Source: Bradyrhizobium elkanii WSM2783
GTDB taxonomy: Bacteria; Pseudomonadota; Alphaproteobacteria; Rhizobiales; Xanthobacteraceae
Length of the DNA stretch: 64,000 bases
NCBI RefSeq assembly: GCF_000472865.1
Contig: NZ_AXAP01000021.1
Span: 21,054 to 85,053, forward strand
Reading direction: 5' to 3'
Shown: positions 1 to 64,000 of the stretch, in pieces
Position numbering within the stretch: the stretch's first letter is position 1
How the letters are laid out: each line of letters begins with the position of its first letter
The notes under the pieces: model-generated
The model's input: only the letters and a program-made list of their open reading frames with translations
What the model was told of the DNA's origin: nothing
Databases searched by the model: none
Made by a program: the position numbers and the translations under genes

Positions 1-65
1 ATTCTTGTGTTGACGCGTTTTCTTCACGCGAACCGGTATCCACTTCGCTCGAAAACGCTCTAAGA
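1..65. repeat. Short dispersed Bradyrhizobium-type repeat
   Basis: The stretch carries ACCGGTATCCACTTCGCTC between GCGTTTTC and GAAAACGC arms (about positions 19-57), so it can fold on itself. Elements with this wording are, from general knowledge, scattered through Bradyrhizobium intergenic regions. No gene is seen from here to position 171. The left end may be cut by the window edge. Confidence 0.55.
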
Positions 66-171
66 ATAAGAACTCGACTACGCGAGAAGATGTTAACAGG
101 CGCGTTCCGGATAGAAAGCGAAATCTGTCATGGCGGCCGGGAAGCGATGCCGAACCCTGCCTGCGTGGAAC

Positions 172-1602
172 TTAAGCTGATGCTGCTGGCGCAGTCAGTC
201 GTCGACCAATTTCGACGATCACCTCGAATGCGGCATCCGCATCGGCTTCTGTCATATCGAATGAACCTGCCTGAAATCGGATCACGAACTGCCCATCGAC
301 TTTGGTCTGCGTGAGATAGATCCGTCCGTCGTTGTTGATCGCATTGATCAGTCGAAGGTTGTGTTCATCAAGGTCGGCAACGTTCTTCGGCTCATGGCGA
401 AACGAGAACAATGAGAGTATGGGCCTGGTTGTCACGCGAAAATCGGCTGTCCGTGTCAGCCGCGCGGCCAGCGCCTCCGACCAGCGCACGTGATTGCGGA
501 TCATGTTGCGCAACCCATCTAGCCCATAGGCCCGCAGCAAGAACCAGATCTTCAAGGCACGGAAGCGGCGGCCAAGTGGTATGCTCCATTCCGAGTAATT
601 GATGATGCCGTCATGGCCGTGCGTCTTGAGGAATTCTGGGTGAATGGCCAGAGTTCGCACCAGGCTTTCGGGATCGCGCAGAAAATGCGCGGAACAATCG
701 AATTGCGCGCCAAGCCATTTATGGGGATTGAGAACCAGAGAGTCTGCCAGCGCGACTCCTTCCCACAGATGGCGAAACTCAGGGCAAATCATCGCGGACC
801 CGGCCCACGCCGCATCGACGTGAACGTAGAGATCGTGTCGTCTCGCGACTTCACAGATTCCTGCGACATTGTCAGTTCCGCCTACGCTGGTACCTCCGAC
901 ACTGGCGACAATGCCCGCGGGTAGAAAACCAGCTTGTTGGTCCGAGACGATCGCGGCGTCCAATGCTGCGACATCGAGGCCGCGCATTTCGCCAAGGACC
1001 GGAATGCGCACGAGATTGTCTTCGCCAATTCCCGAAATCCAGATGGCGCGATCGATCGAGGTGTGCACCTGATCCGAACTGTAGATCCGCAATCGCGGTT
1101 GACCCGACAGCCCCTGCTTGTTGCCGTACCATTTCAGTGCGCGCTCGCGCATGACGAGAACTGCCGCCAACGTTGCCGATGATGCGGAGTCCTGGATGAC
1201 GCCCTTGAAGCCTTCAGGCAGACCGAGCGCCCGGCGCAGCCAGTCCAGAACACGAGTCTCCAACTCGGTTGCAGATGGCGAGGTTTGCCAAAGCATGCAT
1301 TGGGCGGCGATCGCCGACACAAATTGCTCGGCGATCACCGAAGCGGGGGCAGCGTTGGCCGGGAAATAGGCAAAGAACCGCGGATGCTGCCAATGGGTGA
1401 TACCGGGCATCACGATGCTTTCAAAGTCTGCAAAAATGGCGTCCATCGATTCCGGCGATTCGGGCGCGCTTGGAGGAATGGCATTGAAGGTAGCTCCGGG
1501 CATTGTCTGAGCCCGGACGGGGCGATTGCGCAGACCTTGGCGATAATTCACGCCCCAATCAGCGGCCTTATGGCTCCAAACGCGAAACTCATCGTCATCC
1601 AT
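172..1602 (-). CDS. PLP-dependent aromatic-L-amino-acid decarboxylase family protein
   Basis: A 476-residue group II decarboxylase (the DOPA/tyrosine/tryptophan decarboxylase family), which removes CO2 from an aromatic amino acid to give an amine. The PLP-binding lysine is K295 in NPHKWLGAQFD. The cofactor-pairing aspartate is D263 in HVDAAWAG. The N-terminal WQHPRFFAYFPAN block (about 71-83) is typical of the family. Length fits the usual 470-500 residues. The ATG has a strong AAGGAGG five bases upstream. It stands alone, with no transporter beside it, so the amino acid used (Phe, Tyr, Trp or DOPA) cannot be told from sequence. It is probably cytoplasmic. Confidence 0.9.
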   Translation of the reverse strand: MDDDEFRVWSHKAADWGVNYRQGLRNRPVRAQTMPGATFNAIPPSAPESPESMDAIFADFESIVMPGITHWQHPRFFAYFPANAAPASVIAEQFVSAIAAQCMLWQTSPSATELETRVLDWLRRALGLPEGFKGVIQDSASSATLAAVLVMRERALKWYGNKQGLSGQPRLRIYSSDQVHTSIDRAIWISGIGEDNLVRIPVLGEMRGLDVAALDAAIVSDQQAGFLPAGIVASVGGTSVGGTDNVAGICEVARRHDLYVHVDAAWAGSAMICPEFRHLWEGVALADSLVLNPHKWLGAQFDCSAHFLRDPESLVRTLAIHPEFLKTHGHDGIINYSEWSIPLGRRFRALKIWFLLRAYGLDGLRNMIRNHVRWSEALAARLTRTADFRVTTRPILSLFSFRHEPKNVADLDEHNLRLINAINNDGRIYLTQTKVDGQFVIRFQAGSFDMTEADADAAFEVIVEIGRRLTAPAASA

Positions 1603-1780
1603 CGGAGCCTCCTTATCGGCCGTTTGCTCTATCGAAGTGCCGAATGCTGGCCAAAGTTCGACCCCGTGCCTTCGGACACATTTTTTTGCTCCGTCAGCCG
1701 TAAGCCAATCCGGCGAAAGAGATCCAACCTCAGATCTCTGCCTGTCCCGTTCGCTGCCAACGTTGCGTTCCTGTCATCCA

Positions 1781-1814
1781 CGATCGGAGCGCCGCAATCG
1801 CGACGCTCCGATCG
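1781..1814. terminator. Hairpin downstream of the metal-efflux remnant
   Basis: An 11-bp perfect inverted repeat (CGATCGGAGCG at 1781-1791 and CGCTCCGATCG at 1804-1814) with a 12-base loop lies about 20 bases beyond the end of the minus-strand remnant at 1835. No T-run follows, so it could be a weak terminator or a protein-binding palindrome instead. The rest of 1603-1834 shows nothing recognisable. Confidence 0.35.
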
Positions 1815-1834
1815 GAAGAGTCAATTGCGAAAGC

Positions 1835-2790
1835 TCATTTCTTGAACTTCGCCTGCCCGGTCTTTCCGTCCGCTCCCTTGAGGGTGATGCTGATCGTCGA
1901 GCCGGGTGCGATGTCCTGCTTGGCCTCGGCCGTCAGGGCATTGTCGGCCACCACAAGCGTCAGCGTCTCCCGGCCAGCGCCGGAAGAGACCAGCGCCGAG
2001 CCAGAGAGACCCTTGCTCGACACGGCTTATTCGCTCGCCGAGCGCGATCTGGCGATCTATCACCGTACCGGCGATGGGCGATCGCATCTCATAGACCGTC
2101 AGGCTTTGGTTGCTTTCGATCCTGGCGAGCAGTTCGCCCCTCTCGACGGTGTCACCGACGCGCTTCGGTCCCGTGCCCCTTGTCGTCGGCTCCGTGCCCC
2201 TTCCCCTCTGGCTCGGATTGCTTCGGCGCGGATGCAACCTCGGCACGGCCGATTTCTGCGGGAGAGGACGCGCCAGCATCCACGCGATGTTGAAGCAACG
2301 GTGAGAGCCGGTCGATAGCGGCGACCTGCTCATCGAGAATGTGAATTCTCCGCTGCAGCCCGAGCACGCTGAGGAAGGCAATAGCGGCCTCGGACAATAT
2401 CTGCAGCCGCACGGCTTGGCGGTCGATCGCGGCCCCCTGAACGCCGGCTTGACCGGCGGCAATCCGCGCTTCGCGCTTGCCGAAAAGCTCGAAGAGCTGG
2501 CTGATCTGCAGCGTCGTTTCAGCCGACTTCGTGCCGCGATAGATGCTGGAACCGAACGAATTATCCTGTTCGTAGGAGAGCTCGGGGTTGAGAAGTGCAC
2601 CCGCCTGGATGCGCTGATCGGTCGCAATGCCGACATCGCGCTCCGCAGCGGTAAAGCGAGGACTGATTGCGAGCGCGCGCTCCAGTGCCGCCCCCAACGT
2701 GAGGGTCTGCGAATGAGACACGGCCGTCAGCCAAGGGCTGAGCAGCAATGCCGTCGCACACGCAAGACGCGTGGCGGCCTTGAACAACAT
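1835..2790 (-). pseudogene. Degraded CzcC/CzcB-type metal-efflux remnant (deletion fusion)
   Basis: On the minus strand from 2790 there is a clear start of a TolC-family outer-membrane protein of the CzcC type: a signal peptide (about 1-28), then NPELSYEQDN and SQLFELFGKREARIAAGQAG. After SSPAEIGRAEVAS (about residue 185) it runs into a short His/Lys-rich tail like the N-terminal metal-binding linker of CzcB adaptors, and stops at 2152. In another frame, about 2166-2030, a membrane-fusion (CzcB) fragment follows with GDTVERGELLARIES and RSPIAGTVIDRQIALGE. In a third frame, 2023-1835, comes the C-terminus of a further protein ending TGQAKFKK that I cannot identify. Intact CzcC and CzcB proteins are each about 400 residues, and no CzcA pump is present. 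The simplest reading is an RND metal-efflux operon collapsed by internal deletions. The first 212 codons are open, so a short product is possible. Confidence 0.75.
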
Positions 2791-2844
2791 GATGAGAATC
2801 TGACGAACGACGGATTTCGGGCGCAGTGCGCCCAGCGGTCACGT

Positions 2845-2991
2845 TCAGATCAGGGATTTTGGCGGAGGCGGATCGAGTCCGGGCAATAAACCGTGACGCT
2901 GGATGTCGCGCGACAGATTCGCCTCGCGCGCAACGTTCACATACACGGTCATCACGAGCATGGCCAAGAGTCCGCGCCGAGAGCGCGGCAA
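2845..2991 (-). CDS. Small ORF upstream of the metal-efflux remnant, unknown
   Basis: A 48-codon frame starting at TTG (2991), or 38 codons from ATG (2961). It has a hydrophobic start (GLLAMLVMTVYVN), a charged middle (AREANLSRDIQRHG) and a proline-rich end (GLDPPPPKSLI). The pattern looks like a small single-pass membrane protein rather than random sequence, and it lies 54 bases upstream of the czcC-like start on the same strand. I do not recognise the family. No good ribosome-binding site is visible before the ATG, so it may be another remnant of the efflux locus. Confidence 0.3.
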   Translation of the reverse strand: MPRSRRGLLAMLVMTVYVNVAREANLSRDIQRHGLLPGLDPPPPKSLI

Positions 2992-3155
2992 CCTGGTTCA
3001 ATGCCTCAAGATGGAAAACGTCACTTCTGCGATTCTCGACTAACCGGCACTCGCCGAGATAGCACGCGACGCGGCCGGATGTCGATGTGCAATAGTGTTA
3101 TATCCCTATCGTTGTGTTGCCGCGAGAGAGCAACCATCAATACAGTCGTGCAGGT

Positions 3156-3260
3156 CTAGCGCTTGGCATCTTGCGGACACCGCACGAGACCGACGGCGCC
3201 CGTTGTCGTCTGGCCAGGACCGATCTTTTCGACCACCAACCCGTCCGCTTCAAACAGCAT
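3156..3260 (-). CDS. Tiny ORF overlapping the 3' end of the HU gene
   Basis: A 34-codon frame whose ATG overlaps the last codons of the HU-type gene (ATGCTGTTTGA shared). It ends in CPQDAKR before a TAG at 3156. Composition is protein-like (EADGLVVEKIGPGQTTTGAVGLV) and translational coupling is possible. It could equally be the tail of a lost gene. Function unknown. Bases 2992-3155 hold nothing else I can recognise. Confidence 0.2.
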   Translation of the reverse strand: MLFEADGLVVEKIGPGQTTTGAVGLVRCPQDAKR

Positions 3261-3546
3261 CTTTAGCCACCTTCAGAGGTGACGCCTTGACCGACCTGCT
3301 GGCTGGCTTGGCCGCGAACTCCATAGGCTCTTTCGTGAAAGGATTTATACCGCTGCGGGCTTCAGTAGCAGGCTTGTTTACGACCGACATTTTGACGAAG
3401 CCGGGAATGACGAACTCGCCGCACTCATTCAGCTCCTTGTAGCCTACAGTCGCCATCTGCTCGATGACGGCCTTTACGTCTGCCTTGGAAACCTGCGTTC
3501 CTTCTGCAATTGCATCAATCAACTGATTCTTGGTCATCTTGGCCAT
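3250..3546 (-). CDS. HU-family DNA-binding protein
   Basis: A 98-residue histone-like protein of the HU/IHF superfamily: small, basic, dimeric, nucleoid-associated. It starts MAKMTKNQLIDAIAEGTQVSKADVKAVIEQM, the two-helix N-terminal body, followed by GEFVIPGFVKMSVVNKPATEARSGINPFTKEP, matching the beta-arm of HU where R..NP..G..I contacts DNA. The C-terminus (about 84-98) is longer and lysine-rich compared with the 90-residue E. coli HU. AAAGGA lies eight bases before the ATG. It is monocistronic unless coupled to the tiny ORF that overlaps its end. Confidence 0.9.
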   Translation of the reverse strand: MAKMTKNQLIDAIAEGTQVSKADVKAVIEQMATVGYKELNECGEFVIPGFVKMSVVNKPATEARSGINPFTKEPMEFAAKPASRSVKASPLKVAKDAV

Positions 3547-3885
3547 GATGGATTCCTTTGTGGAGGCTCAGAACAGTTTTGAAGCGCATGCGCTACCCGG
3601 GGTACGTCACCCTGATCGGAGGCGACAAGCCACGCGGTTCGCTTCTCGTTCGTACCTGTGATCGTGAAGTCTCCGGCCTTAAAACCTATCAAGGCCCAAA
3701 ACGCAAGGAGCAGGTCGGCACTGTCGGTCAATCGCGTACCGGATTCAGCGGATTGACCCACACAGAGACAGTGCCCATATGGGGTACAAGAATCGAATGA
3801 AGCCTGCCGTTTCGGACAAGCTTGGACGCGGCCAAGTATCTCTGGCAGCGTCATTCCACACAGAGGGTTTCGTTCGGGAGGTCCT
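3547..3885. other. Non-coding stretch between the HU gene and the flavin oxidoreductase
   Basis: No convincing gene in 339 bases. Two adjacent palindromes, GCGCATGCGC (3584-3593) and TACCCGGGGTA (3594-3604), sit about 40-55 bases before the minus-strand HU start and could be regulatory. GGGAGG just before 3886 is the ribosome-binding site of the next gene. Confidence 0.4.
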
Positions 3886-4872
3886 ATGACGACACTGTCT
3901 ATCCTCGATCTCGTCCGCGTCACTCAAGACACCGATGCCCGCGGCGCGCTCGATAACGCCCGCGACATCGCGGTCCATGCCGAGGCTTGGGGCTATCGCC
4001 GCATTTGGGTGGCGGAGCATCACAACATGCCGGGCATCGCGAGCGCCGCGACGTCGGTTGTGATCGCTCATATCGCAGCGGGAACAAAAACGATCCGCGT
4101 CGGCGCGGGCGGCATCATGCTCCCCAACCATGCCCCCTACGTCATCGCCGAGCAGTTCGGGACGCTGGCGCGCCTGTTTCCAGGCCGCATTGATCTCGGG
4201 CTGGGCCGTGCACCGGGGACCGACCAGCTGACGCTGCGCGCGTTGCGCCGTGCGCCCGAAGCGGCCGAAAACTTCCCGCAGGACGTTCTCGAAGTGCAGG
4301 CCTTTCTGGCTCCTGCCGGTCCCAATCAGCGCATCCAGGCGGTGCCGGCGGCGGGAACGGAAGTGCCGTTGTGGATTCTCGGATCGAGCAATTTTGGCGC
4401 GATGCTGGCAGCTGAGCTCGGGCTTCCCTATGCCTTCGCCTCGCATTTCGCTCCTGACCTGCTGATCCCCGCGCTGCAGATCTACCGCAGCCGCTTCAAA
4501 CCGTCCGAGCAACTTGACCGTCCCTACGCGATGGTGGGCGTCAACATCATCGCCGCCGGCAGCGATGACGAAGCGCGCAGGCTGGCGACGACCCAGCAGA
4601 TGTCCTTCACGAACATCTTCCGCGGCGCGCGGGGCCTCAGCCAGCCGCCGATCGACGATATTGAGAGCTACTGGTCGCCTGCGGAAAAAGCGCAGGCGAT
4701 GAGCATGCTCGCGCGCTCCATCGTTGGCTCGCCCGATACGGTTCGTTCGGGCATCGATGCGCTCGTTGGGGAAACAGGCGCCGACGAACTCATGATCGTG
4801 TCCGATGTCTACGATCACGCAGCTCGGCTGCGCTCCTTCGAACTTATCGCCAGCGCCGCCGGTGTTGCCTAA
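3886..4872 (+). CDS. LLM-class flavin-dependent oxidoreductase (luciferase-like)
   Basis: A 328-residue luciferase-like monooxygenase-superfamily protein, expected to use reduced flavin. Diagnostic stretches are [20 protein letters not shown] (about 43-62), the family active-site region, then [25 protein letters not shown] and [17 protein letters not shown]. These place it with the YhbW/bacterial-luciferase-alpha-like subgroup (group 1). The ATG at 3886 has GGGAGG four bases upstream. The gene ends 179 bases before the BluB-like gene on the same strand. Function in flavin chemistry together with BluB is possible but not shown. Substrate unknown. Confidence 0.88.
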
Positions 4873-5051
4873 GAACTTTGTCTTGGTCTTGGGCCGGCCA
4901 AGGCCGTGCTTGCCTGATCCCGCTTCGCTGGTCACGGTGATGACGGCGCGGCTTGCAACGCGACAAATTGGGGGACAGATTGGGCGCGTTCGAACAGATC
5001 GGCGAAATCGCCGTGCTGCTGGTCCCGCATCATTCAGAACCGTGAGCCCTG
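4873..5051 (+). other. Gap before bluB with a possible 3' gene fragment
   Basis: From about 4946 to 5043 one frame reads LQRDKLGDRLGAFEQIGEIAVLLVPHHSEP and then stops. This looks like the tail of a real protein without a body, possibly a decayed neighbour. I see none of the conserved blocks of a cobalamin riboswitch here. Confidence 0.25.
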
Positions 5052-5684
5052 ATGGTTTCCTTCGACGAACCCTTTCGCCGGCAACTGCGCGAGCTGTTCG
5101 TGTGGCGTCGCGACGTCCGGCGGTTTCGTCCTGATCCGCTCCCAAGTGACGCCATCGAGCGGCTCATCGAGATCGCCTGCCTTTCCCCTTCGGTCGGCCT
5201 GAGCCAGCCTTGGCGGTTCGTCATTGTCGAGGACAAGGCGAGACGCCGGGCCGTGATCGAAAACTTCAAGACCTGCAATGCTGATGCCTTGCAGTCCTAT
5301 TCGGGCGAACGCGCGGCCCGATATGCAGCCCTCAAGCTCTCAGGCTTAGAAGAGGCGCCGGGACACCTGGCCGTGTTCGCGGAAACGACAGGCAACGTGG
5401 GTCACGGCCTCGGGCGTGCAACCATGCCGGAAACGGTCGAATATTCCGTCGTCGCGGCGGTCTGCTCGATGTGGCTCGCCGCGCGTGCAGAGGGCATCGG
5501 GGTTGGCTGGGTATCGATCCTGAACCCAGCCAGTATCCACGAGATTCTTGAAGTGCCGGAGTCCTGGAAATTCATCGGCTACTTCTGCGTCGGGTACCCC
5601 GAGGCAGAGTTCGATCGACCAGAACTTGAGCGGGCCGACTGGGAATATCGGCGAGCGTCGAACGAATTTGCGATTCGACGCTAG
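5052..5684 (+). CDS. bluB: 5,6-dimethylbenzimidazole synthase BluB
   Basis: A 210-residue flavin-destroying enzyme of the nitroreductase fold. BluB cleaves reduced FMN with oxygen to give 5,6-dimethylbenzimidazole, the lower ligand of vitamin B12. The family-specific N-terminal WRRDVRRFRPDPLP (about 18-31) and SPSVGLSQPWRFVIVED (about 45-61) match BluB rather than general nitroreductases. The middle (TMPETVEYSVVAAVCSMWLAARAEGIGVGWVSIL) and YFCVGYP near the end fit as well. Length is close to the usual 200-230. The ribosome-binding site is weak. No other cobalamin gene lies in the window, so B12 synthesis would depend on genes elsewhere. Confidence 0.9.
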   Translation: MVSFDEPFRRQLRELFVWRRDVRRFRPDPLPSDAIERLIEIACLSPSVGLSQPWRFVIVEDKARRRAVIENFKTCNADALQSYSGERAARYAALKLSGLEEAPGHLAVFAETTGNVGHGLGRATMPETVEYSVVAAVCSMWLAARAEGIGVGWVSILNPASIHEILEVPESWKFIGYFCVGYPEAEFDRPELERADWEYRRASNEFAIRR

Positions 5685-5718
5685 TCCATTGCGCCGAAGA
5701 AATCCGGTCCAGACGTTC

Positions 5719-6651
5719 CTACTTCAACATCTTTGCGACGTTGTCCTTCGTCACAACGTCGAGACCGGTGTGGATGATCTCCGGCACCTTCTGGCCCTTC
5801 TTGATTGCAAGCAGAGTATCCATCGATTTCTCGCCCATCTCGAACGGACGCTGGCCGACCAGCGCATTGGCATAACCTTCGTTCAGAAGCTCGAGCTGCA
5901 TCCTGAGGGTGTCGGCCACGACAAGCGTGAACTTGCCGGCGTCCATGTCCTTCTTGCTCTTGCTGGCGAACGCCTTGAAGCCTTCCGGCGCGAACATGGG
6001 CCAGCCGCCGATCGGAATGATCGCCGCGAGGTCAGGTGTCGCGGTGCGCAGATCCGTCATCTGCTGCACGCCAAGCGCGGGATCGTCGTTGCAGAAGGTC
6101 GGCGAGCCCGGGACTTCGGTCCACTTCGAACCTTTGAGCGCTTCGCGGACGCCATTGACGCGTTCGGCCAAATTCTGCGCACCCGGCCCGCCGGAGATCA
6201 TTGCGTATTTACCGCCATCGGGCCGGAGCTTCAGCAATTGCTTGCCAAGCGCGAGGCCGAACTCCTTGTTGTTGGTGCCGATGTAGGCGATCCGCTTCGA
6301 GCCCGGCGCGTCCGAGTCAAACGTGATGACGGGAATGCCGGCTGTCGTTGCCGCCTCGATCGACTTCGTCATCGCGGCAACATCGGCGACCGAGATGGCC
6401 AGGCCGTCCACTTTTTGGGTGATGAAATCCTGGATGATCTGGGCTTGCGTCGCCGGCTCGTGCTCGACGGGACCTTTATAGATGCATTCGATGTTGCCGA
6501 GCTCCTTGGCACGTTTCTGGCAGCCGTCGCGCGCGAAATCGAAGAACGGATTGTTCATGGCCTTGGGCACGATCACGAATTTGTAGCTCTGAGCAAACGC
6601 CGGCGTCGCCATCATGGCAACGGCGATGCCAGCAAGAAGTACCTTCCTCAT
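5719..6651 (-). CDS. CUT2-type sugar ABC transporter, periplasmic substrate-binding protein
   Basis: A 310-residue periplasmic binding protein of the ribose/fructose type (Peripla_BP_4). The start at 6651 is chosen because GGAGGG lies five bases upstream. A codon five residues earlier has no such site. A signal peptide (MRKVLLAGIAVAMMATPAFA, cut about residue 20) precedes YKFVIVPKAMNNPFFDFARDG, the first sugar-binding strand. GIPVITFDSDAPGSKRIAYIGTNN (about 120-143) is the second hinge-side region. It is the last gene of a minus-strand run in the order ATPase, permease, binding protein, all one importer. The sugar is not predictable; ribose, fructose, mannose or an alditol are all reasonable. 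Confidence 0.9.
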   Translation of the reverse strand: MRKVLLAGIAVAMMATPAFAQSYKFVIVPKAMNNPFFDFARDGCQKRAKELGNIECIYKGPVEHEPATQAQIIQDFITQKVDGLAISVADVAAMTKSIEAATTAGIPVITFDSDAPGSKRIAYIGTNNKEFGLALGKQLLKLRPDGGKYAMISGGPGAQNLAERVNGVREALKGSKWTEVPGSPTFCNDDPALGVQQMTDLRTATPDLAAIIPIGGWPMFAPEGFKAFASKSKKDMDAGKFTLVVADTLRMQLELLNEGYANALVGQRPFEMGEKSMDTLLAIKKGQKVPEIIHTGLDVVTKDNVAKMLK

Positions 6652-6745
6652 TGCTTCCCTCCACATTTTTTGTGCCTATCCCTTGAAATCAGCGGCTCCG
6701 GGAGGCGGATAGACGATCATTTCGTTATCCTCCCGGAGGAGCTCT

Positions 6746-7828
6746 TTAGGCCATGCGCGATCGGATGCGATCGACCAGCACCGCCGCGATGATGATCACG
6801 CCCACGAGGGTCTGCTGCCAATAGGAGTTGACCTGCGCGAGCACGAGGCCGTTGCGGATCACCTCGAGCAGCACGCAGCCGACAATGGCCCCAAGCGGGC
6901 CGCCGACGCCGCCGGCAAGATTGGCACCGCCGATGACCGCGGCCGCAATGACATTGAGCTCGTAGGACGTCGCCATGTTTGCAGGCGCCGATCCCAGCCA
7001 GCCGGAGATGATGATGCCCTGCAGACCCGCCGCGAGCGCGCAGATCACATAGACCTCGACCTTCACCCGCACGACCGAAATTCCGGTCAACGCGGCCGCC
7101 TTCTCATTGCCGCCGAGGGCAAAGACGTGGCGGCCGAAACTGGTGTGATGCAGCACGACCGCCATCGCCACCGCGAGAACCACGAGATAGATGAACGACA
7201 CGGGCATGCCGAGCACAACGCCCGATGTCAGCGCGTAGAAATAATCGGCGTCGGGGCCACCGGGAAAACTGCCGCGGCCGTTGGAGACGACGTAGCCAAG
7301 GCCGCGCACGATCGAGAGCATGCCGAGCGTGGTGACAAAAGGCGACAGCCCAAGCACCGCGATGCAGAAGCCGTTGACGAGGCCGACCATCAGCGCGACG
7401 CCGAGCCCCGCCAGGACCGAGACGAGCAGGATCAAACCGGGTACATTGGCGACCACAGTCTTGCCGTCAGCGGCCAGATGCACGAACCACTCTGCGCCAG
7501 GCGTGCCCGGCGTCGAGATGTACGTCATGACCATCGAGGTGATCATCGCGGAAAAGCACATCATCGAGCCGACCGAAAGATCGATGCCGGCCGTGATAAT
7601 GACGAGGGTCACGCCGAGCGTGGCGATGGCGATGAAGGAAAAGTTCTTCGCCACATTCTGCATATTGCCTTCGGTGAAGAAATACGGGCTCGCGAAGTTC
7701 ATCACCACGAACAGAGCCACCAGCGCGATCAGGACGTAGCCGGTCTGCGAGGCAAAGAAGCCGCTCTGCCACCATTTGGCCTTGCCGATATTGGTGAAGG
7801 TGATGGGAGATTCCATGGGCGTGGCCAT
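6746..7828 (-). CDS. CUT2-type sugar ABC transporter permease (RbsC/FrcC-like)
   Basis: A 360-residue inner-membrane permease of the BPD_transp_2 family with about ten hydrophobic segments. The conserved GVTLVIITAGIDLSVGSMMCFSA block (about 79-101) is the CUT2 permease signature, and GRHVFALGGNEKAAALTGI is the cytoplasmic loop that docks with the ATPase. It has a longer periplasmic loop than RbsC (about 110-140). I use the ATG at 7828 because AAGGAGG lies seven bases before it; the TGA of the ATPase gene shares one base (TGATG). It works with the ATPase upstream and the binding protein downstream. Confidence 0.92.
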   Translation of the reverse strand: MATPMESPITFTNIGKAKWWQSGFFASQTGYVLIALVALFVVMNFASPYFFTEGNMQNVAKNFSFIAIATLGVTLVIITAGIDLSVGSMMCFSAMITSMVMTYISTPGTPGAEWFVHLAADGKTVVANVPGLILLVSVLAGLGVALMVGLVNGFCIAVLGLSPFVTTLGMLSIVRGLGYVVSNGRGSFPGGPDADYFYALTSGVVLGMPVSFIYLVVLAVAMAVVLHHTSFGRHVFALGGNEKAAALTGISVVRVKVEVYVICALAAGLQGIIISGWLGSAPANMATSYELNVIAAAVIGGANLAGGVGGPLGAIVGCVLLEVIRNGLVLAQVNSYWQQTLVGVIIIAAVLVDRIRSRMA

Positions 7829-8592
7829 CACGCAGCCTCCTTCGCTCCCGTGATGAGGGAGGTGACTTCCTCGGGGCTGGTGTCATCGATCGCCTTGTCG
7901 GCGCACTTCTCACCGCGGCGCATGACGACGACGCGGTCGCAGACCGCGAATACGTCCGGCATGCGGTGCGAGATCAGCATCACCGCGACGCCCTGCTCCT
8001 TCAGGCGATGGATCAGGCTTAAGACCTGCTCGACCTGGCGGACCGAGATCGCGGCCGTCGGTTCATCCATCATCACGAGCTTGGCATTGGAGAGCCGCGT
8101 CCGGGCGATCGCGACAGCCTGGCGCTGGCCGCCCGACATCTGCTTGACAAGGTCATGCGGACGGGTCTCCGAGCGCAGTTCTCCGAACAGTTCCAGCGCG
8201 CGCGCCGCCATCGCCTTGTGATCGAGAAAGGCGAACGGGCCAAGCTTGCGCTTGAGCTCACGGCCGAGGAAGACATTGGCGGCCGCCGTGAGATTGTCGG
8301 CGAGCGCGAGGTCCTGGTAGACGACCTCGATTCCGACCGCGCGGGCATCGATCGGACGGGCGAAATGAACCGCCTTGCCGTCAAAGCGAATCTCGCCGTG
8401 ACTCGGCAGGAAATTGCCGGCGATGATCTTGACGAGCGTCGACTTGCCGGCGCCGTTGTCTCCCATCAAGCCAACCACTTCGCCGGGGAGGATGCGCATG
8501 TCGACGCCGTGCAGCGCGCGAATGGCGCCGAACTCCTTGCCGATGCCCTTCAACTCCAGAACCGGTTGCCCGGCAGCGTGAGGGGTTGCCAT
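7828..8592 (-). CDS. CUT2-type sugar ABC transporter ATP-binding protein, single domain
   Basis: A 254-residue ATPase with one nucleotide-binding domain: Walker A GDNGAGKST (about 43-51), signature MSGGQRQAVAIAR (about 146-158), Walker B LVMMDEPTAA (about 166-175) and an H-loop in LISHRMPD. Most CUT2 importers use a two-domain ATPase. The single-domain form is known from the FrcA branch of rhizobial fructose importers, which suggests, but does not prove, a FrcBCA-like system. It lies 85 bases downstream of the gguB-like permease and overlaps the next permease by one base, so it is probably co-transcribed with both. Confidence 0.92.
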   Translation of the reverse strand: MATPHAAGQPVLELKGIGKEFGAIRALHGVDMRILPGEVVGLMGDNGAGKSTLVKIIAGNFLPSHGEIRFDGKAVHFARPIDARAVGIEVVYQDLALADNLTAAANVFLGRELKRKLGPFAFLDHKAMAARALELFGELRSETRPHDLVKQMSGGQRQAVAIARTRLSNAKLVMMDEPTAAISVRQVEQVLSLIHRLKEQGVAVMLISHRMPDVFAVCDRVVVMRRGEKCADKAIDDTSPEEVTSLITGAKEAA

Positions 8593-8677
8593 GGTTGGCC
8601 TCGCTCAGACATGCTGGTTGACCAGCGATTCCAGATATTGACACCTGATCTTCGCGTCGAATGGGACCGGTCCGTCG

Positions 8678-9868
8678 TCACCTGCGCTGGTTGTAGACAT
8701 CGATGCAGACGGCGGCGAGCAGCACCAATCCCTTGATCACCTGCTGGTAGTCGATGCCGACGCCAAGGATCGACATCCCATTGTTCATCACACCCATGAT
8801 CATGGCGCCGACCACGGCGCCGCCGACCCGCCCGACGCCGCCATAGGCGGAAGCGCCGCCAATAAAGCACGCGGCGATGACGTCCAGCTCGAAACCGGCG
8901 CCAGCCTTGGGGGTTGCCGTGTTGAGACGTGCTGCAAAGATGAGGCCGGCAAGCGCCGCCAGAACTCCCATGTTCACAAAAGTCAGGAAGGTGAGCCGTT
9001 CAGTCTTGATACCGGACAGCTTGGCGGCTTTGGCATTGCCGCCGACGGCGTAGATTTGGCGCCCGATGATCGTCCGGCGTGTGACGAAGCCATAGAGTGC
9101 GATCAGCGCGGTCATAATCACGAGCACATTCGGCAGCCCGCGATGCGAAGCGATCAGGTAGGTGAAGTAGAGGATAACAGCCAGAAGCGCAGCACTTTTT
9201 GCGACGAACAGCGCATACGGCTCGACCTCGATCCCGTGCGATTTCTCACGGGCACGGGTTTTGGCGCTGGCATAGACCAGCGCCAGCGCCAGGACAGCGC
9301 CGATCAGCAACGAGGTCGGGTGCAGCGTGTCGGCGCCAGGAAAGAGCTCCGGGATGAAGCCTGAAGACAACTTCTGGAAGGTCGGCGGAAATGGCCCTAC
9401 GGATTGTCCCTGCAGAACCGCCAGGGCAAGGCCCTTGAACACCAGCATGCCCGCAAGCGTGACGATGAAGGATGGAATCCCGAAATAGGCAACCCAGTAT
9501 CCCTGCGCCGCACCGATCGCCGCGCCGACCAGCAGGCAGGCGACGAAAGCGAGCGGATAGTCGACGTGATAGCGGACCATGAGCACGGCGGCGATCGCGC
9601 CGATGAAGCCGGCGACCGACCCGACCGAGAGGTCGATATGGCCGGTGACGATCACGAGCAGCATGCCGAGCGCCATGATCACGATATAGCTGTTCTGCAA
9701 CACCAGATTGGTAAGATTGAGCGGCTGCAGCAGCGTGCCGTCGGTAACGATCTGGAAGAACAGCATGATCGCGAACAGCGACAACAGCATGCCGTAGTTG
9801 CGCAGACTGTTCTTGATGAACCCCGCATGCCCGCGTTGCACAGGCAGCGAAACCGTCTTGTCGCTCAT
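8678..9868 (-). CDS. gguB: Multiple-sugar ABC transporter permease GguB/XylH-like
   Basis: A 396-residue CUT2 permease, longer than RbsC, as is usual for the GguB/MmsB/XylH branch. It shows GMLLVIVTGHIDLSVGSVAGFIGA (about 72-95), the extra central hydrophobic insertion around residues 190-235, and GRQIYAVGGNAKAAKLSGI before the last helices. Its start overlaps the stop of the gguA-like ATPase by four bases (ATGA), showing translational coupling. Together with the ChvE-like binding protein it should import several aldoses (arabinose, xylose, galactose, glucose) across the inner membrane. The gene symbol rests on neighbourhood and length. Confidence 0.88.
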   Translation of the reverse strand: MSDKTVSLPVQRGHAGFIKNSLRNYGMLLSLFAIMLFFQIVTDGTLLQPLNLTNLVLQNSYIVIMALGMLLVIVTGHIDLSVGSVAGFIGAIAAVLMVRYHVDYPLAFVACLLVGAAIGAAQGYWVAYFGIPSFIVTLAGMLVFKGLALAVLQGQSVGPFPPTFQKLSSGFIPELFPGADTLHPTSLLIGAVLALALVYASAKTRAREKSHGIEVEPYALFVAKSAALLAVILYFTYLIASHRGLPNVLVIMTALIALYGFVTRRTIIGRQIYAVGGNAKAAKLSGIKTERLTFLTFVNMGVLAALAGLIFAARLNTATPKAGAGFELDVIAACFIGGASAYGGVGRVGGAVVGAMIMGVMNNGMSILGVGIDYQQVIKGLVLLAAVCIDVYNQRR

Positions 9869-11442
9869 GGCCGCACTCCACCCATCTGCATCCTGTTCCG
9901 CTCCGCGCTGCCTTGTACTGGCTTGTTGCGCATGATGGCGCGCATGATCTTCTCCTGCGTCGCTTCGCTGGCGGCAAATTCGCCGACAAAGGCGCCATCG
10001 TTCATCACGCAGATCCGGTCGCAGATGCCGAGCAACTCCGGCATTTCCGAGGAAATCACCACAACGCCCCTGCCCGCCTCCGCGAGTTCATTGATGATAC
10101 AATACATCTCGTATTTGGCGCCGACGTCGATCCCACGGGTCGGCTCGTCCAGGATCAGGACTTTTGGGTCCGTCATCAGCCATTTTGACAGCACGACCTT
10201 CTGCTGGTTGCCGCCGGAGAGCTGGCCGGTTTCCTGATAGACATCGGAGCAGCGGATTCGCATCCGGTTGCGATAGTCGCTGGCTGCCCTCAACTCTCTG
10301 ATGTCATCGATCACCCATCGCGGCGCGACCTGGGAAAGGCTCGCGAGCGTGATATTCTTGCGGACGTCGTCGGCAAGGATCAAACCGAGCTGCTTGCGGT
10401 CTTCGGTCACATAGGCGAGCCCCGCGTCAATGGCCGCCGGCACGCTGGAGAGGTCGACCTCGCTGCCGTCCAGCCACACCCGTCCGCTGATGTTGTAGCC
10501 CCAGGCGCGGCCGAACAGGCTTGTCGCGAATTCGGTACGGCCGGCACCCATCAGGCCGGCGATGCCGACCACCTCGCCGCGCCGCACGTGGAAGCCGACA
10601 TTCTTGATCACCTGGCGCTCGGGATGGAGCGGGTGATGGACGCTCCAGTCCTCCACCACCAGCACGGGGTCCCCGATCCTGGCGTCGCGCGGCGGGAAAC
10701 GATGGGCGAGATCGCGATCGACCATGCTGCGTATGATCCGGTCTTCCTCGACCTGCTCGGTCCGGCAGTCGATCGAGTCAACGGTGCGGCCATCGCGCAA
10801 GATGGTGATGCGGTCGGCGACGCGCGCGACCTCGTTCAGCTTGTGCGAAATCAGGATCGAGGCGATGCCCTGCTGGCGGAACGCCATGAGCCGGTCGAGC
10901 AGTGCCGCGCTGTCGGTCTCATTGAGACTCGCGGTGGGCTCGTCCAGGATCAGGAGACGCACCCGCTTGGAGAGCGCTTTCGCAATCTCGACCAGTTGCT
11001 GCTTGCCGATACCGAGGTCGGTGATGAGCGCATCCGGCGGTTCGCGCAGACCGACCTGGGCCAACAGTTCCCTTGTGCGCCGATATACTGCGTCGCGGTC
11101 GATCACGCCGAACCGCGCCGGCGGATGCGACAGAAAAATGTTCTCGGCAATCGACATCAGCGGGATCAGTGCCAGCTCCTGATGGATGATGATGATCCCG
11201 AGCGCCTCGGAATCGTTGATGTCGCGAAAACGCTGTTCCTCGCCATCGAAGACGATGGTGCCTTCATAGTCGCCATGCGGATAGACGCCGCTCAGCACTT
11301 TCATTAGCGTCGACTTGCCGGCGCCGTTCTCGCCGACGAGGGCGTGGATCTGCCCGGCCTCCACCATGAAATTGACGTCGCGTAGCGCCTGCACGCCTGC
11401 AAAGCTCTTGCTGACGCCGCGCATTTCCAGCATTGCCGTCAT
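9865..11442 (-). CDS. gguA: Multiple-sugar ABC transporter ATP-binding protein GguA/XylG-like
   Basis: A 525-residue ATPase with two nucleotide-binding domains in tandem. The first has Walker A GENGAGKST and Walker B LLILDEPTAS. The second lacks a normal Walker A (it reads GLMGAGRTEFA), the known asymmetry of CUT2 ATPases, but keeps LSGGNQQKVVLSKWL and VLILDEPTRGIDVGAKYE. I start at the ATG at 11442, reading MTAMLEMRGVSKSF. The 37 residues upstream in the same frame overlap the chvE 3' end and look non-native. A weak AGGAC precedes it. The pair with gguB is translationally coupled. Function: energising uptake of aldoses bound by ChvE. Confidence 0.9.
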   Translation of the reverse strand: MTAMLEMRGVSKSFAGVQALRDVNFMVEAGQIHALVGENGAGKSTLMKVLSGVYPHGDYEGTIVFDGEEQRFRDINDSEALGIIIIHQELALIPLMSIAENIFLSHPPARFGVIDRDAVYRRTRELLAQVGLREPPDALITDLGIGKQQLVEIAKALSKRVRLLILDEPTASLNETDSAALLDRLMAFRQQGIASILISHKLNEVARVADRITILRDGRTVDSIDCRTEQVEEDRIIRSMVDRDLAHRFPPRDARIGDPVLVVEDWSVHHPLHPERQVIKNVGFHVRRGEVVGIAGLMGAGRTEFATSLFGRAWGYNISGRVWLDGSEVDLSSVPAAIDAGLAYVTEDRKQLGLILADDVRKNITLASLSQVAPRWVIDDIRELRAASDYRNRMRIRCSDVYQETGQLSGGNQQKVVLSKWLMTDPKVLILDEPTRGIDVGAKYEMYCIINELAEAGRGVVVISSEMPELLGICDRICVMNDGAFVGEFAASEATQEKIMRAIMRNKPVQGSAERNRMQMGGVRP

Positions 11443-11515
11443 CGTATCATGTCCTGCAGTGGAACCGAGCTGTCGTCCGGCAAGCGGGCCTTCTGCGCTT
11501 GCCGGACCAGTTTGC

Positions 11516-12586
11516 TCACTCGAATTGCGAGCGCTTGTAGTAACCGCTGTCAACCAGCACCTTGTCCCAATTGCTCTTGTACACCACCACCGGCTTGAGC
11601 AGATAGGACGGCACCGTCTTGACTCCGTTGTTGTAGGTCTTGGCGTCGTTGACGGGTACTTCCTTGCCGTTGAGCACGGCGTCGACCATATCCGCCGTCA
11701 CCCGCGCGAGATCGCGGGTATCCTTGAAGATGGTGGAATATTGATCGCCCCGCAGTATTGCCTTGATCGACGGCACCTCTGCGTCCTGGCCGCTGATGAT
11801 CGGCATCGGCTGATCGGGCGTGCCATAACCGACACTCTTCAGCGAGGAGATGATGCCAATGGAGAGGCCGTCATACGGGGAGAGCACCGCGTCGACGCGC
11901 TTCTTGCCGTAGAAGGCGCTGAGCAGATTGTCCATGCGCGCCTGCGCGGTCGCACCGTCCCAGCGCAAGATCGAGACCTTGTCCATGCCCGTCTGCTTGC
12001 TGCCGACGACCAGCTTGCCGCTGTCGATATAGGGCTGCAGCACTGACATCGCACCGTTGTAGAAGAAGTAGGCGTTGTTGTCGTCAGGCGAGCCGCCGAA
12101 CAGCTCGATGTTGAACGGGCCCTTGCCCTCCTTCAGCCCCAGCCCCTGTTCGATCGACTGCGCCTGCTGGACGCCGACCTGGAAGTTGTCGAAGGTCGCA
12201 TAGTAGTCGACATTCGGCGTGTCGCGGATCAGGCGGTCATAGGCGATCACGGTGATGCCCTTGGCCTTGGCCTGCTTGAGCACGTCCGAGAGAGTGGTGC
12301 CGTCGATCGCCGCGATCACCAGCACCTTGGCTCCCTTGGTCACCATGTTCTCGACCTGCGCGAGCTGGTTCGGAATATCGTCCTCGGCATATTGCAGGTC
12401 AGTGCCGTAGCCGCGCTCGCGCAGCACCTTGGCCATGTTGTTGCCGTCGTCGATCCACCGCGCGGAGGATTTTGTCGGCATCGCGATGCCGATCGTCGCT
12501 TTCTGTGCAAGCGCGACGCGGCCGGATGCCGCGGCGGTAAGGCCCGCCAGTGCGAGCATAAGCAACGTGGTTTTCAGTCTGGCCAT
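11516..12586 (-). CDS. chvE: ChvE-type multiple sugar-binding periplasmic protein
   Basis: A 356-residue periplasmic binding protein. A signal peptide (about 1-27, ending RVALA) is followed by [21 protein letters not shown], the strand-helix typical of ChvE and Xyl[23 protein letters not shown] (about 134-155), [20 protein letters not shown] (about 181-200) and [13 protein letters not shown] are all ChvE hallmarks. In Agrobacterium, ChvE binds arabinose, galactose, glucose and related sugars and also feeds sugar signals to VirA. Here only the transport role is supported, by the gguA and gguB genes right after it. It is the third gene of the run that starts with galM. Confidence 0.92.
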
Positions 12587-12652
12587 ATTTTCACTCCCGT
12601 TGGGTTAGGAACGTTTCTGTCGTTGCAGTGAGGATTTGGGCGGGACTATCTC

Positions 12653-13540
12653 CTAGGAATTAGCAAGCCTGACGTCCGGCTCCGGTCGGCCGCGTGCAGC
12701 CACGTCCAGGACGAACGTGCGCCCATGATCCGGGTCGGCAGCACGCGCCGCCGCATCCATGTCTTGCCAGGCCGAGGTGACCAGAAGACGCGACAGATCG
12801 GGCCCGACGAACGCCGGACAGCTCGGCTGACGCGCCGGGACATGCAGGCATCGCAGATGCTCGCCTTGCGGACTATAGACATCAACGCAACCGCCAGCCC
12901 AGCGCGCATTCCAGATCAGGCCGTCGGCATCGACCACCGCGCCGTCAAGGCCGCCAATACCACGGTGTCGCAGCAAAACTTCGGGTGCGCCGCGCGGCAG
13001 GCCTGTCACGGGGTCGAGCGCGATGCGATAGAGTTCGTTCTTCGCGGTGTCGGCGAAATAGCCGAGCGCGCCGTCGACCGAAAAGCAGATGGCGTTCGGA
13101 ATCGTGATGTTCGCAAAGAGGCGCGAGAGCTCGCCGTTATGGAGCGCGTAGACGCTGCCTGCCCCCGCCTCCGCCTTGCGTCCCATGGTGCTGATCCAGA
13201 TCGTTCCGGACGGATGCACCCGCGCATCGTTGGATCGGGTGACGAGATTGTCGGCCTCGAGCGGACGATAAAGCGTCATCGAGCCATCGGCGATCGAACG
13301 GACATAAAGACCGTCTTCCGCGACAACAAGTTGACGCTCCGCGTCAACGCGCGCTAGCGCGCTCGCCATCCTGCCGAGCCGGTGAACGCGGACCTGTCTG
13401 CTCGCGAGGCGAGCCTCGAACAACCTGCTCTCGAGGATATCGAACCACCAGGCGGTATCTGTCGCCGCATCATAGGTCGGGCCCTCGCCGAGGTGGCAGC
13501 GCTCGGCGCACAGAATGGACGTCGGCACTTGCTCCATCAT
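12653..13540 (-). CDS. SMP-30/gluconolactonase family sugar lactonase
   Basis: A 295-residue six-bladed propeller of the SMP-30/gluconolactonase/LRE family, which opens aldonolactones to aldonic acids. Features seen: CHLGEGPTYDAATDTAWWFDI (about 13-33), where the metal-binding Glu lies in GEGP; NDARVHPSGTIWISTMG (about 101-117), with the family N-D pair; and GLDGAVVDADGLIWNARW (about 197-214). Its start overlaps the galM stop by four bases. Sitting between a mutarotase and an aldose importer, it most likely hydrolyses galactono- or arabinono-lactone in an oxidative aldose pathway. The exact sugar is inference. Confidence 0.88.
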   Translation of the reverse strand: MMEQVPTSILCAERCHLGEGPTYDAATDTAWWFDILESRLFEARLASRQVRVHRLGRMASALARVDAERQLVVAEDGLYVRSIADGSMTLYRPLEADNLVTRSNDARVHPSGTIWISTMGRKAEAGAGSVYALHNGELSRLFANITIPNAICFSVDGALGYFADTAKNELYRIALDPVTGLPRGAPEVLLRHRGIGGLDGAVVDADGLIWNARWAGGCVDVYSPQGEHLRCLHVPARQPSCPAFVGPDLSRLLVTSAWQDMDAAARAADPDHGRTFVLDVAARGRPEPDVRLANS

Positions 13541-14625
13541 GTCGGCCCGCCCGCGGAACTAAACCGATAGACGCTGTGGTGCCGATAGACCGAGCCGGGC
13601 GCAAGGCGCGCGCTTGGAAAGTCTGCGCGGTTTGGCGCATCAGGCCAGACCTGCGGTTCGAGGCAGATAGCGTCGGATTGCCGGTAGAGCCGGCCTCGCT
13701 TTCCGACAACCGAGCCATCGAGATAGTTTCCGGAATAGATCTGCAATCCAGGCTGATCGGTCAGGAGCTCGAGAATCCGCCCCGATCTTGGCGCCTCGAG
13801 CCGGGCCGCGAGGCGTAGCTCGCCAGCATCATCGAGGCAGAAGTTATGGTCGTAGCCTCTACCGTTTCGAAGCTGCGCATCATAGCAGCGGATCCTGGCA
13901 CCGACTGCCGTGGACTTGCGGAAATCGAAGGGCGTATCGGCGACCGCGCGGGGCGCCTCCGGCAAGGGAATCGCGCTCGGATCGATCGCGAGGAAACGGT
14001 CGGCGGCGATCGTGAGCCGGTGGTCGAGGATGTCCACGCCTGACGCAGCGCCTTCGAGATTGAAAAAGCTGTGGTTGGTCAGGTTGACGATCGTCGGACG
14101 ATCGACGCGTGCCTCGAAGCTGACGGATAATTCCGTCGGCCCGGTCAGCCGATAGCCGACGCGAATGTCGAGCCGGCCGGGATAGCCCTCCTCGCCGTGA
14201 GCGCTGACATGGGCCAAGGTCACTATCGGCTCCGCCCCATTCTCGATGTCAGCGATCCGCCAGAGCTTTCGGTCAAAACCCTCCGGGCCGCCATGGAGCG
14301 CATGCGCGCCGTTGTTGGCTGCAAGCTGAACGACCTCGCCATCGAGCACGAAACGGCCATTGGCGATGCGATTGGCGTAGCGGCCGACCGTCGCGCCGAA
14401 GAAGTGCCGCTCGCGCAAATAGCCTGCAAGATCGTCGTGACCGAGCACGACGTCTTCGCAGCGGCCAACCGCATCGGGCACGATCAGTGCCTGAAGCGCT
14501 GCGCCATAGGTGATGACATGCGCTTCGAAGCCGCGCGCGCCCGAGAGCACCACCCGATCGACCGGGCGGCCATCGGGCAGCGCGCCGAAAACGTCCCTTG
14601 CAATGCGTGGCGTTGTCTCGGTCAT
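13537..14625 (-). CDS. galM: Aldose 1-epimerase (galactose mutarotase)
   Basis: A 362-residue mutarotase that interconverts alpha and beta anomers of aldoses. The catalytic histidines appear in NGAHALHGGPEGFDRKLW (about 104-121; first His) and NLTNHSFFNLEG (about 182-193). The catalytic glutamate should be near the end, in AICLEPQVWPDAPN. Early GRYANRIANGRF (about 80-91) is a strong family motif. Length fits. It is the first gene of a run continuing into the lactonase and chvE, with which it shares an ATGA overlap. No signal peptide, so cytoplasmic. Confidence 0.92.
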   Translation of the reverse strand: MTETTPRIARDVFGALPDGRPVDRVVLSGARGFEAHVITYGAALQALIVPDAVGRCEDVVLGHDDLAGYLRERHFFGATVGRYANRIANGRFVLDGEVVQLAANNGAHALHGGPEGFDRKLWRIADIENGAEPIVTLAHVSAHGEEGYPGRLDIRVGYRLTGPTELSVSFEARVDRPTIVNLTNHSFFNLEGAASGVDILDHRLTIAADRFLAIDPSAIPLPEAPRAVADTPFDFRKSTAVGARIRCYDAQLRNGRGYDHNFCLDDAGELRLAARLEAPRSGRILELLTDQPGLQIYSGNYLDGSVVGKRGRLYRQSDAICLEPQVWPDAPNRADFPSARLAPGSVYRHHSVYRFSSAGGPT

Positions 14626-14833
14626 GGCTCAGTCTTCGAACGCTTCGACGATCCGGCGCATGCCCATAACCCGCCTGCGATGTGGCGGCCGCATTTTCAA
14701 TGGTCGCAGCGCCGGTGAGCAGTGCGGCAGCGATCTGCCGGCTTTTCTCCTCTCGGCATGCCCGCATACGGGCATGCACACACCTTTCGCGTCAGAGTAG
14801 CTCAATGTTTGACCCGAACGGGCTACCGTCGCA

Positions 14834-16183
14834 TCAGAAATGGACCTCGGTGCGCAGACCAAGAACCCAGGCATTATCGGTCTTCACGCCGTCGGCATTA
14901 TACCCGCGCCCGCCGGGATTGATCACATACTGGAGGTCGAATTTGAGGTTCATCCAGCCGGTCGCCTGCCAACCGTACCAAGCTTCGATCGGAATTTCGT
15001 TACCTCCTGCATTCGGGCTGAGAGCGGCCGAGTTCACGTGGGTCGTGCCCACAGCGAAGCCGACTTCGTCCTGGGGGCGCCAGGCGAATGTTCCGGTGTG
15101 CTTGACGCCCCAGGCGATCTGGTAGTCCTGGTACGACGTCCGGTGATCGGCGACGGTCGTATTGAGGAAGGTATACCAACCCAGCGCGCCCGGACCGTCA
15201 ACGGTCAACCGCTGCAGGATCGACTCATAAACTCCGAAGCGGCCTCTTCGATCTCCCAGATTCTGATCCGGAACACCACCGACGCCCGGGATGGTAACAA
15301 TGATACCCGGGAGGCCACCATCAATCGTCGACTGACTGTCGTACCAGCCGCCCAATCTCCAGGTCCCGTACAGGGCACCGCTCGGGCTCCAGGTCAGCTC
15401 CATCGGCACGAACACACCCGAAACGGGTTTTGAGGAGGGGACGCCTGGCAGGAAGTAGATGCTGGGCTCTGAGGTCGTCAGATAATTCGGATTGGAGTCG
15501 TAGACGCCGACCGAAAACGTCCATTCCTTGGCAAAGTTGTAGTGGACGACACCGGCCCATTGGCTCACCGGCCAGTTGTAGATGTAGCCGCCCTGGATGT
15601 TGCCGGGCTGGCCGCCGCAGAAGGTCAGGTTGATGAACTCGCACAGACCGAAGAAGAAGTCGGAGCCGACTGGGAGACGGCCGGCCTTGAGTTCAAGCTG
15701 ATCATCAAAAAGCTTCTGCGAGTAATAGAGTTGGGTCAGGCGAAAGATATTGCCGCGGCCGAAAACTTCGTTGGTCAACTGCAAGGCCGGAATGCCTGCC
15801 TCGGTATTCAGATTGTCGCCGAAGCGCTGGACCAGCGTGAGGCCGACCGTCCCCCCCGGGATGCCAGCAAGCTTCGCCATATCGAGCTTGGCCCCGAACC
15901 ACAGCTGTCCAGCGTTGGCCGCGGTGTTCCTGTTTCCGCCCGACAGGTTTCCGACGGATTCATTGCCCAGCGTCAGGCCAATATCGATGCCCTGCTCCTT
16001 CAGCTGGGTCCTGCCGAGATCGCCAAACAGATACGGTCTCGTCCAGAAATCATCGGCCGTAACATAAGGAAGCGGCGGAGCTTTCGTTGAAAAATCGGCC
16101 GCATGCGCTCCACCGCTCAACAGAGATGACAAAGCAATCCCCACCCCGCACACGCGCGCGATGTTTACAGATCTATGCAACAT
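14834..16183 (-). CDS. OprB-family carbohydrate porin
   Basis: A 449-residue outer-membrane beta-barrel. A signal peptide (about 1-28, GGAHA) is followed by YLFGDLGRTQLKEQGIDIGLTLGNE, characteristic of OprB. LKAGRLPVGSDFFFG-CEFINLTFCGGQPGNI (about 167-197) and the alternating aromatic strands to the C-terminal LRTEVHF, with a final phenylalanine as needed for outer-membrane assembly, confirm it. Two cysteines (CEF and FCGG) could form a loop disulphide. It lies 170 bases after the permease of the third sugar importer on the same strand, so it probably provides the outer-membrane step for that sugar. GGGAG lies nine bases before the ATG. The 14626-14833 gap shows no gene, only scraps of coding-like sequence. 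Confidence 0.9.
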   Translation of the reverse strand: MLHRSVNIARVCGVGIALSSLLSGGAHAADFSTKAPPLPYVTADDFWTRPYLFGDLGRTQLKEQGIDIGLTLGNESVGNLSGGNRNTAANAGQLWFGAKLDMAKLAGIPGGTVGLTLVQRFGDNLNTEAGIPALQLTNEVFGRGNIFRLTQLYYSQKLFDDQLELKAGRLPVGSDFFFGLCEFINLTFCGGQPGNIQGGYIYNWPVSQWAGVVHYNFAKEWTFSVGVYDSNPNYLTTSEPSIYFLPGVPSSKPVSGVFVPMELTWSPSGALYGTWRLGGWYDSQSTIDGGLPGIIVTIPGVGGVPDQNLGDRRGRFGVYESILQRLTVDGPGALGWYTFLNTTVADHRTSYQDYQIAWGVKHTGTFAWRPQDEVGFAVGTTHVNSAALSPNAGGNEIPIEAWYGWQATGWMNLKFDLQYVINPGGRGYNADGVKTDNAWVLGLRTEVHF

Positions 16184-16353
16184 TTTCTGGCACTCCCAGC
16201 GTCCCCAGGCTTTGTCTATTTTGTGTCACGTTCCCGCCCAAAGCCCTCGAGCCTGGAACGTGCATCCTCCCCAGCCCAGACCGATTTCAGCCGCCGAAGA
16301 AACAGTCCGTATGGCGACTGGCGGTTGAAGTCGTGATTCTCCTTACTGAGCTG

Positions 16354-17411
16354 TCATGCCTGATCGCCCGTACTCATTGGCAACGCAGCCGCGCCGCGCG
16401 GTGATGCGCTCTGCTTTCCTTGCACAAGTGTCGATCTCTGCGCCGTGCGGGCCAGGCCGGCCAGCGCCACCTTGCGCCGCCGACGGCTCTGCAATTGCTG
16501 ATCCGCCAGCACGCCGAGCAGAATCACGGTCCCCATCACCGCAAAGTTCAGGGAATTGGGAATGCCCAGGATGTTCACAAGGTTCTGCAGCACCTGCAGC
16601 AGCGCCGTCCCCAGCACGATGCCGAGAATGGAGCCCTCGCCGCCGCGTAGGCTGCACCCACCGAGAACCGCAGCCGCGATCGCATAGAGCTCGTAGAAAT
16701 TGCCGAACGAACTCGGAGAGACCGAGTTCGTGTAGAATACGAACAACACCGTTGAAACGCCGGCGAGCCCGCCGCTGATGATGTAGGCGGTCGCGATCAC
16801 GATATCCGTGCGGATACCGGAGAAGCGCGCCGCTTCCTCGTTCTTGCCCACGGCATAGAGCCAGCGCCCATAGACCGAGCGGTGCAGCAGCACGCCGAGG
16901 ATCAGCGCAAGGATGATCAGGAAGACGAAGGTGTTCGGGACGCCCGCGATATTGCCGGAGGCGATGTTGCTCAGTGTGCTGGCCTCGTCACCGTAGCCGA
17001 AGCCGCGTGTCGAATCGCTCGTATAGTAGCGGGCGGCGCCGCGATAGATCAGCAACCCGCACAGCGTCACGATGAAAGGCTGCATTTTCAGCCGTGTGAT
17101 CAGGAAACCCTGGATGCCCCCTAGCGCCAGTCCGCCGAGCAGGACGAGCAGCAGCGCGAAGGGCCAATAGACCTGATAAGTCGTCAGAAGGTCGACGAAT
17201 ACGACACCAAGCAGCGCGAACATCGAGCCGACCGAAAGGTCGATGCCTCCGGTGATGATCACAAGCCCCACGCCGAGCGCGAACACGCCGAACAGGCCGA
17301 TCAGATTGGCCATATTCAGCAAGTTCACCAACGATAGAAAGGCCGGATTGATCGCGCCCGTGATGGCGGAGATCACCACCAGCAGCAGGCAGAGGCCGAG
17401 TTCTTTCTTCA

Positions 17412-17415
<4 letters not shown>
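16354..17415 (-). CDS. CUT2-type sugar ABC transporter permease (RbsC-like)
   Basis: A 353-residue inner-membrane permease with FALGVGLVIITGGIDLSVGSMFALLGV (about 45-71), the CUT2 signature, and GRWLYAVGKNEEAARFSGI as the ATPase-docking loop. A C-terminal basic extension (about 305-353, starting at QLQSRRRRKVALAGL) lies beyond the last helix and is probably cytoplasmic. The start overlaps the stop of the upstream ATPase by four bases. It forms one importer with the ATPase and binding protein upstream. Sugar unknown. Confidence 0.92.
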
Positions 17416-18938
<1,523 letters not shown>

Positions 18939-19002
18939 TTGGCGCTTCCTCCCGCACAACGCCCGGTCGCCTGCGGCAGCCCGGCGGTGAAGCATACTGA
19001 AG

Positions 19003-19968
19003 TCACTTCTTCAGCAGTTCCTTCAGAGATGCGGTGAACTCCGCGACGTTGGACTTGCCGATCACCTTGGTCGGTACGATCAGCTTGCTATCCGCCGGGA
19101 TCCAGGACTTGTCGCCGTTCAGCGTTTTGATGATGTTGCTGGCGGAGAGATAGCCGAACTCGTACGGCTGCTGCACGACCGTGGATTCGATCGTGCCGTC
19201 GGAAATGCCCCGCAGCGTGCGCTGGTCCTCGTCGAAGCCGACAATCTTCACCTTGCCGACCTTGCCCGCCGCCTTCACCGCGTCATAGATCAAGGGTGTC
19301 TCGTAGCTCCACAGGCCGGACAACAGCGCAATGTCGGGATATTTGACGAGCACGTTCTCCATATTCGCCTTGGCCTTGGCGAAGTCCACCTGGTCGGTGA
19401 ACACGTCGACCAGCTCGACCTTGGTGCCGGCGATCGCTTCCTTGATACCCTGCACCCGCTCGCGGGCGTTGTCAGCGTCCATCGTTCCGACAAACAGCGC
19501 GATCTTGCCGCCGTTCGGCAGCGCCTTCTTGATCTCCTCGCCCGCCTGCCGCCCAGCCGCGACGTTGTCGGTGCCGATATAGGCGAGACGATTGCTCTGC
19601 GGCGCGTCGCTGTCCGTCGTGATCAACACGGTCTTGGCCGCAACCTTGTTGAGTTCTTCGGTTGCGTGCGGCGCATCGTCTACAGAGATAGAGATGCCGG
19701 CGACGCCGCGCACCAGCAAGTCATCCAACTCGCGCCGCTGGCCCGCCGCAGTTCCGTCGTTGGTGACGATCAACTCGATATTGTATTCCGGGTGCTCCTT
19801 CTGCGCCTTCTCAAGCCCGCGGCCGGCGATGGTCCAGAAGTCGGCCGCGACATTGGTCACCAGCGCGATGGTCTTTTTCTGCTGCGCTTGTGCCGCGCCC
19901 GTGGCCATCGCGAGCGCCGTTGCGCTCACCAGCAGCGGCACGATCAATGTCTTCATTGAGCTCTTCAT
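19003..19968 (-). CDS. CUT2-type sugar ABC transporter, periplasmic substrate-binding protein
   Basis: A 321-residue periplasmic binding protein (Peripla_BP_4). Start at the ATG at 19968 with GGGAGG five bases upstream; a GTG two codons earlier overlaps that site. A signal peptide ends AAQA (about 28), then KKTIALVTNVAADFWTIAGRGLEKAQ. DLLVRGVAGISISVDDAPH and TTDSDAPQSNRLAYIGTDN (about 121-139) fit ribose/xylose-type binding proteins. It is the first gene of binding protein, ATPase, permease and porin, and its start faces the ROK regulator across an AT-rich divergent promoter region. Confidence 0.92.
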   Translation of the reverse strand: MKSSMKTLIVPLLVSATALAMATGAAQAQQKKTIALVTNVAADFWTIAGRGLEKAQKEHPEYNIELIVTNDGTAAGQRRELDDLLVRGVAGISISVDDAPHATEELNKVAAKTVLITTDSDAPQSNRLAYIGTDNVAAGRQAGEEIKKALPNGGKIALFVGTMDADNARERVQGIKEAIAGTKVELVDVFTDQVDFAKAKANMENVLVKYPDIALLSGLWSYETPLIYDAVKAAGKVGKVKIVGFDEDQRTLRGISDGTIESTVVQQPYEFGYLSASNIIKTLNGDKSWIPADSKLIVPTKVIGKSNVAEFTASLKELLKK

Positions 19969-20028
19969 GTGCACCTCCCTGTCGTCACCCCATGAGGGGC
20001 TTCACGCACGGCGCTTTGTGCGCCTTAT

Positions 20029-20049
20029 TTTATTCACGATACGAATAAA
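20029..20049. promoter_or_regulatory. Putative ROK-regulator operator in the divergent promoter
   Basis: A 7-bp perfect inverted repeat TTTATTC (20029-20035) and GAATAAA (20043-20049), separated by seven bases (ACGATAC). This has the shape of operators bound by ROK-family repressors such as NagC and Mlc (TTATT-type arms around a 7-9 base centre). It lies about 60 bases before the minus-strand binding-protein start and 156 bases before the plus-strand ROK gene. The 19969-20205 gap is much richer in A and T than its surroundings. Confidence 0.5.
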
Positions 20050-20205
20050 TTATCGGAACTCTATATCGAGTCAAGGATGTTATTATCCGCTTCCTCACGC
20101 AACAATAGTATAATTGGTACGATGAGGTAGCCTTCATTGCTCTTTTTGGCCATATCCCGCGCCGCACACGTTGATTAACTTCACTGAACGAATTAAAAGA
20201 CCCGC

Positions 20206-21483
20206 ATGGATGAGCAGCCCGAGCCGCCGAGACGTACTTCAAGCGTGGCCCGCGGATCGAATCGCGGCCGCCTCGTCGAAGTCTTGCGACGTCAGGGGCC
20301 ATTGCCGCGCGTGGAGCTCGCACGTAGTACGGGGCTGAGCTTCGCGGCCATTTCGGCCATAACGTCGAGACTGATAGCGGAAGAACTGTTGTGCGAGGCC
20401 GAGACCGACGCCGGGGCGGCGACGTCGTGGCCCGACGATACCGACGAAGAGGATACGGACGGGCTGAATGGCCGTCGCCGTGGCCGGCCGGCGGTATTGC
20501 TGACCCTGAACCCGGAGTTTGGCCGCATCATCGCGGTCTCGCTACGCATGAACCTGATTGAGACACTGATCGCAGACTTCAGTGGCTCTGGCTTGGCGCA
20601 ATCGCGACTTGCACTCACGACGCGCGCTCTCGATGCAGATGCGTTGTGCGATCTCATGATCGCGCAGATCGATGCTATGCTTGACGCGACGGCAACGCCG
20701 CGCCATCGGCTGCTGGGAATCGGGATTGCGCTGCAGGGCATCGTGAACGCCGACACCGGACGGCATCTGTGGAGTCCGGCGCTGTCGGTCACCGACATCG
20801 ATCTGGCGAAGCCGATGCGTCAGGCATTCGGGGTCGAGGTCGTGATGGCGAACGACGCTGTCGCAGTTGCGCTGGCCCTCGCAGCCGCGGAGCCGGCACT
20901 GGCGCAGGGCCTCTCGGCCACGATCATGGTCGGCCACGGCGTCGGGATGGGCGTCGTTGTCGACGGCGAAGCGCGCTGGGGCGCCGGCGCCGGCAGCGAG
21001 ATCGGCCATGTCAAGTTGGCGCCGAACGGTCCGCAATGCCGCTGTGGCCAGCGCGGCTGCATCGAGGCCTATCTCGCCGACTACGCGATCTACCGCGACG
21101 CCCGCACCTTTCTCGACCTGCCGCCGGCAGTGTCGCAGCAGCCTTCCGAGGCGCAGATGGCTCTGCTGCGCCAGCGAGCACTGGGCGGCGATCCCCGTCT
21201 CGAGCACTTATTCCGGCAGGCAGGCCACGCGCTTGCAGAGGCGGTCGCCGCAACGATATCGGTGCTGCGCCCGCACCATGTCATCCTCGCGGGCCCCGGC
21301 CTGCAGGCATTTGACATGATGCGCCGCGCCTATGAGGAGCGGCTCGACCAGGCGGTGTTACCGTGGCTGCTCAAGTCCACGGCAATATATGTGCGTCCTA
21401 GCGAGTCGGCGGCAATTGTCGACGGCATGGTGCGGCGGACGCTGCGGGTCGTGGACCGAAACCACATGGAGACGACCGAGTGA
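20206..21483 (+). CDS. ROK-family transcriptional regulator
   Basis: A 425-residue sugar-responsive repressor of the ROK (NagC/XylR/Mlc) family. An N-terminal winged helix (about 17-64: RGRLVEVLRRQGPLPRVELARSTGLSFAAISAITSRLI) is followed by an acidic insert (about 65-92) and the kinase-like effector domain. ANDAVAVALA (about 215) is the usual active-site region, and the zinc site is H268 with CRCGQRGC (278-285). It is divergent from the sugar importer and immediately upstream of the SDR gene, so it probably controls both. The inducer is unknown and may be the imported sugar. Confidence 0.9.
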   Translation: MDEQPEPPRRTSSVARGSNRGRLVEVLRRQGPLPRVELARSTGLSFAAISAITSRLIAEELLCEAETDAGAATSWPDDTDEEDTDGLNGRRRGRPAVLLTLNPEFGRIIAVSLRMNLIETLIADFSGSGLAQSRLALTTRALDADALCDLMIAQIDAMLDATATPRHRLLGIGIALQGIVNADTGRHLWSPALSVTDIDLAKPMRQAFGVEVVMANDAVAVALALAAAEPALAQGLSATIMVGHGVGMGVVVDGEARWGAGAGSEIGHVKLAPNGPQCRCGQRGCIEAYLADYAIYRDARTFLDLPPAVSQQPSEAQMALLRQRALGGDPRLEHLFRQAGHALAEAVAATISVLRPHHVILAGPGLQAFDMMRRAYEERLDQAVLPWLLKSTAIYVRPSESAAIVDGMVRRTLRVVDRNHMETTE

Positions 21484-21562
21484 ACACCGGGAGCCGTGGC
21501 CCTTGTTGGAGCCGCAGCAAACGCAACTGACGCCCTTCAGGCGCAAAATCGAGAGGATGCCA

Positions 21563-22321
21563 ATGCAAGGCGCCATCTATCCAAGTCTCAAGGACCGGAC
21601 TGTACTGGTGACCGGCGGCGGTTCCGGGATCGGCGAGGCTATCGTCCGCCGGTTCGTCAGCCAAGGCTCGCGGGTCGGTTTCATCGACATCGATCTGGAG
21701 GCCTCAAAGCATCTCCTGGCCAGCCTGCCGGCGCATGCGAGCGTGCACTTCGAGCACGCCGATCTGCGCGACATCGCCGCCCTGAGACGCGCGGTCGCCG
21801 GCGTCCGCGAGATGTTCGGGCCGATCACCATCCTGGTCAATAACGCGGCCCGCGACGACCGTCACGCGATCGAGGACGTCACGCCGGAATATTGGGACGA
21901 GCGAATCGCGGTCAATCTGAAGCATCAGTTCTTTAGCGCCCAGGCGATCGCGCCGGACATGATCCAGGCAGGGGGCGGTTCGATCGTCAACATCGGCTCG
22001 GTGAGCTGGGTGATCGGCCAGGGCAACATGCCCTGCTACACCACCGCCAAATCCGCGGTTCAGGGCCTGACCCGTGCGCTCGCCCGCGATCTTGGGCCGA
22101 ACAATGTGCGGGTCAATTCCATCCTGCCCGGATGGATCATGACCCAGCGGCAGCAGGATCTGTGGTTGACGCCCGATGGTGAGGCCGAAATCATGCAGCG
22201 CCAATGCCTTAAGCGCAAGCTCGTGCCTGATGACATCGCCCGCGCCGTCCTGTTCTTCGCCGCCGACGACAGCAGCGCCTGCACCAACCAGAGCTACATC
22301 GTCGATGGCGGCTGGGTCTAA
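21563..22321 (+). CDS. SDR-family sugar dehydrogenase (L-arabinose/D-galactose 1-dehydrogenase-like)
   Basis: A 252-residue classical short-chain dehydrogenase. The nucleotide motif TGGGSGIG is at 17-24, NNAARDD follows in the middle, and the active site is the SVS...YTTAK set (Tyr-x3-Lys). It ends SYIVDGGWV as these enzymes do. I start at the ATG at 21563, six bases after GAGAGG; the long in-frame extension upstream is antisense-like and overlaps the ROK gene. The gene follows the ROK regulator by 79 bases. With a mutarotase and SMP-30 lactonase nearby, a role in oxidising an aldose to its lactone is a reasonable inference. Confidence 0.85.
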   Translation: MQGAIYPSLKDRTVLVTGGGSGIGEAIVRRFVSQGSRVGFIDIDLEASKHLLASLPAHASVHFEHADLRDIAALRRAVAGVREMFGPITILVNNAARDDRHAIEDVTPEYWDERIAVNLKHQFFSAQAIAPDMIQAGGGSIVNIGSVSWVIGQGNMPCYTTAKSAVQGLTRALARDLGPNNVRVNSILPGWIMTQRQQDLWLTPDGEAEIMQRQCLKRKLVPDDIARAVLFFAADDSSACTNQSYIVDGGWV

Positions 22322-22485
22322 CCACATTGCCGACTGCGTTGACGATATCTCGCGAGCTGGACGATCCGCGTCGAGCCTGAAGTAGCACCGTCGCAGTCAG
22401 ACAATCGCGATAAGCCTTCGTTCCCGGCGAAGGCAGTCGCCGGCATTTCCAGATTGTCCAGCCTGCCCGTGTCGGTCATGCTGCG

Positions 22486-22722
22486 ATGATGAAAAATCAT
22501 TCTGCCGCAAGCGGATCGGATGTCTTGCTGGGTGTGATCGCGATCCGGCTTGCGGCCCTGGTTTTGACAGGTTCGATCTTGCTGCTGTTGCCGCGGCAAC
22601 CTCGTGACGATTCAGCCTGCGTCCCCTCCCTCGCAGGAAGGTCCGACTTGCAAGTTGCATCGGAGGCAGAACGCCTGCACGTCAGCGATCCGGTGGCGGG
22701 CGACATGCTCCTGCATGACTAG
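22486..22722 (+). CDS. Possible small membrane protein, unknown
   Basis: A 78-codon frame with one clear hydrophobic stretch (about 13-36: VLLGVIAIRLAALVLTGSILLLL). No ribosome-binding site is evident and the second half (PSLAGRSDLQVASEAERL) is featureless. An overlapping frame exists on the other strand. It is included because the membrane segment could be real. Bases 22322-22485 hold nothing recognisable. Confidence 0.2.
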   Translation: MMKNHSAASGSDVLLGVIAIRLAALVLTGSILLLLPRQPRDDSACVPSLAGRSDLQVASEAERLHVSDPVAGDMLLHD

Positions 22723-22752
22723 GGCATGATCCGAAAAAGCGGATACCGGTGC
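22722..22752. repeat. Partial Bradyrhizobium-type dispersed repeat
   Basis: GGGCATGATCCGAAAAAG followed by CGGATACCGGT matches the left half of a palindromic element often seen between genes in Bradyrhizobium and relatives. It shares the GGATACCGGT core with the repeat at the window's left edge (reverse orientation there). Only half of the palindrome remains. Confidence 0.5.
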
Positions 22753-22772
22753 TCCGCGCCGTCCGTCGCCGA

Positions 22773-23613
22773 TCAACCGGCTGGGCTAGTACCGTGCGCG
22801 CGCAAGCCACGGCGAACCAGTGAGGCCCAACCCTCCTCTGCGGTCTCCGCAAATTCAAAGAGACCGGGGTCGGCCACAGAAATCATGCCCTCCTCGACGA
22901 GAGCGTCAAAGTTGATGATTTTGCGCCAGTACTCTTTCGCCGAACAGCACAATGGGCGCTGGAGGGGCCTTCCGCGTTTGCTGCAGCGTCAGCACCTCGA
23001 ACATCTCGTCCATGGTTCCGAAACCGCCGGGAAAAATCGCCAAGGCGTTCGCACGCATGGCCAAATGCATTTTGCGCATTGCGAAGTAGTGAAATCGGAA
23101 GCTGAGCTCCGGCGTGATGTAGCCATTGGGAATCTGCTCATGTGGCAGGGTGATGTTGAATCCGATGCTTGGAGCACCGACATCGGACGCACCTCGGTTT
23201 GCCGCCTCCATGATGCCGGGGCCGCCGCCAGTAGCGACAACATTGTCGCGCCACCGGTTCTTGGGATCGAAGGCGCCGCCGCGTTGCGAAGCGATGCGCC
23301 CGAATTCGCGCGCGACCTGGTAGAACTCGGATTGCTGCAGCAATTTCTCAGCCACCCTCTTCTCGGTCTCCGTCCGAGCCGCTTCGACGGCGGCGGCAGC
23401 CTGCTCCGGAGACGGCACACGCGCGCTGCCAAAAACAATGATAGTCGAGCGGATTCCCCAATCCCGCAACGCGAGTTCAGCTTTGGCATATTCGAGGGCA
23501 AAGCGGATCGATCGCATCTCGTCCCGAAGCAAGAATTCGGTATCTTCAACCGCCAGCAGCGTGCTCCGCGAGCTATGCGGGGTCGTCTGTTCATTCATAT
23601 CGCTATTGTCCAT
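22773..23613 (-). pseudogene. LOG-family (TIGR00730-like) Rossmann-fold protein, frameshifted
   Basis: A LOG-type nucleotide-binding protein; relatives include cytokinin-activating 5'-monophosphate phosphoribohydrolases and possible lysine-decarboxylase-annotated proteins. It shows IIVFGSARVPSPEQA, TGGGPGIMEAANRGA, and the family motif FPGGFGTMDEMFEVLTLQQT. The open frame stops at 22906 right after PAPIVLFGE. Removing one base in the AAA run at 22935-22937 restores EEYWRKIINFDALVEEGMIS and on to EEGWASLVRRGL, the expected C-terminus, ending at 22773. So it is a single-base insertion: a real recent frameshift or a sequencing indel. Start taken as ATG 23613, with 23598 possible. The motif core is intact, so a truncated product of about 235 residues might still fold. 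Confidence 0.8.
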
Positions 23614-23828
23614 TCTGCAGACTAAGTTCAACACGTTCTACGGTAGCGCAGGCCATGACGCCGGGATATTGCCTCATCGAATCTACCAAAATATACGTCA
23701 ATGATGCTACTCGACACTCGCAACCTGCCGCGGTGGATCGTGCGCAGGGCGTTGACGCGATTACGCGCATCTGATGCAGATTGCCAACGGGCAGCAACCT
23801 CGAATGTGCCTCCCAAGGATTACGCTGA

Positions 23829-24857
23829 ATGTCCATGAAAAAGATCGGCTTTCTATCGTTCGGGCATTGGACGCCTTCACCGCAATCGGAGACGCGATCG
23901 GCATCCGACGCCCTTCTGCAATCCATCGAACTTGCCGTTGCAGCCGAAGAGTTGGGGGCAGACGGTGCGTATTTCCGTGTGCATCATTTCGCTCGTCAGC
24001 TCGCTTCACCGTTTCCGTTGCTGGCAGCCGTCGGCGCGAAGACCCGCCGGATCGAGATCGGCACGGCAGTCATCGACATGCGCTATGAGAACCCGCTGTA
24101 CATGGCCGAGGATGCGGGCGCGGCCGACCTCATTGCCGGTGGGCGCTTGCAACTCGGCATCAGCCGGGGATCACCCGAGCAGGTCATCGATGGGTGGCGC
24201 TACTTCGGTTACGTTCCACGCGACGGCGAGACCGCTTCCGACATGGCCCGGCACAATACGGAGATCCTGCTCGAGCTGCTGCGCGGCGAGGGCTTCGCAA
24301 AGCCCAATCCGCATCCGATGTTTCCGAACCCTCCCGGCCTCTTGCGCATCGAGCCGTACTCGGAAGGCTTGCGCGACCGCATCTGGTGGGGCGCCGGGTC
24401 GAACGCTACCGCGGTCTGGGCGGCCAAGCTGGGCATGAATCTGCAAAGCTCCACCCTGAAGGACGACGAGACTGGAGAGCCGTTCCACGTCCAGCAAGCG
24501 AACCAGATCCGAGCTTTCCGCGAGGCCTGGAAGGCGGCTGGTCACAAGCGCGAGCCTCGTGTGTCAGTCAGCCGCAGCATCTTCGCGCTGGTCGACGACC
24601 GGGACCGCGCCTACTTCGGACACGGTGGTCAGGACGCAGACCAAATCGGCTTCATCGACGAAAAAACCAAGGCAATCTTCGGCCGCAGCTATGCCGCCGA
24701 GCCGGACGTGCTGATTGCGCAATTGACCAAGGATGAAGCTATTGCGGAGGCCGATACGCTGCTTTTGACCGTGCCCAATCAGCTTGGCGTGGATTACAAC
24801 GCGCACGTCATCGAGGCGATCTTGACTCACATCGCCCCCGCGCTTGGTTGGCGCTAA
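23829..24857 (+). CDS. LLM-class flavin-dependent oxidoreductase (luciferase-like)
   Basis: A 342-residue luciferase-like protein of a different subgroup from the one at 3886. Recognised by AAEELGADGAYFRVHHFARQLASPFPLLAAVGAKT (about 37-71), RIEIGTAVIDMRYENPLYMAEDAGAADLIAGGRLQLGISRGSPEQ, then WWGAGSNATAVWAAKLGMNLQSST. The start ATG has AAGGA nine bases upstream. It is divergent from the LOG-family gene, with 200 bases of promoter space between them holding nothing else recognisable. Substrate unknown; no partner flavin reductase nearby. Confidence 0.87.
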   Translation: MSMKKIGFLSFGHWTPSPQSETRSASDALLQSIELAVAAEELGADGAYFRVHHFARQLASPFPLLAAVGAKTRRIEIGTAVIDMRYENPLYMAEDAGAADLIAGGRLQLGISRGSPEQVIDGWRYFGYVPRDGETASDMARHNTEILLELLRGEGFAKPNPHPMFPNPPGLLRIEPYSEGLRDRIWWGAGSNATAVWAAKLGMNLQSSTLKDDETGEPFHVQQANQIRAFREAWKAAGHKREPRVSVSRSIFALVDDRDRAYFGHGGQDADQIGFIDEKTKAIFGRSYAAEPDVLIAQLTKDEAIAEADTLLLTVPNQLGVDYNAHVIEAILTHIAPALGWR

Positions 24858-24920
24858 CCCTTATTGTGAGGTCACACCGGCAACCCGGTACAGGCACGGG
24901 CGCCGTGGACCCGAGCAATG

Positions 24921-25288
24921 CTATTTGATCGTCGCGTGCACAGTGATTACCGAGCCGTCGGCCCCTGTCCCACTGCTTTGATGGCAAAGTTATCGCTCCC
25001 CTTGTACCTAGCCTTCGCTTTGTATTCGTAAGTCGTCATGTTGAGCTTTTTCAAGCTGCCATGTGCCGGCTTTTGTAAGATGTCCGAGCTGCTCACCGTG
25101 CCGCGTATCGTAATCGGAAATAGGCAACTTTCTCCTGAGCTGACGCTAACGTCGCCGGTCGAATTCTCGCCCCAATCCGCTACTTCCAGTAATCTGGGAC
25201 AGTCAGAAGCGGCTATCGCTGGAGACGCGGACATGGAGCCTGCAGCTCCAGCGATAAGCATCAAAACAGCGACTCTAGACAACCGCAT
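24921..25288 (-). pseudogene. Small exported protein with Ig-like/Big-type tail, frameshifted
   Basis: From ATG 25288: a signal peptide (MRLSRVAVLMLIAGAAGSMSASPAIA), then a short domain with two cysteines (SDCPRLLE and ESCLFPI) and the sequence KPAHGSLKKLNMTTYEYKAKARYKGSDNFAIKAVGQGPTAR, which resembles a Big/cadherin-like beta-sandwich strand set. The frame stops at 24947. Inserting one base near 24955-24960 gives SVITVHATIK and a stop at 24921, the ending expected for this kind of domain. So a one-base deletion appears to have altered only the last about 12 residues. The product may still be made and exported. Function unknown. Confidence 0.6.
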
Positions 25289-25405
25289 CGTAGACTTCCT
25301 CGTTTTGCGTCGATGGCGGTATTGTCGGACGTCCAAGAAAACTTGGCTATCACAGACGCATCAACGATCCTGCCGGGCCGGTTGAAAGCGGCACCTGCGA
25401 ACATC

Positions 25406-25816
25406 TCACGAGGCGCGCGTCGCGGCACGCTCTCGTTCAATGCGCTCGGTCACGTCTCGCGCCACGGCAACCGAGCCAAGCACTTCGCCAGCGGCGCTGT
25501 CCTTGACGATCGCGAATGTCATCTCAACGTAGACCTTGCGTCCGCTCTTGTGCAAGGCGCGGGTCAGCGTGGGCTTGCCTTGAAGCTTCATGGCGCCGCC
25601 AGTCATTGCCGCCTCAAAGCCGCGCCAATGCGCGGCCCGCAGATGCTCGGGGATGATCAGATCGAGGCTTTGGCCGAGCACCTCCTCCAACGAATAGCCA
25701 AACAATGCGGCGGCGGCGGGATTCCAGCGGGCAATCGCGCCGGAGCGATCGGCGTAGATCACCGCATCGGCCGTTTGATCGAGAATTCTTTCCGCTAACT
25801 CGGAGCGCTCTTCCAT
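25406..25816 (-). CDS. Single-PAS-domain sensory protein
   Basis: A 136-residue protein with one PAS domain and nothing else. It reads LAERILDQTADAVIYADRSGAIARWNPAAAALFGYSLEEVLGQSLDLIIPEHLRAAHWRGF (about 6-66), the canonical PAS N-terminal half, and VEMTFAIVKDSAAGEVLGSVAVARDVTERIERE, the closing beta-sheet and exit helix. No kinase, cyclase or DNA-binding output is attached, so it may act by binding a partner. I use ATG 25816, which has AGGTG six bases upstream; an upstream extension looks unrelated. No operon partner is visible. Confidence 0.8.
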   Translation of the reverse strand: MEERSELAERILDQTADAVIYADRSGAIARWNPAAAALFGYSLEEVLGQSLDLIIPEHLRAAHWRGFEAAMTGGAMKLQGKPTLTRALHKSGRKVYVEMTFAIVKDSAAGEVLGSVAVARDVTERIERERAATRAS

Positions 25817-26109
25817 GGGGCACCTGTTTGGTTCTGTCACGTCTAACCTTTCTGCGCAACAATGTAGACCGCGCTCAAGTTCCGCTGATAGCGCTCGAAC
25901 ACCTCCCACATCGCAAGAACCCGCATATGGCATGATGGTCACGGCTTTGCCGACATTCACCGAAACGCAGCCGCGGACCTTAAGTTGCCCATATTGCCCC
26001 ACATGTCAGGATAGATACCGACGTTATTGCCGCCGATGCTGGTGCAGTCGAAGGTCTTTTCGATCAACCGACTCACAGGTCAGATCGCCGTCCGAGCGAC
26101 CGCGGCGGA
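25817..26109. other. Gap between the PAS gene and livF, no clear gene
   Basis: A minus-strand 39-codon frame starting at a GTG near 26077 reads EKTFDCTSIGGNNVGIYPD and then MWGNMGNLRSAAAF before stopping. It might be a scrap of a lost protein, but I do not recognise it and see no ribosome-binding site. Otherwise nothing is seen in these 293 bases. Confidence 0.25.
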
Positions 26110-26814
26110 TCAGCCGCCGAGATAGGCCTTTCGCACATGCTCGTTCGCGATCAGCTCCGCGCCGACGCCGGACAGCACGATGCGACCGCTCTCGATGAGG
26201 TAGGCCTGATCGCACATCTCAAGCGCAGCAAAGGCGTTTTGCTCCACCAATAAGACTGTCGTGCCGGCATCGCGGATGCCGCGGATGATGGCGAACGTGC
26301 GCTCGACAATATTCGGCGCGAGCCCAAGCGACGGCTCGTCAAACATGATGAGGCGAGGCCGCGACATCAGCGCCCTGCCGATCGCCAGCATCTGTTGCTC
26401 GCCGCCCGACAGGGTACCTGCCGCCTGCCGCCTCCGCTCCGCAAGACGCGGAAACTCAGTGAAGATGCGGTCACGGTCCGCGGCGATTCCGCTCGGGTCG
26501 CTACGCAGATAGGCGCCCATGTCAAGATTTTCCTCGACAGTCATGTGCGGAAACACGCGCCTTCCCTCCGGGCAATGCGCGATACCGCTCGCCAGCACGC
26601 GCGGCGGTCGCGCCGCGGTCATATCCTTGCCGTCGAAGAGCATCTGTCCGGAACGCAACGGTACCAATCCGGAAATCGCGCGCAGCGTCGTGCTTTTGCC
26701 GGCGCCATTGGCGCCGATCAGAGCGACGAGCTGCCCGGCCTTCACCTGCAGCGAGATGCCCCGCAGCGCGGTAACGCCGCCATAGCCGCAGACGATATCG
26801 CGGATCTCAAGCAC
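26110..26814 (-). CDS. livF: Branched-chain-type ABC transporter ATP-binding protein LivF
   Basis: A 234-residue ATPase of the LivF (HAAT) family: Walker A GANGAGKST, signature LSGGEQQMLAIGRAL and Walker B LIMFDEPSLGLAPNIVE. The GTG at 26814 (reading VLEIRDIVCGYGGVTAL) is chosen because it overlaps the stop of livG (GTGCTTGA) and has GGGAGC upstream. It is the last gene of the nine-gene minus-strand run that begins with the amidohydrolase. Liv-type importers carry branched-chain amino acids but also amides, urea, aromatic acids and other compounds, so the substrate should be judged from the catabolic genes upstream. Confidence 0.92.
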   Translation of the reverse strand: MLEIRDIVCGYGGVTALRGISLQVKAGQLVALIGANGAGKSTTLRAISGLVPLRSGQMLFDGKDMTAARPPRVLASGIAHCPEGRRVFPHMTVEENLDMGAYLRSDPSGIAADRDRIFTEFPRLAERRRQAAGTLSGGEQQMLAIGRALMSRPRLIMFDEPSLGLAPNIVERTFAIIRGIRDAGTTVLLVEQNAFAALEMCDQAYLIESGRIVLSGVGAELIANEHVRKAYLGG

Positions 26815-27589
26815 GCGCGGCTCCCTGCCCGAGATAGGCTTCGATAACGTCAGGATCGTTCCGGATCGCATCCGGCGGTCCTTCCGCGATGATCCGGCCG
26901 TAGTTCAACACCACGATCCGATCCGACACGCTCATCACCATCGGCATGTCATGCTCGACCAGAAGGATGGTGACGCCGCGGTCGCGGATATTGCGGATGA
27001 GTTCGACAAACGTGTGCGTCTCTGACGCATTCATGCCGGAGACCGGCTCATCGAGCAGCAGCATCGACGGCTCCGCGGCCAGCGCCAGCGCCACGCCGAC
27101 GAGGCGCTGCTCGCCATAGGACAGCGAACCTGCGGGGTCGTGGGCGCGACGCTCGAGCCCGACCCATTCGACGAGTTCGGCGGCGCGCTCGCGCAGCCGG
27201 CGCTCCGACGCGCGTCCGCGCGGCAGCCCAAGAATCGCTTCGAACAGGCCAACCCGGCCCTGGCGGTGCAGCCCGATCAGAAGATTGTCGTAAACCGTGT
27301 CGTTCGGGAAAACACTGGTCCGCTGAAAGGTGCGGATCAATCCGAGATCAGCGATCTGATGCGGCTTCAGTCCGTTCAGTGTGGCCCCGCGATAACTCAC
27401 CTTGCCGTGGGCTGGATCCAGAAAGCCGGTCATGACGTTGAACGCGGTGGTCTTGCCGGCGCCGTTCGGGCCGATCAGGCTGACGATCTCGCCCTCGCCT
27501 ACCGTAAAGTTCATATCCGAGAGCGCGACGAGCCCGCCGAAGCGAACGGCGACCTGCTCCACGTCCAAGGCGATCGCACGCGAGGTCAC
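26807..27589 (-). CDS. livG: Branched-chain-type ABC transporter ATP-binding protein LivG
   Basis: A 260-residue ATPase with Walker A GPNGAGKTT, signature LSYGEQRLVGVALAL, Walker B MLLLDEPVSGMNASE and the LivG C-terminal GRIIAEGPPDAIRNDPDVIEAYLG, which is a family trademark. Start at GTG 27589, eight bases after AAGGAG. It touches the livM stop by one base (TAGTG). It pairs with LivF to power the LivH/LivM channel encoded just upstream. Confidence 0.92.
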   Translation of the reverse strand: MTSRAIALDVEQVAVRFGGLVALSDMNFTVGEGEIVSLIGPNGAGKTTAFNVMTGFLDPAHGKVSYRGATLNGLKPHQIADLGLIRTFQRTSVFPNDTVYDNLLIGLHRQGRVGLFEAILGLPRGRASERRLRERAAELVEWVGLERRAHDPAGSLSYGEQRLVGVALALAAEPSMLLLDEPVSGMNASETHTFVELIRNIRDRGVTILLVEHDMPMVMSVSDRIVVLNYGRIIAEGPPDAIRNDPDVIEAYLGQGAARA

Positions 27590-28632
27590 TACGCAGGCTC
27601 CTTGGCACGTTCGGAAAAGGCAACCGGAGCAACCGTTGCGGCTTGGCGCTTCCGTTTCGCGAACCGCTGCGCCAATGAAGGTACGATGCCGCGCGGCAGT
27701 ACGAAGAGGATCACGATCAGCACGCCCCCATAGGCGATCCATTGAGCTTCCGGCGCCATGATCGGACGCAGGACGACCGGCAGCAATCCGAAGATCAGGC
27801 CGCCGACGACCGGTCCGGCCAGTGAGCCCTTGCCGCCGCTGATGACCATGATCACCATCGTCACCGTGTTGATGAAAGCGAACACCTCGGGATCGATGAT
27901 CCGGATGTAGTGCGCATAAAGGCTACCGGCCGCGCCCGCGATAGCAGCCGAGATGACCGCGGCGAGCGTAAGCGTCTTCGTGACGTCGATCCCGACCGAC
28001 ACCGCCAGCGTTTCGTTTTCCATCAGCCCGCGCATGGCGCGGCCAAAATGGGAGTGCACGAGCCGCGCGATCAGGAGATAGGCGACGACTGCGACCGCGA
28101 GCACGAGATAATAGTTCTGCAGCTTGGTGCGCAGCGTCAGTTCACCGAGACCCGGCAAGCCAATCGCGATCGACGGGATATTGGTTAGCGCCAGCGGCCC
28201 CTGCGTCAGCTCGACCCAGTTCAGCGCCACCAGCCGCACGACCTCGGCGAAGGAAATCGTGACGATCACGAAATAAGCGCCGCGGACGCGGAAGGAAAGC
28301 AACCCGACGAAATAGCCGCACAATCCCGCGACCAGGATCGCCAGCGCAAGCCCCGCAATCGGCGGCCATGGTTCGTGAACCAGGCGGAAGCCGCCGGGCA
28401 GGCCGATATCGAAGCCGAGCGAGGTCAGCGCGCTGACATAGGCGCCGATGCCGAAGAAAGCGATGTGACCGAGGCTGAGCTGGCCGGTGAAACCGAGCAG
28501 GAGATTGAGGCTCATTGCGGCGATGATGAAGATTCCGGTCGTGATCAGCGCGTTCAGGAGATAAGGATCGCGCAGCCAGAGCGGCACGGATGCGATGGCC
28601 GCGAGCGCAAGGATGGTGATCGCTGCCCTCAT
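27589..28632 (-). CDS. livM: Branched-chain-type ABC transporter permease LivM
   Basis: A 347-residue inner-membrane permease with about nine or ten hydrophobic segments. LNLLLGFTGQLSLGHIAFFGIGAYVSAL (about 43-70) is the LivM signature, and GRAMRGLMENETLAVSVGIDV is the ATPase-coupling loop. The ATG at 28632 overlaps the livH stop by four bases (ATGA). A longer frame upstream lies antisense to nothing useful and overlaps livH, so I reject it. Forms the channel with LivH. Confidence 0.92.
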   Translation of the reverse strand: MRAAITILALAAIASVPLWLRDPYLLNALITTGIFIIAAMSLNLLLGFTGQLSLGHIAFFGIGAYVSALTSLGFDIGLPGGFRLVHEPWPPIAGLALAILVAGLCGYFVGLLSFRVRGAYFVIVTISFAEVVRLVALNWVELTQGPLALTNIPSIAIGLPGLGELTLRTKLQNYYLVLAVAVVAYLLIARLVHSHFGRAMRGLMENETLAVSVGIDVTKTLTLAAVISAAIAGAAGSLYAHYIRIIDPEVFAFINTVTMVIMVISGGKGSLAGPVVGGLIFGLLPVVLRPIMAPEAQWIAYGGVLIVILFVLPRGIVPSLAQRFAKRKRQAATVAPVAFSERAKEPA

Positions 28633-29501
28633 CCCACGCGCTCCGAACGCGCGAACAAACCGGTGGGCTTGAAGATCAGCACCGCGATGATGATCAGGAA
28701 GCCCATCGCGTCCCGATATCCCGACGATATGTAGCCGGCGCCCAGCTCCTCGGCCAATGCCAGGATGAAGCCGCCGATCACCGCGCCAGTGATGTTGCCG
28801 AGACCGCCGAGGATCACGATCGCGAAGGCCTTGACCGCGGCAAGATCGCCCATCTGCGGAAAGATCACATAGACCGGGCCGAGTAGCGCGCCGGCCGCAG
28901 CGGCCAGGCTCGAGCCGATCGCAAAGGTCGAGGTATAGATGAGATCGACATTGACCCCCATCAGCGACGCGGTGTCCTGATCCTGGAACGTCGCGCGCAT
29001 CGCGCAGCCGAGCTTGGTACGGTTGATGAGCAGGTACGTCACCACGATCAGAAGCGCTGCGGCCGCCAGGACAAACAGCCGCAGCCAGGAGACGGAGACA
29101 GGCCCCAAGACAAGCGGCGCTTCCGGAAACGGTGTCGCGACCGATTTCGCGACCCCACCCCAGATCCACAGCGTGGCCGACTGCATCGCGATCCAGGCGC
29201 CGATCATCACCAGCATGGTGGTGTCGATATCGGAGCCACGCAGCGGCCGCAGCAAGGTCAGCTCAATCACCGCACCCAGGAGCCACCCCGCCACGACGGC
29301 GACGGGCAGCGCGAGGAAGAAGTTGAGCCCAAGCTGCTGAACCACGATGAACATGATGTAGGCGCCGAACGTGTAGAGCACGCCATGCGTAAAGTTCACC
29401 ACGTTCATGATGCCGAAGATCAAGGTCAGCCCGATCCCCAGCAGCGCGTAGGTGCCGCCGAGGACGAGCATGTTGATCAGATGTTGCAGAAACTCGCTCA
29501 A
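28629..29501 (-). CDS. livH: Branched-chain-type ABC transporter permease LivH
   Basis: A 290-residue inner-membrane permease. YALLGIGLTLIFGIMNVVNFTHGVLYTFGAY (about 19-49) is the LivH signature. INRTKLGCAMRATFQDQDTASLMGVNVD is the coupling loop. The start is a TTG at 29501 with GGAG seven to eight bases before it, as seen in other GC-rich genomes. It lies 68 bases after the binding-protein gene on the same strand and is coupled to livM. Confidence 0.92.
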   Translation of the reverse strand: MSEFLQHLINMLVLGGTYALLGIGLTLIFGIMNVVNFTHGVLYTFGAYIMFIVVQQLGLNFFLALPVAVVAGWLLGAVIELTLLRPLRGSDIDTTMLVMIGAWIAMQSATLWIWGGVAKSVATPFPEAPLVLGPVSVSWLRLFVLAAAALLIVVTYLLINRTKLGCAMRATFQDQDTASLMGVNVDLIYTSTFAIGSSLAAAAGALLGPVYVIFPQMGDLAAVKAFAIVILGGLGNITGAVIGGFILALAEELGAGYISSGYRDAMGFLIIIAVLIFKPTGLFARSERVG

Positions 29502-29569
29502 GGCGGCTCCGGGCTATCCTGTTGCGGGCGAGGACCGCAGCGCGGCCCTCGTCGATAGATGACGCGAGA

Positions 29570-30724
29570 TCAGAGAGTCTTCATGTCGACCTTGCCGTCG
29601 CTGATCTCGATCAGGTAGACGTTCGGCTGGCTCTGGCCGCTCTCCTTGCCTTCCGGACCGGACTTGCGGAACACGATATCGCCGTTCAAGCCCTTCACCT
29701 TGATGTCCCACAGCGCCGCCTTGATGGCCGCGGGCTCCGCCTTGCCCGCCTTCTCGATCGCAGCTGCCGCAGTACGGATGCCGTCATAGCCGCGGAAACT
29801 CTCGGTGCAGCCGGCAAAGTCGAAGCCGCGCTTCTTCCATTCCGACACGAAATAATTGGTCGCTTCCGGATTCGGCGTCTTCTCAGGGAACCAGGGCAGG
29901 AAAGTCGTCAGGTGCATGGTGCCGTTGGCCGCGGCGCCCGCCTGCGCGATGATCTGATCCGGATTTTGCGAGCCGCCGGTGGTGATGATGCGCTTCTTGA
30001 GGCCCAGCGCCGCCGCCTGTTTGAAGATCAGAGTGAGTTGGTCGACCGCGGTCGTGACGATCACGGTCTCGGAGTCCGAGCCTTTGATCTTGGAGAGCTG
30101 CGCGCTCATGTCCTGCGCGCCTTGGTCCATGGTCTCGACCAGACCGATGCCGATCCCCTTCTCCTTCATCATCTTGGCGAAATCGTCCGCCGTGCCGCGG
30201 CCCCAGTCGTTGTTGATGACGAGGAAATCGACCTTCTTCAATGCGAGCTTGTCGACGATGCCCTTGAAGGCGGCCGCTTCGACCGACGAGGGCGGCGAGA
30301 TACGGAAGATGAAGGGATTTCCGGTGGTGGTGATCTTGCTGGACGACGACGTCTCGACGACCATCGGCGTCTCGTACTCGATCAGCTTCGGCATCACCGC
30401 GAGCGTCAGGCTCGAGCCCCAGGCGCCTATGAGCACCGGCACCTTATCGCTGGTGATCAGCTTCTCGGCGACGGCGGCAGCTTCGGTCGGATTGCTCTTG
30501 TTGTCCTCGATGACAAGCTCGATCTTCTTGCCGAGAATGCCGCCCTTGGCGTTGATCTCGTCGGCGGCGATCTTGGCGCCGTTGACAACATAAGTGCCGG
30601 ACGCGGCGAACGCGCCGGTGAGCGGTTCGTTCACGCCGATCTTAATGGTTTGCGCCTCGGCCCCGCCCCCGAGCAAAGCGGTCGCCAGCGCAATTGCCGG
30701 AACAATCCAGGAAGTCCTAATCAT
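29570..30724 (-). CDS. ABC transporter substrate-binding protein, Liv/amide type
   Basis: A 384-residue periplasmic binding protein of the Peripla_BP_6 group. A signal peptide (MIRTSWIVPAIALATALLGGGAEA) is followed by IKIGVNEPLTGAFAASGTYVVNGAKIAADEINAKGGILGKKIELVIEDNKSNP, the standard LivK-like opening. Start at ATG 30724, five bases after GGAGAG; 27 upstream codons are rejected. It ends 77 bases after the CoxS-CoxG fusion stop. Being encoded between a molybdenum hydroxylase and LivHMGF suggests that it binds the compound or product handled by that hydroxylase, not necessarily an amino acid. Confidence 0.9.
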   Translation of the reverse strand: MIRTSWIVPAIALATALLGGGAEAQTIKIGVNEPLTGAFAASGTYVVNGAKIAADEINAKGGILGKKIELVIEDNKSNPTEAAAVAEKLITSDKVPVLIGAWGSSLTLAVMPKLIEYETPMVVETSSSSKITTTGNPFIFRISPPSSVEAAAFKGIVDKLALKKVDFLVINNDWGRGTADDFAKMMKEKGIGIGLVETMDQGAQDMSAQLSKIKGSDSETVIVTTAVDQLTLIFKQAAALGLKKRIITTGGSQNPDQIIAQAGAAANGTMHLTTFLPWFPEKTPNPEATNYFVSEWKKRGFDFAGCTESFRGYDGIRTAAAAIEKAGKAEPAAIKAALWDIKVKGLNGDIVFRKSGPEGKESGQSQPNVYLIEISDGKVDMKTL

Positions 30725-30801
30725 GTAGCTCTCCAATTGCTCTGTTGATCTCCGCGCAGTCCCAACCTCGCCGCCCCGCGATATGGGGAGACGCCGAAAC
30801 A

Positions 30802-32007
30802 TCATGCCGCTCCGTCTCGTCTGACGAAGCGACCCAACCAGCGCGCGATGCGCGCGCGAAAAACACCTGAAATCATCGAAAATCCCTTCAGCTCCTTCGC
30901 GGTTGCCTGCTCGGGCGAGGCCCCCGACATGCGGCGATCGAGATTGGCGGCAAATTCCGCGATCAGCCGCTCGGCGAGGTCGCGCACCAATCCCGGCCGC
31001 CCGACCTGCGCCAGCATTCCCGTCAGCGTGTATCCGATCAAGAGATCGACGCGCGTCGCCGCGCCCTCCTCGATCGGCGCCAGCTGGTACCGGATTTCGC
31101 CCTGGGTCGCCGATCGGCTGCGCCGATCGTTGCCGATGCCGATGATGCGACCGGAGAGATTTTTCGGTTCGCGCTCGATGCGGGCCGAGCCCAGGAATGT
31201 CGCAGCGATCGGACCAAGCTTGACGCGGATGGCGCCTTCAACCCGTTCAGGGCTCGGGACCGCCGTCAACGACGCGCCTGGCAGGCAGGCCGCGACGGCG
31301 GCGATGTCATCGAACATCGCAAAGACATCCTTCGGCGGGTACGGGAGCGTGAAGTCCCGTTCGAGCCGGTTGGCCGGGGTGAAGTCAGGAATCTCGGCCG
31401 GCGATGCCACCGTCTCGGATGCATAGGTGGGTTCAGTTTGGATTGGCTGCGGGACCTGGATCGCACCGTCTCGCCCACTTCGCCCGGAGCCCGCTGGCCC
31501 CAAGACCTTGCGGCCGCCGTCCGGCTCGGGTGCGATGCTGCGGGCACGCCGCGCCTCGATCACGGACTGCACCGCGCGCACGATGCCGACGTACCCGGTG
31601 CAGCGGCAGAGATTGCCGCTCAGGCCGACGCGAATCTGGCGCTCATCGGCCGCGGTCAGGCGCAGGACAAGGTCGCGCGCGGAGACCAGCATGCCCGGCG
31701 TGCAATAGCCACACTGCAGCGCGTGCTCGCGCGTAAAGGCGGCGCGGAGCTCGGTCGTGATGTCATCCTCATCGAGGCCCTCGATCGTGGTGACATCGGC
31801 ACCCTCGCAAGCCACCGCATAAGTGATGCAGGAGCGCGCCGGCACACCGTCGAGCAGCACCGTGCAGGCGCCGCAGACGCCATGCTCGCAACCGAGATGC
31901 GTACCGGTCAAATCAAGCTTGTCGCGAACGAAATCGGCCAGACTCGTGCGCGGCTCCGCCTCAGCCTGTACCACACGTCGGTTGACGTTAAGCGCAATCA
32001 TGTTCAT
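30802..32007 (-). CDS. Fused 2Fe-2S subunit (CoxS-like) and CoxG-like SRPBCC domain of a molybdenum hydroxylase
   Basis: A 401-residue two-part protein. Residues 1-155 form the small iron-sulfur subunit of xanthine-oxidase-family enzymes: plant-type cluster Cys40, 45, 48 and 60, and second cluster Cys99, 102, 134 and 136 (QCGYCTPGM, NLCRCTGY). A flexible Pro/Gly/Ser-rich linker (about 156-212) leads to a CoxG-type SRPBCC domain (about 213-365: FTLPYPPKDVFAMFDDIAAVAACLPGA, then the conserved G...V..GPI..TF.G.A). CoxG in CO dehydrogenase operons is a separate protein thought to help membrane recruitment. It overlaps the FAD-subunit gene by four bases. The C-terminal basic tail (GVFRARIARWLGRFVRRD) may touch membrane. 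This is the electron-transfer unit of the hydroxylase. Confidence 0.9.
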   Translation of the reverse strand: MNMIALNVNRRVVQAEAEPRTSLADFVRDKLDLTGTHLGCEHGVCGACTVLLDGVPARSCITYAVACEGADVTTIEGLDEDDITTELRAAFTREHALQCGYCTPGMLVSARDLVLRLTAADERQIRVGLSGNLCRCTGYVGIVRAVQSVIEARRARSIAPEPDGGRKVLGPAGSGRSGRDGAIQVPQPIQTEPTYASETVASPAEIPDFTPANRLERDFTLPYPPKDVFAMFDDIAAVAACLPGASLTAVPSPERVEGAIRVKLGPIAATFLGSARIEREPKNLSGRIIGIGNDRRSRSATQGEIRYQLAPIEEGAATRVDLLIGYTLTGMLAQVGRPGLVRDLAERLIAEFAANLDRRMSGASPEQATAKELKGFSMISGVFRARIARWLGRFVRRDGAA

Positions 32008-32840
32008 GCGGCCGCCTCACGGACGGCCAGCCTGAGCACGCTCACATGGATATGTCGGTCGGCCGGATTGCCGATGCCAGCCTTGGCGAGAAGACCGTCG
32101 GCGACGCGCACGTCAAAACGTTCCTTGTAGTCGCCGGCGACGCGGCCACCGAACAGTTCCGCGGCATCCGTGATCACGATGGGTGCGGTGTCGATCGCGC
32201 CCATCACCACGCGCGCCGTCGCGGCGCTCGGATCGATCAGCACCGCGCTAAGCGCATGCGCGAACTCGCCGGTCTTGCGGCAGCTCTTGACATAGCCCCA
32301 ATGCGCCGATGGCGCCCGCGCCGGAACATGGATGGTCGCGACGATCTCGCCGGGACGCAATGCCGATTCAAGCGCTCCAAGAATGAAATCTTCCATTGCG
32401 ACCGTACGCGCACCCGCGAGGCTGCGCAGCGTGAGCCGCGCGCCGAAAGCCGCAAGCGCCGACACCCAGTCCGCGGCCGGATCGGCATGGCTGAGCGAGC
32501 CGCCGATCGTGCCGCGGTTGCGCACGGCGCGATAGGCAATGTTGGCGGCGACGCCCTGCATGGCGCCACGCGTCACATCCGGCGTTCGTCCATCCTCGAT
32601 ATCGGCGTGCGTGATGCAGGCCCCGAGCACAAGCTCGTCGCCATGTCGCTCCACCTGCTTGAGTTCGGCGAGGCCGGTGATGTCGACGACAAGTTCCGGC
32701 TGAACCAGCCGCAGGTTCAGCATCGGACCGAGCGACTGCCCGCCGGCGATGATCTTCGCCGACCCGTTGGCTTCGGCCAACAGCGCAAGCGCCGCCGGCA
32801 GATCGCGTGGACGCTCATAGCTGAAAGGCGCGGGTTTCAT
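32004..32840 (-). CDS. FAD-binding medium subunit of a molybdenum hydroxylase (CoxM-like)
   Basis: A 278-residue subunit of the CO-dehydrogenase/xanthine-oxidase FAD family. It starts PFSYERPRDLPAALALLAEANGSAKIIAGGQSLGPMLNLRL, with AGGQSLGPMLNLR being the FAD-binding loop. AYRAVRNRGTIGGSLSHADPAADW (about 106-129) is the second FAD motif. Length is close to CoxM (about 280-290). Overlaps coxL-like and coxS-like genes by four bases on both sides, so the three are translated as one unit. Electrons from the Mo site pass through 2Fe-2S clusters to this FAD. Confidence 0.92.
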   Translation of the reverse strand: MKPAPFSYERPRDLPAALALLAEANGSAKIIAGGQSLGPMLNLRLVQPELVVDITGLAELKQVERHGDELVLGACITHADIEDGRTPDVTRGAMQGVAANIAYRAVRNRGTIGGSLSHADPAADWVSALAAFGARLTLRSLAGARTVAMEDFILGALESALRPGEIVATIHVPARAPSAHWGYVKSCRKTGEFAHALSAVLIDPSAATARVVMGAIDTAPIVITDAAELFGGRVAGDYKERFDVRVADGLLAKAGIGNPADRHIHVSVLRLAVREAAA

Positions 32841-35221
32841 GCCGCCGTCCTTTCTGCATCGCGAGCGGCGAGGATGGCCTCGACGATGCGGTGAGGCGTG
32901 ATCGGCGATTGCATCATCTCGACACCAAGCGGTCTCAGCGCATCGTTGACGGCATTGGCGATCGCGGCCGGTGGTGCGATCGCGCCGCCCTCGCCGATGC
33001 CCTTCACCCCGAATTGCGTATAGGGCGACGGCGTCTCCATGTGGTCGAGACGCGGCGCGGGCACTTCGGTCGGTCCGGGCAGGAGATAGTCGGCGAGCGT
33101 CGTCGCGAGCGGCTGGCCGGATCCGTCGAACGGCATCTCCTCGTAGAGCGCGGTGCCGACGCCCTGCGCGAGGCCGCCATAGATCTGGCCGTCCACGACC
33201 ATCGGATTGACCAGCACGCCGCCATCCTCGACGATGACATAGTCGAGGATTTCGACTTCGCCCAAATCGGGGTCAACAGCGACGACGACTGCATGCGCTG
33301 CATAGCTGAAGGTGCCGCTGTCACGCTGCGGCTTGTAGCCGGCGGTGACCTCAAGCCCGCCGGGATCGACATCGGCAGGCAGGTCCTGCGGGCGGCGATA
33401 CCAGGTGTAGGCGATCTCCTTCAATGTCACGCTGCCGTTGACGCCGCGCACCTCGCCGTTCTGCAGCACCACCGATGCCGGGTCGTGCTGCAACAGCTTG
33501 GCGCCGATGCGCCTGGCGCGCTCGCCGAGTTCGCGGCACGCGGTGGCGACTGCGCCACCCGCCATCACCATCGAACGCGAGCCCCAGGTGCCCGTCGAAT
33601 AGGGCGTCATCGCGGTGTCGCCAAGGATGATGCGCACGCTTCCGACATCGACGCCGAGCATCTCGTGGGCGACCTGGGCAAGCGTCGTCTCCATGCTCTG
33701 CCCGTGCGAATGCACGCCGACGCGCAGTTCGAGACCACCGTCGGGCGTCAGCCGTGCCGATGCCTGCTCGTGGCCCGGCACCATCGGAATGCCCCAGCCG
33801 GCATAGACCGAAGTGCCGTGTGCCGCCTGCTCGCAATAGATGGAGACGCCGATGCCGATCCGCCGTCCATCAGGCTCTCCCGCGCGCTGGCGTTCGCGCA
33901 CCGCATCGATATCGATCGCCGCCAGAGCCCGCCGCATCGCCTCGGGATAATCGCCGCTGTCGAAGTGTTTCTTGGTGATGTTGTCGTATGGCATCTGCTC
34001 CGGTTGGATCAGATTGCGCAGCCGCACTTCGCCGGGCTCGAGGCTCGCCTCCGCCGCAACCAGATCGAGCATCAGTTCCAGCGCAAAGCAGACCCCGGTG
34101 CGCGCGACGCCACGATAGGGCAGGATCGGGCACTTGTTGGTCGCGACCGAAAAGGTTCGGCAGCGATAGGCCGGCATCAGGTAGGGACCGGGCAGGATGC
34201 TTGCGACCTGCGCTGCCTCGAGGCATGCCGAGAACGGATAGGACGAGTAGGCACCGGAATCGACCGTCGCCTCGCAATCGATGCCGCGCAGCGTTCCGTC
34301 ACTGTTGGCATAGACCGTGATCTTGTAGTGGTGCTCCCGGCAGTTTGAGCTGGCGGTGAGATGTTCGCGGCGATCCTCCGTCCAGCGCACCGGATGGCCA
34401 CAGCGCATGGTCAGCCAGGAGAGGCAGACTTCCTCGGGAAGCAGAATTCCCTTGTGGCCGAAGCCGCCGCCGACGTCGGGGGAGATCAGGCGAATCCTTC
34501 CCTCCTCCATGCCGAGGCATTCGGCGAGGCCGCTGCGGGTGACATGCGGCATCTGAGCAGCGGAATAGAGCGTGAGCTGATCGAGCCGGTGATCGAAAGT
34601 GGCGACCACACCGCGCCCTTCGAGCGGCGACATGCATTGTCGTGCGGTCGATATCTCGCGCGTCACCTTGATCGGTGCATCCAGCGCTGCTGAGATGTCG
34701 ACCTCATAATTGGTCTCGAGGAAGACGTTGTCTCCCCAGTGCTCGTGCACCAGCGCCGCACCAGGCTCGCGCGCCTTCAGCATGTCGTAGACCGCGGGAA
34801 GCTCTTCGAGATCGAGCGTGACAGAAGCCGCGATATCCTCGGCTTCGGCACGCGTCGGCGCCACGCACATCGCGACGAGTTCGCCGACCTGACGGACCTT
34901 GCCGGTGGCGAGCACCGGTTGTTCGGAAATCTTGAAGCCCGGCAGCGCCGACACCGCGCGGATCGGCTTGACACCGACGAGATTGGCGGCGGTGAAGACT
35001 TTTCCACGATAACGTTCGGGCACATGGATGCCGCTGATCCGCGCGTGGGCCAGCGGGCTGCGCACGAACGCAACATCCTGCAGGCCGGCGAGACGAATGT
35101 CGGCCACGAACTGGCCGCGGCCACGCATCAGCCGATCGTCCTCCTTGCGCGGCAGCCGAGCGCCAACGCCCTGCCCGGTGCCGGCCCCTGGTGCGGAGGA
35201 AAAGTCACGCTCGTTGCGCAT
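32837..35221 (-). CDS. Molybdopterin-binding large subunit of a xanthine-dehydrogenase-family hydroxylase
   Basis: A 794-residue Mo subunit. GGGFGHKG (about 251-258) and the C-terminal GEGG, with likely catalytic glutamate E744, mark the molybdenum site. At 368-374 the active-site loop reads PYRGVAR. Form I CO dehydrogenases have AYxCSFR there, while form II and other hydroxylases have AYRGAGR-like loops, so this is not a CO oxidiser by that criterion. It should insert an oxygen from water into an electron-poor carbon, for example in a purine, pyridine or aldehyde. It starts 33 bases after the amidohydrolase stop on the same strand and overlaps coxM by four bases. Confidence 0.92.
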   Translation of the reverse strand: MRNERDFSSAPGAGTGQGVGARLPRKEDDRLMRGRGQFVADIRLAGLQDVAFVRSPLAHARISGIHVPERYRGKVFTAANLVGVKPIRAVSALPGFKISEQPVLATGKVRQVGELVAMCVAPTRAEAEDIAASVTLDLEELPAVYDMLKAREPGAALVHEHWGDNVFLETNYEVDISAALDAPIKVTREISTARQCMSPLEGRGVVATFDHRLDQLTLYSAAQMPHVTRSGLAECLGMEEGRIRLISPDVGGGFGHKGILLPEEVCLSWLTMRCGHPVRWTEDRREHLTASSNCREHHYKITVYANSDGTLRGIDCEATVDSGAYSSYPFSACLEAAQVASILPGPYLMPAYRCRTFSVATNKCPILPYRGVARTGVCFALELMLDLVAAEASLEPGEVRLRNLIQPEQMPYDNITKKHFDSGDYPEAMRRALAAIDIDAVRERQRAGEPDGRRIGIGVSIYCEQAAHGTSVYAGWGIPMVPGHEQASARLTPDGGLELRVGVHSHGQSMETTLAQVAHEMLGVDVGSVRIILGDTAMTPYSTGTWGSRSMVMAGGAVATACRELGERARRIGAKLLQHDPASVVLQNGEVRGVNGSVTLKEIAYTWYRRPQDLPADVDPGGLEVTAGYKPQRDSGTFSYAAHAVVVAVDPDLGEVEILDYVIVEDGGVLVNPMVVDGQIYGGLAQGVGTALYEEMPFDGSGQPLATTLADYLLPGPTEVPAPRLDHMETPSPYTQFGVKGIGEGGAIAPPAAIANAVNDALRPLGVEMMQSPITPHRIVEAILAARDAERTAA

Positions 35222-35254
35222 GGTGGCGTCCCCGATCGGACTGCTACGGCCTCC

Positions 35255-36532
35255 CTATGCCGCGACCGCTTGCGGCAGGATCGGCGCGACCGCGTCGTAG
35301 CGCGTGCCAGCACGCAAACAGAACGTCGGCTGCAGTAGCCGTTCGGCAATGACTTCAGTCTTCTCGTTGTCGCGAAGGACAAATCGCCCGGTGTGCTCCG
35401 TGAGCACCGAGACATCGGCATCCCTGCCGACTTTGAGCGCGCCGATCTCCTCATCACGGCCAAGCATCTTCGCCGGATTGGAGGTGACCATCGGCACCAC
35501 CTGCTCGAGCGAAAGCCCGAGCGCCATCATCGAACTCATCGCCTGCACCAGGCTGAACTTTGCCTGGCCGGCGAACGGATGATTTTCTTCATCCTCGTGC
35601 TGTTCCGGTGTACCGGCCGGCGCGGGCACATGGGTGTTGTAGCCGTGGATGTCGGCGCCGAGCGTGGTCGGAACGATTCCAGCGGCAATCGCCTTCTTGG
35701 CAAGCCGGTAGGAGAAATGGCTGCCGTGACCGACATCGACCTTGAGGCCGCGGTCGAGCGCTGCCTGGATCACCGGATGCACCTCGCCCTCGCGGTTGAC
35801 AAAGCCGCCGGGATGGCGCGTGAACGGATGCGCCAGGATATCCCCTTCGCGCAACAGCGGGATCACACGCGTCAGGATCGTGTCGGCATCCTCGCCGTTG
35901 GCGCCGCTTTCAGGCAGCCCCCAGAGCTGGCCGAAGTGAACGTAGACCGGCAGATCCGCGCGGCGACCGATCTCCGCCGACATTTCGATGACACGGATAC
36001 CCCAGCGGGCAAAACCGCCGATCTCGGCATGCGCCTTGATGCCGCGAACGATGTCACGATTGGCTATCGCCGCCTTCACCGTGGCGCCGATATCGACACC
36101 CTCGGGGCTATAGAGCTGCGGATAGTAATGTCCTTCGAGCCCGCCAACGAGGTAGGCCGACAGGAACGCATAGACGCGCGACTTCGCAGATTCGGCGATG
36201 AAGTGGCGAAAGCCCGGAAGCGTCATGCAGGATGGACCGCCCTGATCGACCAGCGTTGTGACGCCCGACTGCACTCCGACCATGTCGGCATTCATGCCGA
36301 AACGTCCGGTGACATATTGATAGACATGCGCGTGCGTATCGATCAGTCCCGGCAACACCAGCTTGCCGGCGACGTCGATCACTTCCCTCGCGCTGGTTGG
36401 CAGGATATCCGCCTGCACCGCCGCGATCTTGCCGTTGCGAATGGCAACATCCCGGATGCTATCAAGGCCGGAGGACGGACAGATGACGCGGCCGCCACGC
36501 AAAAGCAGGTCGAAGCTGGCGCTGATGGACAT
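35255..36532 (-). CDS. Amidohydrolase-superfamily deacetylase/metallohydrolase (cog3964-like)
   Basis: A 425-residue zinc hydrolase. Metal ligands seen: H67 and H69 in DTHAHVYQ, probably carboxylated K166 in GIKAHAE, H199 in VYVHFG, H235 in LAHPF, and D294 in LGADIHGYN, with the usual beta-sandwich start LLLRGGRVICPSSG. Close relatives are named amidohydrolase/deacetylase; characterised cog3964 members cleave acyl esters or amides of small molecules, so the substrate cannot be read off. Start at ATG 36532, seven bases after AAGGAG. It is the first gene of the minus-strand run, and a perfect 24-bp palindrome lies about 50 bases before its start. It probably opens or deacylates an intermediate next to the hydroxylase step. 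Confidence 0.85.
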   Translation of the reverse strand: MSISASFDLLLRGGRVICPSSGLDSIRDVAIRNGKIAAVQADILPTSAREVIDVAGKLVLPGLIDTHAHVYQYVTGRFGMNADMVGVQSGVTTLVDQGGPSCMTLPGFRHFIAESAKSRVYAFLSAYLVGGLEGHYYPQLYSPEGVDIGATVKAAIANRDIVRGIKAHAEIGGFARWGIRVIEMSAEIGRRADLPVYVHFGQLWGLPESGANGEDADTILTRVIPLLREGDILAHPFTRHPGGFVNREGEVHPVIQAALDRGLKVDVGHGSHFSYRLAKKAIAAGIVPTTLGADIHGYNTHVPAPAGTPEQHEDEENHPFAGQAKFSLVQAMSSMMALGLSLEQVVPMVTSNPAKMLGRDEEIGALKVGRDADVSVLTEHTGRFVLRDNEKTEVIAERLLQPTFCLRAGTRYDAVAPILPQAVAA

Positions 36533-36580
36533 GAACGTTCTCCTTAAGCTCTCGCCGGCGGGTTGGTCCCGCTCTCGCGG

Positions 36581-36604
36581 AAATACGAAGCATGCTTCGT
36601 ATTT
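36581..36604. promoter_or_regulatory. 24-bp perfect palindrome, putative MarR operator 1
   Basis: A perfect 24-bp palindrome with core TACGAAGC-AT-GCTTCGTA and A/T flanks lies in the divergent gap between the amidohydrolase start (36532, minus) and the MarR gene (36697, plus). The same 8+2+8 core recurs before the NCS1 permease. A site of this size and symmetry in this position is what a MarR dimer uses, and it could control both the catabolic operon and the regulator itself. Confidence 0.75.
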
Positions 36605-36696
36605 TCCAAAAAGCAAGCTTCATGCCATGATCTGGTGATGGCGCGTGCATCCGAATCGGGCTAGTCGCGCCACGTTCCAAGGCTGGAGACTGTGCG

Positions 36697-37191
36697 TTGC
36701 AGCAAGCGAAGATCCGTCGTGGTGAGATCAGACATCGCCCTTGGCCGTTGTCACAAAGACCTGGGTTCCTGATCCGGCGCCTGCATCAGATCCACGTCGC
36801 GCTGTTCCAGGAAGCGTGCGGCGAATTCGAAATAACGCCACTGCAATACAGCCTGCTTTCGGCGTTGGCGGTGCGAGGAACCGCCGATCAGACCACGTTG
36901 GCGGGCGATATCGCGTTGGATCGGACCACGACGACCGGCGCGCTGAAGCGGCTCGCTGCCCGCAATCTGGTCGAACGGGCCGTCAACAAGGACGACCGAC
37001 GCGCTCGGCTCTGCCGGTTGACATCGGCCGGAACGGCCCTGCTCTCCCGGATCGAGGCGTCGGCGCGGGCCGCCCATCGCGCCACTCTTGCCGGCTTGAC
37101 AGAGAAGGAACGCGGCTTGTTCATCGAAATGATGCAACGTATCGTTGCAGGCAACGCCAGTCGCGACAGCGCGACTGCCCTTTTCGACTAG
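36697..37191 (+). CDS. MarR-family transcriptional regulator
   Basis: A 164-residue winged-helix regulator. It shows FLIRRLHQIHVALFQEACGEFEITPLQYSLLSALAV (about 25-60), the dimer/helix entry, then DQTTLAGDIALDRTTTTGALKRLAARNLVERAVNKDDRRARLCRLTSAGTALL, with recognition helix and the DxRxxx wing typical of MarR. Start is TTG at 36697, six bases after GGAGAC. It lies between two operons that share the palindrome and is divergent from the amidohydrolase. MarR proteins usually repress and are released by a small aromatic ligand. The 37192-37466 gap behind it shows no gene. Confidence 0.9.
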   Translation: MQQAKIRRGEIRHRPWPLSQRPGFLIRRLHQIHVALFQEACGEFEITPLQYSLLSALAVRGTADQTTLAGDIALDRTTTTGALKRLAARNLVERAVNKDDRRARLCRLTSAGTALLSRIEASARAAHRATLAGLTEKERGLFIEMMQRIVAGNASRDSATALFD

Positions 37192-37466
37192 ATGGAACAC
37201 GAGCCGCTGGCTGTCTTTTTGGCGCGGGCTGCACAATCCGTGATCGCACGCTCGCAATTGCGGTCCCGGCTCTGCTGACGCCCGGACTAGCATGACCAAG
37301 CGATGCAACAGCCGGCCTGCACGTCGACATCGACCAAGAGCGATGCCGTCTCGGCCTTGAAAAGACAGCGTCAATTCTTCGAACCACCCGCCGCGTCGGC
37401 GCGCGAGCAGCAGGCTTCGCGGCTACACCCTACTTCCATGGCACGATTGTTGCTGCGTCCGCCGAT

Positions 37467-37484
37467 TACGAAGCGTGCTTCGTA
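37467..37484. promoter_or_regulatory. Putative MarR operator 2
   Basis: TACGAAGC-GT-GCTTCGTA: the same 8-bp arms as operator 1, with a two-base centre GT instead of AT. It ends 16 bases before the ATG of the NCS1 permease, so binding here would block transcription or initiation. Confidence 0.75.
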
Positions 37485-37500
37485 TTGAACGGGGGATGTC

Positions 37501-38919
37501 ATGACGGATTCCGAGCTTCGCGCCGATATTCATAGCATCGAGCCTATTCCTGATGCTGACCGGGACTCCACCGGACCGCAGCAAATGTGGATCTGGGCAG
37601 GCGCCAATATCGCGCCGGTCAACTGGGCCCTCGGCGCGCTTGGCATCATCCTGAAGCTCGGCCTTATGGAAACGATCGCGGTGATCGTGATCGGCAACAT
37701 CATCGGCTGCGCGATCTTTGCGTCCTTCACCGTGATGGGCCACAGGACCGGCGTCAACCAAATGGTCTTGAGCCGTTCGGCCTTCGGCGTTCGCGGCGCC
37801 TATCTGCCGAGCATCCTGATGTTCCTGATGACGCTGTGCTGGATCGGCGTGAACACCTACTTCCCCGTGAAGATCGCAGTCGCCATCCTTGGTCAGTTCG
37901 GCATTCCCGACACCTGGCTGGTCGAGATCATCATCATCACGCTGGTGATGGTGCTTCAGGTCGGGATCGGCGTGTACGGCTTCTACGCGATCCGGACCTT
38001 CGAGAAGTACACGGTGCCAGCGACGGTTGCCATCATGATCCTGATGAGCGTGCTGGCGTGGTCGCGCCCGGGCGTCGTCAACTGGGGCCTCACCACGTCC
38101 CTTTCGGGTGGCGCGCATCTGGCGATGCTGACGCTGCTGATGACAGCGATCGGCGTCGGCTGGGGCATCTCCTGGGTCACCTGGGCTTCGGACTATTCGC
38201 GCTTCGTGCCGAAGAGCGTGCCCTCGAGCTCCGTGTTCTGGTACAGCTATGTCGGCATGTTCGTCCCGAGCGTGTGGCTCGCCATCCTGGGCGCGACGAT
38301 CGCCAGCACGACACTGGATACCGATCCGGCCAAGATGGTCAGCGCGGTGTTCGGCGGTCCGACCAGCATCCTGGTGCTGCTGATGGTGCTGCACGGACCG
38401 ATCGCGACCAATATCCTCAATGTCTATTCGGCTGCGCTCGCCGCGCTTAGCGCAGGCTTCAGGCTCTCGCGCGTCGCGCTAGCGATCATCGTCGGCATCG
38501 CCGGCTATCTGGTCACGCTCTACTTCATCTTCGCACCGTCCTTTGCGAAGGCATTCGACAACTGGATGATCAGCCTGTTGTTGTGGATGAGCCCGTGGGC
38601 CGGTGTCGTGCTCGCCGACTTCTACATCAAGCGAAAGGGCCAGATCGACGTCGCCGAACTCTACCGCTCGCCGGAAACCAGCGCCTATGGCGATATCAAT
38701 TGGGGCGGAATCATCGCCTTCCTGGCAGGTCTCGTTGCAGGCTGGTCGGTCGAAGACGGCCTCGTCAGCGCGTTGCAGGGACCAATCTCGACGGGTCTGC
38801 TCGGCGGCGCCGATCTCAGCTGGCTCTTTGGCATCGGCGTATCGGCTGCGGTATATCTGGCGGTCGGCAAGCGGGCGACCGCCACAACGCCTGTTGCCGC
38901 GACCAGCGCGAGCCAGTGA
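37501..38919 (+). CDS. NCS1-family permease (purine/pyrimidine/allantoin/hydantoin type)
   Basis: A 472-residue inner-membrane transporter of the nucleobase:cation symporter-1 family with about twelve hydrophobic segments. WIWAGANIAPVNWALGALGIILKLGL (about 30-55) is the conserved first helix, with the N and W typical of the family. FTVMGHRTGVNQMVLSRSAFGVRGAYLP and SDYSRFVPKSVPSSSVFWYSYVG (about 230-252) are also diagnostic. GGGGGA lies five bases before the ATG. NCS1 proteins carry cytosine, uracil, purines, allantoin, hydantoins, thiamine or pyridine compounds by proton or sodium symport. The shared operator links it with the molybdenum hydroxylase operon. Confidence 0.92.
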   Translation: MTDSELRADIHSIEPIPDADRDSTGPQQMWIWAGANIAPVNWALGALGIILKLGLMETIAVIVIGNIIGCAIFASFTVMGHRTGVNQMVLSRSAFGVRGAYLPSILMFLMTLCWIGVNTYFPVKIAVAILGQFGIPDTWLVEIIIITLVMVLQVGIGVYGFYAIRTFEKYTVPATVAIMILMSVLAWSRPGVVNWGLTTSLSGGAHLAMLTLLMTAIGVGWGISWVTWASDYSRFVPKSVPSSSVFWYSYVGMFVPSVWLAILGATIASTTLDTDPAKMVSAVFGGPTSILVLLMVLHGPIATNILNVYSAALAALSAGFRLSRVALAIIVGIAGYLVTLYFIFAPSFAKAFDNWMISLLLWMSPWAGVVLADFYIKRKGQIDVAELYRSPETSAYGDINWGGIIAFLAGLVAGWSVEDGLVSALQGPISTGLLGGADLSWLFGIGVSAAVYLAVGKRATATTPVAATSASQ

Positions 38920-39070
38920 AGGGGTAATGGATCGCCACCTGACGTCGCGCCCTGGCAAGGCCAAGCCTGCGTCCGCTTCCGATCGCTGTGGATCCAAGGT
39001 CCGCAGATGGAGCAGGCCTGTGTTCTCGCGACAGGCTCGGCTGACCGAGGCTTCCCGTATCGGCTGCCAA

Positions 39071-39216
39071 CTATGCCACGAGCAGCGCGAAGGAAAAGGT
39101 AGCGCCACCTTCCGGTTCATTGGCAGCGAATAGTTCGCCGCCATGTTGGCGTACGATGCCGTAACTGATCCACAGGCCGGGCCCCGGATCGGCGACGACG
39201 GCACGACCCAGGGCGG
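39071..39216 (-). pseudogene. C-terminal scrap of a sensor histidine kinase
   Basis: On the minus strand, in a frame ending with TAG at 39071, the sequence reads DPGPGLWISYGIVRQHGGEL then FAANEPEGGATFSFALLVA. This is the G2 box and final beta strands of a HATPase_c kinase domain, where intact enzymes have GxGLGLSI. Only about 45 codons remain, starting against the stop of the large regulator gene. No H box, N box or receiver is present. A clear gene remnant. Confidence 0.7.
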
Positions 39217-39217
39217 C

Positions 39218-42076
39218 TCACTCGGTGGAAAACTGCGCCATCGTTGCTTTTGCGCTTCTCAGGTCCGAAATCTCGAACCCCTCGGTGAACTTTCCGTACA
39301 CGGAGGCAAGGATGTGGTGCGCGTTGGCAGGACGGTCCTGAGTGGCTCTCAATCGCGCAAAACTGATTGCCGTCCTCAGCTCCCAAAACAGCGCGCCCTG
39401 GCTGCGCGCCACCTGTAGCGATCTGTCGAAGGACTGCTCGGCGGCAACAACCGAACGATGTTCACCGGCGTGGAGCAGCAGCTCGCCTTTGATGCGCAAC
39501 AGCTCGGCCTGGTACCATTGCTCTTCCCTCGCCTCGCAACGCGCAAGCGCCTCATTGACGGCAATAAGCCCCTGCGCGACGTCGCCTGCCTCGCCGAGAC
39601 AGATCGCCAATTCGCCAAGAGGAAGCAGGAAGCGCGGCAAAAACCGCGCCTCGCCCGCCAGCTCGAGCGCTTTCCGCAGCACCGGCAATCCCGTCGCAAC
39701 GCCGCCGCGCCTAGCCATCACCATGCCTCTGAAGGCGCGGGCCCACAAATTCCACAGGCGGATCGGGTGCCGCTCAGTATGCTCGATCAACAGTGCACAG
39801 TAGCGTTCCGCCGCATCGAGGTCGCCGGCAAGGAAAGTGATCGGGCAGGCGCCCTGCCCCAGCACGCTGCAGAACGTCAGCGCGTGGCCGCTCGCTCGGC
39901 CTTCCTCGATGTTGTGTTCGACCACGCGCAAGGCCTGGTCGGCTAGCCCCATGAGCCACAGGATGCGAGCCTGGAAATAGTGCGCCGATACTCTTAGGTC
40001 GAAGCGAAAGCGGATCACCTGCGGCTTTGGCGATAGATCCGAAAGGCGCGACAAGGTCCGCGTGATGTAATGATGCGCGAGGTTCTGGTCGCCGAGGTAG
40101 TGCAGCGTGGTAGCCAGCAGCCGATCGGCCATCATCAGGTCGACGGAGTTGCTCGAGCCACCTGCGATTTCGGCGAAGCGGAGCGCAAACTCCAGCGCCT
40201 TGCGAAATTCTCCGTTGTTGAACTGATCGATGCACAGTCCCCACAGCGCGCGCAGCAAATAATCGGCGTCGCCGAGTTGCTCTGCGAGTTGCAACGCCAA
40301 GGCCCAGGCGGGACCGGCCTCGCGGGCCCTACCGACGCCATACATCAGCGACCAGGCGTGTGCGGCCGAAAGCTGCATGCGCAGGCGCAATGCTTCTGGG
40401 CAAGCTTCATCGATCCTTGCCAGCGCCAACTCGGTGCGCTCGCGGCACTCCGCGAGCAGCGACAGTTGTACCCAGAGCGGCACCGCGGCCGCGGTCAATG
40501 CCACACCAATCTGCGCATCGCCGCTGGGGGAGAATGCCCAATCAAGGCTGGCACGCACGTTGTCGATATGCCGGCCGTAAATGGCAAGCCACTCCGCCTG
40601 CGGCTTCAACTCGCTTTCGGCTTCTGCATTGGCGAAGAAGACGCGATAATATTGCGCGTGACGGCGCGCTGCATCGAAATATTCCCCTGAGCCATGCAGC
40701 TTTTCCAGCGCGTAAGCGCGCGTCGTATCCAGCAGGCGGTAGTGCGGCCGGTCGCCACGAATGTCGGCGACGGCAAGGGATTTTGCGACCAGATTGGCGA
40801 GGTGGTCGGTGACTTCGCCCTTCTCGTGATCGCCGGCAACCGCAATCACTGCGTCGAGCAGGAAATCGCCGGCGAAGATGCCGAGCCGCCGCAGGACCCG
40901 CGCCTCCGCCTCCGGCAGCAGGTCATAGCTCCAGTCGAGCGTCGCGCGCAGCGTTTGCTGCCGGGGCAGCGCTGTGCGCCGGCCCGTCGTGAGGAATTTA
41001 AATCTGTCGTCCAGAAGCGCCGCGATCTTGGGCGGACCAAGCATCGCCGCGCGTGCCGCGGCAAACTCAATGGCGAGCGGAATGCCGTCGAGCCGGCGGC
41101 AAATAGCGGCGATGGCGCCAAGATTCTCCTCGTCGCGCTCGAAGCTAGAACCCTGCGCCTTCGCCCTGGTCATGAACAGTTCGACTGCGGTGTGTTCAAA
41201 GATGGCGTCCGGTGCGAGCAGAGGCTCAGGCGGCACTTCCAGTGGAGGCACGCGATAGACATGTTCGCCATCGATACGCAGGGCCTCGCGGCTGGTCGCG
41301 ACAATGGTCGTACCGGGGCAGCGGCTGACGATCGTCTCGGTCAGCCTAGCTACGGCACCAATGACATGCTCGCAATTGTCGAAAACGACCAGCAACTCTC
41401 GCGCTCCGATGGCACGCGCGATGGCCTCTGCGCAGATATCTTCACCTTCCAGTTTGATGCCGAGCACGCCGGCAACCGCTGAAGGCACGAGTTCGGGATT
41501 TGAAAGCGAGGCCAGTTCGATGAGGAACCGGTCGGCCGTCAGTCCGGCCGGCGGCGACCTGGCCGCCTGCAGCGCCAGCGCTGTCTTGCCGATCCCGCCA
41601 GGCCCGACGAGACTCACGACTCGATAGGCCGACAGAAGCTCCCATAGGTGAGCGATCGCCGTAGCGCGACCGATGAGATTGAACGTCGCGGCCGTAATGT
41701 TGGTCGACGGCGACAGTTCAGGCGCAGCCGGCTGAGCCGGCGCATCGACATGCCGGATCTGCCATGATCCCAGAAGGCGATATCCCCGGCCGACCGTCGT
41801 GGCCAGCATGTCGCGATCCGAACCGAGGGCCTTGCGGATCGCCGCGATGTGCACACGAAGCGCGCCCTCCTCGACGAATACCCCCCGCCAGACCCGCTTG
41901 GTCAAATCACTCTTGGGAACCAGTTCGCCTTCTGCCTGGACCAATTCCGCAATGATCTCAAAGGCCCGTCCACCCAACGGCACGGCCACTCCCTGAGAGC
42001 GCAATTCCCGTCTGGCAAGATCGATTTCCCATCCCGCGCATGCATAGATGGGGCGCAGGCCTGATGCGGCCGTCAT
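39218..42076 (-). CDS. Winged-helix (OmpR-type) regulator with STAND/NB-ARC-like ATPase and TPR-like tail
   Basis: A 952-residue regulator. Residues about 10-104 are a Trans_reg_C winged helix (LDLARRELRSQGVAVPLGGRAFEIIAELV, ending TTVGRGYRLLG). Residues about 135-420 form a STAND-type P-loop ATPase: GPGGIGKT (158-165), Walker B-like LLVVFDNCEHVIG, and IVATSREALRIDGEHVYRVPPL, the typical COG3903 segment. The rest, about 450-952, is helical with repeating TPR-like pairs, probably a sensor. It resembles large ATP-dependent activators that oligomerise when a ligand is bound. No target gene is obvious. The upstream gap 42077-42370 separates it from the divergent nfeD gene. Confidence 0.88.
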   Translation of the reverse strand: MTAASGLRPIYACAGWEIDLARRELRSQGVAVPLGGRAFEIIAELVQAEGELVPKSDLTKRVWRGVFVEEGALRVHIAAIRKALGSDRDMLATTVGRGYRLLGSWQIRHVDAPAQPAAPELSPSTNITAATFNLIGRATAIAHLWELLSAYRVVSLVGPGGIGKTALALQAARSPPAGLTADRFLIELASLSNPELVPSAVAGVLGIKLEGEDICAEAIARAIGARELLVVFDNCEHVIGAVARLTETIVSRCPGTTIVATSREALRIDGEHVYRVPPLEVPPEPLLAPDAIFEHTAVELFMTRAKAQGSSFERDEENLGAIAAICRRLDGIPLAIEFAAARAAMLGPPKIAALLDDRFKFLTTGRRTALPRQQTLRATLDWSYDLLPEAEARVLRRLGIFAGDFLLDAVIAVAGDHEKGEVTDHLANLVAKSLAVADIRGDRPHYRLLDTTRAYALEKLHGSGEYFDAARRHAQYYRVFFANAEAESELKPQAEWLAIYGRHIDNVRASLDWAFSPSGDAQIGVALTAAAVPLWVQLSLLAECRERTELALARIDEACPEALRLRMQLSAAHAWSLMYGVGRAREAGPAWALALQLAEQLGDADYLLRALWGLCIDQFNNGEFRKALEFALRFAEIAGGSSNSVDLMMADRLLATTLHYLGDQNLAHHYITRTLSRLSDLSPKPQVIRFRFDLRVSAHYFQARILWLMGLADQALRVVEHNIEEGRASGHALTFCSVLGQGACPITFLAGDLDAAERYCALLIEHTERHPIRLWNLWARAFRGMVMARRGGVATGLPVLRKALELAGEARFLPRFLLPLGELAICLGEAGDVAQGLIAVNEALARCEAREEQWYQAELLRIKGELLLHAGEHRSVVAAEQSFDRSLQVARSQGALFWELRTAISFARLRATQDRPANAHHILASVYGKFTEGFEISDLRSAKATMAQFSTE

Positions 42077-42370
42077 TTAGAGAAGCCCCAAGCAGTTGGT
42101 AAATTTCCACCCAGGCGACCAGCCTATCATCAGCCCAGTCGAAAGAAACCACCCAGGCGAGAACCAACTGAGGACTGCTTCGCCTGCAGTCTGCCGCACC
42201 GGATCGGTTCAGCCTTTTCAAGAACGGAAGCAGGCGCCTGATGAGAACTCCGCGCGCGGCGCATACGTCGACCGTAGCTATCGCACCGCACAACGGCATC
42301 CGCGTACGTGGTCCACGGCCATTGAGGTTCCTGGACGGAACCCCATATCTTCGACAAGGGAGTCCTTGCC
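42077..42370. other. Divergent intergenic region, regulator/nfeD
   Basis: No gene and no strong palindrome seen in 294 bases. AGGGAG eight bases before the GTG at 42371 is the nfeD ribosome-binding site. Promoters for both directions must lie here. Confidence 0.4.
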
Positions 42371-43768
42371 GTGCAGACCGTAAAGGCGGCCCTCGTTGCG
42401 GCGATTGCAATCGTCGCTCTGGTTGTCTCCCTCCTTCCCGGCTTAGCGGAGGAGAACCGCAGTCTTGCACTGACCATTTCGCTCGACGGAGCGATCGGAC
42501 CGGCGTCGGCAAGTTACGTGAAGGACGCTCTGGCCAAGGCAGCCGAACGACGCGCGGACATTGTCATTCTGCGTCTGAATACACCGGGCGGTCTCACCAC
42601 CAGCATGCGCGAGATCATCTCGGATGTGCTCGCTTCGCCTGTTCCTGTCGTAGGTTACGTCGCTCCCTCCGGAGCCCATGCCGCAAGCGCCGGGACCTAT
42701 ATTCTCTACGCGACCCATATCGCGGCAATGGCGCCGGGCACCAATATCGGTGCCGCGACGCCAGTGCAGATTGGCGGTCCGATACCGGGCCTGCCGGGCG
42801 GTACCCCGGACAAGGACGGCAAAGACAAGAAGGATAGCGACCAACAGCCCGAGCCAAAGGATGCGATGACGGCAAAGGTGACGAATGATGCCGTCGCCCT
42901 CATCCGCAGCCTCGCAGAACTGCGCGGCCACAATGCCGACTGGGCCGAGAAGGCGGTGCGCGAGGCCGCGACCCTCTCCGCCAACGGCGCGTTGCAGGAA
43001 CATGTCATCGATCTCATCGCACGCGATCCGGCCGAACTGCTCGCGAAGGTCGATGGTCGCGTCGTCGAGGTTGCAAGTGGCAAGACGCAACGTCTGGCCA
43101 CGAAGGACGCGGTCGTCGAAATAATCGATCCTGGATGGATCTCCCGGTTCCTGGCGGTCATCACTGATCCCAACGTCGCGTTCATTCTCCTGATGGTTGG
43201 CGTCTACGGGCTCATCTTCGAATTCATGTCCCCCGGCACGGTCGCCCCCGGAGTCGTCGGCACGATCTGCCTGCTGCTGGGCCTCTACGCCCTCAATTTG
43301 CTGCCGATCAGCTACGCCGGCCTCGCCTTGATGCTGGTCGGGATCGCGCTTCTTGCCTTCGAGGCCTTCAACCCGACGGTGGTGATCGGGCTCGGCGGAG
43401 TCATCGCCTTTGTACTGGGAGCGGTCATGCTCTTCAGGGTCGAAGCGCCCGGCTACCGACTGTCGTGGTGGCTCATCGCCATCGTGACGGCGACGTTCAT
43501 CGGCTTTGTTCTCGTCGTGCTCGGCTCGCTTCGGCGCGCTCGCAGCGGTCCCGTGCGGGTCGGCGCGCAAGCCATGCGAGGCCTGTCCGCCAAGGTCCTC
43601 GATTGGTCCGAGAATGAAGGTCATGTCTTCACGCACGGCGAGCGATGGCAAGCACGCGGCACCGAAACCTTCAGGCCCGGTGAGATGGTTGAGGTCGCCA
43701 ACATCGTCGATCTGACGCTGGTGGTGCGGCGCGCGCCAGTCCCGACCGGCGAAGGAGGGAAATCATGA
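42371..43768 (+). CDS. NfeD-type membrane-bound ClpP-class serine protease
   Basis: A 465-residue protein. A signal sequence (about 1-26) is followed by a ClpP/SppA-like protease domain: [17 protein letters not shown], and [14 protein letters not shown] with probable nucleophile S106. The lysine partner should be in [16 protein letters not shown] (about 197-212). Then come four to five membrane segments (about 260-390) and a C-terminal OB fold ([26 protein letters not shown]). This is the long NfeD form. Such proteins cleave stomatin-like partners, and here a slipin gene follows with a four-base overlap. The start is GTG at 42371. It probably acts in the inner membrane in protein quality control. 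Confidence 0.9.
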
Positions 43769-44523
43769 TGCTTGATTACTTGACCTATGCAGCGCTTGTG
43801 CTGGTCGTCATCCTTTTCTTGAGCCAGGCCATTCGCATCCTGCGGGAATATGAGCGCGGCGTCATCTTCACGCTCGGCCGTTTCACCGGAGTGAAGGGCC
43901 CGGGCCTCATCATCCTCATTCCGGCCGTGCAGCAACTCGTGAAGGTGGATCTCAGAGTGATGGTGCAGGTCGTGCCGCCCCAGGACGTGATTTCGCGCGA
44001 CAACGTCTCGGTCAAGGTCAATGCCGTTCTCTACTTTCGCATCGTCGATCCTGAGCGCGCGATCATCAAGGTCGGCGATTACATGGCCGCGACCAGCCAG
44101 CTCGCACAAACCACGCTGCGCTCGGTACTCGGCAAGCACGAACTTGACGAGATGCTGGCAGAACGCGACAGGTTAAACGCTGACATCCAGGAGATCCTCG
44201 ACAAGCAGACCGATGTGTGGGGCATCAAGGTGACGGGAATCGAGATCAAGGATGTCGATATCAACGAAACCATGGTGCGCGCAATCGCCAAGCAGGCCGA
44301 AGCGGAACGGCTGCGACGCGCCAAAGTGATCAATGCGATGGGCGAACAGCAGGCCGCCGAGAAGCTCGTCGAGGCCGGCCGGATCCTCGCACAGGAGCCG
44401 CAGGCGATGCAGCTACGCTATTTCGCGGCGCTGCACGACATCGCGGGCGAACGGTCCTCGACCGTGGTCTTTCCGCTCCCGATGAATCTGTTTGACCACC
44501 TTGCTCGGCGGGAGTCAGCGTGA
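43765..44523 (+). CDS. Slipin/stomatin-like SPFH (band 7) protein
   Basis: A 252-residue SPFH-domain protein. An N-terminal membrane segment (about 5-22) is followed by [73 protein letters not shown], the full band-7 opening, then the Ala/Glu-rich helix ([36 protein letters not shown]) where these proteins oligomerise. AAGGAGGG precedes the ATG. It is translationally coupled with the NfeD-type protease; NfeD and slipin form a known functional pair in membrane microdomains. Confidence 0.93.
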
Positions 44524-44589
44524 TCTGGCCGTTTTCCTGAAGGAGTACCGATCGTGTGAGGCACGCGCGACGATGATTGTTTCCCAAGA

Positions 44590-45203
44590 TCATCGCGCTT
44601 TAGGCTCGACGGCAGGCTCCAGGCTGCGCAGCCAGGCAAGCCGGGCGATGGCACGCTCGGCCAGCATCTGCAGAAGCTCAAGACAGACCGGATCGTCCGT
44701 GCGTTCGGCGCCGTCGAGATAGGCGTCGGTCAGAGCCTCGGCGATGGCCTGGGCATCAGTTGCCTGCAGCAGCGCCGGAGAAAAGGATCCGAATCCGGCG
44801 GCGCGGGCCGACATCAGTTCGGCCTCTTCGCGAAGCTCGCGAGCGCGGCTGTGCGAACGTCCTTGGACGCGCGCCTTGTGCTCGCAGTGATAGGCGCCGC
44901 GGCGTTCCTTGCGCAGGGTCGCCACATGCGCAAGTTCCTCGCGTGCCATGGCTTCGGCCGCCATCCGGATCTCGGGATCTGCGGTGAAGCCGCGACATAA
45001 GTCCAGAAGGCAAACGCACGCTCTTCATTGCGCACCGCCATCGCCAGGGCGCGATAGGGGGTCGTCAAACGCGACGCCTTGATCTCCGTCATCGCCTCGT
45101 CATCGAAAGTCTCCGGCGCATTCCAGCGCACCAGCGCCGGGTCAGGCGCCTTGCCACGGCGCGAGAGCGACCAACGTGTCACACTATCGCCCGGCCGGCT
45201 CAC
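44590..45203 (-). pseudogene. Ferritin-like/rubrerythrin-type protein, frameshifted
   Basis: The first half on the minus strand from GTG 45203 reads WSLSRRGKAPDPALVRWNAP and then TTPYRALAMAVRNEERAFAFWTYVA, containing an EE metal-ligand helix. The second half lies in another frame: ADPEIRMAAEAMAREELAHVATLRKERRGAYHCE (a further E..H ligand helix) and a tail ending VEPKAR at 44590. Adding one base near 44988-44990 joins them as VAAFTADPEIRMA. So a single-base deletion breaks an otherwise complete diiron four-helix protein of about 200 residues. This is either a recent mutation or an assembly indel. The N-terminus is uncertain; a longer open frame reaches 45287. Confidence 0.75.
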
Positions 45204-45314
45204 CGCCGGTTCACACCCTCGTCTTCTTGAACGCTGAGAAACTGACGTTGCCTGGCGATCGCAGGATCGCTCGTCGGCGGCCGCCAAGACGCGGGCCGAC
45301 GAGCCTCCTGCAGA

Positions 45315-45698
45315 TCACTTCGTCTCAACTTCGTTGAAAGCGTCGCGAGCATTGCGGAATGCGTCTATGCCGGCGGGCACGCCGCAATAGACGGCGACCT
45401 GTAGCAATATTTCCTTGATCTCGTCCTTGGTAAGTCCATTCTTCAGGGCGCCCTTGACGTGAAGCTTCAGTTCATGCGGCCGATTAAGCGCGCCGAGCAT
45501 GGCCAGGTTGACGATCGAGCGAGTACGCCGATCGAGCCCGGGCCTTGTCCACAGCGCACCCCAGCAGAACTCGGTCGACCATTCCGCCATCGTCCGGGTG
45601 AATTCGTCGGCGCCTGCGATCGATTTGTTGACGTAGTCCTCGCCGAGCACTTCCTTGCGAACTTTGAGGCCCTTTTCGAACAACTCGCTTTTGCTCAT
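45315..45698 (-). CDS. Carboxymuconolactone decarboxylase-family protein (PcaC-like)
   Basis: A 127-residue AhpD-like helical protein. It matches gamma-carboxymuconolactone decarboxylase: GLKVRKEVLGEDYVNKSIAGADEFTRTMAEWSTEFCWGALWTRPGLDRRTRSIVNLAMLGALNR. PcaC-type residues H74/E75 in RPHELKLHV are present, and EILLQVAVYCGVPAGIDAFRNA gives the C-terminal helix. The AhpD CxxC pair is absent, in favour of decarboxylase or lactonase chemistry. AAAGGA lies just before ATG 45698. Its start overlaps the MmgE/PrpD stop by four bases, so both belong to one operon. Real substrate unknown. Confidence 0.88.
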   Translation of the reverse strand: MSKSELFEKGLKVRKEVLGEDYVNKSIAGADEFTRTMAEWSTEFCWGALWTRPGLDRRTRSIVNLAMLGALNRPHELKLHVKGALKNGLTKDEIKEILLQVAVYCGVPAGIDAFRNARDAFNEVETK

Positions 45699-47056
45699 AA
45701 TCGTCCTTTCAGGTTTGGAGAGCATTGCATCAGTTCGGAGATGTCATCGAGCACATCGATTTGCCGGACTGCCTCGATGACGCCGTCCGCGTCCCAATCG
45801 CTACCACCGGCCCGCGCGCAGTCGCGTAGCTTGGCTTCGATGTCGCGATCGGTGAGCGGATTGGCCAGACTACCCCGCGGGGACATGACGGTTTCGGTGA
45901 AGACTTCGCCGGATGTCAGGCGCACATTCACCCGTGCCGCGCCATCGGGCATCGTGTCGTCACGATCAGCCCTCACCTTCTGTCGCAACTGCACGACGTC
46001 GGGTCGGAACACCGTCTCGTGCGCAAATTCCGCAATGCCGGCCGCGCCGATCAGTAGGCCACATGCCACGCAATGATGGATACTCACGCGCGCGTCACGC
46101 TCGTTATGTACCGGCCGATTACCTCGCGCCAGTAATAATGCGGAGCCCTGCACCGTCACAGAATCGATTTGATCGGTCCGCCCACCGATCCGATCGCGAA
46201 GGCGGAAGCAAGCGTCGATGACGGCATGGAACACGATGCCGGCTGGATAGGGCTTGTAGGTATTTCTTGCGATCTCCCAGGTATTGCCGAGGCCACCAAG
46301 CAGACGGTCGAGATCGGGTTCGTCGCCCATGGTGCGCGCCCATCCGAGAGGCCCTTCGATGGCGCGGGGCGCGGCCGCATACCCCTGCTGAGCGAGCAGT
46401 GCGGCAAAAAGCCCGTTGCGCGCGGCATTGCCGACGCTCACATTCTTGGCGGCGGTCGGCAGGTTCTCGACATTGCCTGCCGACTGGCTTGCGGCAATCC
46501 CGATCGCGTCGGCAATGCCGTCGGCCTGTAGTCTCAGCAGCTTTGCACAGGCGGCTGCCGCGCCAAATATCCCGCAGGTCGAGGTGATATGCCAGCCGCG
46601 CGCATAGTGGCGCGGCGAGACCGCATTGCCGATGCGACACTCGACCTCGACGCCGAGGATGAAGGCCGTCAACACATCGCGTCCCGACAGTTTGCGCGCC
46701 TGCCCGAGTGCCAGCACCGGAGCTGCAACCGGCGCGGCCGGATGAATGATCGTTTCGGGATGGGTGTCGTCGAAGTCGAGCAGGTTGGCGGAGATGGCGT
46801 TGATGAATGACGCGCACAGGGCATCGAGCCGCTCGGAGCGGCCGATGATCGCGGAGGTCTGAGAGCCGCTGAACGGCGACAATGTCTGCAGGGCGGTCGT
46901 CACCGCCGGATCGTGGGCCGAACCCAGTGCGGTCGCGAAGAAGTTGAGAATGGACCGTTTGGCGTCGTGACCTTGCCTCGCGACATCCGCCCATGATGTG
47001 GCGGCGACAAATTCGCCGAGCGTCCGGCTGACGCTTGAAACCTCGTTTTGTGTCAC
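45695..47056 (-). CDS. MmgE/PrpD-family protein 1
   Basis: A 453-residue member of the family of 2-methylcitrate dehydratase, cis-aconitate decarboxylase and relatives, which act on carboxylic acids by dehydration, isomerisation or decarboxylation. It has LDFDDTHPETIIHPAAPVAAPVLALGQ (about 86-112) and HITSTCGIFGAAAACAKLL (about 149-167), both hallmark blocks, and NTYKPYPAGIVFHAVIDA (about 265-282), the catalytic-region motif. Start GTG 47056 with GAGGA upstream. It is divergent from the dehydrogenase and a second MmgE/PrpD copy, and coupled with the PcaC-like gene downstream. Confidence 0.9.
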   Translation of the reverse strand: MTQNEVSSVSRTLGEFVAATSWADVARQGHDAKRSILNFFATALGSAHDPAVTTALQTLSPFSGSQTSAIIGRSERLDALCASFINAISANLLDFDDTHPETIIHPAAPVAAPVLALGQARKLSGRDVLTAFILGVEVECRIGNAVSPRHYARGWHITSTCGIFGAAAACAKLLRLQADGIADAIGIAASQSAGNVENLPTAAKNVSVGNAARNGLFAALLAQQGYAAAPRAIEGPLGWARTMGDEPDLDRLLGGLGNTWEIARNTYKPYPAGIVFHAVIDACFRLRDRIGGRTDQIDSVTVQGSALLLARGNRPVHNERDARVSIHHCVACGLLIGAAGIAEFAHETVFRPDVVQLRQKVRADRDDTMPDGAARVNVRLTSGEVFTETVMSPRGSLANPLTDRDIEAKLRDCARAGGSDWDADGVIEAVRQIDVLDDISELMQCSPNLKGRL

Positions 47057-47093
47057 CTGAGCGGATTCCTCGGTTTTCAAAAACCATAAGCCG

Positions 47094-47170
47094 ACCCGCG
47101 GCCAACTGTCGACCACAAAATGTTCTGCTTGACAGATTGACTGACAATCCGAACAGTGAGGACCGCGGGT
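47094..47170. promoter_or_regulatory. Nested inverted repeats in the divergent promoter region
   Basis: ACCCGCGG (47094-47101) pairs with CCGCGGGT (47163-47170), and inside them ACTGT (47105-47109) pairs with ACAGT (47153-47157). The centre holds TTGACAGATTGACTGACAA (47129-47147). The whole lies between the two divergent operons (47056 minus and 47254 plus), so it is a good place for a shared operator, perhaps for the GntR regulator encoded at 56512. Confidence 0.4.
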
Positions 47171-47253
47171 GCAGGAACTGCTGCCTCGATGACGACAAAC
47201 GACAACAACAAGAGCGCGTTCGTCCTGGAAACGCGCGGGCACGGGAGTGAACG

Positions 47254-48147
47254 ATGGCGGGAGAGACGCTCGGCGTCCTTGGCACGGGTCGCATGGGCGG
47301 CCCCATGGCGGGGCGATTGATGGACGCCGGCTATTCGCTGGTCGTCTACGATACACAGAGCGAAGCGACAGAGCCGCTGGTCAAGCGCGGTGCACAGCTG
47401 GCCAAGTCGCCTGCCGATGTCGCCTCTCGCGCGGATATCGTGCTGGCCAGCCTGCCCACTCCAGACGTTGTGAAGGCGGTCGCGCTCGGTCCGGATGGGA
47501 TCAGCAGCGGGAGCCGCGCGCGAATCGTGATCGATCTGTCCACCACCGGCCCGGGCGCAGCCAAGCTCGTGGCAGAGGGCCTGCAAGCAAAAGGCATGAC
47601 ACTGGTCGATGCGCCCGTGAGTGGCGGCATCAAAGGTGCTGTCAACGGCACGCTGGCGGTCATGGTGTCGTGTCCGCAGACGACCTATGAGACCGTCCAG
47701 CCAATCCTGAAGAACTTCGGCAAGCTGTTCTACACCGGCGACAAGCCCGGCATGGCGCAGACAGCCAAGCTCGCCAACAATCTGATGGCAGCAGCGGCTC
47801 TGGTCATCACATCCGAAGCCATGGCGATGGGCGTGAAGGGCGGCGTCAACGCCAAGGTCCTGATCGATATCATCAATGCCAGCAGCGGCCGCAACAGCGC
47901 ATCCGAAGACAAGTTCCCGCGTTCGGTGTTGCCCGGCACTTTCGATTTCGGCTTCACCACCGGCCTCTCCTACAAGGACGTCCGGCTGTGCGTCGATGAG
48001 GCCGAAGCCATGGGCGTGCCCATGGTGTGCGGCGCCGTGGTGCGGCAAATGCTCGCGATCACCAATGCCAAATATGGCGCCGCATCCGATTTCACCTCGA
48101 TCGCCAAGGTGGTCGAGGAGTGGGCCGGAGTGCAAATGCGCGGCTGA
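47254..48147 (+). CDS. 3-hydroxyisobutyrate dehydrogenase-family NAD(P) oxidoreductase
   Basis: A 297-residue beta-hydroxyacid dehydrogenase. The nucleotide-binding GVLGTGRMGGPMAGRLMDAGY (about 7-27) and DAPVSGGIKGAVNGTLAVMVS (about 119-139) are the family signatures, and the catalytic lysine is in AKLANNLMAA (about 170). Relatives oxidise 3-hydroxyisobutyrate, tartronate semialdehyde or sulfolactaldehyde derivatives. GGGAG lies six bases before the ATG. It starts the plus-strand catabolic operon and precedes MmgE/PrpD 2 by 29 bases. Substrate unknown. Confidence 0.9.
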   Translation: MAGETLGVLGTGRMGGPMAGRLMDAGYSLVVYDTQSEATEPLVKRGAQLAKSPADVASRADIVLASLPTPDVVKAVALGPDGISSGSRARIVIDLSTTGPGAAKLVAEGLQAKGMTLVDAPVSGGIKGAVNGTLAVMVSCPQTTYETVQPILKNFGKLFYTGDKPGMAQTAKLANNLMAAAALVITSEAMAMGVKGGVNAKVLIDIINASSGRNSASEDKFPRSVLPGTFDFGFTTGLSYKDVRLCVDEAEAMGVPMVCGAVVRQMLAITNAKYGAASDFTSIAKVVEEWAGVQMRG

Positions 48148-48176
48148 TCACAACGCTTCAGGGAGCAGCGATTGCG

Positions 48177-49574
48177 ATGACGATCGGCCCGACCGGATCC
48201 GGCAAGGCATCGCTCGCGCGGCAGATGGCGCGATCCGCGCTTGCCGTCGATCTCGCGGATTTCGAGCCCGACGTGATCGCGAAAGCAAAGGCCTGCCTGC
48301 TCGATTTCCTGTCCTGCGCCTTCGAGGCAGGCACTCACCCCTGGAGCCGTCAGGCTGTCACGATCGCGCACGCCGCTAGCGACGGCGCAACCATCATCGG
48401 TAGCTCGCGGCTTGCCTCACCGGCTGACGCGGCTTTCGCCAACGCCGTGATGGGGCATGGGCTGGTGCGAGAAGACATGCATGCCGCCAGCATATCGCAT
48501 CATGGCGTCGTGATCTGGCCAACCCTGCTCGCGCTATCGGAGCAGGCTCCGCTGCGTGGCACCACCCTGCTCGCCGCCGCCATCATCGGTTACGAGACAG
48601 GTGCGCGGATTGGCCGGGCGCTCTTTACGTCCGAGCTCGCACGCTTGTACCGCCCGACGGGGTTGGTTGCACCGCTTGGTGCAGCACTGGCCGGAAGCTT
48701 CGCACTCGGGCTGTCCGAGGACGCCGCGACCAGCGCCATGGCCATCGCCGCCAACACCTCAAGCGGCTTGAACCAGTGGCCACACACTGGCGCCTCAGAC
48801 ATGTATTTTCATCCCGGCTTCGCTACAAGCAATGCGGTCAAGGCAATAGGCCTCGCCGCAGCCGGCGCATTCGGGTCGGAGATGATCCTCGAAGGCGAAG
48901 CCGGCCTGTTCGCGGCCTATCGGCGTGAGACGGCGCCCATCAGCATCGAACTCTTCGGCGGCGGCGAGTGCGAGATCATGGCCGTCTACAACAAGCCGGC
49001 ACCGGCCTGTAACTTCGCCCAAACCGCGGCGCAGGCCGCGCTTCGAGCCTCGCACGAACTCGCCGACACGGATGATGTCGATCGCATCATCATTCGCGCT
49101 CCGGATGCCGCTGTTCGCTATCCCGGATGCGACTCGAAGGGGCCTTACCGGAACGCACTGCAGGCCAAGATGAGCATTCCGTTCAGCGTCGCAGCGACGC
49201 TTGCGCGGGGTGAGATCGAGGAAGACAACTACGCGGAACTGGACGATCCCGAAATCCTCCGTCTCGTTGCAGCAACCAGCCTGCGGAGTGATCCCGGCTT
49301 CACCGCTTCTTTCCCCGGCAAGCAAGGCGCGGAAGTGACTGTGTTCCTGCGTGACGGAAGAACGATCAAACACGCCCTGGCCGATGTCGTTCCGGCAACG
49401 CCTACAGATATTCGCGCACGTTTTCGAACTGCGGCAACGCGCGTCATCGGCGAAGACCGCGCGCAACGCCTCGAACAACTCGTCGATGGCTGCGAGCAGC
49501 TTGGCGATGCCAGCGTGATCGCGGCGCAATGCCGGCTGGACTCGCCGGAGCGGATTTTGCGATCGGCGTCATAG
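48177..49574 (+). CDS. MmgE/PrpD-family protein 2
   Basis: A 465-residue second family member, clearly diverged from the one at 45695. MGHGLVREDMHAASISHHGVVIWPTLLALSEQ (about 91-122) replaces the usual LDFDDTH block, so the metal or substrate-binding aspartates differ. PTGLVAPLGAALAGSFALGLSEDAATSAMAIAANTSSGLNQWP and KPAPACNFAQTAAQAAL (about 276-292) are recognisable. Start at ATG 48177. It may work on a related substrate to copy 1 or in a different step. Followed by 115 bases and the Liv importer. Confidence 0.88.
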   Translation: MTIGPTGSGKASLARQMARSALAVDLADFEPDVIAKAKACLLDFLSCAFEAGTHPWSRQAVTIAHAASDGATIIGSSRLASPADAAFANAVMGHGLVREDMHAASISHHGVVIWPTLLALSEQAPLRGTTLLAAAIIGYETGARIGRALFTSELARLYRPTGLVAPLGAALAGSFALGLSEDAATSAMAIAANTSSGLNQWPHTGASDMYFHPGFATSNAVKAIGLAAAGAFGSEMILEGEAGLFAAYRRETAPISIELFGGGECEIMAVYNKPAPACNFAQTAAQAALRASHELADTDDVDRIIIRAPDAAVRYPGCDSKGPYRNALQAKMSIPFSVAATLARGEIEEDNYAELDDPEILRLVAATSLRSDPGFTASFPGKQGAEVTVFLRDGRTIKHALADVVPATPTDIRARFRTAATRVIGEDRAQRLEQLVDGCEQLGDASVIAAQCRLDSPERILRSAS

Positions 49575-49689
49575 GAAACGCCAGACATTGCGGAGGTGAA
49601 ATGGCGGACCGGGAGACCAGCGTTGTAGCGACGACAGCGAAGGACGGCCGGCAAAATGGCCTTATCCCTGCGCCGCGGAGATCTTGCTG

Positions 49690-50625
49690 ATGGAAGGATT
49701 TCTGCAAGCGCTCGCCGCAGGCCTGCTGATCGGTGCCGTCTACGGCCTGATGTGCGTCGGACTTGGCCTGATCTTCGGCGTCATGCGGGTCATCAATTTC
49801 GCCCATGGCGATTTCATGATGCTTGGCATGTATGTCGCCTTCTACCTGTTCACCGCCGCTGGCGTCCAGGCCGTCTTCGGCAATGCTGTCGGACCGTTCA
49901 TCGCGATCCTGCTGGCCGGCCCTGTGCTCGCGCTGTTCGGCTATGTCGTTCACCTTACCCTGATTTCGCATGTGTCGGGCACACGCACGGCCTCGCTCGA
50001 GGGTGAAGGTCACTATGCTCAGCTCATCCTGACGCTTGGCATCGCGCTGATCCTCCAGAATGGCGGCCTCATCATCTTCGGGTCGGTGCTGGCTTCGATC
50101 CGCACGCCACTGTCGAGCTCGGCGTGGGAACTCGGCCCGGTCTTCGATATGAGCATCTTCATCAACAAGGCGCGCGGCATCGACGCTGTCGTTTCGCTTT
50201 TGATCATGACGCTGCTGTCGCTCTTGATCACGCGGTCGCGAATCGGAAAATCGCTTCGTGCCGCCGCCGACAATCCGACCGCCGCGACCTATATGGGCAT
50301 TGATGTCGATCGTGCGCACCGTACCGCCTTCGCGCTCGGCTCCGGCATCACGGCCATTGCCGGCGGCCTGCTCGCCACCAACTATCCGTTCCATCCGTTC
50401 GTCGGGCTCGAATACGTCATCGTCATGTATGCCGGCGTCGTTCTCGGCGGCATGGGCAGCATCATCGGCGCCTTCTGGGGCGGCATGACGATCGGGCTGG
50501 TCCAGCAGATGTCGACACTTATTTTGCCGACGCAGTTGCAGAACGCCGCGATCTTTGTCGTGTTCCTCCTCATCATCTTCTTCCGCCCGCAAGGCTTCTT
50601 CGGGCGCATGGTCGAGAGGACATGA
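49690..50625 (+). CDS. livH: Branched-chain-type ABC transporter permease LivH (second system)
   Basis: A 311-residue inner-membrane permease. GAVYGLMCVGLGLIFGVMRVINFAHGDFMMLGMYVAFYLF (about 16-55) is the LivH signature, and TRSRIGKSLRAAADNPTAATYMGIDVD the coupling loop. Start at ATG 49690, nine bases after GGAG; a TTG two codons earlier is less likely. It ends inside the start of the fused LivM-LivG gene with a four-base overlap (ATGA). Confidence 0.9.
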   Translation: MEGFLQALAAGLLIGAVYGLMCVGLGLIFGVMRVINFAHGDFMMLGMYVAFYLFTAAGVQAVFGNAVGPFIAILLAGPVLALFGYVVHLTLISHVSGTRTASLEGEGHYAQLILTLGIALILQNGGLIIFGSVLASIRTPLSSSAWELGPVFDMSIFINKARGIDAVVSLLIMTLLSLLITRSRIGKSLRAAADNPTAATYMGIDVDRAHRTAFALGSGITAIAGGLLATNYPFHPFVGLEYVIVMYAGVVLGGMGSIIGAFWGGMTIGLVQQMSTLILPTQLQNAAIFVVFLLIIFFRPQGFFGRMVERT

Positions 50626-52400
50626 CCGTGCACCAATTGCGCTCGCTGGTCCCTGCTCTCGTCTTCACGATCACTTATGCGGCGATCTCGCTCAGCGTCA
50701 CCAACTCGTACTATCAACTGGTTCTGACGCTGGTCCCGGTATGGGCGGTGTTCGGTTTGTCCTGGAATCTGCTGAGCGGATACACCGGGCTGATCTCGTT
50801 CGGGCACGCCGCCTTTTTCGGGATCGGCGCCTATACGACAGCGCTCGGACAAATCTACTTCGACCTGTCGCCTTGGCTCCTGATTCCGGTCGCCGCAATG
50901 CTTGGTGGCATTGCCGGGCTGCTGATCGGATTTCCGACCTTTCGTCTGCAGGGCCACTACTTCGCGCTGGCGATGCTGGCCTATCCGCTCGCCATTCTCT
51001 ACGTGTTCGAGTGGCTCGGCTTCCAGGAAGTCACGCTCCCGATCAAGCGCGACGCCCCGATCGCCTATATGCAGTTTGCCGATCCCCGGCTCTACACCTT
51101 GCTGGCGCTGGCGATCATGCTTGCCACGATCCTGCTGACGCGGGTCATCGAACGTTCCCGCTTTGGCATGGCGCTGCTGGCAATCAAGCAGAACGAGGCC
51201 GCAGCCGAGGCCGCCGGCATCAATACGCTGGCCTGGAAGCTGCGCGCGATCACGCTCAGCGGCGCGATAGCTGCCGCCATCGGTGCGTTCTATGCGCAGG
51301 TGCTGCTGGTGGTCACCCCGCAATCGGTGTTCGGCATGCTGGTGTCGGCGCAGGCGCTGACGGTTGCGATGTTCGGCGGCGTCGGCACCGTCTGGGGTCC
51401 TGTCATTGGCTCTGTGATCCTGATCCCGCTGGCCGAGATCCTGCATGCCGAGGCCGGAGCACGTTTCCCTGGCATCCAGGGCGTGATCTTCGGATTTGCC
51501 ATCGTCTGCGTCATCCTGGTCGCTCCGGAAGGACTGTTCTGGAAATTGCGAGATCTCCTGCGCAAGCGGCTGGCGCCAAAAGCGGCCGCGATGGTGGATG
51601 GATCGCAAGCTCCGGCGACAACCGTGATGTCGCCGCGGCCCGCCCGACAGCGAGCCGCAACCGGCGAAGTTGTGCTTGAGGTCCGGAACCTCTCTCGCTC
51701 TTTCGGCGGCTTGAAAGCCGTCCAGAACGTCAGCTTCAAACTGCACAAGAACGAAATCCTCGGGATCATCGGCCCGAACGGCGCCGGCAAGACGACGCTT
51801 TTCAATCTCCTGAACGGCTTCCTGCGACCGAACCAGGGCGAAGTGCTGATCGATGGCCGCAACATGTCCGGCGAGCGCCCGCATACGATCTGCGAGGCCG
51901 GCGTCGGCCGCACTTTCCAGGTCATGCGTCCATTCCTGCGCATGTCGATCCTCGACAGTGTCGTGGTCGGCGCCTATGTGCGCGCACGAACTGACGAAGA
52001 GGCGCGAAAGCTTGCCGCCGACGCGGTCGCGCGCGTCGGCCTTTCTGCGGTGGCAGACCGCGTCGCCGGCGAGCTCTCGACCAAGGAACTGCGCTTGATG
52101 GAGCTCGCGCGCGCACTCGCGGGCCAGCCGCGCATCCTGTTGCTCGACGAGACGCTCGCGGGCCTCGGCCATGGCGAGGCGGATGAGGTCGTCGCCGTGA
52201 TCCAGCAGCTTGCGCGCGACGGCATGACGATCGCCATCATCGAGCACACGATGCAGGCGATGGTTCGCCTGGTCGACAGCTTCCTCGTGCTCGACCATGG
52301 CGCCGTCATCACGGAGGGCGAGCCGGAGGTGGTCACGCGCGATGGCCGCGTGATCGAGGCCTATCTCGGCAAGAAATGGATGGCCCATGCTCCGCATTGA
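50622..52400 (+). CDS. Fused LivM permease and LivG ATPase
   Basis: A 592-residue protein joining two importer parts. Residues 1-320 are a LivM permease (LSWNLLSGYTGLISFGHAAFFGIGAYTTAL, and ERSRFGMALLAIKQNEAAAEAAGI). A linker of about 27 residues follows, then a LivG domain from about 348: Walker A GPNGAGKTT (384-392), Walker B ILLLDE (505-510), H-loop IIEHTMQ. Its ABC signature reads LSTKE (485-489) instead of LSGGQ/LSYGQ, and the residue after Walker B is T instead of P (DETLAGL). Such fusions occur in LivFGHM-like importers of Bradyrhizobium and Burkholderia. With LivH, LivF and two binding proteins it makes a full importer. Confidence 0.9.
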   Translation: MTVHQLRSLVPALVFTITYAAISLSVTNSYYQLVLTLVPVWAVFGLSWNLLSGYTGLISFGHAAFFGIGAYTTALGQIYFDLSPWLLIPVAAMLGGIAGLLIGFPTFRLQGHYFALAMLAYPLAILYVFEWLGFQEVTLPIKRDAPIAYMQFADPRLYTLLALAIMLATILLTRVIERSRFGMALLAIKQNEAAAEAAGINTLAWKLRAITLSGAIAAAIGAFYAQVLLVVTPQSVFGMLVSAQALTVAMFGGVGTVWGPVIGSVILIPLAEILHAEAGARFPGIQGVIFGFAIVCVILVAPEGLFWKLRDLLRKRLAPKAAAMVDGSQAPATTVMSPRPARQRAATGEVVLEVRNLSRSFGGLKAVQNVSFKLHKNEILGIIGPNGAGKTTLFNLLNGFLRPNQGEVLIDGRNMSGERPHTICEAGVGRTFQVMRPFLRMSILDSVVVGAYVRARTDEEARKLAADAVARVGLSAVADRVAGELSTKELRLMELARALAGQPRILLLDETLAGLGHGEADEVVAVIQQLARDGMTIAIIEHTMQAMVRLVDSFLVLDHGAVITEGEPEVVTRDGRVIEAYLGKKWMAHAPH

Positions 52401-53094
52401 GGGATTGAGCGCGGGCTACTCGGCAAAGCCTGTCTTGAACGGTGTGTCCATCAATGTCGATGCAGGCCAGTTCGTCGCCATCGTTGGACCGAACGGCGCC
52501 GGCAAGACGACCCTGTTCAAGACCATTTCCGGCATCTTGAGGCCGAGCGGCGGCGGGATCTTCTTTAACGGTGTCGATCTCCTCGCAGTACCACCTGCGC
52601 AGCGCGCCCACCTTGGCATCGCCCACGTCCCGGAAGGCCGCCAGGTTTTTCCTTCGCTCACCGTGATGGAGAACCTGGAAATGGGCGCGATGACAGAGAG
52701 CGGCCGGCGCGACTGGGCGGCGAACATCGAACGCATCTTCGCGTGGCTACCGGTGCTCGCGGAGCGCCGCAGCCAGTTCGCAGGCACCCTGTCCGGCGGC
52801 CAGCAGCAGATGCTCGCGATTGGACGCGGCCTCGCCTCCTCGCCGAAACTGCTGATGCTGGACGAGCCTTCGATGGGGCTTGCGCCATCGACCGCGGATT
52901 TCGTCTTCGAGCGGCTGATCGAGATCCGCCGGCAGTCCGGCCTGACCATGCTGCTGGTCGAGCAGCGCGTGGCGGAGGCGCTGGAGTCCGCAGATCACGG
53001 CTATGTCCTCGAGGCCGGACGCGTCGTCCTCGAAGGCAACAACGAAACCCTGCGCGCCGACGACCGCGTGCGCAAGGCCTATCTCGGCATGTGA
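52387..53094 (+). CDS. livF: Branched-chain-type ABC transporter ATP-binding protein LivF (second system)
   Basis: A 235-residue ATPase with Walker A GPNGAGKTT, LSGGQQQMLAIGRGL signature and Walker B LLMLDEPSMGLAPSTADF; full canonical motifs, unlike the fused LivG partner. It overlaps the fused gene by 14 bases. The canonical site here may compensate for the altered signature of the partner in the ATPase dimer. Confidence 0.92.
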   Translation: MLRIEGLSAGYSAKPVLNGVSINVDAGQFVAIVGPNGAGKTTLFKTISGILRPSGGGIFFNGVDLLAVPPAQRAHLGIAHVPEGRQVFPSLTVMENLEMGAMTESGRRDWAANIERIFAWLPVLAERRSQFAGTLSGGQQQMLAIGRGLASSPKLLMLDEPSMGLAPSTADFVFERLIEIRRQSGLTMLLVEQRVAEALESADHGYVLEAGRVVLEGNNETLRADDRVRKAYLGM

Positions 53095-53128
53095 CGAGCC
53101 AACGAACAATGGGGAGGGAGAAAACAAG

Positions 53129-54364
53129 ATGAACAAGAGGACCAACGGATTGACCCGCCGCACCGTGCTGTCGGGTGTCGCCGCTGTCGGCCTTACGCAG
53201 GTGGCGCGCGCACAGCAACCGGCTGAGGTCAAGGTCGGCCTGATCGTGCCGCTGTCCGGCATCTATACCCGGCCAGGCCAGGTGATGAAGATGGGCGCCG
53301 AGATGGGCATCGAGCACATCAATGCGCAGGGCGGCATCAAGGCGCTCGGCGGCGCGAAGCTGAAGCTGGTGGTGATCGACTGCGGCGATACCACCGAGAA
53401 GGCCAAGAACGCGGCGCAGCGCATGGTCGCGCAGGAGCCCGACCTCGTCGCCGCCACCGGCGCCTATCTCTCCTCTTTTACTCTGGCCGTCACCGAGGTA
53501 ACCGAACGCGCCGAGTTGCCGGTGCTGACATTATCCTATTCGGATCTGCTGACCGACCGCGGGTTCAAGTACATCTTCCAGACCGCCGCAACGGCGAGCC
53601 GTCAATCCGAACTCGGATTGCCGACGCTGATGAAGCTCGCAGAAGCTGCCTCTGGCAAGCGGCCGAAAACGGTGGCGATGTTGATGGACAACACCGCGAC
53701 CTCGGTCGCCACAGCCAAGGCGCTCAAGGAGAAGTTGTTTGCACAGGAAGGATTGCAGCTCGTCGTCGAGGAAGTCTGGACGCCACCATTATCCGATGCC
53801 ACTCCCCTGATCCAGAAGGTCCGCTCCGCGAAGCCCGACCTGCTGCTGTTCATGCCTAACGCCGTCTCGGACGCGAAGCTCGGGCTCGAAAAAATCAGCG
53901 AATTCGGCCTCGGCCAGGGCAAGATCCCGACCGTCTCCTTCAGCATCACCATCGCCGAACCGGACATGCTGCAAAGCGTCAGCCCGGAGGTCGTGCAAGG
54001 CATCATGACGATCGTCGCCAACTGGGGGTCAAAGGGTCATGAGGACCTGATCGCGGAGCTCAAGGCCAAATACAAGGAGCCCTGGATGACGCAGAACGTC
54101 ATCTCGACATATGGCGATATGTGGCTGATGAAGGAAGCGCTGGAGAAGGCCGGCAAGGCTGATCGCCAGGCCGTGGCGCAGGCCTTTCGCACACTGGATG
54201 CCGGCCCGTCGAAATACTATCCGGGCGGCCAGCTCAAATTCGACGACAAGGGCCGCCGCGTCGGCGCCGGCGTCGTCATCGTGCAGTGGCAATCGGGCGT
54301 GCCGGTCACCGTCTATCCGCCCGAACTCGCGCAATCGCAGCCGTTCTGGCCGAAGAAATCCTGA
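53129..54364 (+). CDS. ABC transporter substrate-binding protein, Liv/amide type, copy 1 (Tat-type signal)
   Basis: A 411-residue Peripla_BP_6 protein. The leader NGLTRRTVLSGVAAVGLTQVARA has a twin-arginine motif (TRRTVL), so export may go through Tat in folded form. Mature: VKVGLIVPLSGIYTRPGQVMKMGAEMGIEHINAQGGIKALGGAKLKLVVIDCGDTTEKAKNAAQRMVAQE. Start at ATG 53129, a few bases after GGGGAGGGAG. It is the first of two closely similar tandem genes and follows livF by 34 bases. Confidence 0.9.
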   Translation: MNKRTNGLTRRTVLSGVAAVGLTQVARAQQPAEVKVGLIVPLSGIYTRPGQVMKMGAEMGIEHINAQGGIKALGGAKLKLVVIDCGDTTEKAKNAAQRMVAQEPDLVAATGAYLSSFTLAVTEVTERAELPVLTLSYSDLLTDRGFKYIFQTAATASRQSELGLPTLMKLAEAASGKRPKTVAMLMDNTATSVATAKALKEKLFAQEGLQLVVEEVWTPPLSDATPLIQKVRSAKPDLLLFMPNAVSDAKLGLEKISEFGLGQGKIPTVSFSITIAEPDMLQSVSPEVVQGIMTIVANWGSKGHEDLIAELKAKYKEPWMTQNVISTYGDMWLMKEALEKAGKADRQAVAQAFRTLDAGPSKYYPGGQLKFDDKGRRVGAGVVIVQWQSGVPVTVYPPELAQSQPFWPKKS

Positions 54365-54400
54365 CGGCAGCCTCGTGACCATTCGCGGAAGAGAATCGTC

Positions 54401-55636
54401 ATGACTGGAAGGAACCGAACCACAGTGACGCGGCGAACGCTGCTTGTGGGCGCGTCCAGCACGCTGATCGCATCCCGCGCGTGGGCACAGCAGCCACCGG
54501 AGGTGAAGGTCGGCTTGCTGGTGCCGATCTCTGGGCTCTATGCCCGCCCGGGCACGGTGATGCGTGAAGGCGCCGAAATGGCTGTCGATCACATCAATGC
54601 CCAAGGCGGCATCAAGGCGCTCGGCGGCGCCAAGCTGAAACTGGTGGTGCTGGATTCCGGCGACACCACGGAAAAGGCCAAGAATGCCGCCCAGCGCATG
54701 GTGGCCCAGGAGTCCGATCTGGTCGCGGCGAGCGGCGCCTATCTCTCCTCGTTCACGCTCGCGGTCACCGAGGTCACGGAGCGCGCCAATCTGCCCGTCC
54801 TCACCCTCTCCTACTCGGACCTGATCACCGATCGCGGCTTCAAATACGTTTTCCAGACCTCGGCAACGGCGGGCTCGCAGGCTCGCCAGGCGCTGCCGCA
54901 GATCATCAAGCTGGCGGAGACGGCTTCCGGCAAGCGGCCGAGGTCAGTTGCGATCCTCACCGACAATACGGCGGCTTCCATCGCATCCGCGAAATCGATG
55001 CGCGAGGGCCTTTTGGCGGAAAACCAGTTGCAACTGATCGTCGACGAGACGTTCACGCCGCCACTCGCGGATGCGACGTCGCTGGTGCAGAAGATACGCT
55101 CCGCGAAGCCCGATCTTCTATTCTTCCTGCCGACCGTGATTTCGGACGCGAAACTGCTGCTGGAAAAGATGAACGAGTTCGGCCTCGGCCAAGGCAAGGT
55201 GCCGACCATCTCGTTCGGCATCGCGATCGCCGAACCGGACATGCTGCAGACTGTCAGCCCGGAGCTGCTTCAAGGCGTCCTCACCTGCGTCGCAAGCTGG
55301 GGCGCCAAGGGACACGAGGCGCTGATCGCCGAGCTGAAGAGCCGCTACAAGGAGCCATGGATGACGCAGAACGCGATCTCCACCTATGGCGACATGTGGG
55401 TGATCAAGGACGCACTGGAGAAGGCCGGCAGCGCTGACCGCGTCGCCGTCGCCGAAGCCCTGCGCAACATGGATGCCGGTCCCTCGAAATACTACCCGCT
55501 GGGCGAGATCAAGTTCGACGACAAAGGCCGCCGCGTCGGCGCCGGCATGACCATCGTACAGTGGCAGTCTGGTGTGCCGGTGACGGTGTTCCCGCCGGAG
55601 CTTGCACTGGCGCAGCCCTTCTGGCCGAAAAGCTAA
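54401..55636 (+). CDS. ABC transporter substrate-binding protein, Liv/amide type, copy 2 (Tat-type signal)
   Basis: A 411-residue close paralogue of the preceding gene. Leader TTVTRRTLLVGASSTLIASRAWA has a twin-arginine motif (TRRTLL). Long blocks are identical to copy 1 (HINAQGGIKALGGAKLKLVV; RMVAQE; GAYLSSFTLAVTEVTERA; EPDMLQ). Differences cluster around the likely binding cleft, e.g. GSQARQALPQIIKLAE versus SRQSELGLPTLMKLAE. Same length, 36 bases apart. A recent tandem duplication giving the importer two ligand ranges is the natural reading. Confidence 0.9.
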   Translation: MTGRNRTTVTRRTLLVGASSTLIASRAWAQQPPEVKVGLLVPISGLYARPGTVMREGAEMAVDHINAQGGIKALGGAKLKLVVLDSGDTTEKAKNAAQRMVAQESDLVAASGAYLSSFTLAVTEVTERANLPVLTLSYSDLITDRGFKYVFQTSATAGSQARQALPQIIKLAETASGKRPRSVAILTDNTAASIASAKSMREGLLAENQLQLIVDETFTPPLADATSLVQKIRSAKPDLLFFLPTVISDAKLLLEKMNEFGLGQGKVPTISFGIAIAEPDMLQTVSPELLQGVLTCVASWGAKGHEALIAELKSRYKEPWMTQNAISTYGDMWVIKDALEKAGSADRVAVAEALRNMDAGPSKYYPLGEIKFDDKGRRVGAGMTIVQWQSGVPVTVFPPELALAQPFWPKS

Positions 55637-55654
55637 TAGGGGAAACGCCGCGCG

Positions 55655-56425
55655 ATGAAGGACAAATGGGCACTCGTGACCGGGGCAACCGCGGGCCTGG
55701 GATTGGCAGTGGCGGAAAGCCTTGCTGGCGCGGGGGCCAATATTGTCCTGCATGATCTCGTCGCGCCGGACGAATCCGCTGACCGGTTGCGCGCGCAATT
55801 CGGCGTCGACGTGATCACTGCGGGAGCCGACCTGTCGCAGCGCTCCGCCATCGAGGCCATGCTGGCCGACCTGCTTCGCCGCTGCGGCGCGATCGATATC
55901 CTCGTCAACAATGCCGTGGTCCGGCATTTCTCTGATCTCGAGCACTTTCCACCGGATCAATGGGAGCACGCGCTGGCGGTGAACGTGTCTGCGCCCTTCC
56001 ACTTGATCCGCCTTACGCTACCCGCCATGAAGCAACGCGGCTGGGGCCGCATCATCAACATGGCCTCCATCTATTCGACCCGCGCGGTCGAAGATCGCAT
56101 CGACTACGTCACCACCAAAACTGCAATCCTCGGTATCACCCGCGCCGTCGCGCTCGAAACCGCGCGCACCGGAATCACTTGCAATGCGGTCTGCCCAGGG
56201 ACGCTGCCGACCCCCGCCATCCAGAGCAAGATCGCCTCCATTGCTGCCAAAACCGGCGAGTCCCTGGAGCGCGCCACGGAAAAATACCTCGCGGAGCGCC
56301 AGCCGTCCGGCCGGTTCATCGGGATGGAAGCCGTTGGCGCGCTGGTGGTGTTCCTCTGCGGCGCAGCCGCACAGGACATCACCGGGGCCAGCCTGCCGAT
56401 CGATGGAGGCTGGTCAATCGCATGA
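55655..56425 (+). CDS. SDR-family oxidoreductase (3-hydroxyacid dehydrogenase-like)
   Basis: A 256-residue short-chain dehydrogenase: TGATAGLG (about 9-16), NNAVVRH, Ser in MASIYS and Tyr-x3-Lys in YVTTK. GITCNAVCPGTLPTPAIQSKI and LPIDGGWSIA resemble the 3-hydroxybutyrate dehydrogenase/related branch. Fits the operon as oxidation of a hydroxy acid. It lies 18 bases after copy 2 of the binding protein and 86 bases before the GntR regulator. Confidence 0.88.
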   Translation: MKDKWALVTGATAGLGLAVAESLAGAGANIVLHDLVAPDESADRLRAQFGVDVITAGADLSQRSAIEAMLADLLRRCGAIDILVNNAVVRHFSDLEHFPPDQWEHALAVNVSAPFHLIRLTLPAMKQRGWGRIINMASIYSTRAVEDRIDYVTTKTAILGITRAVALETARTGITCNAVCPGTLPTPAIQSKIASIAAKTGESLERATEKYLAERQPSGRFIGMEAVGALVVFLCGAAAQDITGASLPIDGGWSIA

Positions 56426-56511
56426 ATAAAGCCGATTTCGAGAGAGCGACAAATGCTGATTCTGCCGGTAAATCGCTGGTGAACCCGCGATAGAACGAAG
56501 GCATCTCGCAA

Positions 56512-57225
56512 ATGGACCGACGCGCCGAACTGCAGTCCACGCTTCGCATCGAAGCCGTCCCGACCGTCAGGAAGATGGTCGCGCAAAAGCTGCGCGAGGC
56601 GATCATGTCCGGTACGCTTAAACCCGGCCAGCGGCTGGTCGAGCGCGAGCTGTGCGAGATGATGGGCGTCAGCCGCCCCTCGATCCGGGAGGCGCTGCGG
56701 CTGCTGGAAGCTGACGGACTGGTCAACACGGTCCCCCACCGCGGCCCGGTCGTCAGCAGGATCAGCCTCGAGGAGGCCCGGCAGCTCTACGCCGCACGTG
56801 CGGTGCTGGAAGGGTTTGCAGGCCGCGAATGCGCCCGTCTGCATGATCCCGAAGTGGTGCGCCGGATCGGCGATGCCTTGACTCGGCTGAAAACCGCGGC
56901 CTCGAAACAAGACCTCACCGGCTGTCTCGAGGCCAAGACCGACTTCTACGGCGCGCTGATCAGCGGCTGCCGCAACGCCTTTATCGAGCGCATGCTCAAG
57001 CCGTTGCATGACCGGATCACGCTGCTGCGGATCACCTCGATGTCGCAGCCGAAGCGGATCAACAAGAGCTTGCGCGAGGTCACGGCGATCTGGCGCGCGA
57101 TCCAGAGCGGCAACGAGGAACTCGCCGAACGCTGCTGCGTCGATCACGTCAACGCCGCGGCTGTCGCCGCGCTCGACATGATCGAGCGGACATCAGCCAA
57201 GGAAATGACGCTTCCCGACCCATAG
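56512..57225 (+). CDS. GntR-family (FadR/FCD) transcriptional regulator
   Basis: A 237-residue regulator. Winged helix KMVAQKLREAIMSGTLKPGQRLVERELCEMMGVSRPSIREALRLLEADGLVNTVPHRGPVVSRI (about 19-83), then an FCD ligand domain (about 85-225) with metal-type ligands likely in LEAKTDFYGALISG and the final ERCCVDHVNAAAV. FCD regulators of this type sense small organic acids. It is inside the catabolic run, so it probably controls the operon. Confidence 0.9.
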   Translation: MDRRAELQSTLRIEAVPTVRKMVAQKLREAIMSGTLKPGQRLVERELCEMMGVSRPSIREALRLLEADGLVNTVPHRGPVVSRISLEEARQLYAARAVLEGFAGRECARLHDPEVVRRIGDALTRLKTAASKQDLTGCLEAKTDFYGALISGCRNAFIERMLKPLHDRITLLRITSMSQPKRINKSLREVTAIWRAIQSGNEELAERCCVDHVNAAAVAALDMIERTSAKEMTLPDP

Positions 57226-57252
57226 GCGAAGCGCAAAGGGAGGGAGTGCGTG

Positions 57253-58227
57253 ATGATGTCTTTGGTACGCTCGCTGGTCTTGCTTATGCTGCTGTCGCCG
57301 TGCGCAACGGCATTCGCGCAGGACTATCCCTCCCGCCCTATCACCATGATCGTGCCCTTCTCGGCCGGCGGTCCCGGTGACGTGATTGCGCGAATTCTCG
57401 GCAGCGCGATGAGCGCAACGCTGAAACAGTCGATCGTGATCGAGAATGTGGTCGGCGCCGGCGGTACACTCGGCACCAACCGCGTCGCCAAGGCGGCACC
57501 TGATGGTTACACGCTGCTGCTGATGCATGTCGGTCAGGCGACCGCCCCGTCGCTCTACGCCAAACTGCCGTTCGATCCGGTCGGCGACTTCGCCATGATC
57601 GGCCTCGTCACCGACGTGCCGATGATCCTGGTCGCGCGGCCGAACTTTCCCGCCAAGGATCTGAAGGAATTGGTCGGGCGGATTCGCAGCGACGGCGACA
57701 AGGTCACATTCGGCAATGTTGGCCTCGGCTCCGCCTCGCAGCTCTGCGGCCTGATGTTCATGAGCACGACCGACACCAAGCTCACGTCGGTCTATTACAA
57801 GGGCGGCGGGCCGGCGCTCAACGACGTCATCGCGGGCCATATCGATGTCTATTGCGATCCGGCTACGGGGCCGACGCCCTATATCCAGTCTGGCACCATC
57901 AAGGGCTATGCGATCACCAGCAAGAAGCGCGTCGCCACGCTGCCGGACGTTCCGACTTCAGCGGAAGCCGGCGTTCCCGCCTTCGATGTGACCACCTGGT
58001 ATGCCCTCTATGCGCCCCGTGGCACTCCGAAGCCCGTGGTCGACGTGCTGGGCAGTGCTCTACAGACGGCACTCAAGGACCCGCCACTCGTCGGCCGCTT
58101 TGCGGAGCTGAGCATGACCCCGGTCGAGACCGAACGCGCAACTCCCGAAGCGCTGGAAGCTTTCCTGAAGACCGAAATCGACAAATGGGCGCGGATCATC
58201 AAGGCCGCGGGAATCGAGCCGCAATAG
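57253..58227 (+). CDS. Tripartite tricarboxylate transporter-type (TctC/Bug) binding protein, orphan
   Basis: A 324-residue periplasmic Bug protein. A signal peptide (about 1-23, ending TAFA) is followed by YPSRPITMIVPFSAGGPGDVIARILG, the Bug family opening, VVGAGGTLGTNRVAKAAPDGYTLLLMH, and PDVPTSAEAGVPAFDVTTWYALYAPRGTP. No TctA or TctB membrane gene is next to it, so it must share one from elsewhere or act as an orphan sensor. ATG 57253 follows AGGGAGGGAG by six bases. Last gene of the run. Confidence 0.9.
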   Translation: MMSLVRSLVLLMLLSPCATAFAQDYPSRPITMIVPFSAGGPGDVIARILGSAMSATLKQSIVIENVVGAGGTLGTNRVAKAAPDGYTLLLMHVGQATAPSLYAKLPFDPVGDFAMIGLVTDVPMILVARPNFPAKDLKELVGRIRSDGDKVTFGNVGLGSASQLCGLMFMSTTDTKLTSVYYKGGGPALNDVIAGHIDVYCDPATGPTPYIQSGTIKGYAITSKKRVATLPDVPTSAEAGVPAFDVTTWYALYAPRGTPKPVVDVLGSALQTALKDPPLVGRFAELSMTPVETERATPEALEAFLKTEIDKWARIIKAAGIEPQ

Positions 58228-58238
58228 GACACTTCCGC

Positions 58239-58874
58239 TCACGAGGTGGGAATTGCGAGGCGCTCGATGGTTTGGATGTGACGGGCGAGCAAACCACAGG
58301 CCTGATCGAGATTACGCGCTCGCAGCGCTTGCAGGATCAAGCGGTGATCCTGATTGGACCGCGGTCGCCAGCCGGCGTTACGGGCCATTGCAAACACCAA
58401 GCGAGAATTTGCGAGCTGCAAACCGTCGAGGCTGGCGAGCAGGCGCGGCATCGCGCAAGGAGCCACCAACGCGTGGTGAAAGGCGCGGTTGGCAGCCTCG
58501 AAGTCCTGGATCGTCTCGGCGTTGTCTCCCTCGATCAGCGCCAATTCGATCCGCGCCAAATGGGCTGACGTCAATTTCGGCGCCGCGTTCCGCAACGCGA
58601 CGACTTCGAGCGCCGCACGCATCTCGGCAATTTCCTTCACCGAGTTGGTATCAAGCGGCGCAACGCGCACACCGCGACGGGGCACAGCGACGACAAGATG
58701 TTGAGCTTCCAGTTGCCGAAACGCCTCGCGTACCGGGACGTGGCTTGAACTGAATTCCCGCGCAATGTGGTCCTGCCGGAGCGGCGCATCCGGCTGCAGT
58801 GCGCCGCTGATGATGCGCGCGCCGATTGACTCGGCAATGCGTCCCGCTGTCGTTGTATTCTCGTCGGACATCAT
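58239..58874 (-). CDS. bioR: BioR, GntR-family biotin regulator
   Basis: A 211-residue GntR/FCD repressor divergent from bioB. Winged helix GRIAESIGARIISGALQPDAPLRQDHIAREFSSSHVPVREAFRQLEAQHLVVAVPRRGVRVAPLD (about 11-74). In alphaproteobacteria, BioR controls biotin genes through TTATMKATAA-type palindromes. One such site lies directly at its own start and two before bioB, which supports the name more than the protein alone does. Stop is 12 bases from the TctC-like stop, convergent. Confidence 0.85.
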   Translation of the reverse strand: MMSDENTTTAGRIAESIGARIISGALQPDAPLRQDHIAREFSSSHVPVREAFRQLEAQHLVVAVPRRGVRVAPLDTNSVKEIAEMRAALEVVALRNAAPKLTSAHLARIELALIEGDNAETIQDFEAANRAFHHALVAPCAMPRLLASLDGLQLANSRLVFAMARNAGWRPRSNQDHRLILQALRARNLDQACGLLARHIQTIERLAIPTS

Positions 58875-58877
58875 AGA

Positions 58878-58887
58878 TTATCTATCA
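58878..58887. promoter_or_regulatory. BioR-box-like site near the bioR start
   Basis: TTATCTATCA, one base off the TTATCTATAA box before bioB, located within four bases of the bioR start codon. It fits autoregulation. Surrounding bases ATAGAT-T-ATCTAT form an extra near-palindrome. Confidence 0.55.
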
Positions 58888-58942
58888 TAAAATCAGGTGC
58901 ACACGTCCGCGGCCTCAGCTAGCATCTGCTTCTAGGTCGGAA

Positions 58943-58952
58943 TCATAGATAA
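58943..58952. promoter_or_regulatory. BioR-box-like site upstream of bioB (distal)
   Basis: TCATAGATAA reads TTATCTATGA on the other strand, one base off the canonical box. It starts 19 bases before the next box, about two helix turns, so two dimers could sit on the same face of the DNA. Confidence 0.5.
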
Positions 58953-58961
58953 TTTTTCAGA

Positions 58962-58971
58962 TTATCTATAA
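58962..58971. promoter_or_regulatory. BioR box upstream of bioB (proximal)
   Basis: TTATCTATAA fits the TTATMKATAA consensus of alphaproteobacterial BioR exactly. It ends 27 bases before the bioB start. Confidence 0.75.
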
Positions 58972-58998
58972 TATGGGTTCCAAGAGAGGGCAAGTCTT

Positions 58999-60009
58999 AT
59001 GGTCCATGCCGTGGAAGCGAAACAAAGCAATACCTGCGATATCGAAGCGGTCCGCACCGACTGGGACCGCGCTGAGGCCGAAGCGCTCTACGCCCTTCCC
59101 TTTCCCGACCTGATCTTTCAGGCCCAGAGCATTCATCGCGAGCGTTTCGATCCGAACCATGTCGAAACGGCGAGCCTGCTCAGCATCAAGACAGGTGGCT
59201 GTCCGGAAGACTGCGGCTACTGCTCACAGAGCGCGCATTACGACACCGGCCTGAAGGCCACGCGCCTGATGGACCACGCGGATGTGATCGCAACCGCTGA
59301 GCGCGCCAAGGAGGCAGGCGCGACCCGCTTCTGCATGGCCGCCGCCTGGCGCAATCCGAAAGACCGGGACCTCGAGAAGGTCTGCGATATGGTCAGCGCG
59401 GTGAAAGGCCTCGGCATGGAGACCTGCGTCACGCTCGGCATGCTGATGCCCGACCAGGCCGCGCGGCTCGCCGAAGCCGGGCTCGATTTCTACAATCACA
59501 ATATCGATACGTCGCCCGAGTTCTACGACAAGATCATCACGACCCGCACCCTGGAGGATCGCATCGATACGCTGGCACATGTACGCGACGCCGGCATCAA
59601 GGTCTGTTGTGGCGGTATCATCGGCATGGGTGAACACGTTGATGACCGCCTGGGCATGCTGGTTCTGCTCGCCAATCTACCCGTTCATCCCGAGAGCGTG
59701 CCGATCAACCTCTGGAACGAGGTCAAGGGCGTTCCGGTCAACGACACCGCGGAGCGGCCAGATCCGATCGCGCTGGTGCGGCTGATCGCGGTCGCCCGCA
59801 TCCTGATGCCGAAGAGCGTGGTGCGGCTTTCCGCTGGACGGCAATACATGACCGACGAACTCCAGGCGCTGTGTTTCCTTGCTGGCGCGAACTCCATCTT
59901 CATCGGCGATGTCCTCCTGACCACCAAGAACCCGCAGCGCGATCGCGACGCGAGTTTGCTGCAGCGACTCGGCATGAGATCCCAGCTTGGCCAGAGCCAC
60001 GTCGCTTAG
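58999..60009 (+). CDS. bioB: Biotin synthase BioB
   Basis: A 336-residue radical SAM enzyme that inserts sulfur into dethiobiotin, the last step of biotin synthesis. The SAM cluster cysteines are C68, C72 and C75 in [53 protein letters not shown] and [26 protein letters not shown] are further BioB signatures, including the second (2Fe-2S) cluster residues. GAGAGGGC lies upstream. First gene of the operon. Confidence 0.96.
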
Positions 60010-60040
60010 TCCGCTCTCACACTTCCATGTAGGGTAACCA

Positions 60041-60315
60041 ATGCAAATCACCTTGATGAAAGGCAAAATCCATCGCGCGTCAGTGACCGAGGCTGATCTG
60101 CACTATGAGGGCTCGATATCGATCGATCGCGCGCTTATCGATGCGGCAGGCCTGCTGATCAATGAACGCGTCTCAACGGCGCGGCCGCAAGACTAGCGAT
60201 GATTGGCGACAAGGTAATCATCGTTGCATATGCCGCCTTTGAGGAGGCCGAAGCGAGAGCGTTCACACCGCACGTCGTGCTGGTTGACGACAAAAATCGC
60301 ATGTTGAAGGGTTGA
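60041..60315 (+). pseudogene. panD: panD remnant (aspartate 1-decarboxylase) inside the biotin operon
   Basis: The first frame (60041-60196, 51 codons) reads [20 protein letters not shown] and on to [24 protein letters not shown], the start of PanD including the G-S self-cleavage site. It then runs into a stop. The second frame (60199-60315) reads [20 protein letters not shown] followed by [18 protein letters not shown], the PanD C-terminus. About 30-40 residues in the middle, with catalytic Tyr and Asn, are missing, so the enzyme cannot work. AGGG precedes the first ATG. Intact PanD is about 120-130 residues and makes beta-alanine for pantothenate. Confidence 0.85.
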
Positions 60316-60392
60316 AAGCGACGAGGCTGATGCCGATGCTCTTCTTGAGCTGTCTGTCTCTAGTGCAACTGATACTCGCCTGAAAATAAGCA

Positions 60393-61547
60393 ATGAACTT
60401 AACCCATGTCGACAAGACTATTAGTTACGTCAGCGCCTTGCAGACCTTGAAGAACGATGACCGGCTGCGCGGCCTCAAGCCGCGCGCAGGCATCGATTTC
60501 GCGTCGAACGACTATCTTGCGCTGGCGAGCGCGCCGCGCATGAGGAACGCTGTCGCTGCCGCACTCGAGGCCGGCACACCGATCGGAAGCGGCGGGTCAC
60601 GGCTTCTGCGCGGAAACTGCGCGGAGCACGAACAGCTCGAAGCAGACGCTGCCAGGTTCTTCGGAACCGAGACGTCGCTATTTTTCGGCGGCGGATATGT
60701 GGCAAACTTTGCGCTTCTGACAACATTGCCGCAACGGGGCGACCTGCTCGTGCTCGATGCTCTCGTTCACGCGAGCATTCATGAAGGAGCGCGCGCTGGC
60801 CGCGCTGAGTATTGCGAGAGCGCCCACAATGACCCGAAGTCGGTTGAGGACAGGATTCGCGACTGGCGAGCGAAGCGCGGAACGGGCCGCGTTTGGATCG
60901 TGGTCGAAAGTATCTACAGCATGGACGGCGATTTCGCGCCGCTTGAGGAACTCGTCGCAATCGCAGACCGGCACGATGCATTCCTGGTCGTGGATGAGGC
61001 TCATGCCACCGGCGTCTACGGTGCGCAGGGTCGAGGACTGACCGCCCCCTATGAGGGGCGCGAAAACCTGATTGTCATTCATACTTGCGGCAAGGCGCTG
61101 GGTGCAGCCGGTGCAATCGTCACTTTGACCCGCGTGCTGCGCGACTTCATGGTCAATCGTTGCCGTCCGTTTATTTTCGCTACCGCTCCCTCCCCCCTGA
61201 TGGCTGTTGCTGTGCAGGAAGCGCTATCAATCCTGCAGCAGGAACCTGACCGACAGCAACGTCTGGCCAGCCTGGTCGCGTTCACGCATCGAGAGCTCTC
61301 CGTGCGCGGCAGCCAAAGTCCTTCACGCTCGCAGATCGTGCCGTATATCGTTGGCGACAACGCCCGTGCGATGGCTCTGGCGGCTGCGTTGCAGGCTCGA
61401 GGCTTCGACATCCGTGGCGTCCGACCGCCAACCGTACCCGCAGGCACGGCACGGTTGCGGATCTCGATAACTCTCAACGTCGGCGAAGATGATGTGCGGG
61501 CAATGCACGATGCCCTGTCCGAAGAGACAAGGGCCACGTCACTATGA
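60393..61547 (+). CDS. bioF: 8-amino-7-oxononanoate synthase BioF
   Basis: A 384-residue PLP enzyme that joins pimeloyl thioester and alanine. PLP lysine K234 in [25 protein letters not shown] (about 199-210) holds the PLP-pairing aspartate and following histidine; [11 protein letters not shown] (about 65-75) is the N-terminal family block. Overlaps bioD by four bases. The upstream 77 bases after the panD remnant show no strong ribosome site. Confidence 0.95.
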
Positions 61548-62176
61548 GCGAGCGGATCGTGGTGACTGGCACGGACACCGGGATCGGCAAGACAGTCTTC
61601 GCGGCAGGCCTCGCCGGTTTCCTCGGCGCCAAATATTGGAAGCCTGTTCAAGCGGGTCTCGACGCGGAGACCGATTCTGAGCACGTCGCGCGGTTGGGAG
61701 CCTTCTCCTGCGATCGCATCGTGCCAGAGCGTTACCGTCTCAGAACACCGGCCTCGCCCCATCTGGCTGCTGAGATTGACGGGGTTGGTATCGACACGGA
61801 GTCACTCCACGTGCCCGATACCGGTGCGTGCCCGCTTGTGATAGAGGGGGCGGGCGGGCTGATGGTGCCGCTTAGCCGCAGCACATTGTACATCGACATC
61901 TTTGCGCGCTGGCAGATTCCGGTCCTTCTTTGCGCGCGCACTTCGCTCGGCACCATCAATCATTCGCTGCTGTCGATCGAAGCGCTGCGACATCGCGGGA
62001 TCGGTATTCTCGGGATTGCATTCATTGGCGACGAAAACGTCGATACCGAGAACACGATTTGTAGGATCGGACGGATACGGAAGCTTGGACGATTGCCCTG
62101 GCTTTCTCCTCTCAGCCCGGACGCGTTGCGGACCGCCTTCGAAGGCTCATTCAACCGCGATGATTTCAAGCCATGA
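61544..62176 (+). CDS. bioD: Dethiobiotin synthase BioD
   Basis: A 210-residue ATP-dependent carboxylase that closes the ureido ring. P-loop GTDTGIGKT (9-17), then KPVQAGL, a catalytic lysine region, and [20 protein letters not shown] (about 100-119). Coupled to bioF and bioA by four-base overlaps. Confidence 0.94.
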
Positions 62177-63462
62177 TGCACGAGAAGCAGCCGCGAATCT
62201 GGCATCCATTCACCCAACATGCGCTGCAAGGCGTGATGACAAAGATTGTCCGCGGCGAAGGCGCCTATCTTTATACCGCAGACGACCGTCGTATCATCGA
62301 CGCAATCGCATCCTGGTGGGTGGTGACCCACGGCCACTGCCATCCGCAAATCGTAAGCGCCATTCAGAAGCAGGCGGAGCAGCTCAACCAGATCATCTTC
62401 GCTGGCCATACTCACGAACCGGCCGAAGAGGTCGCTGACCTGGTTCTGAAATTGGCCCCCCGTGGCCTCGACTACGTGTTCTTTTCCGACAGCGGCTCGA
62501 CCAGCGTAGAGGTCGCGCTTAAAATGGCACTCGGCTATTGGCACAACGTCGGCGAGCCGCGCTCGCGCATTGTCGTGATGCAGCACTCCTACCATGGCGA
62601 CACGGTGGGTACGATGTCGGTCGGCGCGCGGAGTGTCTTCAACGCGGCATACGAACCATTGCTCTTCGATGTCACCTCAGTGCCGTTTCCGGAGCGCGGC
62701 CACGAACAGGTAACGCTTGACGCACTTGAAGCTGCGTGCCGCAACGACAATCCGGCAGCCTTTATTGTGGAGCCGCTGATCCTGGGCGCAGGCGGGATGC
62801 TGATGTATCCAGCGTGGGTGCTGAGAGAGATGAAGCGGATTTGTGAGGCTTCTAATGTCTTGTTCATTGCCGATGAGGTCATGACCGGTTGGGGCCGGAC
62901 CGGAACATTGTTCGCGTGTGAGCAGGCTGACGTGTCGCCCGACATCGCCTGCCATTCCAAGGGTCTCACCGGCGGATCGCTTCCGCTCGCGGTGACACTC
63001 TGCCGCGCCGACATCTTTGACGCACATTATTCGAAAGATCGTACGCGGACCTTCTTTCATTCGAGCTCATATACGGCCAACCCGATCGCCTGTGCCGCAG
63101 CGAAGGCGAACCTGGATCTTTGGCAAGATCCGGACGTTCGAAAGCGCATCGCATCCGTGGCGGAAATGCAAGAAAACGGAATTGAACGATTTCGCGCGGA
63201 CGCGCGCTTCAAGAACGTTCGCCGGATCGGCACCATCACAGCCCTTGATTTGGCCGTACCCGACAGCGGCTACCTCGCTGACATTGGCCCGAAGCTCCAG
63301 ACCTTTTTCCGCGATCGCAATCTCTTGCTGCGGCCACTCGGTAACACGATCTACGTCATGCCGCCGTATTGCGTTACAGCGGCGGACCTCAATGAGATCT
63401 ACGCCGGCGTGAGCGATGCCGCAGATGCGCTAGTCCCCGAGAAACCGGGTCTGATCTCCTGA
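62173..63462 (+). CDS. bioA: Adenosylmethionine-8-amino-7-oxononanoate aminotransferase BioA
   Basis: A 429-residue PLP aminotransferase. PLP lysine K263 in [39 protein letters not shown] (about 231-259); IWHPFTQHA at the N-terminus is typical of BioA. Uses SAM as amino donor to make 7,8-diaminopelargonate. Last gene of the operon; no bioC, bioH or bioZ follows. Confidence 0.95.
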
Positions 63463-63478
63463 GAAGACCGGCAAGGGT

Positions 63479-64000
63479 CTATCCACCCAGACCAAGGTCC
63501 GGCCACATAGCGTCGACTCGTGCCGTCACGGCGGGGTCCATAGCCAGCACTTCACCCCAGGCCCTCTCGGTCTCCGGCTGCATCTTTGTCGTCGCGTCGA
63601 TGCCGAGTTTGCCGCCAAGACCGGGCTTTGGCGAGGCGAAATCGAGGTAATCGATCGGGGTATCGGCAAGCGTGACGAGATCGCGTGAACTGTCGCTTCG
63701 CGTTGCGACCGCCCACATCACCGCTCGCCAGTCGCGGATATCGATATCGCCGTCGACGACGATGAGAAACTTGGTGTAGGTGAGCTGGGGCAACATCGAC
63801 CATAGCCCGAGCATCAGGCGCCGCGCCTGCCCTGGATAACGCTTGGAGATCGCGACAACCGCGATCCGGTAAGAACACGCCTCCGGCGGCAGCCAGAGGT
63901 CGATGACTTCCGGAAACTGCTGCTGCACCAGCGGCAGGAACAGATGATTGAGCGCCTCGCCGATGCGCGATGGCTCATCCGGCGGACGTCCGGTGAAGGT
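63479..64000 (-). CDS. UbiD-family decarboxylase, C-terminal part (runs off window)
   Basis: On the minus strand from the window's end: TFTGRPPDEPSRIGEALNHL, then FPEVIDLWLPPEACSYRIAVVAISKRYPGQARRLMLGLWSMLPQLTYTKFLIVVDGDIDIRDWRAVMWAVATR. This matches the C-terminal half of UbiD, the prenylated-FMN (de)carboxylases, including the DxDxRD-type strand. The 174 visible codons are about a third of a usual 490-residue protein, so the 5' part lies beyond 64000. In this context it is convergent with bioA (16 bases apart) and probably serves ubiquinone or aromatic acid metabolism. Confidence 0.85.
   Translation of the reverse strand, partial: TFTGRPPDEPSRIGEALNHLFLPLVQQQFPEVIDLWLPPEACSYRIAVVAISKRYPGQARRLMLGLWSMLPQLTYTKFLIVVDGDIDIRDWRAVMWAVATRSDSSRDLVTLADTPIDYLDFASPKPGLGGKLGIDATTKMQPETERAWGEVLAMDPAVTARVDAMWPDLGLGG

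Follow-up and report, generated by a model that had tools for sequence, protein, structure and literature searches.

The cluster examined here raised the question of whether an amidohydrolase, a molybdenum (Mo) hydroxylase and two importers serve one catabolic pathway and, if so, which substrate that pathway degrades. The window, a 64,000-nucleotide stretch of Bradyrhizobium elkanii WSM2783, had been described in a first-pass annotation as holding nine tightly spaced minus-strand genes, together with an NCS1 symporter under the same operator, for a scarce N-heterocycle or amide. The features were located as follows.

26110..26871, minus strand: livF ATPase, last operon gene here (NF008626, 259.5 bits)
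26807..27742, minus strand: livG ATPase, 5' end of the ORF probably too long (NF008449, 268.5 bits, match from residue 58)
27589..28689, minus strand, start approximate: livM permease (UrtC and LivM models, below cut-off)
28629..29501, minus strand: livH permease (TIGR03409 and NF008011 matches, below cut-off)
29570..30724, minus strand: Liv-type substrate-binding protein, SBP (Pfam Peripla_BP_6, 219 bits; start at the signal-peptide ATG 30724)
30802..32007, minus strand: coxSG, fusion of 2Fe-2S subunit and CoxG domain, 401 aa (Pfam Fer2, Fer2_2 and COXG above cut-off)
32004..32840, minus strand: coxM, FAD subunit, 278 aa (NF041019, 181 bits, below the cut-off of 350)
32837..35221, minus strand: coxL, 794 aa, molybdopterin subunit of a hydroxylase in the xanthine oxidase family (Pfam MoCoBD_1 and MoCoBD_2)
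35255..36532, minus strand: AH, COG3964-type amidohydrolase of the PRK09237 family, 425 aa, first operon gene (NCBIfam NF006689)
36581..36604, no strand: operator 1, perfect 24-nt palindrome AAATACGAAGCATGCTTCGTATTT, in the divergent AH/MarR promoter
36697..37191, plus strand: MarR-family regulator, between AH and NCS1 (Pfam MarR, 42.7 bits, cut-off 24.6)
37467..37484, no strand: operator 2, TACGAAGCGTGCTTCGTA, 16 nt upstream of the NCS1 start codon (37501)
37501..38919, plus strand: NCS1 nucleobase:cation-symporter-family permease, 472 aa (Pfam Transp_cyt_pur, 171 bits, cut-off 23.5)

All nine minus-strand genes were present, with no internal stops, in an operon spanning 26110-36532 from which MarR and NCS1 diverge. 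The tight spacing described earlier was recovered as a 33-nt gap between AH and coxL and 4-nt overlaps of coxL with coxM and of coxM with coxSG, and the chosen starts gave further gaps of 77 nt (coxSG to SBP) and 68 nt (SBP to livH). The liv ORFs overlap; their extents are upper bounds, with the starts of livM, livG and livF not fixed. The AH start was taken as ATG 36532, replacing a 453-aa ORF, because the longer frame crosses the operator.

The COG3964-type assignment of AH held, with 441.6 bits against NF006689 (cut-off 371). In an alignment of 18 sequences, the other members of which were 45-92% identical to AH, His67, His69, Lys166, His199, His235 and Asp294 were invariant, forming a binuclear metal ligand set of HxH, carboxylated Lys, two His and Asp, whose roles we presume from the amidohydrolase superfamily. 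Alignment with the solved structures 8wzy, 2ogj (presumably Atu3266), 2ics and 8je0 placed 8wzy and 2ogj in the same COG3964-type family with matching metal-ligand motifs, although their similarity to AH was low (138 and 129 bits) and both were deposited as "dihydroorotase". The AlphaFold model of AH, made with 9 sequences, was poor (mean pLDDT 62.9). We propose that AH is a ring-opening cyclic amidohydrolase.

The Mo hydroxylase proved as complete as had been claimed, with Mo, FAD and 2Fe-2S parts all found and the small subunit fused to a CoxG domain; MoCo domains, the catalytic Glu, and 2Fe-2S and FAD partners placed it in the xanthine oxidase family. The closest solved relative of coxL was quinoline 2-oxidoreductase (470 bits), with which the Glu of GVKGIGE aligned. 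An aerobic CO dehydrogenase (CODH) was rejected: the AYxCSFR loop, whose Cys we take to be the CODH active-site motif, was absent, the window having PYRGVAR where 8uem has AYACSFR, and the scores fell below the CODH cut-offs. Unlike the coxSG fusion, the (2Fe-2S)-binding and SRPBCC genes of Caballeronia and Azospirillum are separate. On pSymA of S. meliloti, coxLMSG was kept (74-75%), with no AH within the stretch examined. The ABC importer was likewise complete, comprising the SBP, two permeases (LivH and LivM) and two ATPases (LivG and LivF) of a Liv/HAAT system. The earlier argument that two importers point to a scarce substrate appeared weak, as NCS1 and the Liv importer vary among lineages and a PAAT importer belongs to the regulon of some others.

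The claim that NCS1 has the same operator was confirmed by exact copies of TACGAAGCRYGCTTCGTA in the AH/MarR and NCS1 promoters, the sole sites in the genome at up to two mismatches, whereas about 0.001 exact matches were expected from the base composition of the window. A reversed-pattern control gave 3 matches per strand over the whole own genome at the same tolerance, so that only the exactness of the operator exceeds chance. Among relatives, AH had an operator site (up to two mismatches) next to it in 72 of the 80 named loci; NCS1 directly followed MarR in 40 loci, and in 38 of these such a site stood ahead of NCS1. A MarR match was found in 78 of the 80 named loci, the MarR of locus L107 lying 7 kb from AH. 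We propose that MarR would bind the palindrome. AH orthologues (at least 83% identity) occurred in 57 of 146 genomes of the genus, own genome counted, and coxL lay near AH in 113 of 124 loci compared. It would be very improbable, then, that ordinary transport and oxidation operons merely adjoin here with no common pathway: NCS1, Liv and downstream genes do differ among lineages, but the exact operator shared at its only genomic sites and the conserved order, overlaps and co-occurrence go against it. The break-up into unrelated transcripts that the first-pass annotation had allowed for was rejected on operator and conservation, since gene order, operator and co-occurrence are kept across many genomes. 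These findings supported a single catabolic unit with two importers and one operator, probably for an N-heterocycle.

The nature of the ring was suggested by genes that accompany AH in relatives. In nine sister loci, the slot after MarR is occupied by an operon of NfsA-like, PAAT, RidA and DUF1989 genes, preceded by a second operator-like site, whose 14-nt core carried no or one mismatch in five of the nine, two in two and three in two, a level that also occurs elsewhere in L100 and L102. UAAP1/UAAP2 genes of carboxyguanidine-deiminase type were found in eight of the nine. Both genes scored above cut-off in L093 and in Chelatococcus L120. Going by the title of a 2020 study by Schneider, carboxyguanidine deiminases are reportedly what proteins with a urea-metabolism annotation really are, and we take these to be UAAP1/2. 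A guanidine-I riboswitch stood between the operator-like site and the first gene in five of the nine variant loci, and guanidine riboswitches were found in six relatives in all (L086, L090, L093, L096, L098 and L120); in L090 and L093, the riboswitch-bearing operon has the exact operator core ahead of it. Four variant loci (L095, L100, L102 and L105) had no riboswitch at threshold, nor did relaxed searching reveal one in the first three of them, and L107, with one UAAP2-like gene (48%), had none. Chelatococcus L120 combines AH, an a/b hydrolase, NCS1 (73%), a CodA-type deaminase, UAAP1/2, a urea-type carboxylase and a guanidine-I riboswitch; relatives of its carboxylase were found neither in the variant loci nor in six further stretches, four of which continue variant contigs. 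In Caballeronia L114 and Azospirillum L172, genes for HpxZ (above cut-off in L114), a PRK08310-type amidase and an AllG-family protein lie beside AH/coxL, and in L191 they lie beside AH.

What relatives add, namely UAAP1/2 alongside guanidine-I riboswitches, a gene of the cytosine/creatinine-deaminase family, HpxZ, the AllG family and the amidase, suggested a cyclic guanidine or ureide. Of the "N-heterocycle or amide" first put forward, the N-heterocycle stood as probable and was narrowed accordingly by the relatives' genes. Our favored reading, to which we give somewhat less than an even chance, is that MarR controls a regulon for the breakdown of a cyclic guanidine or a cyclic ureide, with the creatinine/hydantoin class as the likeliest. 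From the gene content we infer that NCS1 and the Liv ABC system would import this compound and that coxLMSG would hydroxylate a ring carbon beside a ring nitrogen, giving, in the case of creatinine, a parabanate-like dioxo ring. AH could then open the ring by hydrolysis of its amide bond, giving a linear acyl-guanidine or acyl-urea, which a last split would turn into a small dicarboxylic acid and nitrogen of guanidine or urea type. The candidate enzymes for this split lie outside the window, beside AH in relatives: the a/b hydrolase, the HpxZ/amidase/AllG family, or UAAP1/UAAP2. The HpxZ, amidase and AllG-family genes of Caballeronia and Azospirillum would fit an oxalurate-like product.

All guanidine-linked evidence came from relatives, none of it from the window. 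Searches by tblastn found no UAAP1/UAAP2 and no HpxZ, amidase, AllG-family or AllF/AllH genes in the window, and no guanidine riboswitch was found there; Rfam gave no match in the window or in four other stretches of the own genome. Neither a Rieske protein nor an a/b hydrolase was matched in the window, which therefore lacks the a/b hydrolase that the last step would call for; the nearest homologue in the own genome was 43% identical. The one DUF1989 gene of the own genome is divergent (29% like one variant gene).

Comparison with known systems gave partial likenesses, and no description of the cluster was found in the one open-access library searched, in keeping with the earlier remark that no nameable pathway matched. 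The guanidine carboxylase pathway (gca, cgdAB, atzF; PMC12508155) resembles the operator-bearing sister operons in their UAAP1/UAAP2 and guanidine-I riboswitches and, like the cluster, has an ABC importer; the available part of that paper, however, describes no Mo hydroxylase or ring-opening amidohydrolase, and the window has neither the UAAP pair nor the riboswitch. The Hpx/All oxalurate branches (HpxZ model; AllFGH) share the HpxZ, amidase and AllG-family genes with the relatives' AH loci, but in E. coli, according to the portion of PMC11326118 available, oxalurate derives from allantoin and AllG works with AllF and AllH. Neither AllF nor AllH was among the annotated neighbors of AllG in L114, L115, L117 and L172.

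The permease brought a different substrate class into consideration. NCS1 scored 151 bits against TIGR00800 and 106 against CytX, both below cut-off, followed by 77 for CodB and 29 for allantoin permease, placing it closer to the CytX and CodB models than to allantoin permease. Next to its orthologue in two Chelatococcus loci only (L120 and L125) lies a cytosine-deaminase-family gene (PRK07572, 800 and 798 bits, cut-off 438) related to solved cytosine deaminases (362 bits); the operator before NCS1 is missing there, and GMC and aldehyde dehydrogenase genes are present. In the window no such gene adjoins NCS1, and the own genome has only below-cut-off relatives. These neighbors, together with a PRK06031 phosphoribosyltransferase within the stretches of nine AH-bearing loci, would be consistent with oxidative pyrimidine catabolism, in which cytosine, uracil or thymine enters through NCS1, the Mo hydroxylase acts as uracil/thymine dehydrogenase to give barbiturate, and AH is a non-AtzD barbiturase yielding ureidomalonate, then malonate and urea. 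The logic is that of the known pathway, in which, in the available part of PMC3758960, pyrimidines pass to barbiturate and then by barbiturase and ureidomalonase to malonate and urea, so that, as proposed here, the ring is oxidized, then opened at an amide, and an acyl-urea is split. Nevertheless, we consider this alternative doubtful. Its barbiturase is of the AtzD family, whereas AH is COG3964-type with the amidohydrolase-superfamily metal-ligand pattern, and the cluster holds no AtzD-family barbiturase. The genome has a single AtzD/barbiturase-family gene, which lies on a different contig and immediately follows another Mo hydroxylase (36% to coxL), so that the role may already be taken, although NCBIfam names this gene cyanuric acid hydrolase. 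AtzD was found in 7 of 11 AH-bearing and 7 of 387 other genomes in a phylum draw confounded by relatedness, and AtzD and AH were in separate loci in ten stretches examined; we do not count this co-occurrence as proof. RutA exceeded its cut-off in only 2 of 146 genus genomes, both with AH, so that a comparison of Rut with AH for complementarity carries no information either way. A pyrimidine route also leaves the guanidine riboswitches and UAAP pairs unexplained.

The deaminase itself can be read otherwise. We take CodA of C. glutamicum to be of the cytosine-deaminase family and CrnT to be an NCS1 protein. In C. glutamicum, creatinine is taken up and degraded by means of CrnT and CodA, CodA acting on creatinine (PMC8864220, as far as available), so cytosine-deaminase-family enzymes can have this substrate, and the permease with a CodA-type enzyme recalls the pairing of NCS1 and deaminase genes in Chelatococcus. 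That route differs from the cluster in that its N-methylhydantoin is a dead end or is converted by HyuB and CshA to sarcosine, and the same portion of the source describes no Mo hydroxylase. A further NCS1 homologue (40-43%) adjoins a creatininase in Azoarcus.

Another heterocycle or amide (pyridine-type, cyclic imide, pterin or other), with the relatives' guanidine, urea and oxalurate genes sharing only the regulator or chromosomal region, would be unlikely, though deserving of some weight. Distant coxL homologues (48-54%) accompany pyridine/nicotine-type genes in Aminobacter and Variovorax, a nic-type cluster lies near AH in Azospirillum L116, and in Rhizobium, Nocardia and Phyllobacterium the genes found with NCS1 homologues (46-48%) are of amidase, polysaccharide-deacetylase and DUF1989 type. 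Against this, coxL homologues tied to pyridine-type genes are less similar than those tied to AH, similar neighbor genes recur across several families, and the exact operator core before the riboswitch-bearing operons of L090 and L093 argues against mere proximity.

A more specific proposal, of which no description was found, is an oxidative soil-bacterial route from creatinine or another cyclic guanidine to guanidine or methylguanidine, by way of the Mo hydroxylase and the COG3964 ring-opening amidohydrolase. It seems rather improbable as it stands but, if true, would provide a natural biological source of the guanidine that the riboswitches sense, in some species with a direct link to an operon under riboswitch control. 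A regulon that connects ring oxidation and opening with UAAP genes and guanidine-I riboswitches would bring one answer within reach of a direct test. Such a regulon would also assign a function to genes annotated as "amidohydrolase/deacetylase family" or "xanthine dehydrogenase family", which bear no more than these general names in many soil- and plant-associated bacteria.

The gene set had been proposed as an undescribed catabolic system. Every component belongs to a known family; no description of the combination, the operator or the guanidine-riboswitch link was found in searches of an open-licence library, which omits most subscription papers. We rated the cluster as a catabolic operon joining ring oxidation and ring opening, with a putative substrate, and its genes in the window were arranged as follows.

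36532 down to 26110, minus strand: COG3964-type amidohydrolase (AH); Mo (coxL), FAD (coxM) and fused 2Fe-2S/CoxG (coxSG) subunits of a Mo hydroxylase; Liv-type importer genes SBP, livH, livM, livG and livF, in this order
36697-37191, plus strand: MarR regulator
37501-38919, plus strand: NCS1-family permease (NCS1)

The AH start was set at the ATG at 36532, as many homologues start matching near there; the listed 453-aa ORF begins inside the promoter. According to Pfam, the small hydroxylase subunit and the CoxG domain form one fused protein in the window, and the 2Fe-2S subunit and the CoxG-type counterpart are adjoining separate genes in Caballeronia and Azospirillum.

The operator was a perfect 24-nt palindrome at 36581-36604; another copy stood 16 nt ahead of NCS1, at 37467-37484. 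With up to 2 mismatches allowed, the whole genome of the strain held just these two sites, both exact. A reversed-pattern control at the same tolerance gave 3 per strand, so operator near-matches were not rarer than chance; exact copies were (ca. 0.001 expected, 2 observed). Among 80 named loci, a site by AH was found at this tolerance in 72 and not in L050, L086, L098, L106, L107, L109, L110 and L111. The L106 stretch begins within AH, and the 14-nt operator core was intact by AH in L086 and L098. Where NCS1 directly followed MarR, the operator preceded it in 38 of 40 loci and was not found in L076 and L092.

AH was present at no less than 83% identity in 57 of 146 genus genomes, own genome counted; further genus matches, among those listed, were paralogues at ca. 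33-38%. In wider draws, own-genus genomes included, AH was found in 24 of 397 genomes of the order and 11 of 398 of the phylum (both at E 1e-75), and in 19 of 385 of the class (E 1e-90). Locus comparison covered 124 loci with AH at 44% identity or more (L118, at 43.8%, fell under the threshold), a set that contains some genomes twice (e.g., L110 and L122) and several short contigs. Within these stretches, coxL (at least 55%) was present in 113, an a/b hydrolase in 33 and an AllG-family gene in 16. The last two never occurred together, an exclusion that is suggestive only, since it tracks lineage and some a/b hydrolases fall beyond the ends of the stretches. Downstream stretches from the genus (n = 17) carried a convergent a/b hydrolase in 12 and a Rieske ferredoxin in 14; L153 and L155, close to the window in AH identity, kept the Rieske gene without the hydrolase, and neither gene was found in the window or its near relative L154. 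Directly after livF, the window had genes for a PAS protein and a luciferase-like product (23829-26002); in L154 they lay ca. 15 kb further on, a shift that suggests a rearrangement after livF.

Mo hydroxylases of the coxLMSG family oxidise C-H bonds beside a ring nitrogen, and amidohydrolase-superfamily enzymes are metal-dependent hydrolases; alignment showed that AH keeps the metal-ligand pattern of its superfamily. Oxidation next to a ring nitrogen would yield an imide-like ring; hydrolysis of this ring by AH could then give an acyl-urea or acyl-guanidine. Later enzymes in relatives are of types that handle such compounds, namely HpxZ and the AllG family (oxalurate), amidases, and the carboxyguanidine-deiminase-type pair UAAP1/UAAP2 with guanidine riboswitches. 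Our first choice of putative substrate was the creatinine/hydantoin class, preferred because of these enzymes and of analogies elsewhere: C. glutamicum uses CrnT and CodA for creatinine (PMC8864220), an NCS1 homologue (40-43%) adjoins a creatininase in Azoarcus, and a "cytosine permease" lies within plasmid regions shared by metformin degraders (PMC9800807).

The Caballeronia locus L114 carried AH, coxL, coxM, coxS, SRPBCC, an AllG-family gene (DUF1116), HpxZ (185 bits, cut-off 135), amidase, PhyH and a PAAT importer, and that of Azospirillum ramasamyi (L172) carried AH, a GGT-family gene, Liv, coxLMS, SRPBCC, amidase, HpxZ, MarR and DUF1116. The amidases matched PRK08310 above cut-off. AH occurred with amidase, AtzH-like and AllG-like genes in L191. 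PhyH in L114 brings to mind the methylguanidine-hydroxylating 2-OG dioxygenase of Vreelandella (PMC12508155), a parallel offered only as a lead, since the available text of that paper does not call the family PhyH. In nine further stretches with AH (L134-L136, L182-L187), a PRK06031 phosphoribosyltransferase was matched at 46-100%, with the cut-off checked in L182, L183 and L185.

The guanidine link comes from relatives, not from the window. In nine variant loci (L086, L090, L093, L095, L096, L098, L100, L102 and L105), the place after MarR was taken by an operon of NfsA-like nitroreductase, SBP3, PAAT permeases, ATPase, RidA and DUF1989 genes, families identified on L093. UAAP1 and UAAP2 were matched in all of these loci except L095; in L093 they exceeded the NCBIfam cut-offs (UAAP2, 309 bits against 285; UAAP1, 252 against 206). 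An operator-like site preceded the variant operon in all nine. It departed from the 14-nt core at no more than one position in L090, L093, L095, L100 and L105, at 2 in L096 and L102, and at 3 in L086 and L098; the last two sites are weak, as 3-mismatch matches are present elsewhere in L100 and L102. Between site and operon, a guanidine-I riboswitch (RF00442) scored 74-80 bits (gathering score 63) in L086, L090, L093, L096 and L098. None reached threshold in L095, L100, L102 and L105, and a lax search of the first three found none. The NCS1 orthologue (85-86%) of L096 and L098 lay behind coxSG instead of after MarR, indicating that NCS1 travels with the operon.

Two stretches taken as Chelatococcus, the genus of L110 (Chelatococcus sambhunathii), represented 2 of its 10 AH-bearing genomes. 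Near MarR and AH, both L120 and L125 carried a GMC oxidoreductase, an aldehyde dehydrogenase, NCS1 (73-74%) and a PRK07572 cytosine-deaminase-type gene; the operator core was kept by AH in both and was not found before NCS1 in either. L120, in whose stretch coxL was not found, also held UAAP1, UAAP2, a urea-type carboxylase (TIGR02712, 1824 bits) and a guanidine-I riboswitch (6154-6261, 87.5 bits). No relative of this carboxylase was found in the nine variant loci or in six further stretches, four of which (L232, L235, L236 and L237) continue the contigs of L086, L098, L096 and L105, respectively. Rfam searches gave no match in L114, L115, L117, L172, L182 and L133, no riboswitch in L107, L125 and L217, and no match in the further stretches scanned, own-genome ones among them.

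A route from uracil to barbiturate would account equally well for the deaminase, NCS1 and the phosphoribosyltransferases. A nucleobase role is kept open by L188 (2018-16166): the cluster around its distant AH (47%) includes an AtzD-family gene, a Mo hydroxylase, an NCS2 xanthine permease, allantoicase and a PuuE-UraD fusion. However, the strain's own genome (G000 C137 70500-90300; L212, 5232-10039) holds a second Mo hydroxylase with coxM-, coxS- and coxL-like genes, the last 36% identical to coxL of the window, and the AtzD/barbiturase-family gene that directly follows it may already serve the uracil route.

Other gene sets were observed alongside. On its plus strand, at 49690-55471, the window contained another cluster of Liv-type importer genes (LivH-, LivM-, LivG- and LivF-like, with two SBP-like genes). 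NCS1 homologues (46-48%) in Rhizobium, Nocardia and Phyllobacterium (L224, L225 and L226) neighboured an amidase, a polysaccharide deacetylase, a urea-carboxylase-associated (DUF1989-type) gene and an oxidoreductase, a recurring cluster for which we know of no pathway name. No Sinorhizobium appeared among the 19 plasmid records found to carry AH, and, as a point against the proposed route, S. meliloti pSymA (L166) kept coxLMSG in a 28-kb stretch where AH was not found. In this stretch (1281-20146), the coxLMSG relative (coxL 74%) adjoined cofD, cofC and an F420-dependent LLM oxidoreductase, with an ArgE/DapE deacylase, NAD(P) transhydrogenase genes, an SBP and diaminopropionate ammonia-lyase as further neighbours, a gene set that may encode an F420-dependent pathway for a heterocycle on this symbiotic plasmid.
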